Source of the DNA: a virus
Virus record (IMG/VR): IMGVR_UViG_3300036770_008028
Span: 1-64,000 of that record
DNA: 64,000 bases
Reading direction: 5' to 3' (one strand)
Under the pieces are notes generated by a model. That model saw nothing but the letters and a program-made list of their open reading frames with translations, searched no databases and was not told the origin of the DNA. Within the stretch, counting starts at the first letter, position 1. Each line of letters opens with the position of its first letter. This document shows positions 1 through 64,000 of this stretch, one piece after another. The position numbers and the translations under genes are program-made.

Positions 1-56
1 TACACTGTGCCGAGCACATGATCATAGTAAAATTTCAGTTTGAGATGGTTGGTCAT
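1..56 (-). CDS. N-terminus of an unidentified protein, cut by the window edge
   Basis: An ATG at 56-54 on the minus strand opens a frame of 18 codons that is still open at the window edge. It begins MTNHLKLKFYYDHVLGTV. The ATG shares one base with the stop codon of the radical SAM gene upstream, the TAATG arrangement typical of translational coupling. Too little is visible to name a family. It may be part of the same transcription unit as the radical SAM enzyme. Confidence 0.35.
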   Translation of the reverse strand, partial: MTNHLKLKFYYDHVLGTV

Positions 57-1183
57 TAGATCTTCGCTAGTTCTGGCCACAGATCCGTAAATGCCAGTGA
101 GCCGGTATGATACTTATGTTCCATGAGATGGGTGTGTTCGCGGAATCTAGCCGCCATGATTTCCCAGTCCGGATCTAGACTGTCCAATCTTGACAAGACT
201 TGGTCAAAGAAGTTTTGATCGTTAGCGGTCTGGCTGTATCGATCACGATACTGTTGTATCTCTGCACGTGCGAGATCGCGCACCCAAGGAGTATGCATGG
301 CAGGATCTAGCATCTCTGGTTGGAACAAGGTCTGCCAATGTATGTCAAACCCCACAGAATCTGCATATTCTCTGAGTTCGCATAGCCTTGTGCAATTATA
401 GATGTTGTACACTGCATGGATTCCTCCCCAGTGTTTGTGTACTTCGCGCAGATCGGCCACTTTACGCACATTGGTGTCAAGCAAATCCCATTTGCCACCC
501 CACCTCACATACTCGAATCTCTGTCCCACATTGTCAAAACTCATGGACCAACCCACACGCTGGCGTTTGCGCAGTCGTTCCACCACTGGATTATCTCGGA
601 AATCCACGCTCATGTTGGTTATCACGGTCACGATGGCATCACTGGGCAACACTGATATTAACTTACTGTTCTCCCTCAGCAACAGAGGTTCTCCTCCTAC
701 CAGTGCTACTTCTCGCACTCGATCTTGATGTTGCTGGATGAACTCGCAGACCTGTTGGTAATAACTTTTGGTCTCGACTTGATGTCGTATCTTCATCAGC
801 CCGGCCCAACGGCTCGAACACTTTGGCCCGCAGTAATTGCAACTGAGATTGCAAGTGGTATTCCATCGCACGTCGATGATGCTGGGTGCATACTCTCCGG
901 GGTTGGCAGGATCAAAATCTGGATTTACCGAATTGTGCCATTCGCGCTCGCTAGACCCATAACGCTCGGCTTCGATACAGTTGCGGCAATATTGTTCGTG
1001 CAGACGACCTTGGGCAAGATCGGACCTTATGCTGGTCAGCACATCGCTGCTCAAAATTTCAGTGATCGATCGTTCATTGAGATTGCCCAGCATGTTGGGA
1101 TCACCGGCACAACAGGTCTTGACATCACCGCGAGGATTGATGTGCAGTCCTCGCCATGGGGCTGCACAGTATCTTTTGTTCAT
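56..1183 (-). CDS. Radical SAM enzyme with N-terminal SPASM/twitch-like cysteines
   Basis: This 375-residue protein is a radical SAM enzyme. The [4Fe-4S] motif CxxxCxxC is C111, C115 and C118 (CNLSCNYC), followed by a GGEP motif typical of SAM binding (VGGEPLLL, around residue 164). Before the core, C6 (in CAAPW), C24/C25, C66 and C69 look like an auxiliary iron-sulfur (SPASM/twitch-like) site placed at the N-terminus. The same architecture recurs in the gene at 48227-49498. Radical SAM enzymes cleave S-adenosylmethionine to make radicals; the substrate here is unknown. SPASM members often modify peptides or proteins, but that is inference. A TAAATA late promoter lies 5 nt before the ATG with no room for a Shine-Dalgarno. 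Confidence 0.85.
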   Translation of the reverse strand: MNKRYCAAPWRGLHINPRGDVKTCCAGDPNMLGNLNERSITEILSSDVLTSIRSDLAQGRLHEQYCRNCIEAERYGSSEREWHNSVNPDFDPANPGEYAPSIIDVRWNTTCNLSCNYCGPKCSSRWAGLMKIRHQVETKSYYQQVCEFIQQHQDRVREVALVGGEPLLLRENSKLISVLPSDAIVTVITNMSVDFRDNPVVERLRKRQRVGWSMSFDNVGQRFEYVRWGGKWDLLDTNVRKVADLREVHKHWGGIHAVYNIYNCTRLCELREYADSVGFDIHWQTLFQPEMLDPAMHTPWVRDLARAEIQQYRDRYSQTANDQNFFDQVLSRLDSLDPDWEIMAARFREHTHLMEHKYHTGSLAFTDLWPELAKI

Positions 1184-1187
1184 GCGG

Positions 1188-1403
1188 TTATTTAATGGGA
1201 GGTTCGCCTGTGAGATAGGGAAGTGAAAACCATAACTGGAACCATTCCGGAGTACCGGGTTGGATGTTGTGTTTGCGCTGTAGTTCGGCTTTTTCTGTGC
1301 CAGTTATGGAAATATTGCTGCCTTCGGCGGTGCGTCGTACACTGTTGCCGTAGCCCGCGGTGCGTATGCCGGCCAGGCGCTGGAGATCTTCAAGACTGAT
1401 CAT
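1188..1403 (-). CDS. Small conserved phage protein, unknown function
   Basis: A 71-residue protein beginning MISLEDLQRLAGI. Its stop is 4 bp upstream of the radical SAM start and its ATG overlaps the stop of the nuclease gene by 4 bp, so it is translated within that unit. The second half (PGTPEWFQLWF) resembles short proteins I associate with marine T4-like phages, but I cannot attach a function. The LQRLAGI segment resembles the C-terminus of the gp22 scaffold in this window (IKRLAGL); this may be coincidence or a shared binding tail. Confidence 0.6.
   Translation of the reverse strand: MISLEDLQRLAGIRTAGYGNSVRRTAEGSNISITGTEKAELQRKHNIQPGTPEWFQLWFSLPYLTGEPPIK
1189..1194 (-). promoter_or_regulatory. 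Late promoter, leaderless type
   Basis: TTAAATAACCGC-ATG: TAAATA ends 5 nt before the start codon of the radical SAM gene. It lies in the end of the 71-residue gene upstream. Confidence 0.5.
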
Positions 1404-2110
1404 TTTACCGGAAATCTCATACCAGATGCGGCTTCTACTGCTTGCAAGGTGGTCTGGTATTTAGGCAAGTCTGCCACTGGCAAGTTCTCGTTGGGCATCA
1501 AGAAAGCCGTGACGTTACCGGAGTTCTTGTTGATGATGATCTTGAATACCTGTGTGGGCACCGCTACCCCATTGCCAATGGTTTTTGATCCTGGAGCATA
1601 TACAGCGCCCGAGATCACGTAGAGATCTTGTCCTGTGGTGCGCACTGAATCACGTACCTGTAGTTCCAGGATGCGCCAGATGCCACGATTGTTGCCAGGC
1701 ACTTGTGGGATCATATTTGACAGGAAGAAACTCTCGCTCATGATGTCAGCATTCTGCGTGTTGTTGGCAGCAGGTACCAGGTGTCCACGGTCATAACCAG
1801 AGCCAGCATAGTCAGCCATGGTACTACGGCATTCTGGCCGCACAGCAGGATCTTCACGGAAGTCGTTTTTGCGTTGCGCTTTACCATTGACATCTTCTGC
1901 ACTCACATGCTCCATCACCACTACCGGATTCTTCACTGTACAACTATGGATCACTGCATAGTTCTTTTTACAGAGTTGTTGTGTGGTGGGTGACCATTGT
2001 GCTTGAGGAGCACCGTAGGCTGTAAACTGTGGGCATTCCTTGTTGATGTCAGCCCAGGCTGATCCCATCATGGTAAAGACTAGAACAACAGCGGCGACTA
2101 TGTTTTTCAT
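1400..2110 (-). CDS. Secreted DNA/RNA non-specific endonuclease (NUC family)
   Basis: A 236-residue His-Me finger nuclease. The family signature DRGH is at residues 107-110 (YDRGHLVPAANN), giving His110 as general base, and a downstream NNRGIW segment supplies the conserved region around the metal-binding Asn. Residues 1-20 (MKNIVAAVVL...SAWA) are a classical Sec signal peptide with an AxA-like cleavage site, so the mature enzyme should work outside the cytoplasm. The start is the ATG at 2110, preceded by GGAGAATCA; frames further upstream would destroy the signal peptide and overlap the neighbouring gene. A periplasmic nuclease could degrade DNA or RNA for nucleotide supply or block entry of competing phage DNA; both roles are inference. 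Confidence 0.85.
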   Translation of the reverse strand: MKNIVAAVVLVFTMMGSAWADINKECPQFTAYGAPQAQWSPTTQQLCKKNYAVIHSCTVKNPVVVMEHVSAEDVNGKAQRKNDFREDPAVRPECRSTMADYAGSGYDRGHLVPAANNTQNADIMSESFFLSNMIPQVPGNNRGIWRILELQVRDSVRTTGQDLYVISGAVYAPGSKTIGNGVAVPTQVFKIIINKNSGNVTAFLMPNENLPVADLPKYQTTLQAVEAASGMRFPVK

Positions 2111-2120
2111 TGATTCTCCA

Positions 2121-3437
2121 TTAGCTTGAAAGTTCAGCCCAACCAAGGTTCCATATAGCATTGGGATTGTTGCTGGTGGTTTGCACACACAGGGTCAGTG
2201 TGGATGGCGTTCCATCCACATCACGATCCAGTTGTAGTCGACGTTGTACATCAGGATCAAGATTGATGGCTTCTCTGCTGGCAAACAACTTGCTGTACAC
2301 CACGGTTCCGCCAGAGATAGCATTGGCGGCCACGTCAGTCTGTACCACACTGTTGGCAACATTGCCAAAACTGGCGCCGGTCAGGGTGCCATTTTTGATC
2401 AAAAGTATCTCTCCGTATACCACAGATGTGGTCAAGAAATCCACTGCTGCCGGTAGTACCACAGCATCAGGATAGGCAGGATTCAATCTTATTGATGCCA
2501 AAGGTTCGATAGTATCATCGGGTCCCAGAGTCTGTGCAGGCAAACTGCTGCGTACATATTGTACTGTGGGAGTGGGGGTGTAGCCACCTTCTGAAATCAC
2601 TGTGCTACAGATCTGTTTCATGGTGGGCGTGCCCGATGTGGTTCCCGTGTTTTCTATTTCATAGCGACAGTTCAGACTGGCAGTGGTCATGTATACGGCT
2701 GTTTCTTGATTGGCGTGGTTGAACACATGGCAGATATAAAACACACCATTGATCACGAAACCTGTGCGTACCGATCCTACTCCTAGCCATTCGATATCAC
2801 ACCAAAAAATCTGTGTTTTGGTAGGATCCAGAGTGATGCCCGATGGACCTGTGCCGTCCATGGGGTCTTGGTTCCAGTCGGTCTGAGCGATGCGGGTGTT
2901 GACGGGGGATCCTGTTACTGAACTGCGGATCACTAGATAGAGATCTTCTCCATCGGCTTCGAAGTAGATGCCGTTGCCGGAGGTAAAATATCCTACTCGC
3001 TGGCGCAGGTTTTCTTGCAGAGCACTCATGGCAAAGGTATTCAGGATCAACAGGCTTTTACCGGGCTGATACAGTTGCACCGTGCGACTCTGACGATAGA
3101 TATAATCGCCACTGGTACTGCCAATCGCGAGATCAAAACTGCTTTCGTTGATCACGTAGTTTACAGAGGCCGTTCCTGAAGTCTTAGAAGCGAACTGGTC
3201 GCCTGAGATGTATCGATTCTGTGAATCAAACAGCGTGAATGGTTCTGATATACGGGTGCGGCCAAACGCATCGGATCCGGTATTGCCGTTGATCACTGTG
3301 TTGCCATAGCCCGACGAACCCGTTGACACCCTGATGATGGGCTGCCCAGCAGCATTGTAATCCATGGCCTGATGGAGGTCGTTCAACTGATAGTTGGGCC
3401 ATGGATGCTGGTAGTCAGTGGGTCCTTGTATGCTCAT
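2121..3437 (-). CDS. Virion structural protein, probably surface/fibre-associated
   Basis: A 438-residue protein rich in Ser, Thr, Gly and Asn. It has the conserved segment DAFGRTRISEPFTLFDS (near residues 60-75) and a following PGKSLLILNTF motif that I recognise from structural proteins of marine T4-like phages. No enzyme motif is visible. It leads a run of probable decoration or fibre proteins (2.1-4.6 kb). The start has AATAAAG before ATG. The upstream gap contains AT-rich TAAAATAC-like sequence, a weak late-promoter candidate. The exact position in the virion is unknown. Confidence 0.6.
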   Translation of the reverse strand: MSIQGPTDYQHPWPNYQLNDLHQAMDYNAAGQPIIRVSTGSSGYGNTVINGNTGSDAFGRTRISEPFTLFDSQNRYISGDQFASKTSGTASVNYVINESSFDLAIGSTSGDYIYRQSRTVQLYQPGKSLLILNTFAMSALQENLRQRVGYFTSGNGIYFEADGEDLYLVIRSSVTGSPVNTRIAQTDWNQDPMDGTGPSGITLDPTKTQIFWCDIEWLGVGSVRTGFVINGVFYICHVFNHANQETAVYMTTASLNCRYEIENTGTTSGTPTMKQICSTVISEGGYTPTPTVQYVRSSLPAQTLGPDDTIEPLASIRLNPAYPDAVVLPAAVDFLTTSVVYGEILLIKNGTLTGASFGNVANSVVQTDVAANAISGGTVVYSKLFASREAINLDPDVQRRLQLDRDVDGTPSTLTLCVQTTSNNPNAIWNLGWAELSS

Positions 3438-3465
3438 CTTTATTCGTTTGTATTTTACTTATCTT

Positions 3466-4272
3466 TTATAGATTCCATTTGCTTGCGAGATAACTTTCGA
3501 TATTGATAATCTCAGATGCTGTCAGCGTCCTACTGTACATGATGAGCTCGCCGATATCGCCAGCAAACGGTAAAGTGGTATCCGGTCTAGACCCTACGAA
3601 AAGACTGGTGCTACTGTTCAGACTGATGTTGCCGACCGGAGTGATTTCGTTGAGCGTGCTGGTCACGCCATCAACATCCACAGTAAGCCTATTGCCCACG
3701 CTCTGGGTACCATCAAACACTATGGTATGATAATGCCAGGAGGTATCTGCGGTGTTGCCAGTGACATAACCGTTGGCTATGTAATAACTGAACTTTTGCG
3801 AAGTGTCTGTGCTGACACCAAATCCCAGCTCACTATCTCCAGTGGCATTTGTTTCTATCATGCGTTGCGTGGTCGTGGCATCATATTTGGCCACTACAAA
3901 CATGGTCATGCCTGTGAGATTGTCTACAGTGCCAGTGAACGGATTGGCAGTGAGCCGGTCTCCACCGTCAAAACTCAAAGCACTGAGTCCGTTCTGTTGA
4001 TTGGTCGCGTAAGTGGGTCGTAGAGTCAATGACCCACCGTCGGGATTGAGATTGTGTGCATAAGCCGATCGGTCGTTCCACTGTGTGATGGTCTGACCGT
4101 TGGTTCGGCCTGTGGGTTGCATGTAGGTGTTTACTGAAGCATCATACCAGATCTGCAGGATCGTGGGAGCATCCGGAGCCACATCACCAGGATCGGGTTC
4201 TGCGGGAGCACTGGCCACATACCGACGGTTTAGGGTTCCCAGGCCACGACCGCGGTAGAACCGCGAGACCAT
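3466..4272 (-). CDS. LamG/concanavalin-like domain protein (putative adhesin)
   Basis: A 268-residue protein. Residues about 45-268 form a LamG/concanavalin-type jelly-roll: an IWYDAS...WNDRSAYAHNL opening, a LSFDGGDRL strand, a central TMFVVAKYD segment, then WHYHTIVFDG, LFVGSRPD and a GDIGELIMYSRTLTASEI ending typical of this fold. Such domains bind carbohydrates and occur in phage tail fibres and capsid decorations. The N-terminus is short and basic (RFYRGRG). Its start overlaps the stop of the preceding gene, so the two are co-translated. Binding to host surface glycans is the likely role, by inference from the fold. Confidence 0.7.
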   Translation of the reverse strand: MVSRFYRGRGLGTLNRRYVASAPAEPDPGDVAPDAPTILQIWYDASVNTYMQPTGRTNGQTITQWNDRSAYAHNLNPDGGSLTLRPTYATNQQNGLSALSFDGGDRLTANPFTGTVDNLTGMTMFVVAKYDATTTQRMIETNATGDSELGFGVSTDTSQKFSYYIANGYVTGNTADTSWHYHTIVFDGTQSVGNRLTVDVDGVTSTLNEITPVGNISLNSSTSLFVGSRPDTTLPFAGDIGELIMYSRTLTASEIINIESYLASKWNL

Positions 4273-4565
4273 CAGGCTAACTCCGTTACCGTGATCCGGC
4301 CAGCCTGGCTGACCTGTAGGAATGCCACTTTCTCTCCTGCCGTCACGGCAAAAAATTCTACCGAGCCCGCAGGCATCATGGCGCTGTTGGCAGTGGCAGT
4401 GGGATCACTGCCAACAGCCACGTAAGTATCTTGATTCACGGCCACACGCACTATGCTCACAGTGCTGCTCATAGCTGCGCTCTGCTGGCTGGCACCGGTG
4501 GTGGTGTATCCATAACTAGTACCTGGAATATAGGCGCCTTTGCGGACTGTTAGTACTGTGGACAT
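4272..4565 (-). CDS. Small structural-type protein, unknown function
   Basis: A 97-residue Ala/Thr/Ser/Val-rich protein without charged clusters, signal peptide or enzyme motif. The composition (SVEFFAVTAGEKVAFLQVS) suggests a compact beta-rich domain. It is related in style to the 90-residue protein at 5307-5579 and to the 110-residue one at 33373-33705: all are small beta proteins next to virion genes. It overlaps its neighbours on both sides by about one codon, so the genes 3466-5304 form one tightly packed unit. Confidence 0.5.
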   Translation of the reverse strand: MSTVLTVRKGAYIPGTSYGYTTTGASQQSAAMSSTVSIVRVAVNQDTYVAVGSDPTATANSAMMPAGSVEFFAVTAGEKVAFLQVSQAGRITVTELA

Positions 4566-4936
4566 TATCTAGGATATCCTTGGAATCCTTTTACCGGACT
4601 CTGTTTGTTTACTTCAGGATGTTCTCGGCTGCCATGATCAGGTACTGTGTGATCATATTCGGTATCTACTGTGCCAAAGGCCTGACGCATCATGTTGTGT
4701 TCGGCCTCGGTGTAAGGATGTGCTGTGTTGTAGCGATCATTCCAGGAACTGGCATCCATATCTACTGGGCGGGTGCTCTGGCCATCAGCGCAGGCTGCTG
4801 CCATCATGATGCGGTTGAGATTATAAGCACGATCTATACCCGAGTCTCGGAATCGCCAAGTACCCGGCATGGCTTTCTGGGCTGTTTTGCGCAGACGACC
4901 CTGATGCTTTTCTGCGAGGAATTCACGTGCTCTCAT
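4565..4936 (-). CDS. Head-packaged protein with capsid targeting sequence, paralog A
   Basis: A 123-residue protein opening MRAREFLAE-KHQ. The first nine residues match the T4 capsid targeting sequence pattern (T4 internal proteins begin MKTYQEFIAE), ending in the L-x-E site cut by the gp21 prohead protease. It should therefore be packed in the prohead and trimmed after residue 9. It is a paralog of the next gene: both share length, a LNR-MMAAA segment, a SW...HPYTEAE stretch and the C-terminal GF-GYPR. It overlaps that gene by 4 bp. The mature function is unknown; injected internal proteins of T4 protect DNA or modify the host, so such a role is possible. Confidence 0.7.
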   Translation of the reverse strand: MRAREFLAEKHQGRLRKTAQKAMPGTWRFRDSGIDRAYNLNRIMMAAACADGQSTRPVDMDASSWNDRYNTAHPYTEAEHNMMRQAFGTVDTEYDHTVPDHGSREHPEVNKQSPVKGFQGYPR

Positions 4937-5304
4937 CGAGGATATCCTTTGAATCCCACGATGGGACTGCGATCGTTGCCGCCTGGCGGCTCTTCTGAAT
5001 CAAGATCGCCTTTGTTTAAGTCCTTGTATGTGGCGCCCACTGCTTTATAGGCCTGTTTGAGGATTTCTACTTCTTCTTCAGTATAAGGGTGTGCGGATCG
5101 GGCCTTACCGATCCAACTTTCTGCATCAAGATCAGGTTCAAATGTGCCATCGGTCATGGCCGCTGCCATCATGAGCCTGTTCAAGGTATAGGTAGAATTC
5201 TGTCTGCGAGCATCACCGAACAGATGCAGACCAACCGTGCCCGACTGCTGGCGCTTGGTTATCTTGCCTCGCTTGATCTCGGCGATGAATTCTCGGGCTC
5301 GCAC
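4933..5304 (-). CDS. Head-packaged protein with capsid targeting sequence, paralog B
   Basis: A 123-residue protein opening MRAREFIAE-IKR, with a predicted gp21 cut after the I-A-E at residues 7-9. It is the tandem paralog of 4565-4936: same length, same TLNRLMMAAAMTDG core, W...AHPYTEEE segment and FKGYPR end, with different central sequence. I recognise this family as widespread in marine T4-like phages but know no function. The two copies have diverged well beyond recent duplication, so both are probably maintained by selection. Confidence 0.7.
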   Translation of the reverse strand: MRAREFIAEIKRGKITKRQQSGTVGLHLFGDARRQNSTYTLNRLMMAAAMTDGTFEPDLDAESWIGKARSAHPYTEEEVEILKQAYKAVGATYKDLNKGDLDSEEPPGGNDRSPIVGFKGYPR

Positions 5305-5306
5305 GA

Positions 5307-5579
5307 TCAGGCGCTCCTTACTGATACGGCGCCCGAACTTGTTGTACCAATCTCAGTGGCAGTGCAATTGCCTGTCACTGTGAGTTCATTGCCTACTCCT
5401 ACCCATACATCAGTCTGCCAGTTAGCCGGGATGCCAGCAGGTACCGAAAACAGATTGCCAGTGGTTGGTGTACCTGTGACGATATTCACTTGATATGCGC
5501 AGGCTTCTTCGGTAGCGATGCGGGCCTTGTCTGTGCCCCAGACTTGATTGGTAGGTGAAACGTATACATTTACGGGCAT
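5307..5579 (-). CDS. Small structural-type protein, unknown function
   Basis: A 90-residue protein (MPVNVYVSPTNQVWG...). The start is set at the ATG at 5579, which has AAGGA 8-12 nt upstream; the longer frame would run into the gene before it. Sequence features such as PAGIPANWQTDVWVGVGNELTVTGNCT suggest a small beta-sandwich. No known family is recognised. It sits between two capsid-targeted proteins and reads in the same direction. Confidence 0.5.
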   Translation of the reverse strand: MPVNVYVSPTNQVWGTDKARIATEEACAYQVNIVTGTPTTGNLFSVPAGIPANWQTDVWVGVGNELTVTGNCTATEIGTTSSGAVSVRSA

Positions 5580-5593
5580 TGTTATTTTCCTTG

Positions 5594-6808
5594 TTACCAC
5601 ATACGACACGACCAATATCGTGCGGTTGTACGATCTTTGGCGGTGTCACAGCGATGACGTGCGCGGAAACTACGGCGCCTTGCAGGATCGGATTTCTTGA
5701 TACTCAGTGTTTTTTCTCCGGCACGCTTGGCCGACTTGCCGCCGTGACCAAAGTTCACTTTTTTCACGTTGCCGGTCTTGGGATCTTTCACATAGACCTT
5801 GAACTTCTTGACATCTCCACGCATGGGTTTGCCCAGAGGCACTTTACGACCTTGGTATTCGGCTTCGTCCAAATCTCTGCCACCGTATTCGTCAACTATC
5901 TTATCCCACAGCATTTCAATCATCTTGTCATCATCGTTCATCACATCGTTCATGCCTTTGGATGCTAGCTCGTCTTTAAGTTCTTCCATCATGTTTTTCA
6001 GTACATCTGCTGTGCCTGGGCCTAACTCACCTTCTAGGGCAGCGATTAGATCTTCCTCGTCACCTCGATTGGCTAGGCTCTGCAGATCTATATCAATCTC
6101 GCTCATCATGCCTTCATCGATGGTCGCGGCTGTAGTGGGATCTTTCATCGTGCCCACAGGCGCTAGATCTGCGGCCTTGGCGGCCAATGGATCAGTATGA
6201 GCAGCATTGTTATAGGTAGTGACTGGCTGGTCTTCTTCTACTTTTTTGTAACCGGCCAGTTCCAGCATGCGATCCATGAAATCTTCTTCCACGGCTTGTT
6301 GTTCATTGACTTCTTCATCGCCGGCATAGAGTTCCACGATGCGATCCATCAAGATGTCAAGATTACGATACACATCATTTTGGAAGTTCTGACCACGGCG
6401 TTCCATTTCTGTCTCGATCTCATCCATCATGTGTTTGAGATATTCAGCAGTTTTGGGACCCATGTCGCCTTGCAGCGCACCTATCAGTTCGCCTGGATCT
6501 TGATTTTGTGCTATCTGTCTTAGATCCAGATCAATCTCGGCCATCACTCCTTCGGCCAGAGAGAATCCCGTGGCGCGACTCGAACCCACCGGACCGTAAC
6601 GTGCGATACGTTCTGACAGCATGCCTCTCTGATCCATGGCATCAAATGCTGATTCTGATATCGCCAGCACTATGCGCCGACCATCAGACTCTACAACCTG
6701 CGCTTCGACCAATTCATCAGGAGCCACCTCGATGTCAAGGTCGTCTCCTTCACGTGGTGTGTCGGCCCACTGTTCTGACTCAGTGAGATAATCTCGCAGA
6801 GTTTTCAT
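5594..6808 (-). CDS. Capsid-targeted protein with duplicated helical repeat and DUF5872-like C-terminus
   Basis: A 404-residue protein starting MKTLRDYLTE-SEQ, a T4-like capsid targeting sequence with an L-T-E gp21 site at residues 8-10. The start is chosen as the second of two adjacent ATGs because it aligns with the MKTLAQYLTE start of 8633-9235. It shares one base with the upstream stop (TGATG). Residues about 87-163 and 233-310 are two copies of one acidic helical repeat (E-I-D-L-x-L ... GDMGPKTAEYLKHMMDE / GELGPGTADVLKNMMEE ... DRIVELY / DKIVDEY). The last 85 residues are basic (KVYVKDPKTGNVKKVNFG ... FRARHRCD ... ARYWSCRMW) and match a domain frequent in marine T4-like phages, DUF5872 as I recall it. 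Probably an internal head protein. Confidence 0.7.
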   Translation of the reverse strand: MKTLRDYLTESEQWADTPREGDDLDIEVAPDELVEAQVVESDGRRIVLAISESAFDAMDQRGMLSERIARYGPVGSSRATGFSLAEGVMAEIDLDLRQIAQNQDPGELIGALQGDMGPKTAEYLKHMMDEIETEMERRGQNFQNDVYRNLDILMDRIVELYAGDEEVNEQQAVEEDFMDRMLELAGYKKVEEDQPVTTYNNAAHTDPLAAKAADLAPVGTMKDPTTAATIDEGMMSEIDIDLQSLANRGDEEDLIAALEGELGPGTADVLKNMMEELKDELASKGMNDVMNDDDKMIEMLWDKIVDEYGGRDLDEAEYQGRKVPLGKPMRGDVKKFKVYVKDPKTGNVKKVNFGHGGKSAKRAGEKTLSIKKSDPARRRSFRARHRCDTAKDRTTARYWSCRMW

Positions 6809-8622
6809 CATGAAATCCTTTTGTAGAGATCCATGAGACGAGTTTCTAGTTTTTGTTCAATATCTTCTGCCATGGCACCAAGATTGACTTGACCCGAAGG
6901 ACCTTTGCCGAGATTGCGCATGGCCAGAGGATTATCACCCATGTTGTTGGGATTGACCTGCAGTTTGGGACCGTTGAGTCCACCGGAGATCGTATTAGTG
7001 ATGTAGTCTGTGTCCATGACTTCTGTGTCATCACCAGAGTTGGCTAGATCTTCTTCCATGCGGCAGCGACCTTCGTGCATTTCTCCGCAGGAAGGGCATG
7101 CGTCATGATAGTGACTGGCTGACTCCATGCCGGCCAGTTTGAGAATCTGTGCTAATTTTACAGCATCTTCATCGGTGGCACTGACCGATAGGCTTTTCTT
7201 GCCGTTTTCATCCATGCTCATGTTGATGCTCATACCTTCGGTAAGCATACCGAGTTTGCGTTCAAAACTTTCTGCGATCTGGCCTTCGTATACACCTTTG
7301 CCAAACTGCATGCCGCCCTTCTTAGACTTGGGTGCTTGCTCGGCTGTGGCCACTGAACCTGCCACAGTGGTTTCTTCCACTTCTTCTTTGTCTTCTTCTT
7401 TGGCCTTTTCAGGCAGACCTTTTTCTTTGGTCTTGGCAAACTTTTTCAGTTCTTTGCTGGGCATGTCGGCCATCTCTTTGGAAGCACCGCGCAGTTCACT
7501 CTTGGGGATGTCGCCTTTTTTAGCAGCATAAGCGATGCCGGCAGCGGCACGCTGGGCCTTGCTGACAGCTTTTTCGGCCATGAACTCTTCGTCATCCACT
7601 TCTACATCTACATCCATCTCTTCTTCGTCAGGATTGGCTTTCATGTAGTCGCGGGCTGAATCGATGTATTCTTTGGCCAGCACTATCTTCTTCTGCACCC
7701 ACTCTGGCAAGTTCTCATCATCGTCCAGGATGTCCTGCAGTTCTCGGGCAGCGTCTTCAATGGTGCGGGCCTGGCTCTTGGCCATCTCGCCTTCTTCATC
7801 GTACTCGTCTTTGTCGTAGTCTTCTTCCATGCGCATCAGTTTGCTACGACCCGAGGGGCCTTTGGCTCCCAGGCTACGCTTTGAACCCTTGGGGCGACCA
7901 CGGCCTCGCTTCACAACATTGCCTTCCGCATCCTGCTCTTCAGGAGCATCCACAGGTTCCAGTGTCGTGACTCTGCGGCGACCATCTAATTCTTGATAGC
8001 GTTTGCGGGTGCCATCCTTGAATGTCACAACATAGTCATCGCTGCGACCTTCTACTTCGGCACCGATGCCACGATACTGCGCTTTCTTGTCCATGAACTC
8101 CACATAGCCTTCGTCCATGCGTTTTTCATCAGAAGTGTCTCCAGTGACACGGTATACCTTGTCGTTCAATCGGAAGGTGGGTTTGCCTGCTTTGATAGCA
8201 GCCATACGAGCCTGTGTAAATTCGTTGCCTTCTTCTACATCTGCTTCGTCGATACTTTCTTTGGCACGCAGTTTGGCCAGCACGGCACCGGCCACTTTCT
8301 CGCCACGCTCTTTGCTACCATAACGTTTGGCGGCATCAGCAGCGATTTTACTAAACTGCTTGCCAGGTTTGCCGATGTCCTTGCCAGCACGTGCGGCCTT
8401 GGCCGAATAGTTACTTTCGTCCGTGAGCGATGATACCACTGCACTGGCCGCACCTCTCAAGGCCGTCGCTGCCAAGGGTCCAAGCTCTTTGACCTGTTGC
8501 TTGGCAGCCTGGCTGATGGGCTCTTCACGATCTCCATCACGGTCGATGTCGGGAAAATCTGGTTTGCTGCCTTTGCCTTCCAGCAGTTTCATTTTGTTGA
8601 GTATATCATACATGTTGTTCAT
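6808..8622 (-). CDS. Large head-associated protein with AT-hook and DUF3008-like segment
   Basis: A 604-residue mosaic of strongly charged segments. Residues 83-120 (GKPGKQFSKIAADAAKRYG...) are a basic helical motif common in phage proteins. Residues 239-249 (RGRGRPKGSKR) are a textbook AT-hook DNA-binding motif. Residues 265-350 are very acidic. Residues 351-406 (AVSKAQRAAAGIAYAAKKG ... FAKTKEKGLPEK) match the DUF3008 pattern. C509, C512 and C520 (CPSCGEMHEGRC) form a partial zinc-knuckle-like cluster. The N-terminus NKMKLLE-GKG contains an L-x-E site that gp21 could cut. Location among capsid-targeted genes, plus the DNA-binding motif, suggests it contacts packaged DNA; this is inference. 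Confidence 0.6.
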   Translation of the reverse strand: MNNMYDILNKMKLLEGKGSKPDFPDIDRDGDREEPISQAAKQQVKELGPLAATALRGAASAVVSSLTDESNYSAKAARAGKDIGKPGKQFSKIAADAAKRYGSKERGEKVAGAVLAKLRAKESIDEADVEEGNEFTQARMAAIKAGKPTFRLNDKVYRVTGDTSDEKRMDEGYVEFMDKKAQYRGIGAEVEGRSDDYVVTFKDGTRKRYQELDGRRRVTTLEPVDAPEEQDAEGNVVKRGRGRPKGSKRSLGAKGPSGRSKLMRMEEDYDKDEYDEEGEMAKSQARTIEDAARELQDILDDDENLPEWVQKKIVLAKEYIDSARDYMKANPDEEEMDVDVEVDDEEFMAEKAVSKAQRAAAGIAYAAKKGDIPKSELRGASKEMADMPSKELKKFAKTKEKGLPEKAKEEDKEEVEETTVAGSVATAEQAPKSKKGGMQFGKGVYEGQIAESFERKLGMLTEGMSINMSMDENGKKSLSVSATDEDAVKLAQILKLAGMESASHYHDACPSCGEMHEGRCRMEEDLANSGDDTEVMDTDYITNTISGGLNGPKLQVNPNNMGDNPLAMRNLGKGPSGQVNLGAMAEDIEQKLETRLMDLYKRIS

Positions 8623-8632
8623 TGCAAGATCC

Positions 8633-9235
8633 TTATTTCTGGAAGCCAGTGGCTGGTCGGGGCGGTCGTTTGACCGTGGTCATGGGGCTTTTCACACCCA
8701 TGGGCAAATCGTTAGTGGTTTCAGCCGGAGGTGTACGTCCACCAGCCACGGTCCATGTGGCCTCGGCCGCTGAGTTCTTGACCACTTCTTTGTCTGCACC
8801 CACTGCCGAATAATCTTTCTTAAGATCGTTTTGCTCTTTGGTATTGGCAGGATACGGTGTGTTCAGCAAAGGATCGCCCTGTGTTTCTATGCCCATGAGT
8901 TCGCGATCCATGCCTTCGGCCCAGTTCAGTTGATTGGTGCAGATGCGATCGGCATTCAGTCCCAACAACTCTGCGATCTGTTGTATTTGTGGAGGAGTGG
9001 CCGGATAACGCACAGTGACATCGATCATGGTCACACGTTCATTTGCGAAGGCTGGAAAGTCCTGCGGACGGCTCAGTATGGGGGTCTTCTTGGGTTCAGA
9101 AATCTTCACAGGATCAAACTTTTTGAGTTTTTCCTGGAACTGCTTCATGAACTCAGAGTCCACGTCACCCACGATTTTGATGCGATAATCGAAGGTTTTT
9201 TCGCTTTCTGTGAGGTATTGGGCAAGTGTTTTCAT
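8633..9235 (-). CDS. Capsid-targeted virion protein, unknown function
   Basis: A 200-residue protein starting MKTLAQYLTE-SEK, nearly the same targeting peptide as at 5594-6808 and similar to the T4 internal-protein leader; gp21 should cut after LTE (residues 8-10). The body (FDYRIKIVGDVDSEFMKQF ... VTVRYPATPPQIQQIAELLG) looks like a small alpha/beta domain. The last 60 residues are Pro/Thr-rich and low in structure. It is the first gene of the 1.2-9.2 kb run: a late promoter (TAAATA at 9258-9253) and AGGAAC precede the ATG. I recognise it as conserved in marine T4-like phages, function unknown. Confidence 0.65.
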   Translation of the reverse strand: MKTLAQYLTESEKTFDYRIKIVGDVDSEFMKQFQEKLKKFDPVKISEPKKTPILSRPQDFPAFANERVTMIDVTVRYPATPPQIQQIAELLGLNADRICTNQLNWAEGMDRELMGIETQGDPLLNTPYPANTKEQNDLKKDYSAVGADKEVVKNSAAEATWTVAGGRTPPAETTNDLPMGVKSPMTTVKRPPRPATGFQK

Positions 9236-9252
9236 TTGGGGTTCCTATCGTA

Positions 9253-9258
9253 TATTTA
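9253..9258 (-). promoter_or_regulatory. Late promoter
   Basis: CTAAATATAC, 17 nt before the ATG of the capsid-targeted gene 8633-9235, with AGGAAC in between. Confidence 0.6.
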
Positions 9259-9264
9259 GCGTGA

Positions 9265-9765
9265 TCACGTTTTTGGAATATCGCTGTCTCTCTGCAGCAG
9301 ATGTCGCAGCAGTTCGTTACGATCTAACACATGACCCTGGGCTGTGGGTACCGAAGGATCTTCGGAGCCACCTTCGCGATCCAGTTTGAGTTTCTTCATC
9401 TGCAGATCGATCATCTTGAGTTTCTTGTTCATCTTGGCTGTCTTGGCCGTGATGGCATGGCCCAGCATCTGGCTGGCCACGGCAAATATCTCCGAGGCAT
9501 ATCGGCTGTCCACGTTCATGCCCAGATCCATGAGATTGTCAAACTCTCGAGAAGCCTTGGCGGCCAAGTCATCCATCTCTTGATCTGATGCATCTAGTCC
9601 GCGGACTGCTGGGAGGGCTGCTTCGATCTTGTCAAGAGCAACCAGAGTCTCTGGCAGGACGGGCAACTGCGACGCATCGCTGCCAGTCTGGTCGTCAGAG
9701 TCGGTGATTTCTGTATCATCTTCTGTGCGCGGTAGATCGAACAATTCTTCGAGGCGTTTTGTCAT
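9265..9765 (-). CDS. 16: Small terminase subunit gp16
   Basis: A 166-residue protein with the hallmarks of T4-like small terminase: an acidic N-terminus (MTKRLEELFDLP), then DKIEAALPAVRGLDASDQEMDDLA and a long helical core (LMDLGMNVDSRYASEIFAVASQMLGHAITAKTAKMNKKLKMID, split here for reading) that forms the oligomerising coiled coil. gp16 recognises phage DNA and stimulates the gp17 motor; gp17 is not in this window. The start is the ATG at 9765, only 4 nt after a TAAATA late promoter, and no Shine-Dalgarno fits between them; an upstream alternative would overlap gp4 and lacks support. Confidence 0.85.
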   Translation of the reverse strand: MTKRLEELFDLPRTEDDTEITDSDDQTGSDASQLPVLPETLVALDKIEAALPAVRGLDASDQEMDDLAAKASREFDNLMDLGMNVDSRYASEIFAVASQMLGHAITAKTAKMNKKLKMIDLQMKKLKLDREGGSEDPSVPTAQGHVLDRNELLRHLLQRDSDIPKT

Positions 9766-9769
9766 GCGG

Positions 9770-9775
9770 TATTTA
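9770..9775 (-). promoter_or_regulatory. Late promoter, leaderless type (gp16)
   Basis: GGTAAATACCGC-ATG: TAAATA ends 4 nt before the gp16 ATG. The box is flanked by the end of gp4. Confidence 0.6.
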
Positions 9776-9778
9776 CCG

Positions 9779-10210
9779 CTATTTTGCACCGTTTCGGAAG
9801 ATATCGTCTTCTGTAATCACCCGGAAAGTGAGTCCTTGACGGCGGCACCATTTGGTCGCAGCATCCCATTTAGCGTAGTTCACGGCCACTATGGCCCGAT
9901 CGCGGGCCGTGGCCTTGCTTTCGATCACGCTCTGCTTCTTGGGTTTGATTTCTATAACCTCGGCACGCAGGGTGTTGTCACGATTGCGATAGGTTATCAG
10001 GAAATCCGGCACATAGTTGGTCATCTTGCCCGTGAGCGGATGTCGATAAGGTATCACAATGCTTTCTGATGCCCACTGCATGATGTTGTTGTTGGTATCA
10101 CAGAATCTCATGAACGCATGCTCCCAGCCAGAGCGATACCTGGGTTCCCGTTTACCTACGTATTTGTTAGGGTTAGTGATACGATAAATGCCCTGCGCAA
10201 ACTTGCTCAT
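9779..10210 (-). CDS. 4: Head completion protein gp4 (TnsA-like nuclease fold)
   Basis: A 143-residue protein that aligns with T4 gp4 over its length: an N-terminal YRSGWEHAFMRFCD helix, then W-SESIVIPY, a PDFLITY strand, EVIEIKPKKQ and a C-terminal FRVITEDDIF. The E...D-F...E-I-K-P-K pattern is the restriction-endonuclease/TnsA-like active site. gp4 acts late in head completion, finishing DNA ends or the portal vertex before tail attachment. It overlaps the next upstream gene by 4 bp, and its 3' end lies against the promoter of gp16. Confidence 0.85.
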   Translation of the reverse strand: MSKFAQGIYRITNPNKYVGKREPRYRSGWEHAFMRFCDTNNNIMQWASESIVIPYRHPLTGKMTNYVPDFLITYRNRDNTLRAEVIEIKPKKQSVIESKATARDRAIVAVNYAKWDAATKWCRRQGLTFRVITEDDIFRNGAK

Positions 10211-10566
10211 GGTAACACATTGCGTGCGGTGTAGAAGTTGGGTGTGACCGCGGCATTCACTCCCAGCAAGGTAGTGTTGCTGCGGAGACCATTGAGATAG
10301 TAGGCCAAGGTAGCCGTGAGTTGGATCTGATCCATGTCCTGTATCTCTGACAGCAGGGTCAGCACATCTGTGCGCGTCTCTTGGGCCACACGGAACAAGG
10401 TAGTGGTGAAATTTTCAGCAGCGTCTTTGGTAGCAAACACCGATTCAAAATAACCGTTGACGATGTCGTAGGTATTAGCGTCTACTTCAACGGCAAAATC
10501 ATAGAATTCATCGAACACCCTGACGGTGAGATCCACTGCGGGGTTGATAGCATTTACAGTGCCCAT
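10207..10566 (-). CDS. Conserved T4-like phage protein, probable virion component
   Basis: A 119-residue protein (VRVFDEFYDFAVEVDANTYDIVNGYF ... AAENFTTTLFRVAQETRTDVLTLL ... AYYLNGLRSNTTLLGV). This helical pattern is familiar from marine T4-like phages, where it lies near tail genes; I know no assigned function. It overlaps gp4 at its 3' end by 4 bp and abuts the baseplate tube gene upstream (shared base at 10566), so it is translated with them. Confidence 0.55.
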   Translation of the reverse strand: MGTVNAINPAVDLTVRVFDEFYDFAVEVDANTYDIVNGYFESVFATKDAAENFTTTLFRVAQETRTDVLTLLSEIQDMDQIQLTATLAYYLNGLRSNTTLLGVNAAVTPNFYTARNVLP

Positions 10567-11729
10567 TATAAGCTGGATCCTCGAGGTGGTGTTGGAAAGA
10601 TTGGTCCAAAAGGCCGGGTGTTTATGGCAGACTGCACGCCGGCCTGATTTCGTACCTGGCCCGGAATGGTATTGCGTAAAACATCCTTGACCGCGGCATT
10701 GGCTTCTTCATTGGCGATGGCTTTGAGATCCTTGCCTTTGAAGGTCTGGTATACCGTGCCGGCTTTTTGTACCGCGCCAATCAGGCTGCCCACGGTACCG
10801 CTTTGGAGATCTTCGTAGATGCCGATGCCGGCATCCAAGAGTCCGCCCTGTCCCAGTATGCTCTGTGTGCCTCCGGGTCGATTCAATGGACTCTGTACCT
10901 GATCGTAGTGTTCGGGGCTGGCAAAACCCTGCACGTTGGTATCAGGTCTGCTGCTGCCAATGGCACCAGAGTAATATTTCACAGTTTCGTAGCGTATGGT
11001 CATGATGTTGGTCATGATACCATTGCCTTGGTAATAATCATACTGATCATGATTCCAATCAGTGATCATGGGATTGATCAACACATACTCCACAAATTTG
11101 TGTTGATTGAATCCATAGATAGATATATCTTTGAAGAACGGGGGTTTACCTCCGGTGCCGCTGGGTCCAGAGGTACCATTGGCGCTGTCTTCGTAGCTTT
11201 CTCCTATGTAGCCCCAGTCGTTGACATATCTATCGGCCGAGTAAATATCTCGATTATTGTAACTGAATCCCGCTGTGCGATTGGCATTTACACCATTCGC
11301 ACCGTTCATGGCAGATTGTCCACGATAGGGCTGGCTGGGATCTTTGTAGTAATAGGCATAGTAGTTGTACCATAGCGTGCGCACGAGGTCCCCTCCGTCG
11401 TCGTGCAGTGTGGCTCGCACAGGTTGATAGTTGATTTTTTTCTGTACCAGACGTTTGCGATTGTACTGATTGAGAACTTCCACATCTATATCGTACTTGG
11501 GTAGTTCTATGTCTTTGACCAAGAGTCCTATGGTACTGGTGTCGTTGTTGCCAAAAACCTGACGCAGGGCCGGAATGTCACTGTTGATATTGAAGTACAC
11601 ATGGAATAGGAATTTGAACCGCGGCGAGTTTTCGTAACCGTTGGTACGAAAAGTCTTGCTCGCATGGGTGTAATCTTTGAGATAGTCATTCCCAAAGAAG
11701 GTTTTGAGGAAATCCTGCCCAAAGGCCAT
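10566..11729 (-). CDS. Baseplate/tail-tube initiator-like protein (gp54/gp48 type)
   Basis: A 387-residue protein opening MAFGQDFLKTFFGNDYLKD, followed by THASKTFRTNGYENSPRFKFLFHVYF. The beta-rich middle (VKDIELPKYDIDVEVLNQYNRKRLVQKK, then MITDWNHDQYDY ... MTIRYETVKYYSG) has the strand pattern of tail-tube-like folds used by T4 gp19, gp48 and gp54. It is directly upstream of gp4-region genes and downstream of gp19 on the same strand. The likely role is to cap the baseplate hub and nucleate the tube. Assignment between gp54 and gp48 is uncertain, because another tube-cap candidate is at 54202-56238. Confidence 0.55.
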   Translation of the reverse strand: MAFGQDFLKTFFGNDYLKDYTHASKTFRTNGYENSPRFKFLFHVYFNINSDIPALRQVFGNNDTSTIGLLVKDIELPKYDIDVEVLNQYNRKRLVQKKINYQPVRATLHDDGGDLVRTLWYNYYAYYYKDPSQPYRGQSAMNGANGVNANRTAGFSYNNRDIYSADRYVNDWGYIGESYEDSANGTSGPSGTGGKPPFFKDISIYGFNQHKFVEYVLINPMITDWNHDQYDYYQGNGIMTNIMTIRYETVKYYSGAIGSSRPDTNVQGFASPEHYDQVQSPLNRPGGTQSILGQGGLLDAGIGIYEDLQSGTVGSLIGAVQKAGTVYQTFKGKDLKAIANEEANAAVKDVLRNTIPGQVRNQAGVQSAINTRPFGPIFPTPPRGSSL

Positions 11730-11736
11730 GGAAGGA

Positions 11737-12354
11737 TTATCCTGTGATCACGTCGTTGACAGTTCTCGCGACCTGAGAGCCAACACCTGACCCCAGAGGA
11801 GTCTGCACAGCGTTATCGAAACGTATGGACAGTGATATGGTCATTGGACCTGAATCGCCATAGTTGGCATCGTTGTAGTTGGCTGACTGGAGATAGCATC
11901 CATACAGTTCCCATGTTTCCAGCACGTTGGGAGTGGCGGCACCGTTGCCACCATCCAGCACTTCAAATCTGGTCTGGAATTTGTAGTCTATGCCCGAAGC
12001 GGCGGAAGCCTGTTCCATGAAGTCCAATTGCTTCTGCAGTTGTTCGCCCACCAGGCGTGTGACCTGGCCCGAAGCATCATCACGTAGGTTGGCTGTGACC
12101 ATCTCCCAGGTGTACTTGCCTGCGAGATACAAGCGGCTGTTGTAGATCTCGATGGGCACATCTTCGAAACTGACCGACGGTCGGGTAAAATCGATGACCT
12201 GCTTGGTGAGCTCGGTTCTTGGTGTGCTCACACCAAAGTTTTCGAATACCACCCGGAAGCGGTATTTCATCTTGGGCATGAGCAGGCCTTGGTTTGGATT
12301 GCTCTGATCGCTTGCCAAAGGCACCGTCATTCTTGTGAGTGATGAAACGGCCAT
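11737..12354 (-). CDS. 19: Tail tube protein gp19
   Basis: A 205-residue protein with the gp19 layout: LMPKMKYRFRVVFENFG near the N-terminus, LTKQVIDFTRPSVSFEDVPIEIYNS, a W-MVTANLRDD strand and a C-terminal W-LYGCYLQSANYND...MTISLSIRFDNA. gp19 hexamers stack on the baseplate to make the inner tail tube. The start has AGGAG 8-12 nt upstream and a late promoter (ATAAATA, 12383-12378) 23 nt upstream, just after the gp18 terminator. It thus has its own transcript start, which suits a protein needed in high copy number. Confidence 0.9.
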   Translation of the reverse strand: MAVSSLTRMTVPLASDQSNPNQGLLMPKMKYRFRVVFENFGVSTPRTELTKQVIDFTRPSVSFEDVPIEIYNSRLYLAGKYTWEMVTANLRDDASGQVTRLVGEQLQKQLDFMEQASAASGIDYKFQTRFEVLDGGNGAATPNVLETWELYGCYLQSANYNDANYGDSGPMTISLSIRFDNAVQTPLGSGVGSQVARTVNDVITG

Positions 12355-12377
12355 GTTTGTGTTCTCCTATATGCAAT

Positions 12378-12383
12378 TATTTA
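12378..12383 (-). promoter_or_regulatory. Late promoter (gp19)
   Basis: CATAAATAAT, 23 nt before the gp19 ATG, directly behind the gp18 terminator. Confidence 0.65.
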
Positions 12384-12397
12384 TGTCCTCTGAGGTC

Positions 12398-12424
12398 AAA
12401 AAAAATGGGGGTCGAAACCCCCAT
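12398..12424 (-). terminator. Rho-independent terminator behind gp18
   Basis: On the minus strand ATGGGGGT pairs with ACCCCCAT around the loop TTCG, followed by a run of eight T residues. The loop and GC-rich stem make it one of the strongest terminators here. It isolates gp18 from gp19. Confidence 0.85.
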
Positions 12425-12444
12425 TTCCTGTTCTAGCGGTGCCG

Positions 12445-15400
12445 TTACACGGTGGCCGACGAAGCGACTTGACCGGCTGCGATCTCACCAGTGTTCTTGA
12501 TCCTCAACGGGATGTAGATGAACTCAATGGCCTTCACGGGCTCGATAGCGATGTCCACATACAGTTCGTTGCGATCAATGCGTGCTGGAGTATTGTTTGA
12601 TTCATCACACACCACCAGGTAATCATAGATACCACGTTTGGCCACAAGATCAATCATCAAGCCGTCAATGGCGTTGGTGATTTCGTTGCGTGTGATCTGG
12701 TCATTGGGCTCGAACACAAATGTTTTGCCAATCTCGTCCAGTCTTCCACGTATAAACGCGATCAGGCGTGCGACGTTGATGCGATCCAGGGCACTGGCAG
12801 TACCTGCTTCTGTCTTATTGCCATAGTTGGTGATGCCTACTCCGGGAATAAAGGTGATCGGATTGATACGATTGGTATACAGAACATCGCGAATTCCTTG
12901 TCCGGTGGCAATGGTTTCAAACTCTCCGGTCTGGCCATTGACGTAACCCAAACGCTCGGCGTTGTCAATCACACCACGGCGCACACCTGCTGGTGCCAAC
13001 CAGGGAAAGGCAACTTCGTCGTTGCGGATGATGGTACGCACCATCATGTGGCTGGGAGGTTGCACCACGGGCGAACCCGATAGGTCTGTGGTCTGGCAGG
13101 AAGGATAGAATGTGGCCAGATACACGTCACTCGTGACCAGTCCATCCTCGCTGTCTGCGCCTGCTGCGGCTGCATTGGTAGCCCAGGCAGTGATGGCATC
13201 ACCAGTGGGCGGCAAACGCAAAGGCGTGTCACCAACTACGAAACCGGTGTTGTCTCTCTCGTTGTTCAAGGCCACCATGTTGGGGATCAGTTCTGGATAC
13301 TGAGGGCAGGCGATGAGATTGAACTGCACCTGCTCTTCACGCAGGGTGTCTTGGGTATCGATAGCAGATTTCATGGCTGCCACAACGATCTGGCGAACTG
13401 CTTGTCGGCCCATGTAGGGCGAACCATCTGCGCGATTGCCGCTTATGGTTACCCAAGCATTGGTCTCCAGCGGGCTCCAGAACGAAGTATTGCTAGGTGC
13501 GTTTCCGGTGGTAGCAGCGATACACACATACAAAACGGCATTGAAATTAACTTTATCACCCACAGCATATGTGGTCGTGGCTGAATATGATTCAAAATCA
13601 AATGTTGAAGCATTGAAATAGTTGCTTTGGAAGGCTTTGACGTTGAATCCAGATCGGCGTGTGTTGAACAGCAACATGCCTTCCGGAAACAGAGACGCGT
13701 TGGGAGCGTCAATATCCAGATAGTTGCTGGTCAGTAGGCTGGTGATGGTAGGAATGGCTCCGGTCACAGGATCTGTGGTGCCGTTAGGTGCCCAACGTGC
13801 ATCTGCAAACAGGATACCGTTGTCTGTGGTTTGATCTGCGTTGTCAATGGGTACCCATTGCAACACACCATCTACTTCTTGCCAACGATAGATATCTGGA
13901 TACAGTTCCAAGTTGCTGGTGTTTAGCCAGATATCACCTTGTACCAACGGTGTTTCATCGCTCTGCTGTGTGGGAGCCGAAGCCGATACGATAGGACCTG
14001 CTGGATCAGTCTGGGTGAGATTGAACCCACGCACGTCATTGTTCACGGTGCGGTAACCTACGAAACTGCCGTTGTTCTGGATCATGATGTCCACTTCGTC
14101 AATCTCTGAGTAATACCATTGGCGACCGCTGGCAGGGTCTTGATCTGGTTCATTTTCGCTGGCAGTGTATCCTGTGGTACCACCCAATGGCACCCAGTTG
14201 CTGAGTATGAGATCTCCGTCGATACCAGCACGCACGCCTTCTACTGTGGTGTCGATGCCGGCATCATCTATCGGGGTACCAGTTACATCATTTAAAACTA
14301 TCACACCACCAAGGCTGTGTGTGAAAGAAACAGCACCATCAGAGGTTACCGCGGCCGACACAGGAGATCCTGCGGGCAGTGCGGCTGATACTGCTGTGAC
14401 AAACGCAGCGGCAGTGGTTCCCGAAAGCGTGGCAGTCACGGCTGTGGTCAGTGTGCCAGAATTGGCTGCGCTGTACTGGATCGTGAATGAATTACCAGAA
14501 GTGAAAGTTGGAGTGGTGTTGTCGCCAATGATCACTGTGGGTCCAGATACCAAGCGCTCAAACACTTTGAGAGTGAATGTGTTGTTGTACTCATCGCCGG
14601 CATCTTCGGGGCTCACATTGTACTGTGTGTATGTGGTTCCGGCGGCAATGTTACGGCCACCGCCCGACGGATCCAGCGCACGGTTCGCGCTCTGGTCATT
14701 TTCGTACACGGGTGCAGGCTGTGCCACAAACACGCCCAGGGCCGCATCATATCGTTTGATAGAAATATCTGTGCCTTGGTTCACGGGCGAAGTCTGATTC
14801 CAGATCGAGCCAGTGGGGCGACCGCCACCAGTGTCAGTAGTCCTCCAGCGAGGTACTGTGAAGTTTGGACTCTGTTGAAGTTCTGGAGCGAGGTAAGAAG
14901 TAGCAGTCACGCCCAGTGTGGTCAACAGTGCCGAAGTGCTGGCAGCATCGATTACCACGATACCGCCGTCTGCGGACGAACCATCGCTTTCAGCATCGGC
15001 ATCAGCATATAACCACAATTTGTTGCTGGTGCGTGTGAGATTGGTTTCGGCAGTCACTCCCGGAATGGCAGCGGTATTGATGGCAGCCACTAGTCCGGCC
15101 AGGGTATTGTTGGGAGCAGCAGGAACGGCCACCGGAGTGGATCCATTGATTATGATAGTGTGACCAGCAGTGAGAGTGGTGGTCACTGAGTTGGCTCCTT
15201 GCACTGTGGGCCATGAATTTTTCCAGTCATCTGATCCGACCAGCACCCATTCGTTGTCGAGATTCTTGTAATAAACAGGGTTGGCCACATTGGTGGCTAC
15301 CACAGCATAGTCGCCGATGCTGCCAATGTCTTGACTGGGGATACCAGCAGTAAGATTAGTGGTGCTGGTGATCACGATGGGTGTCTGCACTGTAAACGCA

Positions 15401-15861
15401 CCTGTGGTCTGATTCCACTGGAAGATGCCCCAACTGGTAGCAGTGGTATCTAACCACCAAGCACCATCATTGGGTGCGCCTGTGGGACGTGTGAGTGATG
15501 CGGTAAGTTCGGCCAGATCAACATCAGCACGTTGCACATAAGCACGATTGGAAATGCCCAGGGCCGAGTATGCAGCCAACAAGCCATATTCGTTGAGTTC
15601 ATAGCCGTTGATGGGTGTTCCTGCAGAGGTCTTGTAGAAAAACGGATTTCCAAAGGTAGCAGCGAGATCGCGCTGACTGGTTATCAGATAAACACGACCT
15701 GCGTTGGCAGCCAGTGTGCCGGCTGCTACACCTATTCCGGTTCCGGAAATTTTGTTCTGTGCGGTAGCGATTAGAAAATACGGTACCGAGTTGGTCGACG
15801 CAGGAATATAATTCGACTCGTCGATGACGGTTACTTCTACGCCAGGAGATACTAGTGCCAT
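12445..15861 (-). CDS. 18: Tail sheath protein gp18, greatly enlarged
   Basis: The C-terminal third is a typical T4-like sheath core: YPELIPNMVALNNERDNTGF..., FPWLAPAGVRRGVIDNAERLGY, LYTNRINPITFIPGVGITNYGNK, INVARLIAFIRGRLDEIGK and a conserved YVDIAIEPVKAIEFIYIPLRI end. The N-terminus (ALVSPGVEVTVIDES, VPYFLIATAQN) is also standard. At 1138 residues it is much longer than T4 gp18 (659). The extra length lies in the middle (about residues 120-720), rich in Thr, Ser and Gly with repeated TGS-W and DW-type segments, probably extra domains on the outside of the tail. It has its own late promoter 28 nt upstream and a strong terminator behind it. Confidence 0.9.
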   Translation of the reverse strand: MALVSPGVEVTVIDESNYIPASTNSVPYFLIATAQNKISGTGIGVAAGTLAANAGRVYLITSQRDLAATFGNPFFYKTSAGTPINGYELNEYGLLAAYSALGISNRAYVQRADVDLAELTASLTRPTGAPNDGAWWLDTTATSWGIFQWNQTTGAFTVQTPIVITSTTNLTAGIPSQDIGSIGDYAVVATNVANPVYYKNLDNEWVLVGSDDWKNSWPTVQGANSVTTTLTAGHTIIINGSTPVAVPAAPNNTLAGLVAAINTAAIPGVTAETNLTRTSNKLWLYADADAESDGSSADGGIVVIDAASTSALLTTLGVTATSYLAPELQQSPNFTVPRWRTTDTGGGRPTGSIWNQTSPVNQGTDISIKRYDAALGVFVAQPAPVYENDQSANRALDPSGGGRNIAAGTTYTQYNVSPEDAGDEYNNTFTLKVFERLVSGPTVIIGDNTTPTFTSGNSFTIQYSAANSGTLTTAVTATLSGTTAAAFVTAVSAALPAGSPVSAAVTSDGAVSFTHSLGGVIVLNDVTGTPIDDAGIDTTVEGVRAGIDGDLILSNWVPLGGTTGYTASENEPDQDPASGRQWYYSEIDEVDIMIQNNGSFVGYRTVNNDVRGFNLTQTDPAGPIVSASAPTQQSDETPLVQGDIWLNTSNLELYPDIYRWQEVDGVLQWVPIDNADQTTDNGILFADARWAPNGTTDPVTGAIPTITSLLTSNYLDIDAPNASLFPEGMLLFNTRRSGFNVKAFQSNYFNASTFDFESYSATTTYAVGDKVNFNAVLYVCIAATTGNAPSNTSFWSPLETNAWVTISGNRADGSPYMGRQAVRQIVVAAMKSAIDTQDTLREEQVQFNLIACPQYPELIPNMVALNNERDNTGFVVGDTPLRLPPTGDAITAWATNAAAAGADSEDGLVTSDVYLATFYPSCQTTDLSGSPVVQPPSHMMVRTIIRNDEVAFPWLAPAGVRRGVIDNAERLGYVNGQTGEFETIATGQGIRDVLYTNRINPITFIPGVGITNYGNKTEAGTASALDRINVARLIAFIRGRLDEIGKTFVFEPNDQITRNEITNAIDGLMIDLVAKRGIYDYLVVCDESNNTPARIDRNELYVDIAIEPVKAIEFIYIPLRIKNTGEIAAGQVASSATV

Positions 15862-15889
15862 GGTTGCATCCTTCTTAATTGGTTACGAA

Positions 15890-15895
15890 TATTTA
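15890..15895 (-). promoter_or_regulatory. Late promoter (gp18)
   Basis: CTAAATATTC, 28 nt before the gp18 ATG, with AAGGATG as ribosome site. Confidence 0.6.
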
Positions 15896-15927
15896 GTGGC
15901 AACTCCAAAAGAACCGGGTTTAGAGGT

Positions 15928-15941
15928 GCCTTAATTAAGGC
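15928..15941. repeat. Perfect 14 bp palindrome
   Basis: GCCTTAATTAAGGC lies in the 100 bp gap between the divergent gp18 and zinc-finger genes. It may be a protein-binding site; no loop is present, so it is unlikely to be a terminator. Confidence 0.45.
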
Positions 15942-15961
15942 CTGCTGGCATAAGTACTCAT

Positions 15962-16306
15962 ATGAGACCGCTATGCAAGGTCTGCGGCAAGAACGCCGCA
16001 GCGATCAACGGATATCACAATGACAAAGTGTACTATCGCAGTCGATGTAATGCCTGCATACGACGAGGTAAGAAACTCAAACCTCGTCCGCCGCGTTGGA
16101 CAGCATCAGGCTACAAAAAGAAAACCGCATGCGATCGCTGCGGTTTCCATGCAAGACACACCAGCCAACTAGTGGTATATCATGTCAACGGAGATCTCAA
16201 TGACAGCGAACTGCGCAATCTCAAAACAGTTTGTCTGAATTGCATAGCAGAAATCACGCGGCTGGATCTTCCTTGGCGGCGCGGAGATCTCGAACCAGAT
16301 CGTTGA
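15962..16306 (+). CDS. Zinc-finger/HNH-like protein conserved in T4-like phages
   Basis: A 114-residue basic protein with four Cys pairs: CKVCGK (C5, C8), CNACIR, CDRCGF and CLNC. The central part (KACDRCGFHA ... YHVNGDLNDSELRNLKTVCLNC) has the shape of an HNH zinc-ribbon domain: a Cys pair, an H-x-N/D-G-D segment, then N-L-x-x-x-C-x-x-C. The usual catalytic HH is not obvious, so nuclease activity is uncertain. It is the only plus-strand gene between 1 and 21 kb. Its last 53 bp overlap the 3' end of the dNMP kinase gene on the other strand. Confidence 0.65.
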   Translation: MRPLCKVCGKNAAAINGYHNDKVYYRSRCNACIRRGKKLKPRPPRWTASGYKKKTACDRCGFHARHTSQLVVYHVNGDLNDSELRNLKTVCLNCIAEITRLDLPWRRGDLEPDR

Positions 16307-16886
16307 TCTGCTGATAGAGTTCGTCCAGCGACCCGTCATTGTTGACGATACGATCAAAATCTGTGCCGGCCCAGGCCCATTCACTGGCGTGTGGCAATTC
16401 GGCGGGCTGAGGTGCTTGACCAGCAAAATACTGTTGCACTTGCTGGAACCACGCAGGATCTTCACCGCGCACTACCCTGATCACTATGCCTCCCTGGGCA
16501 CGGATGGCCTGTATTTCGTTGGGGAAACGGCAATCAGAGATCACGATGTCATCGGCACTCTTGCGCAGTTTGTTTTCCAGGCTAGCGATCCAGATGTCGT
16601 CATGGAAACCGTTGCGGCATACTTCTGTGCCCCAGTATTGTAGTATCCAACGTGGAGTGATGGTCTGATCTAGCCGCTCACTCCACCACTCGTCGGGCTG
16701 CTCGCGCCATTCTCTGCTGCTACGAGTACGGCCTTCCAGCATGTCTCGGTCCCATCCAAACACTGCGCTCACGGCATCTTTCAGCGTGGCAGCGAACGAA
16801 TCTCTACGGAACTCATGTATGTTCACAAGATAGTCCGCGATGGTGTCTTTGCCCGAGCCAATCAGGCCGCACACTCCTATGATCAT
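16254..16886 (-). CDS. 1: Deoxynucleoside monophosphate kinase (gp1-like)
   Basis: A 210-residue P-loop kinase. Walker A is residues 7-15 (GLIGSGKDT). IADYL and the FAATLKDAVSAVFGWDRDMLEG segment, followed by TPRWILQYWGTEVCR, match the T4 gp1 and related dNMP kinase pattern. DDIVISDCRFPNEIQAI gives the Walker B-like strand and the DxRFxNE motif of this family. It phosphorylates dNMPs to dNDPs for phage DNA synthesis. The start is the ATG at 16886; a longer frame exists but runs through the previous gene. It overlaps that gene by 4 bp. Confidence 0.85.
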   Translation of the reverse strand: MIIGVCGLIGSGKDTIADYLVNIHEFRRDSFAATLKDAVSAVFGWDRDMLEGRTRSSREWREQPDEWWSERLDQTITPRWILQYWGTEVCRNGFHDDIWIASLENKLRKSADDIVISDCRFPNEIQAIRAQGGIVIRVVRGEDPAWFQQVQQYFAGQAPQPAELPHASEWAWAGTDFDRIVNNDGSLDELYQQINDLVRDLRAAKEDPAA

Positions 16887-17638
16887 GTTGCTTTCCAGTG
16901 ATTCAATCGACGGAGAAGGTACTGTGCTAACTTCAAATGTGCTTCGGGTCCTGGGTGTCCGTAATCTCCGTACACGTCTGCATCCACCGGTTCTAATCCT
17001 TGATCTAGTGCCCAAGGCAAGAAAGCAAATTTCCACGGGTCAATGAAATTTGCGTCAGACAACAAATAATTGTAAAATGGCGAAATAAATTTATCGTTGC
17101 AATCAACAGCCGGATGCGCAGGCCAGAGGTCTGCGTTGTTCCAGATCAGATATTTCAGTCTATGTTGTCGGCAGAACGCAGAAAACATCGCCAAATCTAC
17201 TAGAAGTTCTGTGACCTGGCTTTCTTTACTCTGCCATAAAAGATGCTGTTTATACCAGTCTCTTACCGCGCGATCGGTGTATTCACATTCTTTTTCGATA
17301 TCTCCGGTATAGTAATCTTGCTTTTTGCCCCATATTCTCTGTGCAGTATAAATCGGATGAAAATGTCCATCGGTGTCTACGGCGGGAATTTCAGGTTGCC
17401 ATAATTCTGTGCGGAAGATAAAAGACAGTCCAATCAACACCAGGATATTTCCATCAGTGTGCGTGGTTAAGTCAATTAAATCTCTTAGACTGGAGCGAAT
17501 AATTCTACGATTACAACTACCTTCTATATGTTTGTTGATCAAGTGAGCGCCAAAATGGTCGGCGATCGCCGAGCCGTAACAGGTCGACGGCTTCCCTATC
17601 GGCAGTCCAAAACTGCAGCCATTTGCGTAAACTATCAT
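16883..17638 (-). CDS. SGNH/GDSL-hydrolase-like protein
   Basis: A 251-residue protein starting MIVYANGCSFGLPIG, where G-C-S-F replaces the GDS block of SGNH hydrolases, and ending with DYGHPGPEAHLKLAQYL, the D-x-x-H block (here D-Y-G-H-P-G) carrying the catalytic Asp and His. Between them are IEGSCNRRIIRSSL (an N-containing block) and a strand NILVLIGLSF. These four features make the fold likely. Phage proteins of this type are common near nucleotide or surface-modification genes but their substrates are unknown. The start is chosen at the ATG overlapping the previous stop by 4 bp. Confidence 0.6.
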   Translation of the reverse strand: MIVYANGCSFGLPIGKPSTCYGSAIADHFGAHLINKHIEGSCNRRIIRSSLRDLIDLTTHTDGNILVLIGLSFIFRTELWQPEIPAVDTDGHFHPIYTAQRIWGKKQDYYTGDIEKECEYTDRAVRDWYKQHLLWQSKESQVTELLVDLAMFSAFCRQHRLKYLIWNNADLWPAHPAVDCNDKFISPFYNYLLSDANFIDPWKFAFLPWALDQGLEPVDADVYGDYGHPGPEAHLKLAQYLLRRLNHWKAT

Positions 17639-18165
17639 ACCAACTCCTTGACTTTGAGATATTCCAGACTGTTCCACAGCAACAAGATCTGCCTACGGCA
17701 GTCTTCCAGGGCATGATGGCTGGCCGGATATTTGTTGAGATCGGGACAAAGGCTGTACACAGTCCTTGCGTCTCTCACATTGTAGTACTGCCATGGCAGC
17801 ACGATGTTATGACTTTTGTAAGCATGCTCCAGGATGTTCATATCAAAAGTTGGCCCGTTGGCCCAGGTGCGTTTACACTGCCAGGTCAGACGATGCAGTT
17901 CTTCCAGAGCCTGCCGGAGAGGAATACGGCCTTCGGGGCTGAATGCTTCTTCCTGTGCCTCTCGAGGTTGCGTGGCCCACCAATCTATGGTGCCTTGGCT
18001 GACGTTGCGATCGGGCTGGCTATCTGGATCCACCCGAGCATAGTACCAGCGATCACTGTATTCCTCGGTGCGTTGCAAAGGATCAAAAGTCTGGGCGGCG
18101 ATCGTGAGTATGCAGGCATCCACTCCGGTACCGCAGGTTTCGATGTCTATCATGATGTCAGCCAT
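17635..18165 (-). CDS. 3'-5' exonuclease, DEDD family (DexA/Rv2179c-like)
   Basis: A 176-residue RNase-H-fold exonuclease. D7 and E9 (MIDIET) are the first metal ligands, ANGPTFDMNILEHAY gives the second Asp, and SHHALEDCRRQ gives the H-x(4)-D block. VSQGTIDWWATQPREAQ is typical of the Rv2179c/DexA-like subgroup. Such enzymes trim DNA or RNA 3' ends; T4 dexA is the nearest functional comparison. A possible extended -10 sigma-70 promoter (TGCTATACT) lies just upstream, so the gene may be expressed before the late phase along with the two downstream nucleotide genes. Confidence 0.8.
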   Translation of the reverse strand: MADIMIDIETCGTGVDACILTIAAQTFDPLQRTEEYSDRWYYARVDPDSQPDRNVSQGTIDWWATQPREAQEEAFSPEGRIPLRQALEELHRLTWQCKRTWANGPTFDMNILEHAYKSHNIVLPWQYYNVRDARTVYSLCPDLNKYPASHHALEDCRRQILLLWNSLEYLKVKELV

Positions 18166-18171
18166 ACTAGA

Positions 18172-18201
18172 AGTATAGCACATCGCACTGCGGACGGTCT
18201 A
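18172..18201 (-). promoter_or_regulatory. Possible extended -10 sigma-70 promoter before the DEDD exonuclease
   Basis: TGCTATACT on the minus strand is an extended -10 box; TAGACC, 18 bp further up, is a weak -35. It would drive the exonuclease, SGNH-like and dNMP kinase genes before late time. Confidence 0.35.
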
Positions 18202-18477
18202 GCGGTATTTGTTCAGGCGAGCAGAAAGTTTGCTCAAAGGATTGATCTTTTTGGTGCGTTTGGTCCTGCGTGCCTGGCGCACCTTGGTCCTGGCACGGGT
18301 TCGTTTCATGCGTTGCATCTGGGCCACATCTGGCGCTTGTCCGCAATCTCGGATATCGGGCACAGTGCGATTTTTCCTAGGGCCACTTTCACAGCGCCAA
18401 CTGAGGGTGACTCGGCCAGTGCGGGGGTTTCGCTTGAATACCAAACGATGTTCTGTGACGAATTCCCAGGCTCGCAT
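18199..18477 (-). CDS. Small basic capsid-targeted protein
   Basis: A 92-residue, very basic protein. The ATG at 18477 is chosen because it gives MRAWEFVTE-HRL, which matches the MRAREFLAE/MRAREFIAE leaders of the genes at 4.6-5.3 kb and ends in a V-T-E gp21-type site, and because it falls right after the gp13 stop. The body (LSWRCESGPRKNRTVPD) is a conserved motif I recognise from small proteins of marine T4-like phages. The C-terminal half (KRTRARTKVRQARRTKRTKK) is almost all Arg, Lys and Thr. It probably binds DNA inside the head. Confidence 0.7.
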   Translation of the reverse strand: MRAWEFVTEHRLVFKRNPRTGRVTLSWRCESGPRKNRTVPDIRDCGQAPDVAQMQRMKRTRARTKVRQARRTKRTKKINPLSKLSARLNKYR

Positions 18478-18479
18478 CT

Positions 18480-19259
18480 CTATCCAATCACCAAGGTCAG
18501 CGGCTGGCTGCCGTCCACGTAGTTCTTGAGATCTTCTATGCACTTGTCCATCATGGCCTGGCCTTCGGCTTTCATGGCCGCACCATTCAGTGTGCCACCG
18601 CCTTGCGGACCAGCGATGGTGGCGAATTTTTCACGGGCTTCGCCGATGATATATTTGGCAGCGCCTACCATGTGATCACGGAACCACTGGCCGATCTGAA
18701 AATCTGAAAGCAGGGTGATCTCGGGACGCAGATTGTAGGTCCATAACAACACCACTTCGCCCGTGCCTCGAGGATCACGGATCAGTTGCAGACGCTTAGT
18801 CACAGGGTTGTAGGTGTAATTGATATAACCACCAAACATGCGGGCGGCCAGTTCTACGTACTGCTGATAGAAGTCATAAGTGGCCATGCCGCCGGCCTGG
18901 TCATAATTCAAGAGATACACATTCAGCGCGGCCTGGCCAAACGGATCAAAAGAGGAGGCGTTGCCGGCAGTGCCAAGACCTATGGTCCTGCGGAAGATCT
19001 GTCGCACAGTGATCACTTCCTGGGGCATGTAGTACTCGTTGACATTGTCGATCAGTTCCAGGAAACTGTAGGATTCTTCATAGGCGTTCTGGCCGCGCTG
19101 GCGATACACGCCCAAGGTACGCTGATAAGCGGCTTCGTAGTGGGCGGGATCCAGTTCCAGATCGACGATGGCATCGCCTAGTTGCAGTTGTACATACTCG
19201 ATCAACTGCTTTTTCAGCGGATCTAGACTGTCATTGAGGGGGTTCTGACCATTTGCCAT
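18480..19259 (-). CDS. 13: Neck/head-tail connector protein gp13-like
   Basis: A 259-residue protein similar in layout to T4 gp13: an N-terminal helix LIEYVQLQLGDAIVDLELDPAHYEAAYQRTLGVY (an L-G-x-x-I/V-D-V-E-L motif read in parts), then F-LIDNVNEYYMPQEVITVRQIFRRTIG, a Y-QYVELAARMF helix and a C-terminal FRDHMVGAAKYIIGEAREKF. gp13 and gp14 close the packaged head and offer the tail docking site. The start is the ATG at 19259 with CAAGGAG upstream; a late promoter lies 19 nt before the ATG. gp14-like and gp15 genes follow nearby on the other strand. Confidence 0.65.
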   Translation of the reverse strand: MANGQNPLNDSLDPLKKQLIEYVQLQLGDAIVDLELDPAHYEAAYQRTLGVYRQRGQNAYEESYSFLELIDNVNEYYMPQEVITVRQIFRRTIGLGTAGNASSFDPFGQAALNVYLLNYDQAGGMATYDFYQQYVELAARMFGGYINYTYNPVTKRLQLIRDPRGTGEVVLLWTYNLRPEITLLSDFQIGQWFRDHMVGAAKYIIGEAREKFATIAGPQGGGTLNGAAMKAEGQAMMDKCIEDLKNYVDGSQPLTLVIG

Positions 19260-19278
19260 ATAAGGGCTCCTTGCCAAA

Positions 19279-19284
19279 TATTTA
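19279..19284 (-). promoter_or_regulatory. Late promoter (gp13-like)
   Basis: GCTAAATATTT, 19 nt before the ATG at 19259, with CAAGGAG as ribosome site. Confidence 0.6.
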
Positions 19285-19302
19285 GCAAGGAACCCTGCGC
19301 GA

Positions 19303-19542
19303 TTACTGCTGATCCACGAATGCCCTGAGTTCGTTGGCTTTCCGGATCACATCTTGTGTGTCAGGAAAGTCGGGTAACTTAGGAAACTCGGTTTTCAGCG
19401 GTGATGCCAGTTTTTCGTTGTATTCGCGTTGCGAATAGAACTCTTGCATCATAGCATCGCGCTTTTGGTGCACCGGCGTGGTGAGGATTTCGTTGGCCAG
19501 TTTTAGGATTTCGAGACGTATCTCGTAAGGTGTTTTGCTCAT
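19303..19542 (-). CDS. Small conserved phage protein, unknown function
   Basis: A 79-residue helical protein (MSKTPYEIRLEILKLANEIL...). The start is the ATG at 19542, which has AAAGGAG 9-13 nt upstream; earlier in-frame starts lack a site. TPYEIRLEILK is a pattern I have seen in small proteins of marine T4-like phages next to gp13-region genes. No function is known. About 50 bp of AT-rich sequence with a GTGTGTGCGTGTG run separates it from the gene upstream. Confidence 0.6.
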   Translation of the reverse strand: MSKTPYEIRLEILKLANEILTTPVHQKRDAMMQEFYSQREYNEKLASPLKTEFPKLPDFPDTQDVIRKANELRAFVDQQ

Positions 19543-19593
19543 GATATACTCCTTTCTGTGTGTGCGTGTGTAATACACGAGCAAAAGTACTTA

Positions 19594-20742
19594 TTACCTT
19601 ACCTTGAGAAGGATGATATTTTCATTGCCACGCCCGTTGAATCGAGTCTCAGTAGCCCGGATATCTTTGAACGCTTTGCGGGCCTGTGGTGCACCCCCGG
19701 CCATGATGGCCCGGATCTGCTCGGCTGGTTTCCTTAGAGTTTTCTGCACCGAGTTAGTGGTGTCAAAACCAACCAAGGCAGATCCTTTCACGGTAAATGT
19801 GCCGATGTGCGTGTCTGCTGTCACGTGGATCAGTTTGCGTTTCTTGGTATCGTATAACCATGCCTCTTGTGCATCTACCAACTGAGTCACTGAGACCGAT
19901 TTCAACTTGAGTTCCTCGAACTCTTTCATGTATTTGAATCGTGCCGTGAGTTTTTCTGGACTCACAGGTTTCTTTTTGCGAGGCTTGCGTTCCACTTTCT
20001 TGATCTGTACATAAGAACCGCAGTCCGCGAGCACTTGCTCGGTGAACTTGATGAGATTCTTGATCTGGATCTTGCCAAAATTGCCATAGCCTTCGACCAA
20101 TTCCGGGTCTTTGCCCGTGACCACTTGTTCCAGTTCGGCCAATCGCTGTTGCCATTGCTGCGAGATTTCTCCTACCAGTTGTGGTGCCACGTTCATTCCC
20201 CGCAGGACTACCATGGGTTTGTAGTCTGCTGACATCTTGGCTCCGGCCAAGATCATCTCGTCATACATGGCTTCGATCTCGCCTGCGGCCTCCGACATCT
20301 TTTCACGCAAGCGATCCTGGATCGTGGGTTTGACTACCGCTGGTTCATCTGCGGTTGCTATCACTTCTTTCACTGCTCGTACAGATTGGATGTGCGCGGC
20401 GATCTGTTCATCCAGTCTGACCTGCTCAGATTCCAAGAGATCTAGACCCATGAGATTCATACGGGCCAGCCATCCATAGACATTGGTGATGGTGCTCTCT
20501 GGTACACGGGCAAACTCCTTGGCTTCTCGCTGGCGGTCATTGCGGCTGAGCCAATCAATGATGAATTCCTTGACTTCTTTCTTGCTGTAGTGATATCCGT
20601 ACCAATGGAACGCCGAGCCCAGTTGGCTGATGCGATTTTCACTGGTGGGTTGGGTGCGCCATTCGGGCTCACTGCCAGTGTATTTGGTATCAGGGCTACG
20701 GGGATTCAGTGGTTTGAGTGGTTTTACGGCAGTGGCGTTCAT
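19594..20742 (-). CDS. Conserved phage protein, unknown function
   Basis: A 382-residue mostly helical protein. The N-terminus is Pro-rich (KPLKPLNPRSPDT). Then AFHWYGYHYSKKEVKEFIIDWL and a long acidic region containing MYDEMILAGAKMSADYKPM lead to a lysine-rich linker (KKVERKPRKKKP) and a C-terminal beta part (EAWLYDTKKRKLIHVTAD ... GSALVGFDTTNSVQKTLRKP). I recognise it as a protein that recurs in marine T4-like phages, but no function is attached. No enzyme motif is visible. It overlaps the next upstream gene by 4 bp. Confidence 0.6.
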   Translation of the reverse strand: MNATAVKPLKPLNPRSPDTKYTGSEPEWRTQPTSENRISQLGSAFHWYGYHYSKKEVKEFIIDWLSRNDRQREAKEFARVPESTITNVYGWLARMNLMGLDLLESEQVRLDEQIAAHIQSVRAVKEVIATADEPAVVKPTIQDRLREKMSEAAGEIEAMYDEMILAGAKMSADYKPMVVLRGMNVAPQLVGEISQQWQQRLAELEQVVTGKDPELVEGYGNFGKIQIKNLIKFTEQVLADCGSYVQIKKVERKPRKKKPVSPEKLTARFKYMKEFEELKLKSVSVTQLVDAQEAWLYDTKKRKLIHVTADTHIGTFTVKGSALVGFDTTNSVQKTLRKPAEQIRAIMAGGAPQARKAFKDIRATETRFNGRGNENIILLKVR

Positions 20743-21011
20743 TGATGCTCCTTGTACATGAGTTTAGCCAACAAAATATGTGCTTCAAAATTTTTCAAGG
20801 CTTCTTCGGCTTGTTCTAACAGTTGATCAAATCTAGGACTCCCCCGACCACGTCGGCGACAATTGACCCATTCTCCATTGGCTTCCTGGAGTTTTTGATA
20901 GACAGAACGATGCATAACGAAAAACTCTCGGGCACCCAGGCGACTCCCAATGGAATTCCGATGTGCTTGATCCAAGCGATCATGCAAGCGTTGCCAATCT
21001 TCCAGGTTCAT
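20739..21011 (-). CDS. Small helical protein, unknown function
   Basis: A 90-residue protein starting MNLEDWQRLHDRLDQ, with a basic RRRGRGSPRF patch in the middle and a C-terminal helix (LEQAEEALKNFEAHILLAKLM). The ATG at 21011 is chosen since a TAAAATA box stands 4 nt before it, as at several other late genes here. It diverges from the gp14-like gene, with 55 bp between the two starts. Confidence 0.5.
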   Translation of the reverse strand: MNLEDWQRLHDRLDQAHRNSIGSRLGAREFFVMHRSVYQKLQEANGEWVNCRRRGRGSPRFDQLLEQAEEALKNFEAHILLAKLMYKEHQ

Positions 21012-21015
21012 ACAG

Positions 21016-21022
21016 TATTTTA
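21016..21022 (-). promoter_or_regulatory. Late promoter-like box, leaderless type
   Basis: GCTAAAATACTGT-ATG: a one-base variant (TAAAATA) ends 4 nt before the ATG at 21011. Confidence 0.4.
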
Positions 21023-21052
21023 GCACTATTGGATTTTTGGGTCAACCTACCC

Positions 21053-21059
21053 ATAAATA
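21053..21059 (+). promoter_or_regulatory. Late promoter (gp14-like)
   Basis: CATAAATACAGCACT-ATG: ATAAATA ends 7 nt before the ATG at 21067, leaving little or no leader. It is divergent from the box at 21022-21016. Confidence 0.6.
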
Positions 21060-21066
21060 CAGCACT

Positions 21067-22455
21067 ATGCCTAGACTTTCCATGTGGCGTCCAAATCGGA
21101 CCAATGATTACCGTTTTTTCGACCGCACCATTTCCGAAATGTACACCGTGGGCGGACTGGATCTCTACGTACACAAATATCTAGGTCCGCGCACTGGCAC
21201 AGGAGATTCGGCCGAATCGGGCAATTATGACCCCACACAGCCCAATTACACCTTTGAAGATCCGTTGTTTATACAAGATCTCTTGTTGGGGGAGAACCGT
21301 GATCGGGCTTACGATCCTGACATCTATCGCATGCGCGGTGTGTACAATGTGAGAGACATCGACTTTGATCTCACGCAGTTTGGCCTGTTCTTGAACAATG
21401 ATACCCTGTTCATCACGTTCCACTACAACGACATGATCGACACCATACAGCGCAAACTCATGAGTGGTGATGTGTTGGAGGTGCCCAATCTGCGTGATCT
21501 CAATCCCTTGGACCCGGCTATTCCCCGGGCTTTGCCTAGATACTACGTGATACAGGATGCGGCTTTTGCATCAGAAGGATTCAGCCAGACTTGGTTGCCA
21601 CATCTGTGGCGTGTGAAGGCCACACCGTTGGTCAACAGCCAGGAGTATCGAGAAATCCTAGACAAGCCCTTGATCACGGAAAATATCTGGGATCCTGGCC
21701 AGTTCTGGAGCCAAGGTACCATAGTAAACTCGGGCGACGATTACTATCAAGCTATCACAGATGTGCCTGTGGGCACAGACATCACGGATACCACCCGCTG
21801 GAGACCCATCACACCGCCCACTGTGGCCGATCAAAGCAGCAGCCGACCCAAGGATCTCGAGATCAATGATGCCATCTTGGCCGCAGCCGAACTAGAAGTT
21901 CCGCTCAGCGGCTATGACACAGTGAAGTTCTACATATTTCCCACCAACCCCGACGGCACACCGGCTGACCCCACTTCAATCACTGTGGATCAGACCTTGC
22001 CTACAGTTGATGCCAATGGTGTCAACACAGCAGATGCCGCTCAGACACCCAGGGCCGACGGTTATACCATGGGCTATCTCACCGGCGATGGCATCGCGCC
22101 CAACGGCTTGCCGGTAATTCCAGGCGTGAGTTTTCCGCCCAATCCTCGCGAAGGAGACTACTCACTACGCTTGGATTACTTCCCCAACCGACTGTTCCGT
22201 TTCAACGGACGCACTTGGATCAAGATCGAAGAAAACGTGCGCACCGATCTTACCAACGGTCCGGCCAACAATACCTTGCGCAGCAGTTTCGTCAATAATA
22301 CATACACTGTGCCCACCACAGACCTGGGCAACATCCCCAGTCGTCAGAGCCTGAGCGAACTGCTGAAACCGCGTGCAGACAACGGCGACGATGGTGGGTT
22401 CAAAGATGCCAACCCCAGGCCCGGCACACAACCTGGTCAACCCAATCAAGAGTAA
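21067..22455 (+). CDS. 14: Neck protein gp14-like
   Basis: A 462-residue protein. Residues about 10-40 (NDYRFFDRTISEMYTVGGLDLYVHKYLG) correspond to the opening of T4-like gp14 (ISE...GG-D-YY-P). A second conserved block, FGLFLNNDTLFITFHYND ... MSGDVLEVPNLRD, and PRYYVIQDA ... FSQTWLPHLWRVKATPL, is shared with T4-like neck proteins. The C-terminal 200 residues are Pro/Asp-rich and include a RLFRFNGRTWIKIEENV strand pair. It precedes gp15 by 2 bp, as 14-15 in T4. The start is the ATG at 21067, 7 nt after an ATAAATA box; an upstream TTG frame would include the promoter itself. Confidence 0.6.
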   Translation: MPRLSMWRPNRTNDYRFFDRTISEMYTVGGLDLYVHKYLGPRTGTGDSAESGNYDPTQPNYTFEDPLFIQDLLLGENRDRAYDPDIYRMRGVYNVRDIDFDLTQFGLFLNNDTLFITFHYNDMIDTIQRKLMSGDVLEVPNLRDLNPLDPAIPRALPRYYVIQDAAFASEGFSQTWLPHLWRVKATPLVNSQEYREILDKPLITENIWDPGQFWSQGTIVNSGDDYYQAITDVPVGTDITDTTRWRPITPPTVADQSSSRPKDLEINDAILAAAELEVPLSGYDTVKFYIFPTNPDGTPADPTSITVDQTLPTVDANGVNTADAAQTPRADGYTMGYLTGDGIAPNGLPVIPGVSFPPNPREGDYSLRLDYFPNRLFRFNGRTWIKIEENVRTDLTNGPANNTLRSSFVNNTYTVPTTDLGNIPSRQSLSELLKPRADNGDDGGFKDANPRPGTQPGQPNQE

Positions 22456-22457
22456 AC

Positions 22458-23831
22458 ATGGCCCAACAATTTTTTTACGACGACCAAATACGACGATTCC
22501 TCCTGCAGTTTGCTAGGATATTTTCCAACTTCCAGATCATGTATGGTGCACAGGGATCTGAAAATGAGACCCTGGTGCGTGTGCCCGTGAGATACGGTGA
22601 CTGGAGCCGGCAGGCACAGACCGTGGCTGCTGAAAACTCTTCCAGTTTCATGCCGTCCACTCCACTGATCTCTTTCTACATCACCAACATGGAGTATGCC
22701 CGTGATCGCATGCAAGAACCGTATCATGTGAGCAAGGTACAGGTACGACAGCGCACCTATGACTCTGGCACCGATACCTACGAAACCACACAAGGCAATG
22801 CATTCACTATCGAGCGTCTCATGCCTGTGCCTTACAAACTTTCAGTCAACGCCGACATCTGGACCTCTAATACCAATCAGAAGTTCCAGCTGTTTGAGCA
22901 GATAGCCACACTGTTCAATCCCAGTCTGGAGATACAGAGCACCGACAACTATCTAGATTGGACCAGTCTTTCCGTAGTGGATCTGGACTCGGTGCGTTGG
23001 ACCGATCGCACGATCCCAGCGGGCACAGAAAATCCCATCGATGTGATGAGCATGGGTTTCAGCATGCCTATCTGGATCTCTGCGCCGGCCAAGGTCAAGA
23101 AACTGGGTGTGGTTGAAAAAATCATCGCTTCTGTGTACGATGCGCAAGGTGATGCCAACGAAGCCATCACCAACTCAGATCTCTTGCTGGGCACGCGACA
23201 GAAGTTTACACCTTTCCGTTTCCAAACCTTGCTGATCGGCAACAAAGTACAGGTGCTCAAATACGATCAGACCATCAACACTCCCAATACCAGTATCGCG
23301 CCTCCAGAAAGCCCACCCAGCAATGAATTCTGGCAAGCAGTGATAGGCATGTATGGTACTTTGCGCCCAGGAATCAGCCAGATCAGATTTGACAATCAAT
23401 GGCAGGATGAAGGTCCTCAGATCATCGGTACCGTGACCTACGATCCCACAGACGATCGATTCCTTTTGATCGATCTCGACGAGGATACCTTACCGCAAAA
23501 CACCTTGCCTCCAGTGGATGCCATCATCAATCCTCTTACCTTCAATCCCAGCACGCAGAGCACACCCTTGACTGCTGGCACCAGATATCTCGTACTAGAC
23601 GATCTAGGTCCTAACACCGCGGCCTGGGGCACGGGCATCTCGGCAGAAGCCAATGATATTATCGAGTATGACGGTCAATTCTGGAACGTGGCTTTTGTAT
23701 CCGGCGAGGCCACTAACACGCAGTTCGTGACCAATCTTACCACTGGCTTGCAATATCGCTGGACTGGCACAGAATGGGTCAAGAGTTACGAAGGACTGTA
23801 CCCCGGAGGCGAATGGAGCCTGGTACTGTGA
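22458..23831 (+). CDS. 15: Tail terminator/sheath stabiliser gp15
   Basis: A 457-residue protein. The first 270 residues match T4 gp15: FFYDDQIRRFLLQFARIFSNFQIMYG, LVRVPVRYGDWSRQ, P-ISFYITNMEYARDR, PVPYKLSVNADIWTSN, QIATLFNPSLEIQ and MSMGFSMPIWISAP. gp15 hexamers cap the finished tail and bind the neck. It is longer than T4 gp15 (272). The extra C-terminal part holds IGTVTYDPTDDRFLLIDLD and a RYLVLDDLGP...YDGQFWNVAF...GLQYRWTGTEW module that looks like a small beta domain. Its stop overlaps the GTG of the Nudix gene. Confidence 0.85.
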   Translation: MAQQFFYDDQIRRFLLQFARIFSNFQIMYGAQGSENETLVRVPVRYGDWSRQAQTVAAENSSSFMPSTPLISFYITNMEYARDRMQEPYHVSKVQVRQRTYDSGTDTYETTQGNAFTIERLMPVPYKLSVNADIWTSNTNQKFQLFEQIATLFNPSLEIQSTDNYLDWTSLSVVDLDSVRWTDRTIPAGTENPIDVMSMGFSMPIWISAPAKVKKLGVVEKIIASVYDAQGDANEAITNSDLLLGTRQKFTPFRFQTLLIGNKVQVLKYDQTINTPNTSIAPPESPPSNEFWQAVIGMYGTLRPGISQIRFDNQWQDEGPQIIGTVTYDPTDDRFLLIDLDEDTLPQNTLPPVDAIINPLTFNPSTQSTPLTAGTRYLVLDDLGPNTAAWGTGISAEANDIIEYDGQFWNVAFVSGEATNTQFVTNLTTGLQYRWTGTEWVKSYEGLYPGGEWSLVL

Positions 23832-24253
23832 ACGCAGTGGGAGTTTGGTTCTACAGCCTGAATACCCAGAGATATCTCTATCTCATGCGCAATGATCCCA
23901 AGTATCCTGGATCCTGGGGCTTGCCCGGAGGCAAGGCACAGCCTGGAGAGAGCCTACTAGACGCTTTGCAGAGAGAATGCCAGGAAGAAATTGGTCAGTG
24001 GCCCGATTATGTGAGCCTAGCGCCATTGGAACAGTTTACTTCCGCAGATGATAGTTTTGTTTATCACACTTTTTTCTGCTGCGTGGGTCGAGAGTTCCAA
24101 CCCTATCTCAACAATGAACATCTTGGTTATGCCTGGATTGATGCAATGACATGGCCTAGACCCATGCATCCAGGGCTATGGAACACAGTAAATCTAGATG
24201 CTGTCAGACACAAGATTGACGTGATAATCAATCGTGTTCAGATATCGCAGTAA
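23828..24253 (+). CDS. Nudix hydrolase
   Basis: A 141-residue Nudix protein. The Nudix box is complete: G35-x5-E41-x7-R49-E50-x2-E53-E54-x-G56. Nudix enzymes hydrolyse nucleoside diphosphates linked to another group; typical phage substrates would be damaged dNTPs, ADP-ribose or NAD derivatives, but nothing here fixes the choice. The start is the GTG at 23828, which overlaps the gp15 stop (GTGA); earlier in-frame codons lie inside gp15. The last 16 bp overlap the end of the convergent gene 24238-24897. Confidence 0.85.
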   Translation: MNAVGVWFYSLNTQRYLYLMRNDPKYPGSWGLPGGKAQPGESLLDALQRECQEEIGQWPDYVSLAPLEQFTSADDSFVYHTFFCCVGREFQPYLNNEHLGYAWIDAMTWPRPMHPGLWNTVNLDAVRHKIDVIINRVQISQ

Positions 24254-24897
24254 GAGATAAATCTGCGATGCTCGATCTGTTCCACGTTGGGATGATCGAG
24301 CCAAGACTGTGGTAACGTGCCAATTCCGACAAAATAAAACTTGGTGGTATCATAGGTCTCTATCACGCGATCGATGTCAGAGACCCAATTGGCAGTGCCG
24401 CCCTGTGTATCAGCGTTGTACCCCAACAAGAAGATCTCATCATGCCCGTCAAACGCGGCCAAGTACAGATTCAGTGCCAAGTTATCCATGACCGGAAGAT
24501 AAGGCACGATATAAAATCTTCCGGGATTTTCTAAGCACAATCTGGGAGATGTGTACACCGTAGACTTTTCATCATACTGCGATTTAGATATGCCGCGCAC
24601 TTGTTTGATGTCGGTACTGACATAGAAATCCAGGGCCATGTCGGTCCAGATGTCTGCAGTTCCATAGGTCTGGAGTCTTTTTTTTCCTAGTAATCCTCCG
24701 CGATGTCTCTGCAGACGTTGGTGCCGGAATCTTTTTTCATCCACTCGGCCGCCGATCACAGCAGCACGGCCCGATATATGAAAATTCTTTATGGGGTTTG
24801 GTATCCATTCTCGCTGTTGAGTGGATTGTCCATCGGCTAAACGCACTTCGGTTAAAACGAATTCGCCATCATAGTCTTGGCGGAAGCGTTTTTCCAT
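24238..24897 (-). CDS. DUF115-like protein next to tail fibre genes
   Basis: A 219-residue protein. The C-terminal half has the pattern DEIFLLGYNADTQGG ... KFYFVGIG, which parallels VYLLGFDMGP in the gene at 34345-34929. Together with the NLYLAAFDG stretch it resembles the Rossmann-like DUF115/MAF glycosyltransferase-type family found near surface-structure genes. The N-terminal third is basic (VDEKRFRHQRLQRHRGG). The start is the ATG at 24897, sharing one base with the stop of the fibre gene upstream. A role in modifying or assembling the fibres is suggested only by position. Confidence 0.5.
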   Translation of the reverse strand: MEKRFRQDYDGEFVLTEVRLADGQSTQQREWIPNPIKNFHISGRAAVIGGRVDEKRFRHQRLQRHRGGLLGKKRLQTYGTADIWTDMALDFYVSTDIKQVRGISKSQYDEKSTVYTSPRLCLENPGRFYIVPYLPVMDNLALNLYLAAFDGHDEIFLLGYNADTQGGTANWVSDIDRVIETYDTTKFYFVGIGTLPQSWLDHPNVEQIEHRRFISYCDI

Positions 24898-25859
24898 CAC
24901 AACCGTCCAACAAGAATCTCGATCTGCCCTTCACTATCGCTGTCGTAATCTGCCAAGGCTTTACCAATCACCGATCCTGGCCGGAATTGATCCGCAGGTA
25001 AAGAAGTGGCCACTCCTGGCACTCGACTGCTACACAGGAGGTCGCCACGTTTGATTGATCCAATCACCCGGCAAGGTACACGACCTAGTAAAGCGACCTG
25101 TGCTACAGTATCGCCCGATGCTCCGCTGTTCATGATGAATGCAGGATCGGTAGATACCACTCCTGCGATCTTGGTAGACGCGAATCCAGTGGTTTCTGTG
25201 ACTTCTCGACTGCCGCCAATTTCTAACACAGTGCCAGGCGGGTATGATTGATCGGCCTGATATTTTTCTGCCAAGTCAGCGTATTGTGCAGAAGTGGCCT
25301 TGGCAAACACTGTATTAAAAGTCAAATTACTCTGACCAATGTTGCCTACACCGTTACTGCCAGTTTTCACTATCTCTGGTGTGAACACATCCGCGGTGGC
25401 TATGACATTGGCTCCTTGTATGTTACCACTAGATGTTAAACTAGTAAGGGTTCCAACAGAAGTGATATTAGTTTGTGCTGCTGTAGTTAATGTGCCCGCG
25501 ATCGAAGTACCACTCAAGTTGCCACCGGTAATATTTCCAGTGGCAGTGACGTAACCCGAGACATTGGCTCCGCTAGAACTCAGCAACTGTATAGTGCTAC
25601 CACCTACATTAGCACGGATGTTGCCGTCGGTAGCGACAATCGTAATGCTAGATGTGCCATCAGTAATAGAGTTTGCCGAAAGGCTGCTGATAGCATTGTC
25701 AACATAGGCCACTGTGGCAATGTTTGAACCTCCGGTTGTAGCACCATCATGAACTCTGAGTGTTTTGTTTGTGGTATCAACTGTGATTTCAGCCAAAGCA
25801 CCGGTAAATGCATCATTTTGTGCCGCAGTGCCTTTTCGATACGATATCTGGGTTGACAT
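24897..25859 (-). CDS. Tail fibre protein with conserved C-terminal domain
   Basis: A 320-residue fibre protein. Residues 1-45 (STQISYRKGTAAQNDAF ... TTNKTLRVHDG) resemble the N-terminal attachment domain seen in phage tropism determinants. Residues 55-175 are short beta repeats with GN and NITGGNLSG motifs. The C-terminal domain begins at AQYADLAEKYQADQSYPPG and continues through VAGVVSTDPAF... to ...EGQIEILVGRL; it is nearly the same module as at the end of the 1553-residue fibre. A full TATAAATA late promoter lies 18 nt upstream, with AAGGAAAC as ribosome site. Confidence 0.7.
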   Translation of the reverse strand: MSTQISYRKGTAAQNDAFTGALAEITVDTTNKTLRVHDGATTGGSNIATVAYVDNAISSLSANSITDGTSSITIVATDGNIRANVGGSTIQLLSSSGANVSGYVTATGNITGGNLSGTSIAGTLTTAAQTNITSVGTLTSLTSSGNIQGANVIATADVFTPEIVKTGSNGVGNIGQSNLTFNTVFAKATSAQYADLAEKYQADQSYPPGTVLEIGGSREVTETTGFASTKIAGVVSTDPAFIMNSGASGDTVAQVALLGRVPCRVIGSIKRGDLLCSSRVPGVATSLPADQFRPGSVIGKALADYDSDSEGQIEILVGRL

Positions 25860-25877
25860 TTTTGTTTCCTTATTTGC

Positions 25878-25885
25878 TATTTATA
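25878..25885 (-). promoter_or_regulatory. Late promoter, full consensus
   Basis: TATAAATA, 18 nt before the fibre gene ATG at 25859; AAGGAAAC lies between. Confidence 0.75.
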
Positions 25886-25894
25886 AGCACTGTT

Positions 25895-27109
25895 TCATGT
25901 GACAACAGCACGGTCGGTGACTCTGCGCCAATTGGTGCCATCTGAAAACGCCATCACTGCGCCTCCGGTTTCGTTGCTGACATATACCATTTGTCCTTCC
26001 GGGAAGGCTGGAGGCAATGAAGCCACCGAATATGATGGAAAAACAATGAGATCTGGCTGCAATAGACCTGCTTGGACCAGCGATCCTAGATTTATTTCAA
26101 CTGTTTCTTCCGCTGTGATCAATCCAAGATCTAGACTAGTAATCACCATCTCGTCTACATCCCCAAAATCAGCATCATCTGAAAATATAGCAGTTTCACT
26201 GGCTTCGGTGGCGGCACTGATAGGAGCAAGATTGGCTCCGTCATTTTGTAAAATTTGTAATGTACCACCGGTGTCTTTGAGTTGTAAGTTACCTAACTGG
26301 ATAGTATTACCTGTCAGAAACAGATTACTCCAGCGATTGGTGGCATTGCCTAGACTATAGGTATTATCAGCGTCAGGAATTAAATTACTACCCACCGAAG
26401 TAGATACCGAAAGATTGCCGCCGGCGATGTTACCGGTGGCTGTCACATAACCTATGACATTGGCACCACCGGTACTGAACACTGCTACGTTGCTGGTGCC
26501 GCCTACTCCCACCGTGACATTGCCACCGGACGATACCACATTGACATTTGATGTGCCGTTTGATATAGAGTTGAGACTGATGCCCGTGACTCCAATGGTC
26601 ACAGATTTGGCCGTGGCATTACCTGTGATAGCAATATTGTTGCCGGCAGTAAATGTAACTGCATCGCCTACCACATTGGCCAGCACTGCGGTGCCGTTGG
26701 CAAAAATATTACCAAAAGCGAACGCAGAATTCTGCTCGAATACCAGTGCAGTGGTGCCGATCACTATGGGATTGTTAGTGATCAGTTTCCATTGAGTGTC
26801 TTTGTAGACTGAACCTTCGGTGACCATCACGATCATACCGGCTTCAATCTCGCCATCTTCGTTGCCGTCAGAGGTGCGTACCCAGGTACCGTTTGATCCT
26901 GCTCCTACGGTCTGCACACGATACAGTCCATTTTGGCTGCCAGTAGTCTGTCCTGCTACTAGCACACGGTCACTGGCTAATAGGCTTATTCCGTCTACTG
27001 TGGCCGGAGCACCACCTGACAAAGTGATGTCAGCCAAGGTGATCACCCGCACTGCTTGCTTATAGTCTATGTCTGAAATCTGTTCTGCGCGGATCCGTGT
27101 TAAACCCAT
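25895..27109 (-). CDS. Tail fibre protein
   Basis: A 404-residue beta-rich protein. The N-terminal 130 residues contain VDGISLLASDRVLVAGQ, GLYRVQTVGAGSNGTWVRTSDG and IVMVTEGSVYKDTQWKL, a module common in phage fibres that is also present in the middle of the 1553-residue protein (SVSAGNRVLVYNQ...NGVYDVTD). Residues 150-270 are VTATGN-IAGGNL type repeats with a SLGNATNRWSNLFLTG motif. The C-terminus (MVYVSNETGGAVMAFSDGTNWRRVTD) is a typical fibre tip. It has its own late promoter just behind the terminator of the preceding gene. Confidence 0.7.
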   Translation of the reverse strand: MGLTRIRAEQISDIDYKQAVRVITLADITLSGGAPATVDGISLLASDRVLVAGQTTGSQNGLYRVQTVGAGSNGTWVRTSDGNEDGEIEAGMIVMVTEGSVYKDTQWKLITNNPIVIGTTALVFEQNSAFAFGNIFANGTAVLANVVGDAVTFTAGNNIAITGNATAKSVTIGVTGISLNSISNGTSNVNVVSSGGNVTVGVGGTSNVAVFSTGGANVIGYVTATGNIAGGNLSVSTSVGSNLIPDADNTYSLGNATNRWSNLFLTGNTIQLGNLQLKDTGGTLQILQNDGANLAPISAATEASETAIFSDDADFGDVDEMVITSLDLGLITAEETVEINLGSLVQAGLLQPDLIVFPSYSVASLPPAFPEGQMVYVSNETGGAVMAFSDGTNWRRVTDRAVVT

Positions 27110-27130
27110 GTCGTCACCTTATTCACTCAA

Positions 27131-27136
27131 TATTTA
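27131..27136 (-). promoter_or_regulatory. Late promoter
   Basis: GCTAAATATTG, 21 nt before the fibre gene ATG at 27109, immediately behind the terminator of the giant fibre gene. Confidence 0.65.
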
Positions 27137-27137
27137 G

Positions 27138-27167
27138 CCAAAAAAACAGGGCACTGGGTGCCCTGTT
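27138..27167 (-). terminator. Rho-independent terminator behind the giant fibre gene
   Basis: On the minus strand AACAGGGCAC pairs with GTGCCCTGTT around CCA, followed by a T run. It is the end of the 27187-31848 transcript. Confidence 0.85.
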
Positions 27168-27186
27168 GATTGATGCGGATAGTGTC

Positions 27187-30100
27187 TTAGAATCTACCAA
27201 CTACCACTTCGATCACTCCGGTGTCACCGGCAAAATCTTCCAGAGCTTTGCCAATTACTGTGCCTACTGCAGCATCATTGTTGGTCATGGCCGATCCATC
27301 ACCGGCGGAAACCATCAAGTCACCTTTGGTCACGGCGCCTTTCACACGGCAGGGCACGCGACCTTGCAGAGCCACGGGTACCACATGCTCTCCAGGTTGT
27401 GCGGCATTCATGAGATAACTAGGATTGGTAGATATCACACCGGCCACACGTCGATCGTTGGCATGGGCACAGACAGTGACTTCTTTGGTACCGCCAAAAC
27501 ATACCACTGTGCCTGGTTCGTAAGCAGCATCCGCTTCGTACATCTCGGCCAAGTCAGCGTATTGCGCAGAAGTGGCCTTAGCGAACACTGTGTTGAACAC
27601 CGAAGTGCTGGAACCAATGTTGCCAACACCGTTGGATCCGGTCTTGGTTATGCTGCTCAGGCTTACCAGTCCAGCAGTGATCAGGTTACCGCCCGTGATG
27701 TTGCCGGTGGCGCTAATCAATCCAGCGGTTGTCAGATTGCCACCACTTACATTACCCGTGGCCACTACCTGAGCACCGGTGATCAGGTTGCCACCGGTGA
27801 CGTTGCCGGTAGCAGTGATGTATCCAGCGACGTTCGCACCAGTAGCAGTTATCACACCAGTGGTGTTGCCTCCGGCGATCAACAGCACGTTGCCGTTGGC
27901 GCCAGCAAAACTCACATTAGATGTACCAGATTCAATGGCATCGCCCACCACCTCTACGTTGGCATCCAAGGTAGCAGGAGTGGTTCCATCCGGTCCAAAG
28001 AATCCAATGCTGTTGCCACCGGTATTCTTCATCACGATGTTACCCAGCGTGATTGAGTTACCAGCAAAGTATCCATCACGCCAGCGGAATGATGTTGAAC
28101 CAAGATCGTACGTGACATTGGCTGTGGGTATGAGATTACCTTGAACCGTAAATGATGCTTCGGTAGCCGAACCTTCAAAGATCGCATTGCCAGACGCATT
28201 GCTGATACCAATCACCTGCTGTGTGGTGGTCAATATACGAGCATCAATCACGTCGGTCACTGCAGGCGCTTCTGTGAATGTCAGTACGTTGCCTGACACG
28301 GCATAGGCAGTGGTGGGTATCTGTACCACACCGTTGATAGAAACTATGGTGCCTGCTGTAGTTGAATCTTCGCTCAGCGTGAATTGTAGAGTTGATCCAT
28401 CACCGTTAAATTCGTCTGCCACGATGATAGTGAATGTAGTACCGGCCGATGTCCAGGAGTCATTGTCATAGTATTCCAGACTATCGGAAGTGGTGTTGAA
28501 TCGCAGCATGCCTGTGACACCGGTAGCAGGACGCTGGCTGATGTTACCCACAGGAACCATGATGGAATCAGTGGTGCCTACTTTCAATGCTGCACCTGTG
28601 GTGGCCGTGGCTGTACCAATCAGCACTGTGTCTGATCCTGCATCCACTATGAAAAGATTGGTTTCATTATCGCCACTCACGCGCAGATCGATGTCAGATC
28701 CTGCGGCATTGATAGTGATGATATTGCTGGCAAAATTGGTGATGTCGTTGCCGGTGATGCGTATGTTGCCAAGATCTGCCGCACCAGTGGTGATCAAATT
28801 GCCACCGGTGATGTTGCCTGTAGCTGCTACCTGACCTGCTGTGGTCAAGTTGCCACCAACCACGTTGCCTGTGGCTGTAACGGTAGTACCTGCTGTAACG
28901 GCTGCTGTGGCATTGACATTGCCACCATCTACATTGCCAGTGGCTACCACGGTGCCAGCCGTATTGAGATTACCGCCGGTTACATTGCCCGTAGCTACCA
29001 CTTGTCCTGCTGTGTTGATATTTCCACCGGTAACATTACCTGTAGCGTCCACTGCACCGGCTGTGGTCAAGTTGCCACCAACCACGTTGCCTGTGGCTGT
29101 GACGGTAGTACCTGCTGTAACGGCTGCTGTGGCATTGACATTGCCACCATCGATGTTACCACTTGCTGTGATCGTGACGCCTGTGACAGCAGCATTGGAG
29201 TTCACATTGCCAGCCAACACATTACCACTGGCAGTTAACGTTGCTGTAGAAACATCGTTGGTTATGACTGCGTTGTTACCTTCAAGATTTCCAGAAGCGG
29301 TGATGGTCACACCGGTCACTGCTGCGTTTGAATTTACGTTACCTGCGAGTACGTTTCCAGAAGCAGTGACAGTGGCAGCCGACACATCATTGGTTATGAC
29401 TGCATTATTGCCCTCTAAATTACCCGAAGCAGTGATAGTGATGCCTGTGACAGCGGCATTGGAGTTCACATTGCCTGCTAGAACATTACCAGACGCTGTA
29501 ACTGTCGTAGCACTCAATAATCCATTACCTGTCAGCGTAAGGCTATTACCTGTGGCATCGCCAATATTTGGTGTTGTTAGATTGGCGCCGGCTTTAACGA
29601 TGATGTTACCACCGCCATCAAATGCAGTAGTGTCGTTGTCAACTTTGGCAGAAAATACTGTACCGTTGAGAACCAAACCAGCCTGTGTGTTGGCCGAGTA
29701 GACCTGGCTGGCCGAGAACTGTGTGAACACGATGTTGGCCACACCAAAGATGAAAGGCCCTGGCGGTTCGGTTTTCACATAACTTTCGCCGGCACCGGTA
29801 TCACCAAATTTCACATAGAAATAAGAGCCTTGGTCTAATCCGGTACTGGTATCAGGTTCGTAAGTATCGGCATCACTGCTCCGTGTCAGTATCCATGGTG
29901 CTGAAACATTACCTGTGTCTGTGACATCATACACGCCGTTTTGGATAGCACTACTCTGATTATAAACTAGAACCCGATTTCCAGCACTGACTGAAAATCC
30001 ATCCACGATAAGAGCACCGTTGGTTGTGGCTGTGAGAGTAGCACCTATACCGGAGTTTACACGCACCGACTCTGTTAGTCCAGATCCAGATGTGATGTTG

Positions 30101-31848
30101 GATACTGGCTCGCCGTTGTACTGAGTAGACAGAACCGCAGCCGAAGTATTAGGCGTGGATACCACAAAATAGGCTAGATTGCCTACTACGCCGTTGAAAG
30201 AATTGTCAAACCACAACTGATCATTGACCTGCAGATTGGCTGCAGAAGTGAATACCACGGTGTTGCCTGCTATAGTCTCATTGACCGTAAACGTATTTCC
30301 ACCGTTGGCATAGGTAGCAGAAGGCAGAGCACTGGGAGTTTCAACATCAACCGGGGTGTGGATATGGATACCAGATGATACTGCATCATCTACATATTGT
30401 TTGGTAGCAGCATCTTGCGCCGAAACTGGATCTGCCACTGAGTTGATATAGCGACCGCTCATTATCAAATTGCCAGTGAGATTCATGTCCACACTGGTAG
30501 CAGTGATCACTATGTCTGTGCCAACAATGCTGTTGGTATTGATGTTGGCTCCACTGACATTACCACTGGCAGTCAAAGTTGTTGTAGAAATATCATTGGT
30601 TATGACTGCGTTGTTGCCTTCAAGATTACCACTTGCTGTGATCGTGACGCCTGTGACAGCAGCATTGGAGTTCACATTGCCTGCCAGTACATTGCCGCTT
30701 GCAGATATCGTAGCAGCCGACACATCATTGGTTATCACTGCATTATTGCCTTCAAGATTACCACTTGCTGTGATCGTGACGCCTGTGACAGCAGCATTGG
30801 AGTTCACATTGCCTGCCAGTACATTGCCGCTTGCAGATATCGTAGCAGCCGACACATCATTGGTTATCACTGCATTATTGCCTTCAAGATTACCAGAAGC
30901 AGTGATAGTGATGCCTGTGACAGCAGCATTGGAGTTCACATTGCCGGCTAGTACATTGCCACTTGCTGTAACAGTAGCAGTGCTGACGTCGTTGGTTATG
31001 ACTGCATTATTGCCTTCAAGATTACCAGAAGCAGTGATGGTCACACCGGTTACAGCAGCATTGGAATTTACATTGCCTGCCAGTACATTGCCACTTGCTG
31101 TGACAGTAGCAGCCGACACATCATTGGTTATGACTGCGTTGCCGCCTTCCAAGTTACCCGAAGCAGTGATGGTCACACCGGTCACTGCTGCGTTTGAATT
31201 TACATTGCCTGCCAATACATTACCACTTGCGGTAATGGTAGCAGCTGACACATCATTGGTTATGACTGCGTTGCCGCCTACCAGATTGCCGGATGCGGTG
31301 ATGGTTACCGCATCAACTGCCGCATCAGAGATAAGATTGCCACCGGTGATGTTGCCGGTGACATCCACGTTGCCCAGGATTGATCCGTTGAATGTAAGGT
31401 TGCCCGTGATATTAGCATTGGCCGCAGTGAGATCTAGGAATCGTACACTGGCATAACTGTTGATAGTGATGACAGTGTTGGTGACTTCGCTGGTGGTGAA
31501 TACCGCGGCAAATTGATCTTCGCTTTCGTCCCAGACCCAGGCGATGTTGTCTTCGGTGCCGCGCTTGCCAATAAAACCAATGTCCAGTGCTGGAGATCCG
31601 GTCTGTTCTTTGGCCAGCAGGATCAGCGGATCTTCTACCACCAAGTTTATGGTATCGATCGCAGTGGTGTTGCCCTGTACCGTGAGATTTCCTGTTACCG
31701 TGAGGTCGGAACCATAGGTAAGATTATTCTGGATTTTGCCTGCAGTGATGGTATAATCTTGCAGCTTGACTGCAGCGTTGACACCAAGATACACATTGCC
31801 CGCCTGGGCATCTGTGATCTGATTGTTGTTGATCCTGGTAATCGCCAT
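27187..31848 (-). CDS. Giant repetitive tail fibre protein (1553 residues)
   Basis: The longest gene here. After an N-terminal attachment part (AITRINNNQITDAQAGNVYLG; DPLILLAKEQTG ... IGFIGKRG) come six copies of a 44-residue unit (TITASGNLEGNNAV / ITNDVSAATVTASGNV / LAGNVNSNAAVTGV). A central domain follows (around residues 450-710, with AATKQYVDDAVSSG and VLVYNQSS..NGVYDV). Then two to three more 44-residue units and shorter GNxxGGN repeats lead to a neck (SFRWRDGYFAGNSITLGN) and the C-terminal AQYADLAEMYEADAAYEPG domain shared with 24897-25859. It should form a long beta-stranded shaft with a receptor-binding or assembly tip. The start has GGAGAAAA; the late promoter is 31 nt upstream, the terminator directly behind. 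Confidence 0.8.
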   Translation of the reverse strand: MAITRINNNQITDAQAGNVYLGVNAAVKLQDYTITAGKIQNNLTYGSDLTVTGNLTVQGNTTAIDTINLVVEDPLILLAKEQTGSPALDIGFIGKRGTEDNIAWVWDESEDQFAAVFTTSEVTNTVITINSYASVRFLDLTAANANITGNLTFNGSILGNVDVTGNITGGNLISDAAVDAVTITASGNLVGGNAVITNDVSAATITASGNVLAGNVNSNAAVTGVTITASGNLEGGNAVITNDVSAATVTASGNVLAGNVNSNAAVTGVTITASGNLEGNNAVITNDVSTATVTASGNVLAGNVNSNAAVTGITITASGNLEGNNAVITNDVSAATISASGNVLAGNVNSNAAVTGVTITASGNLEGNNAVITNDVSAATISASGNVLAGNVNSNAAVTGVTITASGNLEGNNAVITNDISTTTLTASGNVSGANINTNSIVGTDIVITATSVDMNLTGNLIMSGRYINSVADPVSAQDAATKQYVDDAVSSGIHIHTPVDVETPSALPSATYANGGNTFTVNETIAGNTVVFTSAANLQVNDQLWFDNSFNGVVGNLAYFVVSTPNTSAAVLSTQYNGEPVSNITSGSGLTESVRVNSGIGATLTATTNGALIVDGFSVSAGNRVLVYNQSSAIQNGVYDVTDTGNVSAPWILTRSSDADTYEPDTSTGLDQGSYFYVKFGDTGAGESYVKTEPPGPFIFGVANIVFTQFSASQVYSANTQAGLVLNGTVFSAKVDNDTTAFDGGGNIIVKAGANLTTPNIGDATGNSLTLTGNGLLSATTVTASGNVLAGNVNSNAAVTGITITASGNLEGNNAVITNDVSAATVTASGNVLAGNVNSNAAVTGVTITASGNLEGNNAVITNDVSTATLTASGNVLAGNVNSNAAVTGVTITASGNIDGGNVNATAAVTAGTTVTATGNVVGGNLTTAGAVDATGNVTGGNINTAGQVVATGNVTGGNLNTAGTVVATGNVDGGNVNATAAVTAGTTVTATGNVVGGNLTTAGQVAATGNITGGNLITTGAADLGNIRITGNDITNFASNIITINAAGSDIDLRVSGDNETNLFIVDAGSDTVLIGTATATTGAALKVGTTDSIMVPVGNISQRPATGVTGMLRFNTTSDSLEYYDNDSWTSAGTTFTIIVADEFNGDGSTLQFTLSEDSTTAGTIVSINGVVQIPTTAYAVSGNVLTFTEAPAVTDVIDARILTTTQQVIGISNASGNAIFEGSATEASFTVQGNLIPTANVTYDLGSTSFRWRDGYFAGNSITLGNIVMKNTGGNSIGFFGPDGTTPATLDANVEVVGDAIESGTSNVSFAGANGNVLLIAGGNTTGVITATGANVAGYITATGNVTGGNLITGAQVVATGNVSGGNLTTAGLISATGNITGGNLITAGLVSLSSITKTGSNGVGNIGSSTSVFNTVFAKATSAQYADLAEMYEADAAYEPGTVVCFGGTKEVTVCAHANDRRVAGVISTNPSYLMNAAQPGEHVVPVALQGRVPCRVKGAVTKGDLMVSAGDGSAMTNNDAAVGTVIGKALEDFAGDTGVIEVVVGRF
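28750..29150 (-). repeat. Short GNxxGGN coding repeats
   Basis: Within the giant fibre gene, units of 13-15 codons of the type VVATGNVTGGNLNTAG recur about seven times, including two near-identical longer blocks (AAVTAGTTVTATGNVVGGN). The same shorter unit reappears near 27640-27840. Confidence 0.75.
29150..29510 (-). repeat. 132 bp coding repeats, block B
   Basis: Two to three more copies of the 44-residue unit of the giant fibre gene, separated from block A by a non-repetitive central domain. Confidence 0.8.
30540..31330 (-). repeat. 132 bp coding repeats, block A
   Basis: Six tandem copies of a 132 bp unit (44 codons) in the giant fibre gene. Two adjacent copies near 30690-30880 are almost identical over the whole unit; the same ten-mer (CACATCATTG) occurs at 30721 and at 30853, exactly 132 bp apart. 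Confidence 0.85.
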
Positions 31849-31879
31849 TGTTTTTTCTCCAGCTTTCCGCTAACTGGAT

Positions 31880-31885
31880 TATTTA
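31880..31885 (-). promoter_or_regulatory. Late promoter (giant fibre)
   Basis: GGTAAATAATCC, 31 nt before the ATG at 31848. Confidence 0.55.
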
Positions 31886-31912
31886 CCAATGATCACGTTT
31901 TTGAAGCGGCAG

Positions 31913-32947
31913 TTATGTGGTTATATTACCGCCCAGATTCACTATCTTCCAGGCATCAAAACTGTAGACGGCCAGGCAAGGATTGCCGCTGTCGCCGTTG
32001 GTGACATAGATCACCTGGCCGCTGGCCACATTGGCCAGGCCATTGGCTTCGGTCACGGTATATGTGGGCAGTTGCACGCTTTGCACCGTGGCCAGATTGG
32101 CCACACCAGACGGATCCACTTCAATCTTGTTCTGACCGGAATCATTGCTGATGGCCGACACTATGCTGAGTTCGGCAATAAATCTCACATCAATGATGTC
32201 GCTGATCTGTGGTGCTTCGGCAAAAGTGATCACGTTGCCTGTGACAGTATAGGCTGCGCCTGGTCTCTGCACCGTGCCGTTGGTGCTGACGATCACTGCA
32301 TTGGCCGTGGTAGTTTGATTCAGTGCAAACACCGCGGTGCTGCCATCTCCTGTGAGAGTCTGATCTGATATCACTGCGAGATCTTCTCCTACACCTTCCC
32401 ATTCTGCACCATCATACACTTCCACGATGCCAAGGTTGGTGTTCCATCTGATAGTTCCTGTCAACGGACTTGCAGGTCTTGCAGCGGTATCGCCCACTGG
32501 CAGAACCAAGCCGCTGGTGGCATCAATGATCACCAAGCTATTGCCTGAGGGTTCCAGCGTGATATTGCCCGGATCTATAGTGGGAGAAATCGTGGTGTTG
32601 CTCACAGAAAGATTGCCAATGGTCACTGTGCCGTTACCAAAGATATTGTTGGCAGTGATATTGCCGATCACAGTGAGATCTGCTCCGTCCCAGGAGAGAT
32701 TGGCATCAGTCACTGCCAACTGATTGCTGTCAGCATAAAAGATACCGTTGGCCGTGGACGAGGTGACGCGCACATTGGCTGCATTGGCTGTTCCTGCTAC
32801 TGTAAAATCGTCACCGGGTGCAGAGGTCAGCACGCCCACACGACTGTTAGTCACATCGATAAACAGCACATTGCCTTGGATGGCCAGATTTGCTCCTCGC
32901 TGGAGATTGTCCGCTAGGATATTGCCGGAGATTTTGTTTATGGCCAT
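31913..32947 (-). CDS. Tail fibre protein
   Basis: A 344-residue protein with the same N-terminus type as the 1553-residue fibre (AINKISGNILADNLQRGANL) and TATGN/ITANNIFGNGTVTIGNL shaft repeats. A TRPxxPLTGTIRWNTNLGIVEVYDG-AEW module and a GDGSTAVFALNQTTTANAVIVSTNGTVQRP module are both seen in neighbouring fibres. It ends in a QVIYVTNGDSGNPCLAVYSFDAWKIVNLGG tip, similar to the end of 25895-27109. It has its own late promoter 18 nt before the start and AAAGGACACC as ribosome site. Confidence 0.7.
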   Translation of the reverse strand: MAINKISGNILADNLQRGANLAIQGNVLFIDVTNSRVGVLTSAPGDDFTVAGTANAANVRVTSSTANGIFYADSNQLAVTDANLSWDGADLTVIGNITANNIFGNGTVTIGNLSVSNTTISPTIDPGNITLEPSGNSLVIIDATSGLVLPVGDTAARPASPLTGTIRWNTNLGIVEVYDGAEWEGVGEDLAVISDQTLTGDGSTAVFALNQTTTANAVIVSTNGTVQRPGAAYTVTGNVITFAEAPQISDIIDVRFIAELSIVSAISNDSGQNKIEVDPSGVANLATVQSVQLPTYTVTEANGLANVASGQVIYVTNGDSGNPCLAVYSFDAWKIVNLGGNITT

Positions 32948-32965
32948 CTGGTGTCCTTTACCAGA

Positions 32966-32971
32966 TATTTA
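32966..32971 (-). promoter_or_regulatory. Late promoter
   Basis: CATAAATATC, 18 nt before the ATG at 32947. Confidence 0.65.
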
Positions 32972-32974
32972 TGG

Positions 32975-33373
32975 TTAGGAACTGCTGTGTATCACTGAGA
33001 TTGGTTCGCCATCGGGCGGAGCCGAAGTGAAGGTGATAGTCACTGTGCCGTTCACGGTGTAGGCAGTGGTAGGATCCTGATAGATCGACCCCACAAACAC
33101 GATGATCTGCTGCGTGGAACTTTCCGCGATGCTCATGTTGAAACTGACAGTGCTGCCATCACCGGTAAATGAATCCACGGTATAATTGATAGATCCGGCC
33201 TGACTCAGTTCAACAAACTGAGTGCCATTGAAATACTCAGGGGCTGCAAGATCAGTGTTGTAGCGTATCAGCCCAAAGGTAGGAGCAGCTGGACGCGTGG
33301 CTGAACCACCTGCGGGCAGTACTACCCCAGACGATCCTGACTCCAGTTCGCGATTTTTTACCCAGTTGCCCAT
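32975..33373 (-). CDS. Small fibre-module protein
   Basis: A 132-residue protein consisting of two modules found inside the longer fibres: GSATRPAAPTFGLIRYNTDLAAPEYFNGTQFVEL and YTVDSFTGDGSTVSFNMS...IIVFVGSIYQDPTTAYTVNG. It lacks a shaft. Its start overlaps the stop of the next upstream gene (shared base at 33373). It may be a separate tip or collar protein, or a detached fibre module. Confidence 0.55.
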   Translation of the reverse strand: MGNWVKNRELESGSSGVVLPAGGSATRPAAPTFGLIRYNTDLAAPEYFNGTQFVELSQAGSINYTVDSFTGDGSTVSFNMSIAESSTQQIIVFVGSIYQDPTTAYTVNGTVTITFTSAPPDGEPISVIHSSS

Positions 33374-33705
33374 TACACCGAGATCGAGCTCACGGTCACT
33401 GCGATGACATTGGCCACGTTGGCCTCTACATCAATGAAATCATTGTTGTCTAAAATCAGTTTTTCCGTAGAAATCACATAGGTATCGCCGGTTCCGGTGT
33501 TGCCTGCAGTGATCAGTAATTGATTGTAGATCAGACTGCTGTCTCCGGGTCCAGAACTGTCAGAACTGTCCACGCAGTATACATTGACCACTGCGTCTTG
33601 GTCGCCGGTGTTGCAGATATACATAACAGTGATGGCTTGCTGGCCAGCCGCTGTGAACACTGTCACTGGTTCAGTTGAGTTGATAAAAGTGTTGGTTATA
33701 GCCAT
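33373..33705 (-). CDS. Small beta-rich virion-type protein
   Basis: A 110-residue protein (AITNTFINSTEPVTVFTAAGQQAITVMYICNTG ... VEANVANVIAVTVSSISV, read in parts). The pattern of hydrophobic strands and the STEKLILDNNDFIDV segment recall small beta-sandwich proteins of phage tails and heads. Function is unknown. It lies between two fibre-type genes with a 9 bp gap upstream. Confidence 0.5.
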   Translation of the reverse strand: MAITNTFINSTEPVTVFTAAGQQAITVMYICNTGDQDAVVNVYCVDSSDSSGPGDSSLIYNQLLITAGNTGTGDTYVISTEKLILDNNDFIDVEANVANVIAVTVSSISV

Positions 33706-33714
33706 TGTTGATCC

Positions 33715-34344
33715 TTAAAATATGATTCCAAAAACGATGGCTTTGGTCTTGCTGACCAGCTCATCTTCCACTGTGACGCTTTTGACATAGAGCCCAGTAC
33801 CACCCGAACCTTCCGCATTGTGATACAAGGCCACTGCATTGGCCGTGGCTGCTGGAGCCGAAGCGATGTTACCAAAAACCTGATGACCTTGCAGTGTAAC
33901 ACGACTTGTGGCCTTGTCAAACGACAGATTGGTGTTGCCGCCAAAAGATCCAGAATCGTTGAACTGAATCGTGGTATTGGCACCACCAGGCGTGACTGCT
34001 GCTCCAGTGGCTATGGGTGTCCAAGTTCCGGTAAGGCCGGTGGCATCTGTGCCGGTGCTGAGTTGCCACTCGCCCGCGGTGGCATCGTATCTTATGCCAG
34101 CGAAGGTACTGGCTGTTTCGTGAGTGAGCACACCGGAATTGGAAGCATAACTGCCGGTGTTAGATGCGTTGAGCACGATGAAAGGATCTTTGACATTGAG
34201 CTCATCTACGTTGATATAGGTTAGATTTCCTACCACATCGAGATTGCCGTTGATCACCATGGTATTGGTATTCACGACAACGTCATCGGGCGGGTTAACA
34301 GTGGTGATCACATAATCACCATCGATTCTCTTGTAGGTGGCCAT
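33715..34344 (-). CDS. Tail fibre-type protein
   Basis: A 209-residue protein beginning ATYKRIDGDYVITTVN. It has a shaft-like VINGNLDVVGNLTYINVDELNVKDPFIVLN segment that also occurs in the 1553-residue fibre (NLTVQGNTTAIDTINLVVEDPLILL), then a TPGGANTTIQFNDSGSFGGNTNLSFD module common in phage fibres and a C-terminal SVTVEDELVSKTKAIVFGIIF. A late promoter is 17 nt upstream of the ATG. Confidence 0.65.
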   Translation of the reverse strand: MATYKRIDGDYVITTVNPPDDVVVNTNTMVINGNLDVVGNLTYINVDELNVKDPFIVLNASNTGSYASNSGVLTHETASTFAGIRYDATAGEWQLSTGTDATGLTGTWTPIATGAAVTPGGANTTIQFNDSGSFGGNTNLSFDKATSRVTLQGHQVFGNIASAPAATANAVALYHNAEGSGGTGLYVKSVTVEDELVSKTKAIVFGIIF

Positions 34345-34929
34345 CTATAGATCCTTTGGTGTATTTATTCTGGCCACGAAGTCTGTAAAGTCAAGTTTTT
34401 GAAAGTTTGGTTGTGCCAAAAATTCCGGAATGTCAGCAGTGGTTGCGCCTATCACACGGATGAACCGCATCTGTGGGTGATCGCGCATTACGGTCACTAA
34501 CTGCCGTACCCAGTTGCCCGTGAAGGTAGGAAGGCTTCCAATTTTTTTATAGTGCTGGGTATCTGCATACACATTGTTAAATTGTCCTTGCTCATTGGGT
34601 CCCATGTCAAACCCCAGCAAGTAGACGGGATTGTTGTGATCCTGTGCTGCGATGGCCACAGCTATAGGACCCGAACTGAATCCAAAATATGGTTTAGGCA
34701 CCGGGTGTGCACCAAGATTGGCCATAGGGCGCCGGGTATAGAATCTGTTGCGGGCGCTGTATCCACTTTCCTGTATTTCCGTAGCTATGGGGCGATCAGT
34801 AGCCACTAGAGCCGTGACGGTGTGTGTGCGATACAAGGCGTTGCACCCATATACAGGACCCAGATCTTGCAAACGATCAACATCTATAGTGGCACGGCTC
34901 ACGCCATTGCCCAGTACAAAAGCAGCCAT
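34345..34929 (-). CDS. DUF115-like protein next to tail fibre genes
   Basis: A 194-residue protein. MAAFVLGNGVSRATID is a Rossmann-like opening (glycine-rich loop), then GPVYGCNALYR, LVATDRPIATEI and NPVYLLGFDMGP, the arrangement of the DUF115/MAF-type family. NNVYADTQHYKKIGS resembles the donor-site region. The gene at 24238-24897 is its probable distant relative at the other end of the fibre locus. The ribosome site GGAGG lies inside the 3' arm of a terminator hairpin directly before the ATG. A glycan-related role for fibre or host surface is inference. Confidence 0.55.
   Translation of the reverse strand: MAAFVLGNGVSRATIDVDRLQDLGPVYGCNALYRTHTVTALVATDRPIATEIQESGYSARNRFYTRRPMANLGAHPVPKPYFGFSSGPIAVAIAAQDHNNPVYLLGFDMGPNEQGQFNNVYADTQHYKKIGSLPTFTGNWVRQLVTVMRDHPQMRFIRVIGATTADIPEFLAQPNFQKLDFTDFVARINTPKDL
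34362..34367 (-). promoter_or_regulatory. Late promoter
   Basis: GAATAAATACACC, 17 nt before the ATG at 34344. Confidence 0.55.
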
Positions 34930-34961
34930 AAAAAATCCTCCCTGTATGTAGCAGGGAGGAT
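34930..34961 (-). terminator. Terminator hairpin that also holds the next ribosome site
   Basis: On the minus strand ATCCTCCCTG pairs with CAGGGAGGAT across a 7 nt loop, followed by six T and then the ATG at 34929. The 3' arm contains GGGAGG, the Shine-Dalgarno of the following gene, 8 nt from its start. Confidence 0.8.
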
Positions 34962-34977
34962 CCAGAGCTGGCAGAGA

Positions 34978-35667
34978 TTACGATGTGTAGTTTTCTGCGA
35001 TGGCCAGGGCCACGGTCTGTCCAATGGTACCAGATTTGATCTCTGTACCTTCGTCTGTGAAGAAGTTCACAAGATAGCGCACCGGCGGTGTAGAATAGTC
35101 CAGAGCAAACTTGTTGGTGAGCTTTGACACCAGGATGTCTGTGGAGTCACCGTTGAAGATAGCAATGTTCATGTTGCCCTGTGTGAGCGCGCCTGTGGCT
35201 TCGTTGGCCAAGGTGCACACACCCACTTCAAACGCTGTGCCAGTGCCTGCTCCCACAGCTCGGCAAGTGAAGATGTCGCCGGCCGAAGGATTTACACCAG
35301 CGCCAGAAGATACCCAATCTGTGGTGCCCACAGTGGCTATGATGTAGGTGCGTCCTACTACCATATCTTCATCGTTAACGCTTGTAGTGTCAGCTACCAG
35401 ATACTGCTTGCTGCCTTTTTGTGTGATGATGAAACCAGGGGCTTCAGCGGAACCTGGGCCACCAGAGGGCAGGAATACCTGCACCCTAAGCACAGGATTG
35501 GCCGATGTGGCTACGGATCCACCGCCGATGGCATTGGCACCGCCCACTACGCCAATGAACTGGCTAGTGTTCAGTGTTTCTGGATAAACTGGTGACTCCA
35601 GTTGACCCAGCACAGGAAAACCAATGTCTTTGGTTGTGGTTTTTTTGATCTTGAGAGGACGTCCCAT
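34978..35667 (-). CDS. Conserved virion structural protein
   Basis: A 229-residue protein starting MGRPLKIKKTTTKDIGFPV; the ATG at 35667 has AGGAG 9-13 nt upstream, while the longer frame has no site. The N-terminus is basic and recurs in T4-like marine phages. Internal segments VVGRTYIIATVGTTDW and GDIFTCRAVGAGTGTAFEV form a small beta domain that I have also seen in other phage structural proteins. The C-terminus (SKLTNKFALDYS...VNFFTDEGTEIKSG) is conserved too. Its function is not known. The late promoter is about 90 nt upstream, giving the longest leader here; a terminator follows. Confidence 0.55.
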   Translation of the reverse strand: MGRPLKIKKTTTKDIGFPVLGQLESPVYPETLNTSQFIGVVGGANAIGGGSVATSANPVLRVQVFLPSGGPGSAEAPGFIITQKGSKQYLVADTTSVNDEDMVVGRTYIIATVGTTDWVSSGAGVNPSAGDIFTCRAVGAGTGTAFEVGVCTLANEATGALTQGNMNIAIFNGDSTDILVSKLTNKFALDYSTPPVRYLVNFFTDEGTEIKSGTIGQTVALAIAENYTS

Positions 35668-35758
35668 TTGTTTTCTCCTATAAAGAAGTCCGATCGGAGT
35701 TCTAGTCCGTACGCGGTGGGGTTTAATCTCCGCATAAGACACAGATCGTGTCAACAGA

Positions 35759-35764
35759 TATTTA
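35759..35764 (-). promoter_or_regulatory. Late promoter with long leader
   Basis: ACTAAATATCTG overlaps the end of the 35762-36367 gene. The next start (35667) is about 90 nt away, the longest predicted leader in the window. Confidence 0.5.
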
Positions 35765-36367
35765 GTCGATCTGCCAGGATTTTGAGTAGGTGTAGACCCA
35801 AGCGGGCCGGGCAGTGCTGTTGCTGACGAACAGACGGTTTGAATTATCAGTGCGCACGGTATGACGACATCTGCAGAAAAATTCATGCGTGCTGAAAGTG
35901 TCCAGCGCACCACCCGACACGGCCGCACCCTGGATGCGATAAGTTACCAGAGGTGTGGTGGCTAGGCTCAAGAGATAAGGATCCATCGTGCGGCTACCTT
36001 GATCAGTTTCAGTGGCGCCCGTGTATTCCACGCCAATGCTTTCATAACTGTTGGAGTTGGGTCGACGAGTGACCTGCCACTGTCCTCTGACTTCGATGCG
36101 GCATCGATCTGCGCCGTAAGTGACGCCAGTGCTGGGATCAGTGTAGGCTGTGAGAGAGTTACCAATGTCGGCGATGGTCCAATTTTGAGCACGCACCGCC
36201 AGTGTCCCGGATTCCGTGGGTGCGGGATGATAAAGACTGACCCCAAAGGTAGCACCATCATTGTATCCTGCTTGGCTAAAGCGCCAAAGACCTGATTCTG
36301 TAGTCTCTAGACCGGTGCTGACCGTGAGTTCAGACTGACCCGAGAAGGGAGTGATGAAAGTGGGCAT
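35762..36367 (-). CDS. Beta-rich virion-type protein, unknown function
   Basis: A 201-residue protein (PTFITPFSGQSELTVSTGLE...). It is rich in Thr, Ser and aromatic residues and has three Cys. RCRIEVRGQWQVTRRPNSNSY and STHEFFCRCRHTVRTD suggest beta strands. No family is recognised. A TAAATA box lies exactly 4 nt before the ATG with no ribosome site, the leaderless-type start seen at gp16 and gp25. Confidence 0.5.
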   Translation of the reverse strand: MPTFITPFSGQSELTVSTGLETTESGLWRFSQAGYNDGATFGVSLYHPAPTESGTLAVRAQNWTIADIGNSLTAYTDPSTGVTYGADRCRIEVRGQWQVTRRPNSNSYESIGVEYTGATETDQGSRTMDPYLLSLATTPLVTYRIQGAAVSGGALDTFSTHEFFCRCRHTVRTDNSNRLFVSNSTARPAWVYTYSKSWQID

Positions 36368-36371
36368 CCAG

Positions 36372-36377
36372 TATTTA
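36372..36377 (-). promoter_or_regulatory. Late promoter, leaderless type
   Basis: GGTAAATACTGG-ATG: TAAATA ends 4 nt before the start at 36367. Confidence 0.6.
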
Positions 36378-36385
36378 CCGCGGGG

Positions 36386-36661
36386 TCAGTGGTCAAACCG
36401 ATCACGGTCCTCGGCTTCGCTGTGCGTGATCACTTCCTGGATGAGTTCTTCTGTGGTCCAACCAGAATTTGAAAGCGTAGCAATCGCATCAACAAATAGA
36501 GTGAATACCGCCGCAGTGTAATCAAAATCCACTTCCTGGCCTTCTAGTGCATAGAGTTGTTCCAGTGCCGCACGGGCGCGTTCGGTGCTTTTATTGATGC
36601 TGAATGTGTAGATGGTGCCGTCTTCCAGCACTTCGGTACAGCGATCTGGATCTGTGTTCAT
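36386..36661 (-). CDS. Small acidic protein, unknown function
   Basis: A 91-residue acidic protein (MNTDPDRCTEVLEDGTIYTFSIN...). FDYTAAVFTLFVDAIATLSNSGWTTEELIQEV is a helical segment. The pattern resembles small proteins in T4-like marine phages; no function can be given. It overlaps the stop of the homing endonuclease gene upstream by 4 bp, so it depends on that transcript. Confidence 0.5.
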   Translation of the reverse strand: MNTDPDRCTEVLEDGTIYTFSINKSTERARAALEQLYALEGQEVDFDYTAAVFTLFVDAIATLSNSGWTTEELIQEVITHSEAEDRDRFDH

Positions 36662-37425
36662 GACGTTCCTTTCAGGGTTCGACAGTTGGTGCCGTGCCAG
36701 CGGGGGTAGGTGTTGACAGCGATCATTTTCTGGCAGTGGGGGCAGAGCTGTTTGGGTTTGACCTTGCCCTTATTGGCTTCAGCACGCCGCGCTTTTTCTT
36801 CGTCGGTCTGTTTACGACCACGTATGCGGTCTCCGATCTTCTGGCGTGTTGATTCTAAAACTTCTACACCCCAACGATTATTCTTTTCTCTAGTCTTGCT
36901 TTTAGACATGTTAGCAAGCCATTCTTCACTGAATGGTGCTCGCTTTTTACCTTTTTTGCTGTTGGTGATTTTTTGTCTTGCTTCTTCCTGCTTGGCTCCA
37001 TTGTTTTCGCCGAGTATGGCTTCTCGTTGGCGCTGTTTGCCCTCTTCGCTGCGAAAGAACTTATCACCATACATTGGATTATTTTCACCTCGAACTTTTT
37101 CACTTTGTAATTTTGAGTATTCTAACTTGATGCTTTCATATACACGAGAGGTAATTTTTGTTTTGTATCTTTTTTGTCCGGGATTGTCAGCTCTCATCAT
37201 ACGGAGAGCATTCAGCATCTTATAATGGTCTTCTCCTGTAGTCATTTTAATCAACAACCAATGGCAGATAAAATGCTCTCGGGGTGTGATAAATGCGATG
37301 TTTTCTTTGTCATCTGTACCACCAAGACTGCGTGGTTTAATATGGTGTCGTTCAAAAGGTGGTTCAAGGACCCTGTCTTTAGCCCGATCTATAATTTGAT
37401 TGTACCATTTGGTGTATTTGTTCAT
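36658..37425 (-). CDS. HNH homing endonuclease with NUMOD motifs
   Basis: A 255-residue protein. The HNH motif is ERHHIKPRSLGGTDDKENIAFITPREHFICH (His-His, Asn, then H). Behind it, GENNPMYG and GAKQEEARQKITNSKKG are NUMOD3-type DNA-binding repeats, followed by a lysine/arginine-rich segment and a C-terminal zinc pair CPHCQK ... C. Such genes are mobile: they cut an intron- or gene-less allele and are copied in. This one is free-standing, right behind the gp23 terminator. The start is the ATG at 37425, 5 nt after a TAAATA box. The coding sequence is more A-rich than its neighbours, which fits recent transfer. Confidence 0.85.
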   Translation of the reverse strand: MNKYTKWYNQIIDRAKDRVLEPPFERHHIKPRSLGGTDDKENIAFITPREHFICHWLLIKMTTGEDHYKMLNALRMMRADNPGQKRYKTKITSRVYESIKLEYSKLQSEKVRGENNPMYGDKFFRSEEGKQRQREAILGENNGAKQEEARQKITNSKKGKKRAPFSEEWLANMSKSKTREKNNRWGVEVLESTRQKIGDRIRGRKQTDEEKARRAEANKGKVKPKQLCPHCQKMIAVNTYPRWHGTNCRTLKGTS

Positions 37426-37430
37426 AGTGT

Positions 37431-37436
37431 TATTTA
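37431..37436 (-). promoter_or_regulatory. Late promoter, leaderless type (HNH gene)
   Basis: CATAAATAACACT-ATG: TAAATA ends 5 nt before the start at 37425. Confidence 0.5.
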
Positions 37437-37469
37437 TGTAAGTTAGCACGAAATAACAATTTAGTCAAC

Positions 37470-37495
37470 AAAAAACCCACCGAGGTGGGTTTTTT
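37470..37495. terminator. Bidirectional terminator behind gp23
   Basis: AAAAAACCCACC and GGTGGGTTTTTT pair around a short turn; T runs follow on both strands. It ends the prohead/capsid transcript on the minus strand. Confidence 0.9.
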
Positions 37496-37519
37496 GATTT
37501 GGTCCAACAAGTTCTCGGT

Positions 37520-38731
37520 TTAGGAGAATGACAAATTGCTTACGGCTATCTCCCCGACATAGTCGCCGGCGTTGCCGAACGAACTCGCGGTGTTTGTCAA
37601 TTCTATGTAGCCATACCTCGTCATAAAGCTGACCACTGGTTCGAACGTTGTGGGATCCAGCACAACACCAGAACTCATCAAAGGAATGTAAGGGCAGTAG
37701 AACGCAGCAGCGTCAGCCTCTGACGAACCTTTGTAGCCAACCAGCACAGGTGTGCTATCGCTGGCATAAGAGTCAACGAACACACGCATCGCGCCGTTCA
37801 GTGTACCAACAAACTTGGTGTTGGTGGGTGCTTCGAACGTACCTTCTGTGGTACGAGCAAAAGCGGATGTTGTTGCGGACTGGAGCACAGTCAACGAAGC
37901 AGGCGAAACAACTGCCCAGTTACCAGCACCGCGACGTGTGCGCTGTGCGATCAGGTTAGCAACACGGTTGATCAGAACTGCCAGGGCGGCATGCTCGTCA
38001 CCAACGAATGTGGCTGTACCAGAAACGGTAGCTTGGTTGTATGTGAACTCGGTCTGGGCCAAGCTGCGGAGGCTCAAGAGGATCTCTTGATCGATCTCAG
38101 CAGTGATTTCTTGGGCCAGGGCTGCCATGATTTCGGCCTCAACGTCAATGCCATGCATGGCTTGTGCGTCTTGAGCGGCTTCAAATGTCCAGCGAGCCTG
38201 GAGTTTACGTGTTTTTGCTTCCACAGCCTGCTTCAGGATCTGTACGGAGATCTGACGACCGCCAGTACCTTCCATGATAGCAGTGTCAGCACCAGTGTAA
38301 CGGCTCTGGGTGGTTCCAACTGTACCAGAAGTCACAGAACTAGCAGACGAGTACGCTGTAGCGATCTTGAATGGGCTCAGTGCTTCTTCACCTGCTGTGG
38401 TGCTTGTGGCAGCAGCAGAGTTGTCAGTCATGTTGTTGGCATAACGCACACGCAGGGTGTGGATCTGACCAACGGGACCTGTCATGGGCTGCACACCGAC
38501 GATTTCGTTGGCGATAACAGTGGGCATGACACGTCGGATCACTGGCAGGATCACGCGGTTGAGTGTAGCGATGTTGCCGCTAACAGTTGATCCAGCACTG
38601 GCGTTCTCTTTGAGGTACTTGCGAGTGTTTTCCAGGATCACATTCATGGAGTTGCGACGGTTGCCTTTGAGGCCTTCAAGGAGGGCTTCTTTGGTTTCGT
38701 CCCAACGGCTTTCTAACAGTTCTTGTGACAT
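37520..38731 (-). CDS. 23: Major capsid protein gp23
   Basis: A 403-residue T4-like major capsid protein. After a helical N-terminal propeptide, the segment NTRKYLKE-NASAG contains an L-K-E site (residues 40-42) where gp21 should cut. The HK97-fold core follows: IATLNRVILPVIRRVMPTVIANEIVGVQPM, GPVGQIHTLRVRYA, RWTFEAAQDAQAMHGIDVEAE, then WAVVSPASLTVLQ and FYCPYIPLMSSGVVLDP near the end. It ends with YGYIELTNTASSFGNAGDYV. AAGGAG precedes the ATG. No late promoter is visible in the 21 bp gap after gp22, so it is read with the prohead operon; a strong terminator follows. Confidence 0.95.
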   Translation of the reverse strand: MSQELLESRWDETKEALLEGLKGNRRNSMNVILENTRKYLKENASAGSTVSGNIATLNRVILPVIRRVMPTVIANEIVGVQPMTGPVGQIHTLRVRYANNMTDNSAAATSTTAGEEALSPFKIATAYSSASSVTSGTVGTTQSRYTGADTAIMEGTGGRQISVQILKQAVEAKTRKLQARWTFEAAQDAQAMHGIDVEAEIMAALAQEITAEIDQEILLSLRSLAQTEFTYNQATVSGTATFVGDEHAALAVLINRVANLIAQRTRRGAGNWAVVSPASLTVLQSATTSAFARTTEGTFEAPTNTKFVGTLNGAMRVFVDSYASDSTPVLVGYKGSSEADAAAFYCPYIPLMSSGVVLDPTTFEPVVSFMTRYGYIELTNTASSFGNAGDYVGEIAVSNLSFS

Positions 38732-38752
38732 TTAAGTCTCCTTATGTTGCTG

Positions 38753-39841
38753 TTATAGACCTGCCAGGCGCTTGATGTCGATCACGTTGGAACGGTCTTC
38801 TTCTTGCGGCTTGACGGTTTTATCACCAGTTACTACGCTTACAGACTCAGCGATCACTTGACGGGCTTTCGCTGTTTTGCCTTCGGCTAGCACTGCTGGT
38901 AGATACTTCTCAAAAGCGTTTTTCAGACGTGCTGTCTGTACGCTTTCCAAGAGATTCTTCATGATCTCGCGCTTGTCCTCATTGAGGGGCGCTAGGAGTT
39001 CTTCCATCGTGTTGGCACGCTGGTTGTTCTCGCGGATCTGACGGATCTCACGCTCTTTGGATTCAACGAGTACTGCTTTTTCCTCGGCGACCCGGGTGGC
39101 TTCTGCCAACTGCTGATTTTTAGCCTCGATGGCCTGGCGCAGTTTGCGGACTTCGGCGTTTTCATTGAGATGAGTAGCGCCAAATTCTGCTGCGTAGGCT
39201 TCGAAAATACGACGACCAAAATTGTTCTCGCGAGCGATCTTGATGTCTTCATGCAGTTGTGAGAGTTCGGCCTTGAGATGCTTGCTAACAGATTGGGTCA
39301 TCTTGACAGCAGACTCTTTGACGAATCTGGCTTTCAATGACTCGAGTTTGCCACGGGCTTCGCTGACCAGGCGTACTTTGGTTTCCACCAAATCACGTTT
39401 GTCCTGAGCAAATTCCATGATCTCTTCAGCAAGAGCACGTACAACAAATTTTTCCAATTTCTGGAGTCCTTCGTTGTGCTGCTTGCGATCTCGGCGCAGT
39501 TCGCCAATCTCTTCAGCAAGTTTGGTCACCATGAAGTCGTTGAACTTCGTGGCAGACTCTTTCATCTTGCCTTGGAACTTGACTCGATCTTCGGCCAGGG
39601 CTTGCCGTTCGGCAGCCACAGCAGAGATTTCTGCGTTGAGACCTTCTGTTACCATGCGATCCAGGGCTTCCACCATTACTGATTTGTCATGCTCATAGCG
39701 TTGTGCAAACTCTTCACGGAGTTCTGCACGCACCTGTTCACGAGCTTCGGTCATCTTGGCTTCCCAAGCTTCCGAGATCTCCTTGCGGGTATCCTCGTTG
39801 ATCAGATCGCTATCTAGTAGTGGTTTGAGTGCATCTAACAT
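38753..39841 (-). CDS. 22: Prohead core scaffold protein gp22
   Basis: A 362-residue, almost fully helical and highly charged protein. Long coiled-coil heptads (AEIGELRRDRKQHNEGLQKLE...) run through most of the length, as in T4-like scaffolds. The N-terminus MLDALKPLLDSDLI and the mid region FGRRIFEAYAAEFGATHLNE are conserved in gp22 of related phages. Many L/I-x-E sites would allow gp21 to degrade it during maturation. It sits between gp21 and gp23 exactly as in T4. TAGGAG precedes the ATG. Confidence 0.9.
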   Translation of the reverse strand: MLDALKPLLDSDLINEDTRKEISEAWEAKMTEAREQVRAELREEFAQRYEHDKSVMVEALDRMVTEGLNAEISAVAAERQALAEDRVKFQGKMKESATKFNDFMVTKLAEEIGELRRDRKQHNEGLQKLEKFVVRALAEEIMEFAQDKRDLVETKVRLVSEARGKLESLKARFVKESAVKMTQSVSKHLKAELSQLHEDIKIARENNFGRRIFEAYAAEFGATHLNENAEVRKLRQAIEAKNQQLAEATRVAEEKAVLVESKEREIRQIRENNQRANTMEELLAPLNEDKREIMKNLLESVQTARLKNAFEKYLPAVLAEGKTAKARQVIAESVSVVTGDKTVKPQEEDRSNVIDIKRLAGL

Positions 39842-39850
39842 GCGTTTCTC

Positions 39851-40474
39851 CTAGATTTTGAGATCTTTGATGAGTTTCATTACTTCACTCTTCAAGTATC
39901 TCTGTACTTTGTTGTCTCCCCCAGCTTCCTTGGCCATTTCAAAAACTTTATGACCATATTTCATGTTCATAAGACTTTCGTAAATTGCTTTGGGATATGC
40001 GTTGGGCGCACTGGGTTGGGCAACAACATCGACAGTGACTATTTCAAAGTCACTGACATGTCCGTTAGCCTCGTTAACGTTTCCGCTACCGCGGCTTGAA
40101 ACTCCTAATTTTACACCTGATTCCAACATGGTCTTGACCAGTTGACCCATGGGTGTGGGCAGAATCTTTAATTTTCCAAAACCGTTAGGGCCATCCATCC
40201 ACATTTCTGTGATCATATGGCTCACACGGTCAAGATTGACTTTGAGATCATCGGGATGATCTACTTCACCAAGCACAGAGTATCCCGACGTGATCTGTTC
40301 GTTCAGTGTTTTCACAGCACGCTCGATCTCGTTCACAGGATACACACGCTCATTGGCATTCTTGACACCACCTTGGATGCAGATGCCTTTCATGTAGAGA
40401 TCCTTACCTTCGGTGCCTTCCACCACTATGCGGGCAGCATCAAAAGTAAGGTTTTCTCTGAGGTAAAGAGCCAT
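39851..40474 (-). CDS. 21: Prohead protease gp21
   Basis: A 207-residue serine protease of the T4 gp21/herpes assemblin type. H73 (GEVDHPDD) is the catalytic histidine. S126 or S127 in VKLGVSSRGSG is the nucleophile. An Asp in FEIVTVDVVAQPSAPNA completes the site region. It is made in the prohead core and cuts after L/I-x-E in gp23, scaffold and internal proteins. The capsid-targeted proteins in this window all carry such sites. AAGGACCACAGG precedes the ATG. Confidence 0.93.
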   Translation of the reverse strand: MALYLRENLTFDAARIVVEGTEGKDLYMKGICIQGGVKNANERVYPVNEIERAVKTLNEQITSGYSVLGEVDHPDDLKVNLDRVSHMITEMWMDGPNGFGKLKILPTPMGQLVKTMLESGVKLGVSSRGSGNVNEANGHVSDFEIVTVDVVAQPSAPNAYPKAIYESLMNMKYGHKVFEMAKEAGGDNKVQRYLKSEVMKLIKDLKI

Positions 40475-40487
40475 TTACCTGTGGTCC

Positions 40488-41339
40488 TTATTGGCCGGGC
40501 AGGGGTGATTTGACATTCACGCCGGTGGCCTGAGCCAAGTGAGGTTTTGTAGCAGGTTTCACATCGGGCTGCATGGTCATGTTCATATCTTGTGCTTTGG
40601 GCGCAGGACGACCTTTGGCTTCTCCGCCTTGATCAAGATTTGTGGGCTTGGCCACAGCACCGCGTGCACCTGAATCCACTGCGTACACGGCTTTCTTGTT
40701 CACGGAACCTTCTTCTGCAGTGACGGGCTTGGGAGCAGCTTTGAGTTCCACTGCTTCTTCCATGCTCATTTTCATGCCGTGCATGCCTTCGGTTTCCATT
40801 TCGTCGTCTACCACTTCTTCGGCATCCATGTCAGGCGTGTCCATGTCCATGTCTACTTCCATGTCCATTTCATCTTCGCCTTTGTCGTCGCCCATCAGGG
40901 ATTCAAATTCAGCCATGAGTTCGTCGAGTTTGTCTTCGAGATCGACTACGCGATCTTCCAGTTCCTCGTTACTGCCTATGTCCTCGTGATGGTCATCTTC
41001 GTCGTCGCCTTCGAAAGAAAGACCTTCTTCTTCCACTTCAATGTCGTCGATGAGGTCATCTGCTTGGTCGCCGCCCAGTTCGTCCATGGCTTCGTGCATT
41101 TTGCGCTCTTTGCGATCACGCTTGTCATCGTACTCGATGTCTTTGGTGACTTTACGGCCGGCTTTTTCAGCCTTCTCGTCTTCTTGATCAGTAGACTCGG
41201 CTTCTTCGATGGTTTCTTCTTCCATCATCTCTTCATAGATCTGACGGCTTTTTTCCACAACGATGTCGTGAAAAAGCTCGCGGGCTTTTGCCTCTTCGTC
41301 ATTGATCACATATTCGATCAGTTGTTCAAATTTGTTCAT
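40488..41339 (-). CDS. Prohead core protein, gp67/gp68-like
   Basis: A 283-residue acidic protein. The first 45 residues (MNKFEQLIEYVINDEEAKARELFHDIVVEKSRQIYEE) have the T4 gp68-type helix; the ATG at 41339 is chosen because GGAGGA is 6-11 nt upstream, while an in-frame TTG lies inside that site. The middle is a Glu/Asp/Met-rich tract with a leucine-zipper-like LEDRVVDLEDKLDELMAEFESL coiled coil. The C-terminus (VNKKAVYAVDSG...) is Pro/Lys-rich. Position between portal gp20 and protease gp21 matches T4 67/68. It should fill the prohead core and be digested by gp21. Confidence 0.7.
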   Translation of the reverse strand: MNKFEQLIEYVINDEEAKARELFHDIVVEKSRQIYEEMMEEETIEEAESTDQEDEKAEKAGRKVTKDIEYDDKRDRKERKMHEAMDELGGDQADDLIDDIEVEEEGLSFEGDDEDDHHEDIGSNEELEDRVVDLEDKLDELMAEFESLMGDDKGEDEMDMEVDMDMDTPDMDAEEVVDDEMETEGMHGMKMSMEEAVELKAAPKPVTAEEGSVNKKAVYAVDSGARGAVAKPTNLDQGGEAKGRPAPKAQDMNMTMQPDVKPATKPHLAQATGVNVKSPLPGQ

Positions 41340-41369
41340 GAGTTCCTCCAAAGTAATGGCTCTGTTGAA

Positions 41370-41375
41370 TATTTA
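41370..41375 (-). promoter_or_regulatory. Late promoter (prohead core)
   Basis: GTGTAAATATTC, 30 nt before the ATG at 41339, with GGAGGA as ribosome site. Confidence 0.6.
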
Positions 41376-41454
41376 CACAGATGGAGGAAAACTGGGTGTT
41401 TTAAGGTAGATTATTGGCAATTATGACAGGATCTTGACAGGATCCTGTCAAAAA

Positions 41455-41673
41455 TCACACAACGGGTTGCGCAGGAGGAGAGTATTGTTGCTGTATGCGC
41501 TTGATTTTTTCCCGAAATTCGTAGGTTCTCACATCGTTCATCTTACGAAGTTTATTGAGTTGTCGCAGGGTGAGTTTGGTCTTGCGGAGATCACCCAGGC
41601 GTGGTTGTGTGTTATCCTGCGCCACATCTTGATAGGCACTAGGTTCGCGCTGATAGAGTTCGTTCAGGATCAT
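41455..41673 (-). CDS. Small basic protein between gp20 and prohead core
   Basis: A 72-residue protein (MILNELYQREPSAYQDVAQDN ... LRKTKLTLRQLNKLRKMNDVR). This LRKTKLTL-x-LNKLRKMND-R pattern is familiar from a gene that follows gp20 in marine T4-like phages. It occupies the position of T4 gene 67 but is basic rather than acidic, so it is not a simple gp67. The start is the ATG at 41673, 4 nt behind a full TATAAATA late promoter located inside the end of gp20. Confidence 0.6.
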   Translation of the reverse strand: MILNELYQREPSAYQDVAQDNTQPRLGDLRKTKLTLRQLNKLRKMNDVRTYEFREKIKRIQQQYSPPAQPVV

Positions 41674-41677
41674 GCAG

Positions 41678-41685
41678 TATTTATA
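41678..41685 (-). promoter_or_regulatory. Late promoter, full consensus, leaderless type
   Basis: TATAAATACTGC-ATG: the box ends 4 nt before the start at 41673 and covers the last codons of gp20. Confidence 0.75.
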
Positions 41686-43468
41686 CTGTGGGTGCTGCGC
41701 CCACAGCCGGTGGTGCTGCGCCAGCTGCGGGTTGTTGACCTGGTGCAGCACCAGGTTCTCCAGCAGCGCCTACTTCAGTGCCGCCAGCTAATTCCTGTCC
41801 CATGGTGATGTCGGCTTCGAGATCACCGGGAATCACGCCCACGGATCGTAGGTCTTGTCCGGTAGCGCTGGGTGCGTCAGGTTTGCTGCGTTCTTCATGC
41901 CAGGCCTGTTCATTTTCCACAATTTCATCTTCTGTGAGTCCTAGATAGCGTTTGAGCAAGAACCGCTTGGAGAGATAAGGCACTTGCTCCAGTTGTGTGA
42001 ATGTGCTTACGCGGCTGGTATCCAGTTCGGCTTCGCGATAACTGGCGAAGTTCTGGGGAGGATTGAACTGGATGTTGAACAGGCCAGAGTCGATGTTGAA
42101 ACCTCTCCAGCGCAGGAACATCTTGAATTCGTCGTCCAGTTTCTGTATGATCAGTCGCTGCAAGCGTTCGCAGTACTGATTGAAGCGATATTCCTGGATC
42201 AGCGCTGTGCCCACACGACCATCATTGAGCGGACGATCTGAATCGTCAGGACCGGTGGGCAAGTACGAACTGGGCACACGCAATCCACGACACATTTTGT
42301 TGTTGAAGTATTTGAGATCGTCAATCTCACCAAGATTTGAACCACCCGGAAGTGTTTCCACAGAGGATCCGCGGCCGTCCGCGGTCTGGGGAAAGTAGTA
42401 GTCTTCGTTGATAGAGAGCGGATTGTAACTGCTGTCCATCATGTGTCTGCCATCCGAACCACCGCTGTGTGTGGGTATGCGGCGCTGATGTATTTCGTTT
42501 TTTACCCGTTCAACAAAGGCCATGGCCATGTGCGACGGCATGTTACCCACATCGATCTTGAAGATCCTGCGCTCTGGAGCGCGGGCCACACGATAGATCA
42601 GCACGGAATCTTCCAAGAGTTCTTTCTGTTTGAACACCCGGTAGATGGTTTCCAGCACGCTCTGTCCAAAAGGCCAGTAGTAATCCAGTCCTTCGGTGAG
42701 ACTGAGGTGCACGATGTGCTTGGCGTCTAACACTGCTTCGTTCATGGCAGCAGAAAATCTGTTGCCCGCTGCACCTTGACCGCCGGCCCCGGCGTTGGGT
42801 ACGTTGTAGGTATACGGGGTAGTCACACCAGATGCCGGAGGATTGGCCTGATAATCTGTGGTGGTTTTGGCCGCGATAGTGAGATTCTGGAAATTGGGGT
42901 TGATGTCGCGGATCACGTATTGCTCTGGACGCTTGCCTTCCGACTCGTTGACAATCACACGGGCCACTTTGGTCATGTCTACCCAATACATCTCAAATGT
43001 TTCTGGATCGCGAACAAATACCTGATCACCATACTTGATGGTATTGCGGAAGATCTTGAAGATGCGCTGATCCAGTTTGTTGAGTTTGACCCATTGCTGT
43101 AACTGTTTCTTGATGATTTCTACTTCGTTGTCCGTGGGTTGATCCACATACTGCACGCAAAAAGGCACCGGTTCGTTGGGTGTGGGTTGCGTGGCAAACT
43201 CCGCGATGATATCCAGACAGGCATTGACTTCGGAATCCATGTCCATCTGCTCGTATTGGTTATAGCGTTCTATGCGATTGGGATGGCCGGTGTACACTTC
43301 GGGCAGACGGCTGGCATAGTTGCGATAGACCACATCTGCATGTCCTTGCAGAGGATCTCTACCATCGTTACGCCCGTATCCAGGCAGGCCGTCGCTGCCA
43401 CGACCGCTGAGTGGGCTGAGTTGCCCACCGGTGTTTGCCACTTTGAAATATTTTTTCCACCCAGCCAT
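41681..43468 (-). CDS. 20: Portal vertex protein gp20
   Basis: A 595-residue portal protein. Conserved gp20 blocks are visible: NRIERYNQYEQMDMDSEVNACLDIIAEFAT, RIFKIFRNTIKYGDQVFVRDP, HIVHLSLTEGLDYYWPFGQSVLE, RAPERRIFKIDVGNMP, MCRGLRVPSSYLPTG and GVIPGDLEADITMG near the end. It forms the dodecamer at one capsid vertex, nucleates the prohead and is the DNA channel. The C-terminus is a low-complexity Ala/Gly/Pro/Gln tail (GAAGEPGAAPGQQPAAG). A late promoter (GGTAAATAC) lies 21 nt upstream with AAGGAT as ribosome site. Confidence 0.95.
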   Translation of the reverse strand: MAGWKKYFKVANTGGQLSPLSGRGSDGLPGYGRNDGRDPLQGHADVVYRNYASRLPEVYTGHPNRIERYNQYEQMDMDSEVNACLDIIAEFATQPTPNEPVPFCVQYVDQPTDNEVEIIKKQLQQWVKLNKLDQRIFKIFRNTIKYGDQVFVRDPETFEMYWVDMTKVARVIVNESEGKRPEQYVIRDINPNFQNLTIAAKTTTDYQANPPASGVTTPYTYNVPNAGAGGQGAAGNRFSAAMNEAVLDAKHIVHLSLTEGLDYYWPFGQSVLETIYRVFKQKELLEDSVLIYRVARAPERRIFKIDVGNMPSHMAMAFVERVKNEIHQRRIPTHSGGSDGRHMMDSSYNPLSINEDYYFPQTADGRGSSVETLPGGSNLGEIDDLKYFNNKMCRGLRVPSSYLPTGPDDSDRPLNDGRVGTALIQEYRFNQYCERLQRLIIQKLDDEFKMFLRWRGFNIDSGLFNIQFNPPQNFASYREAELDTSRVSTFTQLEQVPYLSKRFLLKRYLGLTEDEIVENEQAWHEERSKPDAPSATGQDLRSVGVIPGDLEADITMGQELAGGTEVGAAGEPGAAPGQQPAAGAAPPAVGAAPTV

Positions 43469-43489
43469 ACGGATCCTTGATATGAGCAG

Positions 43490-43495
43490 TATTTA
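43490..43495 (-). promoter_or_regulatory. Late promoter (gp20)
   Basis: GGTAAATACTGC, 21 nt before the gp20 ATG, with AAGGAT. Confidence 0.65.
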
Positions 43496-43498
43496 CCG

Positions 43499-45880
43499 CT
43501 AGCTGCCGGTGCGCTGTAACATCTGCCGGCTCATCGCATTTTGTTGCTGTTGGAGATCCCTCAAATCCATCATCAATTTCTGCATGTTTTCGCCTTCGGT
43601 AGCACCACCCTGACTCTTTATCAGTTCCTGCATGGCTGCCTGGAACTCTTTCAACGTGGTTTGCAGGGCTTCGTTGAGAGGTTTACCGCTTTCTACCAAA
43701 TCAGCCACTCGATTGGTGATGTCATCTCTGGCCATGCCACCGGCTATGGCCGAACCAAAATCTGCACCCATCATGCTGACATTGGTACTGATACCACTTT
43801 TGTTGATCATGAGTTTGGATTCAAGATCACCAAGGCCCAGCCTTTGCATGATCATATCAGTGAGCTTGCGATCAGTGAACAAGTTGCCGGTGTATTGTCC
43901 TCCTTGTTGCATTGTACCATGGGATCCAATGCCGCCTAAGAATATCTCTTTGTCTAATTTGACTGGTATGCTCTTGCCGTCGGGCAGTGGAACCACTGCT
44001 TCCGGGCCTGCTTCACCAGCGATACTGGGTCCCTGCGTGATGCCTCCTTTGGCAAGGGCCTGCACATGGAAATGTCCACCGGTGCTACCTCTGCTGGGAT
44101 TGTTATACTCGTCGATAGCCTTTACTGCACCCATGGCCATGAGATTTTTAACGATCTGTTCGCCTTGTTCTTTGGTAGGCCGCGAAGACAGGGTAAAATC
44201 AAAGGCCGCGCCTTTGGTGTGTGTGCTGGAAGGAGCGTTTTCCTGATGGAAGCGATCATTGAAGCCGGAGAAGTAGTTGAAACCTTGGATGCTGCTCTGA
44301 ACTGCCTGTGCCAGTTGCAGGGTTTTGGGATCCACTGTAGCACCTTCGGCCTGCACATCTCCGGTCTTGATCCTGAGTCCCATGCGCTCAAGATCCTGCT
44401 GAGATGTTTGGCCACCTGCTGCAGGTGCTGCTGTGCCACCGCCAAAGAAACGTTTGATGGTACCAATCACACCCCCGCCGCCGGGCATGGCACCGCCGGC
44501 TGTTTCGCCCGGCAAGGCCCCGGTGGCGGCTTCCGGAATGCCAGCCAGAGCCTGCAGGGCACGTGTGGCTGGATTCACACCTAGGGACACAAAGGTCTGC
44601 AGGCTGTCTCTGGCATTCATCTGGCTGGTACGCAGATCTACCTGTGCTTTCACCGCTGGATCCGCTTCGTTGACCTGTTTCACAAGCTCGCCAGTGAGCT
44701 TGTCTCGCATCCGGCCTTCTTTGTCCAGGCGACGATTGGACAGATTCATGTTTTCGGCTAGATTGCCAAACACTCCGGGCAGGTCAGTCTGGGCTGCCAC
44801 TTCCAGGAATCTTTCGGTGCCGGTGCCGGTGGCAGCGGCCAAATCATTGAACAGGCCTACGTAGTCTTCGCCACGCAAGGCACGCTGCGCTATGTCTTGT
44901 ATGCGTCCTCCGGTGGCCTGCATGGCTTCAGCGGCAGCATCGCTGGTCACGGCTCCGCCGGCTGCGATAATGTCTCGCAGGCCCTTGCTGAGAGTGGGTG
45001 CTTCCTTGGCCACTGTGGCGTTGAGAAACTGTATGTTCTTGGCTGTGGCGTTGTCGCCTTGACGGCGCAGAAGTTCTAGCCGTGCACGGAATCGTTGCTC
45101 GTTCTGCGCCTGCTCCATGGTGCTGCGTAGTTGATCTTTTTGTTCACCGGTAAGCTTGGCCAGGATATCGAGTTCTCGAGCAAAATCCACAGCACCTTTG
45201 CGCATCTGCTCAGTGCTCATGTTCTGCGCGAATCCCAGTCGCGTCTGAAGTTTGATGTAGTCGGCTGTGGTTTCGTTGATTTCTTCTACGCTCATGCCCA
45301 GCATGCGCAGTTCCGTGCCGGCACTTGAACGCACTATGGTGGCTAATTCTAGGAATCTCTTGCGACCTTCCACTGCTGATCCACCCAGTTTGGCCAGTGT
45401 GGTGCTGCTGTCAGCCATGAGTTTGGTAAAGTTCTGCAGACCAACTTCGTCCAGGCCGTAGCCCAGGCGCTGTGCTGCGTCGGCCACACCGGCCATGCCA
45501 TCAGATGCGGCCAATCCAAACTTGCTCAGAGCCTGGTACGTGGTAAACAGCCGGTCGCTGAGTAGATTGAGTTCTTTGGTGGTATCCGAAGCCGCGCCAG
45601 CCAGGTCGGCTAGTTCGTCACCGACTACAGGTATGAGGCGCAGCCATTTCTGCAGAGACGAACTGGCCGCATCTATGGAAGAATTGAATGCTGCCGCGCC
45701 CTGCTGGCCCGAATACATCTCTTTGGTATAGGCCTTGGCAGTGTTGAACAACACTGCAAAGATTTCCTTGCCTACCTTCTGGGCCTTGGAGAGTTCCTCC
45801 ATGGTCTTGCGTGTTTCTTCGGTCACATAGCCAAAAGTACGCAGTTCCTCACTCGCTCGGCGGATAATCTCTGGATCCAT
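43499..45880 (-). CDS. Tail tape measure-like protein with embedded M15 peptidase domain
   Basis: A 793-residue protein. Residues 1-460 are long amphipathic helices with a hydrophobic stretch (WLRLIPVVGDELADLAGAAS), typical of tape measure proteins. After a Gly/Ala linker, residues 520-610 form a peptidase M15-like fold: H554 and D561 in STHTKGAAFDF, an acidic D590-E591 in AIDEYNNP, and H603-x-H605 in GGHFHVQ, a full zinc/catalytic set for cleaving peptidoglycan stem peptides. Residues 610-650 have the AKGGITQGPSIAGEAGPEAVVPLP motif seen in many tape measures. It probably sets tail length and opens the cell wall during entry. In function it would stand for T4 gp29 plus the lysozyme of gp5. 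Confidence 0.75.
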   Translation of the reverse strand: MDPEIIRRASEELRTFGYVTEETRKTMEELSKAQKVGKEIFAVLFNTAKAYTKEMYSGQQGAAAFNSSIDAASSSLQKWLRLIPVVGDELADLAGAASDTTKELNLLSDRLFTTYQALSKFGLAASDGMAGVADAAQRLGYGLDEVGLQNFTKLMADSSTTLAKLGGSAVEGRKRFLELATIVRSSAGTELRMLGMSVEEINETTADYIKLQTRLGFAQNMSTEQMRKGAVDFARELDILAKLTGEQKDQLRSTMEQAQNEQRFRARLELLRRQGDNATAKNIQFLNATVAKEAPTLSKGLRDIIAAGGAVTSDAAAEAMQATGGRIQDIAQRALRGEDYVGLFNDLAAATGTGTERFLEVAAQTDLPGVFGNLAENMNLSNRRLDKEGRMRDKLTGELVKQVNEADPAVKAQVDLRTSQMNARDSLQTFVSLGVNPATRALQALAGIPEAATGALPGETAGGAMPGGGGVIGTIKRFFGGGTAAPAAGGQTSQQDLERMGLRIKTGDVQAEGATVDPKTLQLAQAVQSSIQGFNYFSGFNDRFHQENAPSSTHTKGAAFDFTLSSRPTKEQGEQIVKNLMAMGAVKAIDEYNNPSRGSTGGHFHVQALAKGGITQGPSIAGEAGPEAVVPLPDGKSIPVKLDKEIFLGGIGSHGTMQQGGQYTGNLFTDRKLTDMIMQRLGLGDLESKLMINKSGISTNVSMMGADFGSAIAGGMARDDITNRVADLVESGKPLNEALQTTLKEFQAAMQELIKSQGGATEGENMQKLMMDLRDLQQQQNAMSRQMLQRTGS

Positions 45881-45890
45881 TAAATTAGCC

Positions 45891-45898
45891 TATAAATA
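45891..45898 (+). promoter_or_regulatory. Late promoter, full consensus (gp26)
   Basis: TATAAATA, 32 nt before the gp26 ATG; paired with a divergent copy at 45920-45913. The ribosome site is AGGAAC. Confidence 0.8.
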
Positions 45899-45912
45899 AT
45901 CGCATACCCTTT

Positions 45913-45920
45913 TATTTATA
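45913..45920 (-). promoter_or_regulatory. Late promoter, full consensus (tape measure)
   Basis: TATAAATA on the minus strand, 32 nt before the ATG at 45880. The two boxes face across each other's start regions. Confidence 0.8.
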
Positions 45921-45930
45921 GGAACCAAAA

Positions 45931-46773
45931 ATGCTACAACATTCCAATCCACTGGCGCAGTTTTTCCGCCAGCCTGCGATCTATCTGCGTCTGCCCAGTG
46001 GTGGTCATGGCTGGGCACCGGGCTCCTTGGATCTGCCTGACAATGGTGAGATACCGGTTTATCCCATGACAGCCATGGACGAGATCACTTATCGCACACC
46101 AGATGCCCTGTTCAACGGAGAAGCCACGGTGTCTGTGATGCAAAGCTGTGTGCCTAACATCAAGGACGCATGGAGTTGTCCTGCCAGTGACCTGGACACC
46201 TTGCTGATAGGCATCAGGATCGCCAGTTATGGACACAGCATGGACATCGGAACCAAATGTCCCAGCTGTGAGACTGACACTGAATTTGGCCTAGATCTGC
46301 GCACTGTGATTGACAAACTTCACAGCGCCGACTACGAATCACCGTTACAGCAAGGCGATCTCAAGATCTATTTCAAACCATTGAACTATCGCCAACTCAC
46401 TGACAATGCGCAGGCACAGTTTGAACAGCAAAAAACCCTGCAGATCATGGGTGATACCGAGGTCCCCGAGGAAAGCAAGGTCGCCCAGCTCAACACCATG
46501 ATGAAAAAAATAGTAGAAGCCACTATCACTGCTATCTCTCGCAGCATCAGCGAAATACGCACACGCGACGCCATAGTCACCGAATCAAAATTCATTGAAG
46601 AGTTCCTACACAACTGCGAACGCGTGGTGTTTGAACGTGTGAGAGATCATGTGGTGTCTTTGAGAGAGACCAGCGAGATACGACCCATAAAGATCACCTG
46701 TCCTAACTGCCAACACCAGTATGATCAATCATTTACCTTGGACATGGCACGTTTTTTCGAGTCCGCCTCTTGA
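45931..46773 (+). CDS. 26: Baseplate hub assembly protein gp26
   Basis: A 280-residue protein of the T4 gp26 baseplate family. LPSGG-GWAPGSLDLPDNGEIPVYPMTAMDEI at residues 20-53 and the TPDALFNGEATVSVMQSCVPNI block are diagnostic. C110/C113 (CPSCETD) and C257/C260 (CPNCQHQY) form a split zinc ribbon. gp26 and gp51 act in hub assembly as chaperones. The gene starts a plus-strand unit; its late promoter TATAAATA lies 32 nt before the ATG and overlaps the divergent promoter of the tape measure gene. A slippery T-TTT-TTC lies 12 nt before the stop (see frameshift site). Confidence 0.9.
   Translation: MLQHSNPLAQFFRQPAIYLRLPSGGHGWAPGSLDLPDNGEIPVYPMTAMDEITYRTPDALFNGEATVSVMQSCVPNIKDAWSCPASDLDTLLIGIRIASYGHSMDIGTKCPSCETDTEFGLDLRTVIDKLHSADYESPLQQGDLKIYFKPLNYRQLTDNAQAQFEQQKTLQIMGDTEVPEESKVAQLNTMMKKIVEATITAISRSISEIRTRDAIVTESKFIEEFLHNCERVVFERVRDHVVSLRETSEIRPIKITCPNCQHQYDQSFTLDMARFFESAS
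46752..46758 (+). other. Possible minus-1 frameshift site between gp26 and gp51-like gene
   Basis: The codons CGT TTT TTC near the end of gp26 contain the in-frame heptamer T-TTT-TTC, of the X-XXY-YYZ slippery type. The next gene is in the minus-1 frame, and that frame is open from this site through to it (CGA GTC CGC CTC TTG ATC...). A slip would yield a gp26-gp51 fusion, in the way lambda makes G and GT. The stop of gp26 follows 12 nt later and could promote slipping. Short T runs occur by chance too, so this is a candidate only. Confidence 0.35.
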
Positions 46774-46988
46774 TCTCTGATTCTGATCAGATCAGCCGTA
46801 TGATCGATCACATGGAACAAGAGGCTGTGCAGATACGCGACGAAGCGCTGAAGATGTGCTGGTACATGCGCGGCGGATTGACCTACAACGAAGCCATGCA
46901 TCTCAGCCACAGCGAACGAGAAACTGTGGGACGATTGATCAAAGAAAATCTCGAGACCACCAAAAAAACCGGAATGCCGTTTTTCTAA
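46770..46988 (+). CDS. 51: gp51-like baseplate hub assembly protein
   Basis: A 72-residue helical protein (MIDHMEQEAVQIRDEALKMCWYMRGGLTYNEAMHLS... NLETTKKTGMPFF, read in parts). The KMCWYMRGG and ETTKKTG-PFF motifs are conserved in the gene after gp26 in related phages. It occupies the position of T4 gene 51 (26 followed by 51). The start given is a TTG overlapping the gp26 stop (TTGA); an ATG at 46800 is the alternative, and translation by frameshifting from gp26 is a third possibility. It is much shorter than T4 gp51, so the name is by position. Confidence 0.55.
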   Translation: MISDSDQISRMIDHMEQEAVQIRDEALKMCWYMRGGLTYNEAMHLSHSERETVGRLIKENLETTKKTGMPFF

Positions 46989-46989
46989 C

Positions 46990-47487
46990 ATGGATTTTGA
47001 ACAAGCACAGATGGATGTATTGAACTGGGTCACAGGCTTTGTAGAGCAACCCAATGCTGCCCTCAATGGGTGGCCGCCTTGTCCGCATGCTCGCAAAGCA
47101 CGTTTAGATGGTCAGTTTGAAATACGCCCCGGACGGGTAGAACCTTACACTGATCTCAAAAATACTGACATGGGCGATAAGATGGTCATAGCCTATGTGT
47201 ACGAGCCCAGCAAATTCTCCGCAGACGAATTCAACCAACAGATACAATCTGTGAATCGCGGATTCCTCATACCTCGCAACATGATTGGACTGGCCGATCA
47301 TCCTGATGCTGTGGAAAACGTCAATGGAGTGATCATGAACCAAGGTACCTGGGCTATCGCGTTTGTGCAACCGTTGGACAAACTCAATCATTTTGCCCGC
47401 TTGATCGCTGGTCGAGGTTACTACGAAGGATGGCCCAAAGACTATCTCCAGGAACTGTTTGAAGGCCGTGAGGATCCCAGACAGTGA
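46990..47487 (+). CDS. Conserved protein with WPPCPHARKARL motif, unknown function
   Basis: A 165-residue protein. The motif GWPPCPHARKARLDG at residues 27-41 (one Cys, one His) is striking. The rest, MVIAYVYEPSKFSADEFNQQI ... LADHPDAVENVNGVIMNQGTWAIAFVQPLDKLNHFARLIAGRGYY, looks like an alpha/beta domain. I associate similar proteins with marine phages and bacteria, often near radical SAM genes, but no function is established to my knowledge. It starts 1 bp after the gp51-like stop and its own stop overlaps the next gene by 4 bp. Confidence 0.6.
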   Translation: MDFEQAQMDVLNWVTGFVEQPNAALNGWPPCPHARKARLDGQFEIRPGRVEPYTDLKNTDMGDKMVIAYVYEPSKFSADEFNQQIQSVNRGFLIPRNMIGLADHPDAVENVNGVIMNQGTWAIAFVQPLDKLNHFARLIAGRGYYEGWPKDYLQELFEGREDPRQ

Positions 47488-47924
47488 CCTATCAGTTTGC
47501 ACGCATAGATCTCAGCAAAACCAATTATACAGAATCTGTAGAGTGGACATATCTCAGCAAGACTGATTGTCAAGTAGAGCAATGCCTAGAGATCTATCGT
47601 ACCTACTGTATCTACAAACACTTTGGATCGGTGATGCCTTTGTTTGTGAGCAGATTCAGAGATCCCATGGCCGATCTAATCGGTTACTACGATGGCGGCA
47701 ACATGGTGGCATTCAGCCTCATACGCAGGTATGATGAAAAAAATGCCCTGTGCGATCAGTTTGCCTGGACCTATCACAATCCTCGATTGCGTCTTGGCAT
47801 TGAAACTATGAAAACAGAATGTGCCATCTACCGGGCGCGAGGGTTTGACTATCTCTACCTTGAGCAGGCGCATCTCTACAAACATGAAATAGAGGGATTT
47901 GAAATTTTAGGACCAATGACATGA
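47484..47924 (+). CDS. GNAT-fold protein resembling the C-terminal domain of arginyltransferase (ATE)
   Basis: A 146-residue protein. The segment DLIGYYDGGNMVAFSLIRRYDEKNALCDQFAWTYHNPRLRLGIETMKTECAIYRARGFDYLYLE (in parts) follows the ATE/LF-transferase GNAT pattern: a strand with the substrate name, a [F/Y]-x-Y-x-x-[D/N]-P stretch, then L-G-x-x-x-[M/L]-x-x-E-x-x-x-[A/Y]-[R/K]-x-x-G-x-x-Y-[L/Y]-Y-L. ATEs add an amino acid from aminoacyl-tRNA to protein N-termini. The short length means only the transferase-like half is present. It starts with GTG overlapping the preceding stop and is followed by an overlap with the next gene. Confidence 0.55.
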   Translation: MTYQFARIDLSKTNYTESVEWTYLSKTDCQVEQCLEIYRTYCIYKHFGSVMPLFVSRFRDPMADLIGYYDGGNMVAFSLIRRYDEKNALCDQFAWTYHNPRLRLGIETMKTECAIYRARGFDYLYLEQAHLYKHEIEGFEILGPMT

Positions 47925-48256
47925 GCGACTTATACACCATATGGGCAGACAAAGAAGGCGATATATCAGACCTTGAATGGGTCAACGGGATGAAAAGTTT
48001 TTTTGATCACTTGATCTCTGAAGGCAAGATGCTGACTTACAGGATCACTCGTTGCAAGATGGGCTTCCGCAGCATACCTGATCTTCCGGAGTGGATGATC
48101 ATCATGGAGTTCCGAGACATGGCACAGATGGATGCCGCATTCCGGAGGGTGGCACCGCTTGAGGGTGAACTAGAATCCAAGCACCGATCATTCAATCAAT
48201 TTGTGGCCGGTAACATACAGCATGCGCTATTCCGAGATTGGCCCGATCGGTTCTAG
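47921..48256 (+). CDS. DUF6614 family protein
   Basis: A 111-residue protein with the pattern of DUF6614: MSDLYTIWADKEGDISDLEWVNGMKSFFDHL, LTYRITRCKMGF, EWMIIMEFRDMAQMDAAFRRV and NIQHALFRDWPDRF. I know this ferredoxin-like small family mainly from alphaproteobacteria. Function is unknown. It is the last gene of the 45.9-48.3 kb unit, and its last 30 bp overlap the end of the convergent radical SAM gene, with no terminator between them. Confidence 0.7.
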   Translation: MSDLYTIWADKEGDISDLEWVNGMKSFFDHLISEGKMLTYRITRCKMGFRSIPDLPEWMIIMEFRDMAQMDAAFRRVAPLEGELESKHRSFNQFVAGNIQHALFRDWPDRF

Positions 48257-49498
48257 CCATTCATTCCAGTGCGTGCAGTTTTCTTTCCAGCTATGAGCAG
48301 GATCATACCAATCTAAAAAACCGCGTAGTGCCAAAAGATGGTCGTTGCAAAACACCTGATTTTCTAACTGCGATATAAGTCCCATGAGATCGATCAAGGG
48401 CTCTTGAGAATAACAAGGAGGTACCACAGGCACAGGATATTCTTGCAGTGCCAGCGCTGTGCGTTTCAAGATGTGCGAAGGCACACTTGACAGAGACATG
48501 TAATCTGGAGTATCCAACAAACCAAATCCCATCGGTATGCCATGTTGCCAACACCACTGCATGAGATCTTTAATCGTCTGCACTGTCAATGCCTGGAGAG
48601 TATGATGCACATAGATACAATCAGTGCCGTAAACAGATACAAAGTTCTCTATGTTACGAGATATTTGATCCCAATTACTACCGCGTCTGATATAGTCCTG
48701 GACCCACCCAATACCCTCCAGGCTAAGCACAAAACTCACTGATTGGAAGTGAGAAAACTGCTGCTTTGCCTTGACAAGATCCTGGCTGCCATTGGTAACA
48801 AACAATAGATTGGTTTTGCGAGCGCGATCAGCAGGCAGTGCGCCGAGTATCTGTCTTGTTTCCTGGTCCAGCAAAGGTTCCCCGCCTAGTATTTTCAGAA
48901 ACTTGGGCCGTTGGCGCAGTATGTCACGCAGTAGATGTCGATTGCTGTTGTCTACAAAAATCGCCCTGGCTCGATCAAGATAGCCTGGATCGGTAGACAG
49001 TCTAGACTGCACACAGGCGTGTTCTGTGTTTTTTTTCCAAATTGCATATATTTGGCTGCTGTCCATGGGATTGCACATTGCACAGGCAAAATTGCATAGA
49101 TTTGAGATTTTGATATCGGCCGATATCAATAGATCACTTTGCCAGTCTTGTTTGTTTTTAAAATATGCGGCAAGCCATGTCTGTTGCAGATCGCTGGCAT
49201 TCTTCGTCACTGTGTTGTTGACGATGTTTCTTAAACTGTGATGTCCGCTGTCCTCCTTTTGCCAGCATCTACGACATTCTGGCAATCGCACTCCTTGCGA
49301 TAAATTTTGTCTTAGATACTGAGAATAGTCAGACTGATACCAGTGATCGATATCGTGCTCTCTGAGATTGTATTCTGTCTGTCCTTGATAGTTTGATGCG
49401 CCATGGTCAATTTCACAGCAACAACGAAAAGATCCATCATTGGAATTTCGTAACTGAAACCAAGGCGCTGCACAGAAAGTGTTTGAATTTATATCCAC
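48227..49498 (-). CDS. Radical SAM enzyme with N-terminal SPASM/twitch-like cysteines, second copy
   Basis: A 423-residue protein. The radical SAM motif is C135-x3-C139-x2-C142 (CNFACAMC), with LGGEPLLD as GGEP motif. In front are C9 (CAAPW), C26-C28, C75 and C78, an N-terminal auxiliary cluster. It shares this plan with the gene at 56-1183 (both CAAPW, CC, C-x-x-C, then the core) but the sequences are otherwise quite divergent. The start is a GTG 4 nt behind a TAAATA box. Neighbours on the other strand include the ATE-like protein, so a joint role in protein or peptide modification is possible but unproven. Confidence 0.85.
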   Translation of the reverse strand: MDINSNTFCAAPWFQLRNSNDGSFRCCCEIDHGASNYQGQTEYNLREHDIDHWYQSDYSQYLRQNLSQGVRLPECRRCWQKEDSGHHSLRNIVNNTVTKNASDLQQTWLAAYFKNKQDWQSDLLISADIKISNLCNFACAMCNPMDSSQIYAIWKKNTEHACVQSRLSTDPGYLDRARAIFVDNSNRHLLRDILRQRPKFLKILGGEPLLDQETRQILGALPADRARKTNLLFVTNGSQDLVKAKQQFSHFQSVSFVLSLEGIGWVQDYIRRGSNWDQISRNIENFVSVYGTDCIYVHHTLQALTVQTIKDLMQWCWQHGIPMGFGLLDTPDYMSLSSVPSHILKRTALALQEYPVPVVPPCYSQEPLIDLMGLISQLENQVFCNDHLLALRGFLDWYDPAHSWKENCTHWNEWLEPIGPISE

Positions 49499-49502
49499 TT
49501 GA

Positions 49503-49508
49503 TATTTA
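49503..49508 (-). promoter_or_regulatory. Late promoter, leaderless type (second radical SAM)
   Basis: CTTAAATATCAA-GTG: TAAATA ends 4 nt before the GTG start at 49498. Confidence 0.55.
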
Positions 49509-49527
49509 AGAACTGCTGCGCAGTTCT
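49509..49527 (-). terminator. Hairpin directly behind the late promoter at 49503
   Basis: AGAACTGC pairs with GCAGTTCT around 3 nt. It has no proper T tract, so it may be a weak terminator or an insulating structure before the promoter. Confidence 0.4.
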
Positions 49528-49609
49528 ATTGATTTCGCTGCGCTCATCAATATTTTTGGCTCCTACGAGCGAAGCGAGTATACAGTATCATCCAGATGTA
49601 ATGGTCACA

Positions 49610-49631
49610 CTTAGCCCGTTTCCGGGCTAAG
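49610..49631. other. Perfect 9 bp hairpin
   Basis: CTTAGCCCG pairs with CGGGCTAAG across a 4 nt loop (TTTC). No T tract follows on either strand, so it is not a standard terminator. It is the strongest stem in the non-coding stretch 49499-49965 and may be part of an RNA or a protein-binding site. Confidence 0.6.
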
Positions 49632-49689
49632 AAATGTCTGCGGCATCATCCGAGTGCATCACAGTCACACAGCGTTAGAACTACAAGGT

Positions 49690-49706
49690 AGTAAAAAAAT
49701 TTTACT
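49690..49706. other. AT-rich inverted repeat
   Basis: AGTAAAA and TTTTACT are separated by three A residues. A stem of 7 bp with a T tract on one arm could act as a weak terminator, but no gene ends here. It lies inside the non-coding stretch. Confidence 0.35.
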
Positions 49707-49965
49707 GCCTCACGCAGGCGGTTGTCCGGTACCTGCTCATTCCGTCTTATCACAACGGCAACACACAATCCATACGCTATCACAGATTGCATGCCTGGAG
49801 TTTTTCTCTCCTCTTTTTGCCTTTTTATCCTTTTCCAACAACCAAACGTCGGGTCTTAGAGACGTCATCATCCTTGCGGGCAGTGGTTGAGTGCTCGCTG
49901 GTACGGCGAGGCTTCCATCTCTGTGAACCGAGTTCCAGATCTAGAGCACACGAAGTTGGCCTGTG

Positions 49966-50406
49966 CTAGCCGTTAGTACCTAGTTTGCCTTTGATGTGTG
50001 AGCCATGCACTCGAACCTGTATGTGACCATTGTAGTATAGGTCTGATTCAAGTACTCTACGGGCGAATTGTTCTCGAGCCTCTATGTAACTGCATTCAGC
50101 CTTGCTGCGGCAGTAATACAATATCTCGCGTGTGAAATTTTCTGTGCCTAACTGCTCTATGTCTTTTGTGAGTTCGGGACTGGAACCGTAATAGGTCTGC
50201 CAGTCTGATTCGATCTTGCCTCTGATTTTTTTCCGTCTTTTTTTACCGTTTTTAAGTCGCTCTGTTTTATAGGTGGTTTTGGAAAATTTTGAAAGTTTTT
50301 TGCCAATGTACTGCCTGCCGGTGAGTTTGTTAGTGATAACATATACAAAACCAGCATAATGTTCGGGTATTTCGGTGATTACCTGTGATTCGTAAATCCA
50401 TGTCAC
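49966..50406 (-). CDS. GIY-YIG nuclease (Seg-like)
   Basis: A 146-residue protein. FVYVITNKLTGRQYIGKK at residues 20-37 is the GIY-YIG pair (VY ... YIG), then a lysine/arginine-rich insert (RLKNGKKRRKKIRGK) and YYGSSPELTKDIEQLG... FTREILYYCRSKAECSYIEAREQF with the catalytic Glu region near EARE. Proteins of this kind are seen beside gp46/gp47 in marine T4-like phages and are annotated as Seg-like homing endonucleases; a role in recombination or host DNA breakdown is also possible. It ends the gp55-gp47-gp46 unit. Confidence 0.8.
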   Translation of the reverse strand: MTWIYESQVITEIPEHYAGFVYVITNKLTGRQYIGKKLSKFSKTTYKTERLKNGKKRRKKIRGKIESDWQTYYGSSPELTKDIEQLGTENFTREILYYCRSKAECSYIEAREQFARRVLESDLYYNGHIQVRVHGSHIKGKLGTNG

Positions 50407-50413
50407 ACCTTAG

Positions 50414-52177
50414 TTATGCCATGTCTATATCTGTGTTGTAAGAAGTAAATCCACCTTCTTTGACCACACGCAGTATATTCTCTACACGTCCGGCCAACTC
50501 GTCTCTGTGGCTAACCAACCAGATGGATTTGTGTCGGTCACGGCTCATCTTCTTCAGCAAGGCCAATGAATTTTCCACACCTTGTGTGTCCATGCCCGAA
50601 TCAACCAACTCGTCAATGAATAACACATTGATCGGAGAGTAAAGACTTTCCCATACATCACGAAATGCCCACGACATAGATAGGATCAATCTGTTGCGTT
50701 CTCCGCGGCTGAGATTGTCAAAGTCTAGATCTCGGCCCAGTTCTGTGATCTCCACATTCAAGTCGTTCTGGAATATGACCTGATGCGGCAATCCAATCCT
50801 GTCTAGATAGTGTGTGAGTCGCTGGTTGAGGTAACTCAAATTCTGTTCAATGATCTTCTTGCGAACAAATGAATCTTTGTTGGTAAGCAGTTTGAGTAAG
50901 AAATCCTGGTGATCAAATACTCTGGTGAGTTCGTTCACTGTATCGTAAGTGACTTCCTGCAAGGCCTGTCCACGCATGTCGTCGATCTGTTCAGTGTAAG
51001 GATCAGTCTCAGCAGATCTATTGGCCAGATCTTTCTTCAACCCATCTAGACTGTTCTTGTGATTGAGGGCCTGTTCAAGATCATCGTAGAACACCGTGGG
51101 GGCTGTGCCCATCTCGCCAAGGTCGTCGATCTCGTTGAGATGCTCCGCTCGTTGTGTTTCATTAGCTAGGAGTTGTAAAGCGATTTCCTGCAGATTCTTT
51201 TGTTTTTCTTCCAAGATCTCGTCTTGTTTTGAATCATGCAGTTCTTGTCCGCAAGCATGACAACGATGTTCTTTTAGTGCATCAATATCTCGTTTGAGTT
51301 TGGCACTGTCTTTTTCCAGTTTAGAATTGTCTTGATCAATCTGACGTATCCATCGTTGATGTTCGTCAATTTGTTTCTTTTGAATATAATAGGATTCTAG
51401 ATCACGATGTGCCTGCACTTCGGATTCAATATCGATATGCTCTAACGCCTGTATAGCTGTTTCAAAACTGGCACAATCTTCCGCTTGTTTTTTTGTCCAT
51501 AAATCTCGTCGTTTCTCAAGGCTGATTATCTGTTCTTCGATCCTTTTATTGGCTTCTTGTACAGCACGGATTCGCATCTCTTCCTGAGAGATTGCGTCCT
51601 TGGTAGAACGGTTCAGTTCTTTGATGCGTTCTGCACGTTCGCTGAGTAGAGTGATGCCCAGCAGTTGTTCGATAATGGCACGCTGATCGTTGGCCTTGAG
51701 GCTGAGAAACGGTTCTGTATAAGTGTTCAAAGCTAACACGTGCTTGAACATGTCATGGGTCATGCCCAAGATTGACTCTATGGCATCCTGGGTTTCTCTT
51801 GAATCGCCTTGAGCATCGTCAGTGGCTTGTTGTTCCTCCGAGTTGACATACAATCGGAGTACATTAGGCTTGCGACCTCGCTCTACGCGGTAGTCTTGCC
51901 CATTGACAGAAAAGTCCAACGACACCAACATGTTTTTGCCATTGGTCTTGTTGATTAGATTGTCTTTGCGTATATTGGTCAGTGCCTGTCCGTACAAGGT
52001 ATAGCTGAGTGCATTGATTATGGTAGTCTTGCCTGTGCCGTTACGACTACCATCACCGCCTAAATCTAGGTTCTCTCCTAGCACCAAGGTCAAGTCTCGC
52101 CGATCAAAGTTGATGGCCTGCGTGGCATTGCCCACGCTCATGAAATTTCGGACTGTAAGATTTTTGATCTGGATCAT
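50414..52177 (-). CDS. 46: Recombination nuclease ATPase subunit gp46 (Rad50-like)
   Basis: A 587-residue SMC-type ATPase. Walker A is residues 41-52 (GDGSRNGTGKTT, K50). A long coiled coil runs over about residues 180-440 and is broken at its tip by the zinc hook C306-x2-C309 (CHACGQ). The ABC signature LSRGERNRLILSMSW and Walker B NVLFIDELVDSGMD are near the C-terminus. With gp47 it resects DNA ends for recombination-dependent replication and helps degrade host DNA. It overlaps gp47 by 4 bp (ATGA type). Confidence 0.95.
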   Translation of the reverse strand: MIQIKNLTVRNFMSVGNATQAINFDRRDLTLVLGENLDLGGDGSRNGTGKTTIINALSYTLYGQALTNIRKDNLINKTNGKNMLVSLDFSVNGQDYRVERGRKPNVLRLYVNSEEQQATDDAQGDSRETQDAIESILGMTHDMFKHVLALNTYTEPFLSLKANDQRAIIEQLLGITLLSERAERIKELNRSTKDAISQEEMRIRAVQEANKRIEEQIISLEKRRDLWTKKQAEDCASFETAIQALEHIDIESEVQAHRDLESYYIQKKQIDEHQRWIRQIDQDNSKLEKDSAKLKRDIDALKEHRCHACGQELHDSKQDEILEEKQKNLQEIALQLLANETQRAEHLNEIDDLGEMGTAPTVFYDDLEQALNHKNSLDGLKKDLANRSAETDPYTEQIDDMRGQALQEVTYDTVNELTRVFDHQDFLLKLLTNKDSFVRKKIIEQNLSYLNQRLTHYLDRIGLPHQVIFQNDLNVEITELGRDLDFDNLSRGERNRLILSMSWAFRDVWESLYSPINVLFIDELVDSGMDTQGVENSLALLKKMSRDRHKSIWLVSHRDELAGRVENILRVVKEGGFTSYNTDIDMA

Positions 52178-53190
52178 AGAGCCTGATAAATCTGTAACAG
52201 CAATTTGGGATCGTAGAATTCCGACTCGATCTTGGTGATCTGATCCGTCACAATCTGATCCACGCTTTCAAACCGTACATCGCCTGGCGCCATGTCTTCT
52301 TCAAGAGCAGATCGTTTGTTAGGGATCAAGGCCACCTCTCTCAGGCCGTATTGTTTGATGTAGGTTTCTTTGATGTAGTTTGCTTCTTCATATGAAATCT
52401 CGATGTCCAGTTGCACACGGACATGCTGATTGGGACGCAATATTTGATCAGCATGGTCCATGACATGGCTGAGATTCCAGACATTGTAGAGAGGTTGATC
52501 TGGCCAGGCATGATATTCTGGTTCAGACCCCCACTCCAAGATCATGCATCCACGATTGGTATCGCCAGCATCGGCGAAGTTGTGCGGGAATGCATTGCCG
52601 ATGTAGTTGATGTTGTGTTTGTGCTGACGGAGATGGAAGTGACCTGAGAATACTCGATCGTAGTGGCCAAAGTGTTCCACGGCAATCTCGCCATGATCCG
52701 GCATCTCTACCATAGCATTCATCTTGAAATGCGGCAGTTCGAAATGTCCAAACATGTATCGGGCCGACATTTTTGATATGCGTTTATGATCGTCGCCTAC
52801 CAACCAAGGTGCTATGATTACATCGCCCTCTTGGAACCAATCGTTCACAATCACGATGTTGGGTATGTGTCGTGCCCATTCTGTGCTGTAAATATCTCTT
52901 CGATCGCGATAGTAGAGATCATGATTGCCCGGGATGAAATAGAATCGATCAAATGCTGCGGACAGTTTTTCTAGTGCGCGCAGGCTGTACTGCAAGGTCT
53001 GCATGTTGATCGACGCACGATGGTGGCTCCAGTCACCAAGGAACAGGCCAGTTTCACAGCCTTGTGCCCGGGCCGTGGCGATAAACCAGTCCACGAATCG
53101 TTCACAGTCTTGATTGTGAAGGAGGCTGTTGGATTTCAAGCCAAAATGTATGTCGGTGAATACTGCAGCCTTACGGAATAAGTTAGCCAT
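52174..53190 (-). CDS. 47: Recombination nuclease subunit gp47 (Mre11-like)
   Basis: A 338-residue metallophosphoesterase. The motifs in order are FTDIHFG (D13, H15), LGDWSHHR, PGNHDLYYRDR, then FGHFELPH and SGHFHLRQHKHN, giving the full two-metal site of Mre11/SbcD nucleases. The C-terminal part (VRVQLDIEISYEEANYIKETYI) is a capping domain. It works with gp46, whose gene overlaps its stop. It lies 13 bp behind gp55, so all three should share one transcript from the gp55 promoter. Confidence 0.93.
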   Translation of the reverse strand: MANLFRKAAVFTDIHFGLKSNSLLHNQDCERFVDWFIATARAQGCETGLFLGDWSHHRASINMQTLQYSLRALEKLSAAFDRFYFIPGNHDLYYRDRRDIYSTEWARHIPNIVIVNDWFQEGDVIIAPWLVGDDHKRISKMSARYMFGHFELPHFKMNAMVEMPDHGEIAVEHFGHYDRVFSGHFHLRQHKHNINYIGNAFPHNFADAGDTNRGCMILEWGSEPEYHAWPDQPLYNVWNLSHVMDHADQILRPNQHVRVQLDIEISYEEANYIKETYIKQYGLREVALIPNKRSALEEDMAPGDVRFESVDQIVTDQITKIESEFYDPKLLLQIYQAL

Positions 53191-53203
53191 TCAGTGAGTT
53201 TAA

Positions 53204-54091
53204 CTAATCTTCTGCCACTACGTCAACTGATTTGGGTTGCGTTACATTCGAGTATTGGCGTGTCCAGGAAGGATTGAGTCCGTTCATTTCCAGGATATCG
53301 TCTCTGATGTTTTGATTCTTTTTCTCGATATTCAGTACCCGTGTGAATGAGTTCGTGATGGCCGCGGTGTAATAGGCAAAGGGGTTCTGGCTTTTTGACT
53401 CGTCAAATTGTAACCCGATCTGTGACAATTGTAACAGGGCCTGGCCCCGCATCTCTTCGTTGTAGGTATATCCACGCCAGTTTGAGCGAGTGGCATAGCG
53501 TTCGCACAGTTTCATGAACATCTCGGCCAATTTACGCGTCATTTTGCCATGGTCTCGAGAGTAGGTGCCGGTCCCAAGATCGCCCAGCCAATGGCTCTTG
53601 CCTACCAGATAAGGCACACGATGGTCGGTGATACGGTAGTGGAAGAACGGAGGAAAGTTAACACGCACATGCACAGGGTCCAGCACAGGTTCGTCGACGA
53701 GATCAGCCAAGGGATCATCCCCGGTCATGTCATCAAACTCCAGTATATCTTCGATTTTTTTCTTCTTGGCCGCGACCTTGGGCGGCTTTTTGGCTGCCAT
53801 GGGTATGTGTTCCCAGGTCATCACCCGGAACACCAACTCGTTATTGTCTATCTTTTTTTCGTTGACAACTTCGCCGGTCTCACGCCGGATCCTATCGGCG
53901 CGGTTCCTGCGGGCCTCGGCGATGGTACGTTGATTGATCTTGCTGGCCGACGGCAATATGATATCATACTGGTGATCCGTAACGGCATTGAGAAAACTAC
54001 AGTAGGTATTTTTGCTAAGATGTATTTCTTTTAAGAGATCTCTGTTGTTGAGATAGTTGACCTTTGCAGGCGGTTTGATAGGTAAGGACAA
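53204..54091 (-). CDS. 55: Late sigma factor gp55
   Basis: A 295-residue protein of the T4 gp55 family. The N-terminus (KVNYLNNRDLLKEIHLSK) and the C-terminal region (EEMRGQALLQLSQIGLQFDESKSQNPFAYYTAAITNSFTRVLNIEKKNQNIRDD, in parts) are the sigma region 2 type -10 recognition core. gp55 binds host RNA polymerase and directs it to TATAAATA late promoters. The start is set at the TTG at 54091, with GGGAG 8-12 nt upstream, because the ATG further up (54127) overlaps the -10 box of the sigma-70 promoter and would lie outside the transcript. Confidence 0.88.
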   Translation of the reverse strand: MSLPIKPPAKVNYLNNRDLLKEIHLSKNTYCSFLNAVTDHQYDIILPSASKINQRTIAEARRNRADRIRRETGEVVNEKKIDNNELVFRVMTWEHIPMAAKKPPKVAAKKKKIEDILEFDDMTGDDPLADLVDEPVLDPVHVRVNFPPFFHYRITDHRVPYLVGKSHWLGDLGTGTYSRDHGKMTRKLAEMFMKLCERYATRSNWRGYTYNEEMRGQALLQLSQIGLQFDESKSQNPFAYYTAAITNSFTRVLNIEKKNQNIRDDILEMNGLNPSWTRQYSNVTQPKSVDVVAED

Positions 54092-54115
54092 GGTATTTCT
54101 CCCAATAGTGTACTT

Positions 54116-54143
54116 ATTATACAGCATTTGTCAGTGTTGTCAA
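54116..54143 (-). promoter_or_regulatory. Sigma-70 promoter for gp55-gp47-gp46
   Basis: On the minus strand a perfect TTGACA (54143-54138) and a perfect TATAAT (54121-54116) are separated by 16 bp. It is the best host-type promoter in the window. Transcription should start about 7 nt on, near 54109, ahead of the GGGAG/TTG start of gp55. Confidence 0.75.
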
Positions 54144-54177
54144 ATCCTATCTTAATGTGTGCCGTTTTTGATCACGG

Positions 54178-54183
54178 TAAATA
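54178..54183 (+). promoter_or_regulatory. Late promoter (baseplate unit)
   Basis: GGTAAATACAGG, 18 nt before the ATG at 54202, with GAGGAAC as ribosome site. Confidence 0.7.
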
Positions 54184-54201
54184 CAGGATCGAGGAACCTC
54201 C

Positions 54202-56238
54202 ATGAGCACACGGGCAGAACAAGCACGACGATTTAACGAAGGTATCGCCCAGGGCATGAGCGAAGCGCAGGCCCTGCGGTATGCCGGGATCACCAATGAT
54301 GGAGATTTTACCTACGGAGCAAATGGCCAGTTAGAACCGTTGGTGTTGGGACCAGGACGCAGGGCCAATGAAACCATAGTGCCTGCAGGCACACCTCTGG
54401 CCGGCGACGATGACGATGATGAAGATGATGATAGACGATTTGTCACACGTCCTGTGAGCAATCAGACCACTACCACGAACCAAAATACCGTGACCGGGGG
54501 TGCAGTGCGAACTACCACGGTCACTCCCACAACATATAAGGACACAGCACAGAGTACTGCGATCAAAGGCGAGGCCGATGCTCTGCAGGCGCAGAAAGAA
54601 GCACGTGCCGCCGAACTGCGCGCCCAAGGCAAAACCGGTGCCGAAGTACTGAGAGATCCACAATATCGTGCGCTGAGTCGAGAAGCACAGGCCAAAGAAA
54701 ATGCGGCACAAGATGCGCGAGCCGTGGACCAGGCCGGTACTGTGTCTACTACTACATCGTCCGGGCAAGGTGAAGTTTTCCAGCAGACACCCAACAGCCA
54801 ATTCCTCACAGATGACACTGCAGGAGATGATCCTCAGGTCAATCTCCAGGATGCCAACAGATTCAGCACCAGCGGCGAACTGCCCCGCAATTTCTCGCCT
54901 GACAACGTTACCGACACTGGCGGTGTGCCCACACAGAGCCTCACAGACTTTGAAGATCCTGGATTCGTTCCACAGGCAGAACCCGCATTCATACCGCCGG
55001 GATTCAGCCCCTATGGTGAAGAAGACGATCCTTTTGACCCTGATCTGGCTACCGAAGCCGAAGATGTAGAGTTTGCAGATGACTACTTCTCATCAGGAGA
55101 TTTCGCCAGCCTAGAAGCAGCCCAGGCAGCCGAGGCCGAGGCCTTTGGAAGGAATCTGCCAGATGATGGTATCAGCCCTTACGGCGAGGCGGACGACGAC
55201 TTTGATCCAGACCTGGTCACAGAACCTGGAGCGGTCACAGGTGATCCCCAGGTAGATCCACAGGGACCGGCCTTTGATGATGACGGCAATCTCAATCCCG
55301 GATGGACCCTGGACGGAGACGGAGAGCCGGTGTTCATCGGTGATGATTTCATTGATCCCAGCCTTACCGCTTCCGCAGAAGCCAGCCGTGCTGCTGCACG
55401 CCAGCAGGCCACCCTGGACAATGCCCGCAAACAATCTGCCCTGCAGGCGCAGCGCAAACAGGGCAATGACACTGATTGGCGTTTCCGCATCAGTCTCGCT
55501 CCGCAGAGCACTTATCTCTACAATGCAGTGGATGAATCCGGGCAGCCCGCGGCCGGAATCCTAGAACCCTTGCGCCGGACCAATGGTGTGGTGTTTCCCT
55601 ATACGCCACAGATCACGGTACCATATCAAGCCACCTACGACAGCTACAATCTCACACATTCTAACTATCGCGGATTCTTCTATCAAGGCAGCAGCGTAGG
55701 TGACATACAGATCACGGCCACTTTCACTGCACAGGACACAGCAGAAGCAGAGTATCTCTTGGCAGTGATACATTTTTTCCGCAGCGTGACCAAGATGTTC
55801 TATGGTGCCAATGATGCCTTTGCTGGTGCGCCACCGCCCTTGGTATACTGCCGAGGATTTGGTGAGTTCCAGTTCAATCTACATCCCTGTGTGGTATCAC
55901 AATTCAATCTGTCGTTGCCATCTGATGTAGACTACATCCGTGCCCGCAGCAAGAACACAGCACTGGGCAGTCTGTTGCAGCGCCGAGATCGTACCAGCCT
56001 TCCTACCAATGCAGTATCGGGCGCCCTAGCACGTCTCAGTGCGGCTGGTGTGCCCAAAGGCGCTATTTCTGCTCCGCCCTCTCCGCCCAGTCTGGGACTG
56101 GTAGATGCTACCTATGTGCCTACCAAGATTGACATTACTCTGGTGCTGCATCCTATACAAAGCAGAGAACAGGTCAGCAAGCAGTTCAACATGAAACAGT
56201 TCGCCAACGGTGACCTGCTCAAAGGAGGATTCTGGTAA
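54202..56238 (+). CDS. Baseplate tail-tube cap-like protein (gp48/gp54 type)
   Basis: A 678-residue protein in two parts. Residues 1-430 are low-complexity: an acidic DDDDDEDDD run, Thr/Gln/Asp-rich stretches and three copies of an ISPYGE-type motif (FSPYGEEDDPFDPDLATE, ISPYGEADDDFDPDLVTE). Residues 430-678 are a compact domain: DWRFRISLAPQSTYLYN, VVFPYTPQITVPYQATYDSYNLTHSNYRGFFYQ, AEYLLAVIHFFRSVTKMFYG and FQFNLHPCVVSQFNLSLPSDVDYIRA, the tube-like fold of gp48/gp54 with the aromatic HFFRSVTKMFY stretch. It leads the baseplate unit and overlaps gp53 (TAATG). The function is to cap the hub under the tube; gp48 is the better guess. Confidence 0.65.
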   Translation: MSTRAEQARRFNEGIAQGMSEAQALRYAGITNDGDFTYGANGQLEPLVLGPGRRANETIVPAGTPLAGDDDDDEDDDRRFVTRPVSNQTTTTNQNTVTGGAVRTTTVTPTTYKDTAQSTAIKGEADALQAQKEARAAELRAQGKTGAEVLRDPQYRALSREAQAKENAAQDARAVDQAGTVSTTTSSGQGEVFQQTPNSQFLTDDTAGDDPQVNLQDANRFSTSGELPRNFSPDNVTDTGGVPTQSLTDFEDPGFVPQAEPAFIPPGFSPYGEEDDPFDPDLATEAEDVEFADDYFSSGDFASLEAAQAAEAEAFGRNLPDDGISPYGEADDDFDPDLVTEPGAVTGDPQVDPQGPAFDDDGNLNPGWTLDGDGEPVFIGDDFIDPSLTASAEASRAAARQQATLDNARKQSALQAQRKQGNDTDWRFRISLAPQSTYLYNAVDESGQPAAGILEPLRRTNGVVFPYTPQITVPYQATYDSYNLTHSNYRGFFYQGSSVGDIQITATFTAQDTAEAEYLLAVIHFFRSVTKMFYGANDAFAGAPPPLVYCRGFGEFQFNLHPCVVSQFNLSLPSDVDYIRARSKNTALGSLLQRRDRTSLPTNAVSGALARLSAAGVPKGAISAPPSPPSLGLVDATYVPTKIDITLVLHPIQSREQVSKQFNMKQFANGDLLKGGFW

Positions 56239-56537
56239 TGGCACAGTACGATTCTACCAGCGCCTATTTCACTACTCCTTACAGCCAGTTCTTCCTGGAT
56301 GTCATGGTAAATCGTCCTATCCCCAAAGAAGCCGATGACAGGCTGTTCAAGATCAATCAGGTCTACCAATATCGTCCGGATCTCTTGGCATTCGACCTTT
56401 ACGATCGTGCTGAACTGTGGTGGGTGTTCTATCAAAGGAACCCCAACACCTTGACAGCACCGCCCTGGGATTTTGCTGCCGGTACAGAAATCTATCTACC
56501 CAAGATCACCACGCTGAAAACAGTGTTGGGATTCTAA
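56238..56537 (+). CDS. 53: Baseplate wedge protein gp53
   Basis: A 99-residue protein matching the N-terminal core of gp53: S-YFTTPYSQFFLDVMVNRPIPK, FKINQVYQYRPDLLAFDLYDRAELWWVFYQRNP, DFAAGTEIYLPKI. The WWVF-x-x-NP-N and G-x-x-IYLPK motifs have LysM-like character. T4 gp53 is 196 residues; this is a short version of the kind seen in marine relatives. It joins wedges around the hub. The start overlaps the stop of the preceding gene by one base. Confidence 0.88.
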   Translation: MAQYDSTSAYFTTPYSQFFLDVMVNRPIPKEADDRLFKINQVYQYRPDLLAFDLYDRAELWWVFYQRNPNTLTAPPWDFAAGTEIYLPKITTLKTVLGF

Positions 56538-56540
56538 CCA

Positions 56541-59500
56541 ATGGCCACACTCCAATCACTACAGGCCGAACGTAATAGACTGATCGAAAAGATCGGGCTG
56601 ACCACTGCGGCACTTGAGAGCCGCCGACGTGTTTTGGCTAGGGCAGAAAACACCTTGGCCACCACGACCGATCCTGCTCGGAGAGCAAGGTTAGAAGGCC
56701 AGATTGAAGATTTTTCAAGAGATGTCGCGGCATTCGCAGGAGAACTGGCCAGACTTAATCAACAGTTGGCCGAAGTCAATAATCAGATCTCTAATCTGCA
56801 GAAGAACCAGAAAGAAGGTGGTGGTCCAGCCGGCGCCAAAGCATCAGCAGCAGACATAGTCCGAGAAGATCAGGCAGCACGCGCCAATGGCTCGAGTCCC
56901 ACGGCTCCACCACCACCTGCGCTAAAGACCGGAGCCAATGGTCGCATACAGGCAGCCCCTGCCACCACGCAACCCAGCAATGCACAGCCGTTCCGTCCGG
57001 CATTTGATCAAGCAGTAGATGCCGCGGTCAGGAAGAACAAAGACACCCAGAGCACTCCGCCTATCACGGCGCGCCCTGGACCAGCACAGCCCTCAGCGGG
57101 TGGCCCGCAACCTTCGGCTACCACTGGTGCGGCTGCTGCAGGAGATGACAACACCAACGGCGTGCGCAATCGACTCAATGTGATTTTTGGTGGCACCACG
57201 CAACAGATCATCACGCAGCCCAATGTACTGGATCGCTATGCCAGTTATTCTTACAACATCAGCCTCTATATCATTTCACCTCAACAGTATAAAGACATGT
57301 TGAAGACCAAGACCAAAAAGGTCAACGATTTCCAACTACTGATACGCAGCGGCGGCGCACCTTTGAGTTCTGGTATCATACCTCAGGCTGGTGTGGCTGA
57401 CGTAGGCGAGAGTCCGGCGGTGACACAGAGCCTGGTCACAGGTCGCAATCAAGATTTTCCTTTGGATTTCTACATCGATGACGTGCAGTTTCGTTGCTAC
57501 GCGCCGGGCAAAGGCAGCAATGGTGCTCATAATGTGCAGGATCTTTCGTTCAAGATCATCGAGCCCAATGGTCTCACCCTGTTGGATCGACTTTACGCGG
57601 CCAGTCAAAGATTCAATCGCGAGCAAGGCATCGCAGCCACGAACTACGCTGCCCAGACCTTCCTCATGGTCATACGTTTTTATGGCTATGACGCAGATGG
57701 CAATCTTGTTGGTCCGGCCACGGGATCAGTGGTCAATGCGGACGGCACACGCGGCGTTGACCAGGTGATCGAAAAATTCATACCGTTCCATTTCAAGAGC
57801 ATCAAGTTCCGCATAGCCAACAAGTTGGTAGAATATGCGTGCGAGGCAGCGCCGCCGCCGCAGGTCATCAATCAGGGCATACGCGGAGTGATCCCGGCCA
57901 ACGTAGAGATACCAGCAAAGACTCTGAAAGATCTGTTTTCCGGCAACGGGGCTGGCGCCACTGCCAGCCGTGGCACGGATGGACGCGAATCTCCGCCACC
58001 AGCGGAACAGGCTGCTGTCAGACGTATCGACAACCAGATAATCAGCACCCAACAACGGTTAGAGGCCAGCAACGTTCCTCCTGGAGGATTGACCGGTAGC
58101 CTGCTCAACGATGAGTTGGGCATCTCCAATGATGAGCCGATTACTGCCGGTGCATCCCCCACACAGAATCTAGCACCAGCCAACGTCAATGCTGCTCCCA
58201 ACAAGAACCTGGTATACGGACTTATGACCGCACTGAACAAGTACCAGGCCGAATACGTGGCCAAGGGCGAGTTTGTTTATCCCGACGAATATCGTGTGGT
58301 GTTTACGGATCCCATACTGTCGGATGCCGAAGTGATACCTCCTGGCCCCACAGACAAAAAAAGCAAGCCCATGAGCCAATCGGGCACTGCCAATCAGAAA
58401 CTGAACCCGGCCACTGGTGCAGTAGACAATGACAGCAAGACCACATCAGCCACAGCAGGCATGAGCGTGGTTCAATTTATCGATCAGTACACGCGAGCCA
58501 GCAGTTACATCACCAAACAACAACTCAAGGTAGCCACCACGGATGCCACGGGTAAGATCACCTACATTCCTCAGACTGCTGGTGCCGGACAAGTGATCGC
58601 TTGGTACAGGATCGGTGTAGAGGCTGAGCCCTTGCAGTATGATCCCAAACGCAATGACAATGCCTATCGTATAACCTATCAAATCAGTCCTTACAAGATC
58701 AATGATCTGCAGAGCGAGTACTTTCCTGCCCCACTCTACAATGGTGTGCATAAAAAATACAATTACTGGTTTACCGGTCAGAACACTTCTGTGCTGAAAT
58801 TTGAGCAGGACTTTAACTATCTCTATTACCAGACCGTGAACTCGTCTGTGGATCTACAGGCATCAAACACAACCAATGCACGAGAATATCTACGTCGCGT
58901 GCACCAGGCCCGGAGCAACGAAAGCCAGCAGGGCATATCGGGGCCAGTGCTCGACGCCAGCGCCAATGCGGCCGATTATCTCTATTCTCCTGCTGATCAA
59001 GGGCAAGTCAGCCTGCAGATCATCGGCGATCCTTCTTGGATACAACAAGGAGAAGTATGGTCCGGTATCGCTGGCCTAGACTTTGACTATGGTGCTTTCC
59101 TGCCCGACGGAACGATCAACTATGAGAGCCAAGAAGCCCTGTTCCAGATCCTGTTCAACAAGCCAGTGGACTATGATCTTGACACAGGCATCCAGGATCC
59201 TGGCCAGAAAAACTATGAAGCCAATCGAGAACAAGGCCTGCCTGGCGAAGCCACACAGAACTACACCTATAGATTGAAAGAGATCGAAAACACATTTAGC
59301 CGCGGTGGGTTCACACAGGAACTGCGCGGTACCATAGTGAATTTCCCCTTGCCCACCAATGTGCCGGATGCACCCATGCGTGAAACTGTGCCGGCCACAC
59401 AACAACCATCATCGGCTTTCTTGCGCGGTCCGGATCAGACTGACGCCGAGACCAAGAGACTGCAGGCACAGAGTGCCCAGGCTAGATTTGGCGGCAAGAC

Positions 59501-59945
59501 CTGGGCGGATCGACAGCAACAAGCAGCCATCACCATGAGGGAGGCCCGGGCCGGTCGCGCATTCCAGGCCGGAACCACAGTGGATGACACACCCTTGACT
59601 GCTGACAGTCTTGGAGCGGAGGGATTTGCCGCACCCGCACCCGCGGCAGAACCACCTACCAGCAGTGGACAGGTAGTGGGTCCTGCTGCTTCAGGCTCAA
59701 CTGCCGTGGCAGCCCAGGGCGGCGCCAGTGGACCACGTGTGGGTGTTCCGGTGTCAGTGCAAGTGTTCACTCGCAGCGGTGTAAAAAACGTGACATCAAA
59801 TGCTGAGATACAGACCTTGTTCAATCAAGGTGAAATTACCGCACAAGAACGCAGCCAGTCCGCACAGGCTCTGGCGATACGACAACGTGCAGCCAACAGC
59901 CCGGTGACTAATCAACCCAATCAAACTATCAGAAGAGGAACCTAA
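56541..59945 (+). CDS. Large baseplate structural protein
   Basis: A 1134-residue protein. Residues 1-95 are a strong coiled coil (LQAERNRLIEKIGLTTAALESRR...LARLNQQLAEVNNQISNLQ). Residues 96-215 are Pro/Ala/Gln-rich. A structured part follows: YASYSYNISLYIISPQQYKDML, FYIDDVQFRCYAPG, DLSFKIIEPNGLTLLDRLYAA, TFLMVIRFYGYDADG and FIPFHFKSIKFRIANKLVEYACEAA, then KFEQDFNYLYYQTVNSSVDLQ and a long disordered C-terminus. The gene order gp53 - this - gp5 - gp25 - gp6 is common in marine T4-like phages; the protein could be a hub or wedge component standing in for gp27. Its exact T4 partner is not clear to me. Confidence 0.6.
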   Translation: MATLQSLQAERNRLIEKIGLTTAALESRRRVLARAENTLATTTDPARRARLEGQIEDFSRDVAAFAGELARLNQQLAEVNNQISNLQKNQKEGGGPAGAKASAADIVREDQAARANGSSPTAPPPPALKTGANGRIQAAPATTQPSNAQPFRPAFDQAVDAAVRKNKDTQSTPPITARPGPAQPSAGGPQPSATTGAAAAGDDNTNGVRNRLNVIFGGTTQQIITQPNVLDRYASYSYNISLYIISPQQYKDMLKTKTKKVNDFQLLIRSGGAPLSSGIIPQAGVADVGESPAVTQSLVTGRNQDFPLDFYIDDVQFRCYAPGKGSNGAHNVQDLSFKIIEPNGLTLLDRLYAASQRFNREQGIAATNYAAQTFLMVIRFYGYDADGNLVGPATGSVVNADGTRGVDQVIEKFIPFHFKSIKFRIANKLVEYACEAAPPPQVINQGIRGVIPANVEIPAKTLKDLFSGNGAGATASRGTDGRESPPPAEQAAVRRIDNQIISTQQRLEASNVPPGGLTGSLLNDELGISNDEPITAGASPTQNLAPANVNAAPNKNLVYGLMTALNKYQAEYVAKGEFVYPDEYRVVFTDPILSDAEVIPPGPTDKKSKPMSQSGTANQKLNPATGAVDNDSKTTSATAGMSVVQFIDQYTRASSYITKQQLKVATTDATGKITYIPQTAGAGQVIAWYRIGVEAEPLQYDPKRNDNAYRITYQISPYKINDLQSEYFPAPLYNGVHKKYNYWFTGQNTSVLKFEQDFNYLYYQTVNSSVDLQASNTTNAREYLRRVHQARSNESQQGISGPVLDASANAADYLYSPADQGQVSLQIIGDPSWIQQGEVWSGIAGLDFDYGAFLPDGTINYESQEALFQILFNKPVDYDLDTGIQDPGQKNYEANREQGLPGEATQNYTYRLKEIENTFSRGGFTQELRGTIVNFPLPTNVPDAPMRETVPATQQPSSAFLRGPDQTDAETKRLQAQSAQARFGGKTWADRQQQAAITMREARAGRAFQAGTTVDDTPLTADSLGAEGFAAPAPAAEPPTSSGQVVGPAASGSTAVAAQGGASGPRVGVPVSVQVFTRSGVKNVTSNAEIQTLFNQGEITAQERSQSAQALAIRQRAANSPVTNQPNQTIRRGT

Positions 59946-62266
59946 TGCCTGATAACATAGAACGCACCAAAGGTAGACCAAAAGGTTACAAATTTGACCG
60001 TGGCGGCATGCCGGCGGAATTTGGTCCATTCATTGGCATAGTCAAGAACAATGTAGACCCTACTCGCAGTGGCCGATTGCAGGTGTACATAGAAGCATTC
60101 TCGGGGCAGGATCCCGAAGATGAAAGCCTGTGGCGCACAGTGAGTTACATTCCGCCTTTTTATGGACAGACTCCACACACAGGCACCGATGATGGCGCTG
60201 GCACTTTCACTGGCAATGCACAGAGTTATGGTATGTGGTTTACCCCGCCCGATCTCGACAGCCGGGTGGCCTGTTTTTTCGCCGAAGGTGATCCAAACCA
60301 AGGTTTCTATTTCGCCTGCGTGCCGGAGCCCGGTGTCAATCACATGATACCAGCCATTGGCGCCAGCCGGCGTTTTGCGTTTGACAACTCGCAAACCCCG
60401 CCCACCCTGGCAGCGGCCAGCCAACTGCCCGTGACAGAAATAAACACCCAGGATCTAGCCATCACTGATAACCCTAGATTCTTTGATCAGACCAAACCGG
60501 TGCACAGTTATCTGGCTGGTATCATGATGCAGCAGGGACTGATCACGGACAATGTTCGCGGACCTATCACTTCAAACAGCCAGAGAGAAACACCAAGTGC
60601 GTGTTTTGGAATCTCCACACCAGGACGCGCAATCTATCAAGGCGGCCTATCCGAAGCCGATATCAAAGGACAGTTGGAGCGCGGACAACTGAGACCGCAG
60701 GATGTGGAAGTGATAGCCCGTCGTGGTGGTCACAGCATCGTGATGGATGATGGAGATCTCGAAGGCCAGGACAATCTTGTGCGGATACGCACAGCCAAAG
60801 GTCATCAGATCACCATGAGTGATGACGGCGACTGTTTCTATGTGATACATGCCAATGGACAGACCTGGATAGAACTGGGCAAGCAGGGCACGGTAGATGT
60901 GTTTTCTACCAACTCTGTGAACGTGCGTACACAGGGCACGATCAATCTGCATGCGGATCGCGACATCAACATGTTCGCTGGAGGCGCTATCAACATCAAG
61001 AGCACCACCATGAAGATGCAGGCCGATGTGAGTCTTGACATCTTAGGAACCGGTCGGATGACCCTGTACAGCAAGAACGTCATCGGTATCAAGAGTGATG
61101 GCAGCCTGGCCTTGAAAAGTGTCTCTGCAGGTTCCTGGGACGGCGGCAGCGGTCTAAATCTCAAGGCCGGTTGTATCAATCTCAATTCCGGTGGTGCTGC
61201 TCCTGTGACCACACCCAGCAATCTCAGAGATTTCAGTCTAGCCGACACCAAATTTACCCCCACCGAAGGATGGACCGTGGAGTTTGGAAAACTTAAAACC
61301 ATAGTGACCCGCGCCCCCACTCATGAACCCTATCCCTATCATAATCAAGGCGTCAGCGCAGTCACGCAGTTGTCAGAAACTCCGCCCACAGATCTCACGC
61401 AGGCCACGGCCGAAACCCTGTCAGGCCTGAGAGAAGTGCCTGTGACCAATGGCATAGATTCTGCAGCGTTTCTGGAACAAGGCGCCGCCGAAATTTCTGT
61501 GGGCAGCCTAGATACCACGCAGGTCACTGGACTCCTGGCCCAGGCCTCGGCAGATGTGGGACAGTCTTTTGATGTGGTCAGCCTTGACAAGGGCATTGGC
61601 AAATTTGGCCTGTCAGCGGATCAGTTGGAATCCTCAGGATTCCTCAAACCTGGCACTGTGCAGACCTTCCTGAAAGATCCGGCGCAGCTAGAAACCGTGC
61701 TGAGCAGTCCATCGGTGTGGACGGGCAAGGCTGGCATAGGTAATCTCAGTTCATTGTTGACTGATCCAAAACTGCAGGATCTCACGCAGAATGAAATCAT
61801 GGTATCGGCACTGGACGGATTGAAATCTGCAGGTGTGGTCACTGGCTCCGAATCCCCACAACAGTTGGCATCATTTGTGCAGACTGCCAGCAAGTTTGGG
61901 GTGAACACCACCCTGGACTGGGTCAAGGGCGCAGCGCCTGCGGACCTTGCCACGCAGATAAATTCAGTGGCTAAAAATGCACAGTATGCTGTGAATTTCG
62001 TAGACAACAAGGCATCAGAGCTCACCACCGGTGGTGTGAGACTGGGAGGATTCACCAGCACAGTAGAGCGAGGTGCAGTAGATCGCGCAGTGTCTGGCAT
62101 TATCAACAATCCCAAGGTGCCTGTGCCAAACTTTGATACGGGATTGTACAGCAACACTCCCACCAGTAACTTGACCTACGAGGGCGACGACCCCATAGTG
62201 ATCGAGCGAGTAAATGCTGAACGCCGGCGCCGTGGACTGCCACCTCTGGGCGGCATTGATATCTAG
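59945..62266 (+). CDS. 5: Baseplate hub/spike protein gp5, without the T4 lysozyme domain
   Basis: A 773-residue protein. Residues about 25-130 are an OB-fold (FGPFIGIVKNNVDPTRSGRLQVYIE ... GMWFTPPDLDSRVACFFAEGDPNQGFYFACV). Residues 260-400 are a spike of short beta repeats (IRTAKGHQITMSDDGD, VDVFSTNSVNVRTQGTINLHADRDINMFAGG), as in T4 gp5 and VgrG. No lysozyme domain lies between them. The C-terminal 300 residues are helical and contain GIGKFGLSADQLESSGFLKPG and SPSVWTGKAGI, a module also seen in related phage gp5 proteins. It forms the membrane-piercing spike. The start overlaps the stop of the preceding gene. Confidence 0.85.
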   Translation: MPDNIERTKGRPKGYKFDRGGMPAEFGPFIGIVKNNVDPTRSGRLQVYIEAFSGQDPEDESLWRTVSYIPPFYGQTPHTGTDDGAGTFTGNAQSYGMWFTPPDLDSRVACFFAEGDPNQGFYFACVPEPGVNHMIPAIGASRRFAFDNSQTPPTLAAASQLPVTEINTQDLAITDNPRFFDQTKPVHSYLAGIMMQQGLITDNVRGPITSNSQRETPSACFGISTPGRAIYQGGLSEADIKGQLERGQLRPQDVEVIARRGGHSIVMDDGDLEGQDNLVRIRTAKGHQITMSDDGDCFYVIHANGQTWIELGKQGTVDVFSTNSVNVRTQGTINLHADRDINMFAGGAINIKSTTMKMQADVSLDILGTGRMTLYSKNVIGIKSDGSLALKSVSAGSWDGGSGLNLKAGCINLNSGGAAPVTTPSNLRDFSLADTKFTPTEGWTVEFGKLKTIVTRAPTHEPYPYHNQGVSAVTQLSETPPTDLTQATAETLSGLREVPVTNGIDSAAFLEQGAAEISVGSLDTTQVTGLLAQASADVGQSFDVVSLDKGIGKFGLSADQLESSGFLKPGTVQTFLKDPAQLETVLSSPSVWTGKAGIGNLSSLLTDPKLQDLTQNEIMVSALDGLKSAGVVTGSESPQQLASFVQTASKFGVNTTLDWVKGAAPADLATQINSVAKNAQYAVNFVDNKASELTTGGVRLGGFTSTVERGAVDRAVSGIINNPKVPVPNFDTGLYSNTPTSNLTYEGDDPIVIERVNAERRRRGLPPLGGIDI

Positions 62267-62267
62267 T

Positions 62268-62273
62268 TAAATA
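62268..62273 (+). promoter_or_regulatory. Late promoter, leaderless type (gp25)
   Basis: GTTAAATACAGC-ATG: TAAATA ends 4 nt before the gp25 ATG, right behind the gp5 stop. Confidence 0.65.
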
Positions 62274-62277
62274 CAGC

Positions 62278-62652
62278 ATGCCTACGTTCATCGGATTCAA
62301 CACCATCAATCAGTTCAAGAAATTCACCCTGGTGGATTTTGAACTGATCAAGAGAGATCTCGCCAATGCTTTCAATATCCAGCAGGGAGAATTGCCAGGT
62401 CGGCCAGCCTATGGTACCACGCTCTGGAGTTATGTGTTTGAGAGCCAGACTCCAGAAAGCCAGCAGGCTATCCTGCAGGAGATACAACGGGTGGCCGGCG
62501 GTGATCCCAGGATCTACATCGCGGACGCCAATGCATATCCACAGGACAATGGTATACTGATAGAGATCTTGGTGCAGGTAGTGGCCAGTGAGACTGCCGA
62601 GCGCCTGGTCATATTCTTTGATCAAGAAACACGCAGGGCCAGTTTCATCTAA
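62278..62652 (+). CDS. 25: Baseplate wedge protein gp25
   Basis: A 124-residue gp25 (GPW_gp25 fold): FTLVDFELIKRDLANAFNIQQGELPGRPAYGTTLWSYVFE, IQRVAGGDPRI and GILIEILVQVVASETAERLVIFFD. The PGRPAYGT loop corresponds to the conserved E-P-R/P-G-R segment of T4 gp25 and type VI TssE. It joins gp6 and gp53 in the wedge core and contacts the first sheath ring. A TAAATA box lies 4 nt before the ATG without a ribosome site. Confidence 0.93.
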   Translation: MPTFIGFNTINQFKKFTLVDFELIKRDLANAFNIQQGELPGRPAYGTTLWSYVFESQTPESQQAILQEIQRVAGGDPRIYIADANAYPQDNGILIEILVQVVASETAERLVIFFDQETRRASFI

Positions 62653-62667
62653 AACTGCGCAGTTTTT
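62651..62667 (+). terminator. Palindromic terminator candidate behind gp25
   Basis: AAAACTGCGCAGTTTTT: a 16 bp palindrome with a T run on the plus strand overlapping the gp25 stop. The stem is short, so termination is probably partial. Confidence 0.5.
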
Positions 62668-62674
62668 GACTGCC

Positions 62675-62681
62675 ATAAATA
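62675..62681 (+). promoter_or_regulatory. Late promoter (gp6)
   Basis: CCATAAATATC, 18 nt before the gp6 ATG, 8 nt behind the gp25 palindrome. Confidence 0.7.
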
Positions 62682-62699
62682 TCAGAAAGATGAGATGCC

Positions 62700-64000
62700 A
62701 TGGCCAAAACCGCTAGACAGACTGCTATTTTCGGTGTAGAAGACTGGAAAAGACTGTATCAGACTTTCCGTGAAGCCGACTTCCAATCCTATGATTTCGA
62801 GACCCTACGCAAGAGTTTTGTTGACTATCTCCGCGTGTACTATCCGGAAACGTTCAATGATTACATAGAATCTTCTGAATTCATAGCCCTGCTTGATGTG
62901 ATGGCGTTCATGGGCCAGGCTCTGGCCTTCCGTAATGATCTCAATGCTAGGGAAAACTTCTTAGACACTGCGGAGCGACGAGATTCTGTGGTTCGTTTGG
63001 CCAACTTGGTTAGTTATACTCCCAAACGCAATCAAGCGGCACAGGGTTTTCTCAAAGTGTTTTCTGTGGCCACCACAGAAAATCTCACAGATTTCAACGG
63101 AATCAGCCTGGCCAATGTCACTGTGGATTGGAACGATCCTACCAATCCCAACTGGTTAGAACAGTTCACTCAGATCATCAATGCTGCCTTGGTGGACAGC
63201 CAGAAATTTGGACGTCCGGGTGCCAGCCAGAACATCCTGGGTGTGCGCACCGACGAGTATGCGATCAATATCGTGCCAGGCTTTCTAGCAGTGGTGCCTT
63301 ATACTGCCACGGTTGATGGTGTGAACATGCCTTTTGAAGCTGTGTCTGCCACCACCGAAGGACAAGACTACGTTTACGAACCTGCACCTCGACCATCGGG
63401 TGTGTTCAATATCTTGTATCGCAATGATCAACTGGGATTCGGCAGCGATGACACAGGCTTTTTCTTCCTGTTCAAGCAGGGTGTGTTGCAGAATCAGGAT
63501 TTCAACTTGGCAGAGGCAGTGGCCAACCGTACAGTGAATATCAACATTGAAGGCTGTAATCAAGAAGACCACTGGCTTTATAAACTGGATGACGTGGGCA
63601 GCATCGCAGATGAGTGGACGTTTGTGGAAAGCATCTATGCTGGCGCGGTTGAACAACTGGCACCGGACCAACGACAACTGTACTCTATAACCAGCCGCGC
63701 CAATGATCAGATCACTCTTACCTTTGGCGACGGGGTGTTTGCAGAAATTCCCGTAGGTTTTTTCCGAGCCTATGTACGGGCGTCAAATGGTCTGCAGTAT
63801 ATCATCAACCCGGAAGAAATGCAGGCGGTGCCTATCACGCTGTCTTACATATCTCGATTTGGCAGACTAGAAACACTGACCTTGACCTGTGGTATCACAC
63901 AACCTGTGAGCAATGCTCAGCCACGCGAGACCATACAGGAAATCAAGCAACGTGCTCCGGCGCGTTACTACACCCAGAACAGGATGGTGAACGGTGAAGA
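62700..64000 (+). CDS. 6: Baseplate wedge protein gp6 (cut by window end)
   Basis: The frame starting at the ATG at 62700 is open to the window edge (433 codons visible). It reads MAKTARQTAIFGVEDWKRLYQTF..., then SYDFETLRKSFVDYLRVYYPETFNDYIESSEFIALLDVMAFMGQALAFRNDLNARENFLDTAERRDSVVRLANLVSYTPKRN (in parts). These are the hallmark blocks of T4-like gp6, including a later ITLTFGDGVFAEIPVG segment. gp6 forms the ring that ties wedges together. Two other ATGs (62690, 62695) are out of frame. A late promoter lies 18 nt upstream behind a palindrome. Confidence 0.93.
   Translation, partial: MAKTARQTAIFGVEDWKRLYQTFREADFQSYDFETLRKSFVDYLRVYYPETFNDYIESSEFIALLDVMAFMGQALAFRNDLNARENFLDTAERRDSVVRLANLVSYTPKRNQAAQGFLKVFSVATTENLTDFNGISLANVTVDWNDPTNPNWLEQFTQIINAALVDSQKFGRPGASQNILGVRTDEYAINIVPGFLAVVPYTATVDGVNMPFEAVSATTEGQDYVYEPAPRPSGVFNILYRNDQLGFGSDDTGFFFLFKQGVLQNQDFNLAEAVANRTVNINIEGCNQEDHWLYKLDDVGSIADEWTFVESIYAGAVEQLAPDQRQLYSITSRANDQITLTFGDGVFAEIPVGFFRAYVRASNGLQYIINPEEMQAVPITLSYISRFGRLETLTLTCGITQPVSNAQPRETIQEIKQRAPARYYTQNRMVNGE

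Follow-up and report, generated by a model that had tools for sequence, protein, structure and literature searches.

The first 64,000 nucleotides of IMG/VR record IMGVR_UViG_3300036770_008028 (the window), a 157.5-kb contig of the T4 superfamily, contain five genes on the minus strand that start with leaders of T4 style, with the forms MRA-x-EF[LIV]-x-E or MKTL-xx-YLTE. We consider it likely that these leaders are T4-type capsid-targeting sequences (CTSs) processed by the prohead protease gp21, that two long proteins of 404 and 604 amino acids act as carriers and that the proteins so marked are capsid cargo. The basis for this reading is the conservation of leaders and junctions, the fit to the gp21 cleavage rule, the co-occurrence of gp21 in sequenced phage records and a split of charge within the carrier. 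The CTS concept is already known from T4 and such sequences are known mainly from T-even phages; what is new here is the carrier layout. Nothing direct on CTSs outside the T-evens was found in the open-access literature, most subscription papers lying outside the reach of that search.

The first-pass annotation had described five leaders and all of them were found where it placed them, starting at 4936 (MRAREFLAE), 5304 (MRAREFIAE), 6808 (MKTLRDYLTE), 9235 (MKTLAQYLTE) and 18477 (MRAWEFVTE). The first two belong to a tandem pair of 123-aa paralogs, as had been noticed, which are 45% identical and overlap by 4 bp. Protein a (4565-4936, leader 4910-4936) starts with ATG and has a predicted cut before KHQGRLRK, and protein b (4933-5304, leader 5278-5304, predicted cut before IKRG) has a GTG start with TAAGGAG upstream. 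The 200-aa protein (8633-9235, leader 9206-9235, predicted cut before SEKTFDYR) is encoded by a conserved late-module gene whose neighbours are head-completion and terminase-like genes. Phage Atu_ph07, for which virion mass spectrometry gave 131 proteins (PMC6102473), has a homolog of it; the deposited annotation of this homolog begins 29 codons too late and leaves out the leader, and after the predicted cut the protein would start with SKKCYTYHVK. The protein reported as extremely basic is the 92-aa product of 18199-18477 (leader 18451-18477), encoded next to a neck-protein gene, which after the leader has a net charge of +23 and a pI of 12. The bodies had been described as unrelated; several families do share the leader, four in number, since the two 123-aa proteins are paralogs. 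The set of genes was also incomplete, because the neighbouring 604-aa protein (6808-8622) belongs to it and had been overlooked.

The same genome encodes gp21, as the annotation had stated. The gene (39851-40474, minus strand) gives a Peptidase_S77 match (39974-40414, E 7e-29) and is flanked by gp20-like and gp22/gp23-like genes, as read directly from gene order and sequence; its product is the presumed cutter. The gene at 38753-39841 (minus strand) encodes a putative gp22-like scaffold, recognized by its position and its coiled, charged sequence, which would be the partner that binds the leaders. The major capsid protein gp23 (37520-38731, minus strand) has a predicted gp21 site, YLKE/NASAG, with the cut after the Glu codon at 38606-38608; this site has the YLxE ending seen in the leaders, and the capsid protein of phage PA5oct has FLVE/NASAG at the equivalent place.

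The proposed resemblance of the leaders to the T4 CTS holds: the two agree in how long they are, in how their key residues are spaced and in ending with L/I-x-E. In the 200-aa family F4, Y7, L8 and E10 are kept in 74-76 of 79 relatives, and these positions (4, 7, 8 and 10) are those at which targeting and processing residues were mapped in T4 IPIII. The 123- and 92-aa families have a nine-residue variant of the leader in which the key positions are shifted by one. Among members of the 123-aa paralog family with 20-30% body identity the leader is 61% identical and the next three residues 8%, while internal fusions of the 123-aa domain retain only L-x-E. Past residue 14 the bodies cluster separately, giving one leader type on unrelated bodies. 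The leaders can thus not be explained as the conserved start of a single ordinary family, as there are four unrelated body families and the leader outlasts the linker.

In this genome the leader pattern has 7 matches, two of which are spurious internal starts, compared with a mean of 1.6 and a maximum of 6 in 400 shuffles, and the chance argument from this genome alone is therefore moderate. The two spurious matches, at 39337 (an internal TTG start within gp22) and at 136511 (an internal start), were rejected, and a start MKSFFDHLISE at 47990 was also discarded, as it lies inside a DUF6614 protein that starts at 47921. A search for leaders of this pattern joined to unrelated bodies in relatives, which the annotation had proposed, did find them: 265 distinct N-termini at the relatives' loci fit the pattern against 8.9 expected, the loci having been chosen through these same families. 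Six small phages that lack S77, with 343 genes between them, gave no match, and of 1,423 starts in T4 the pattern picked out IPII and IPIII alone. At the level of sequence we regard the comparative evidence as decisive for the leader pattern against chance, and by this measure the leader tag is evolutionarily real. A looser, general leader pattern exceeded expectation only slightly and was not counted as evidence. The simple gene caller used across genomes lost real GC-rich genes, including three of the five leader genes in the window, and its per-genome counts are therefore lower bounds.

The 404-aa protein (5594-6808, minus strand) had been taken as a leader with one body. The leader (6779-6808) stands, and the duplicated repeat that had been noticed in one of the proteins lies here (residues about 64-163 and 208-310, at about 6320-6619 and 5879-6187), but the protein actually consists of leader, acidic spacer and basic C-terminal domain with a predicted cut site of its own. 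This site, DLDE/AEYQGRK, is a predicted gp21 release site L-D-E (5864-5872, cut after E). It precedes an 89-aa domain (5597-5863, pI 10.9, net +20), the predicted mature cargo, which matches phrog_7595 (E 3.6e-15, residues 314-404); the spacer has a net charge of -49. A hydrophobic-x-Glu motif ([LIVMF]-x-E) precedes phrog_7595 in 37 of 43 nonredundant contexts, against a background of 0.043 per position; as a point against the gp21 reading, the strict form with L/I at P3 covers no more than about half of the junctions, and V and M are common there. Free-standing versions of the domain begin exactly at the junction, and gp21 was not detectable in the six phages that have them. It counts against the reading that S77 was not found in several large metagenomic contigs with fused phrog_7595, which are perhaps fragments. 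In its favour, a fusion in roseophage CRP-6 joins the domain to a head protease of XkdF type. A model of the domain (pLDDT 82) matched nothing in the PDB at E<=0.001; against BFVD it matched its own family and its fusions only.

The carrier-like 604-aa protein, on the minus strand, begins with MNNMYDIL and has an LLE/G site at 8578-8586, with a predicted cut after E; an L-x-E near the N-terminus is present in 17 of 18 distinct sequences of its family. Residues 352-406 (7408-7572) form a DUF3008 domain (PF11450, 62.4 bits against a curated cut-off of 24), and a predicted release site M-A-E lies just before it (7573-7581, junction FMAE/KAVS). Hydrophobic-x-E precedes DUF3008 in 21/21 nonredundant contexts (background 0.016 per position). 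Free-standing DUF3008 homologs start at the junction and occur in bacteria; tblastn with the domain against phages and plasmids gave no match.

The closest known system is that of T4 IPI, IPII, IPIII and Alt (leader MKTYQEFIAE). Shared with it are a leader of 10 residues that is hydrophobic at positions 4, 7 and 8 and has Glu at 10, the joining of one leader to bodies that are unrelated and the presence of gp21 in the same genome. However, the bodies found here are unrelated to those of T4, with no match to the IPI, IPII, IPIII or Alt families in Pfam or PHROG profile searches, the nine-residue MRAxEFxxE form is common, and two members are long carriers with predicted internal release sites. 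A small and basic mature product fits the 92-aa protein and the phrog_7595 domain, whereas the 200-aa protein (pI 6.4) and the 123-aa proteins (pI 8.2-8.8) are not strongly basic, unlike the T4 internal proteins. A fold search with the predicted structure of a 123-aa protein (pTM 0.52) gave no significant match. In phiKZ-like phages and SPN3US a prohead protease related to gp21 cuts propeptides of packaged ejection proteins after Glu (PMC9026906), but capsids and propeptides are distant and the leader here is the short T4 form. Phage P1 DarB also has an N-terminal signal that sends the protein into the capsid (PMC9024508); that signal is longer and different and serves another assembly system.

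We suggest that during prohead assembly the leaders would attach to the gp22-like core and so bring the proteins that carry them into the prohead; gp21 would then cut after the Glu of hydrophobic-x-Glu, leaving the mature proteins free in the head. Each of the two carriers would bear its small basic domain, either phrog_7595 or DUF3008, on a long acidic chain that can be cut and that has a targeting N-terminus, and gp21 would free the domain at the further hydrophobic-x-Glu junction. The binding to gp22, the cleavage and the packaging are inferred. The basic products would remain with the DNA and some would probably enter the host, like T4 IPI, IPII, IPIII and Alt; we give such injection about an even chance, and that the products act in taking over the host or in counter-defence can be put forward only tentatively.

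It is very improbable that the leaders are unconnected with head targeting and represent a short helical N-terminus that the proteins have in common by chance or for reasons of translation. The pattern is indeed short and its excess in this genome alone is small, but it is carried by four unrelated bodies, persists where the adjacent linker does not, agrees in its positions with T4 genetics, is absent from S77-negative phages and is specific for internal proteins in T4. A possible reading, to which we give somewhat less than an even chance, is that the leaders do target the prohead and are cut, but that the mature products remain in the virion, as structural parts of head or neck or as assembly factors, and are not delivered to the host. 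The late-module position of the 200-aa gene and the neck gene beside the 92-aa gene would fit this, and PA5oct has a homolog of the 200-aa protein that is annotated as structural and was detected in the virion by mass spectrometry. In that homolog the Glu at the end of the leader is missing, so that this particular protein may not require cutting, a point against the preferred reading. In favour of that reading, though indirectly, EST35_0150 and EST35_0238 of PA5oct, with intact leaders, were also detected by mass spectrometry, these cases being too sparse for a test of leader against detection. Many of the bodies, however, vary or are duplicated, and the small basic products resemble the T4 internal proteins, which are ejected.

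It is rather unlikely that the 404- and 604-aa proteins belong to a disposable prohead core, as gp67, gp68 and gp22 do, with the basic domains as core fragments serving assembly and not cargo. Both are acidic with several L/I-x-E sites each and are predicted to be cut up by gp21, in which they resemble these T4 precursors, and in T4 the core proteins end up as many pieces, most of which are lost from the head. The carriers nevertheless differ in holding a conserved basic domain bordered by a predicted release site. Moreover, the basic domains are strongly conserved and the acidic chain around them is not, and they stand alone in phages without gp21 and, in the case of DUF3008, in bacteria, which argues for a function of their own.

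The preferred reading, of targeted and gp21-processed cargo, can be extended to large phages of the T4 superfamily in general, and whether this extension holds we judge evenly balanced. There, polyprotein-like carriers would consist of an acidic, targeted and disposable chain that conveys autonomous basic domains of small size (phrog_7595, DUF3008, perhaps DUF5824) to the prohead, and cutting by gp21 would release these domains as cargo. The domains themselves would move among phages and bacteria. In phages that have gp21 they would acquire a carrier together with an L-x-E border, and in other settings they would occur on their own or become attached to different head proteases. The literature searched gave no paper that names DUF3008, DUF5824 or DUF6267, and a functional context is hereby proposed for DUF3008 and phrog_7595. 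Mature T4 internal proteins can be counter-defence factors, IPI acting against GmrSD and IPIII serving growth on ECOR17 (PMC9391042). Every predicted cut can be checked by mass spectrometry. Should this tag prove to mark head cargo throughout the environmental phages of the T4 superfamily, it would provide a sequence rule for picking proteins that are likely co-packaged and perhaps injected, and such a rule would reach into the large unknown fraction of T4-superfamily genomes.

In this virus record of 157,498 bp, of which the window is the initial 64 kb, a T4-type head module was identified on the minus strand. It includes genes encoding a gp20-like protein (43468-41681), the gp21 protease (40474-39851; Peptidase_S77 match, E 7e-29), a gp22-like protein (39841-38753) and the major capsid protein gp23 (38731-37520). 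The claim of the first-pass annotation that gp21 is encoded here was thus borne out, and the five genes with related short leaders that it described were all confirmed in the sequence. Among sequenced major capsid proteins, gp23 is nearest to the versions found in PA5oct and Rak2-like jumbo phages, with 62-66% identity, and not to those of T-even phages. This gp23 has the same [FY]-L-x-E ending as the leaders (YLKE/NASAG, the slash marking the predicted cut; FLVE/NASAG in PA5oct), which backs the assumed specificity of gp21. The gene adjoining gp23 (36658-37449, minus) likely encodes an HNH-type homing endonuclease (HHIKPRSLGG motif), and the protein encoded at 48227-49498 (minus), with a CNFACAMC motif, looks like a radical SAM enzyme.

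The leader consensus, searched in the present genome only, gave 7 matches versus a shuffle mean of 1.6, and evidence from this genome alone that the leaders are beyond chance is only moderately clear. Applied to T4, with its 1,423 candidate starts, the pattern picked just IPII and IPIII, missing IPI, whose cut sits further in; in six phages without S77 it matched none of the 343 genes. The sequences of relatives decide the question of chance. Homologs of the 404-, 123-, 92- and 200-aa proteins were collected from viral contigs. Across the 98 sequences of the 123-aa family, where two bodies have 20-30% identity their leaders are 61% identical, falling to 8% in the next three residues; M1 and E9 are among its eight invariant columns (56 aligned sequences). 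In three relatives' loci (L137, L139 and L153) the 123-aa domain sits inside longer proteins and only L-x-E is retained of the leader (ELQE/A, SLEE/S). The 92-aa family keeps E5, F/I6, V/I/L7 and E9 in 14/14 sequences. In the 200-aa family F4, Y7, L8 and E10 are conserved and positions 3, 5, 6 and 9 are variable; mutagenesis of T4 IPIII assigned targeting to residues 4 and 7 and processing to residues 8 and 10 (PMC9026906).

The 404-aa protein consists of a leader, an acidic spacer of 305 residues (pI 4.1, net -49) and a basic domain, phrog_7595 (89 aa, pI 10.9, net +20), upstream of which most relatives are not alignable. Directly at the domain border [LIVMF]-x-E is found in 37 of 43 nonredundant contexts and the strict [LI]-x-E in 24 of 43, the background per position elsewhere in these proteins being 0.043 and 0.020, respectively. 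The neighbouring 604-aa protein, which contains a DUF3008 domain (PF11450, 62 bits), has hydrophobic-x-E at the domain border in 21/21 nonredundant contexts (background 0.016); its N-terminus, MNNMYDIL, is followed at variable distance by L-x-E/G or S in 17 of 18 distinct sequences. Both domains are also found alone, in proteins that start at the predicted cut position. Free phrog_7595 proteins (Aegir, HTVC111P, HTVC202P) start MAKYQGRTVKLNKP or MAKYKGR where carriers read LxE/AEYQGRKVPLGKP, and free DUF3008 proteins (Azospirillum, Roseomonas) start M[APS]KAESKKQQ where carriers read LxE/KAVSKAQR. The DUF3008 domain of the window (7408-7575) is nearest, among the genomes found, to free-standing Alphaproteobacteria proteins such as these (60-62% identity), a possible hint to the host.

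S77 is present in all four sequenced phages with a fused phrog_7595 domain (C48C1, HTVC008M, immuto, Melnitz-3) and in the three jumbo phages that encode a homolog of the 200-aa protein, and was not detectable in six small phages having the domain outside a carrier. Since no S77 was seen in several large metagenomic contigs with the fused domain, which may be fragments, the association is clean only for the named records. In roseophage CRP-6 (L260 1138-1827) the domain is fused directly to an XkdF-type prohead/head maturation protease (PF14550, E 7e-18), and structure search found a second XkdF-named protein with it (A0A6J5T6Y7); this is a link between the domain and the head that does not depend on T4-type phages. 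In phage C48C1 (L341 4824-11405, about 61.8-68.4 kb) five leader-like genes form a tight cluster. Their bodies are unrelated to one another, namely DUF6267, a 123-aa protein that is very basic, one resembling a cytidylyltransferase, DUF5824 and the phrog_7595 domain.

The PA5oct record flags proteins detected by ESI-MS/MS; these virion detections concern PA5oct proteins and bear only indirectly on the present phage. Two flagged proteins have intact leaders, EST35_0150 (MKINDIITE) and EST35_0238 (MKIKDILVE). EST35_0202, the PA5oct homolog of the 200-aa protein, is also flagged, yet its leader has decayed (MKSFRDYYDAS); LTE/S is retained in the homologs of Agrobacterium phage Atu_ph07 (MKTLQDYLTES) and Vibrio phage 2.275 (MKDLNTILTES). 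The deposited Atu_ph07 protein AUZ94910.1 (L009 8001-8756) starts 29 codons downstream of the ATG opening the intact leader MKTLQDYLTE, which was overlooked in annotation. The window encodes an EST35_0150 homolog (41455-41751, minus; phrog_13986) whose N-terminus, MILNELYQRE, matches the leader poorly, and a dNMP-kinase-like protein (16254-17036, minus) whose PA5oct counterpart, EST35_0194, likewise adjoins a neck gene and was MS-detected in virions.

In T-even phages the capsid-targeting sequence (CTS) is an established concept, and so is the occurrence of one conserved leader on diverse bodies (PMC3012670, PMC9026906). The present proteins have the leader sequence features of those CTS proteins and probably a like mode of action; by body they are no homologs of the T4 IPs and Alt. 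A CTS-type tag in this jumbo-related lineage and a carrier architecture with conserved release borders appear to be new, no description of either having been found in the open-access literature, itself incompletely covered. By analogy with T4, the most likely course is that the leader would bind the prohead core, gp21 would cut after Glu and the mature product would stay in the head. The carriers would be a variant, acidic and multiply cuttable chains resembling core proteins and bearing, at their end or internally, a basic domain that would stay with the DNA. We consider it quite probable that the leader proteins are packaged and cut; that they also enter the host may be judged about evenly balanced, and a role in counter-defence is only a possibility.
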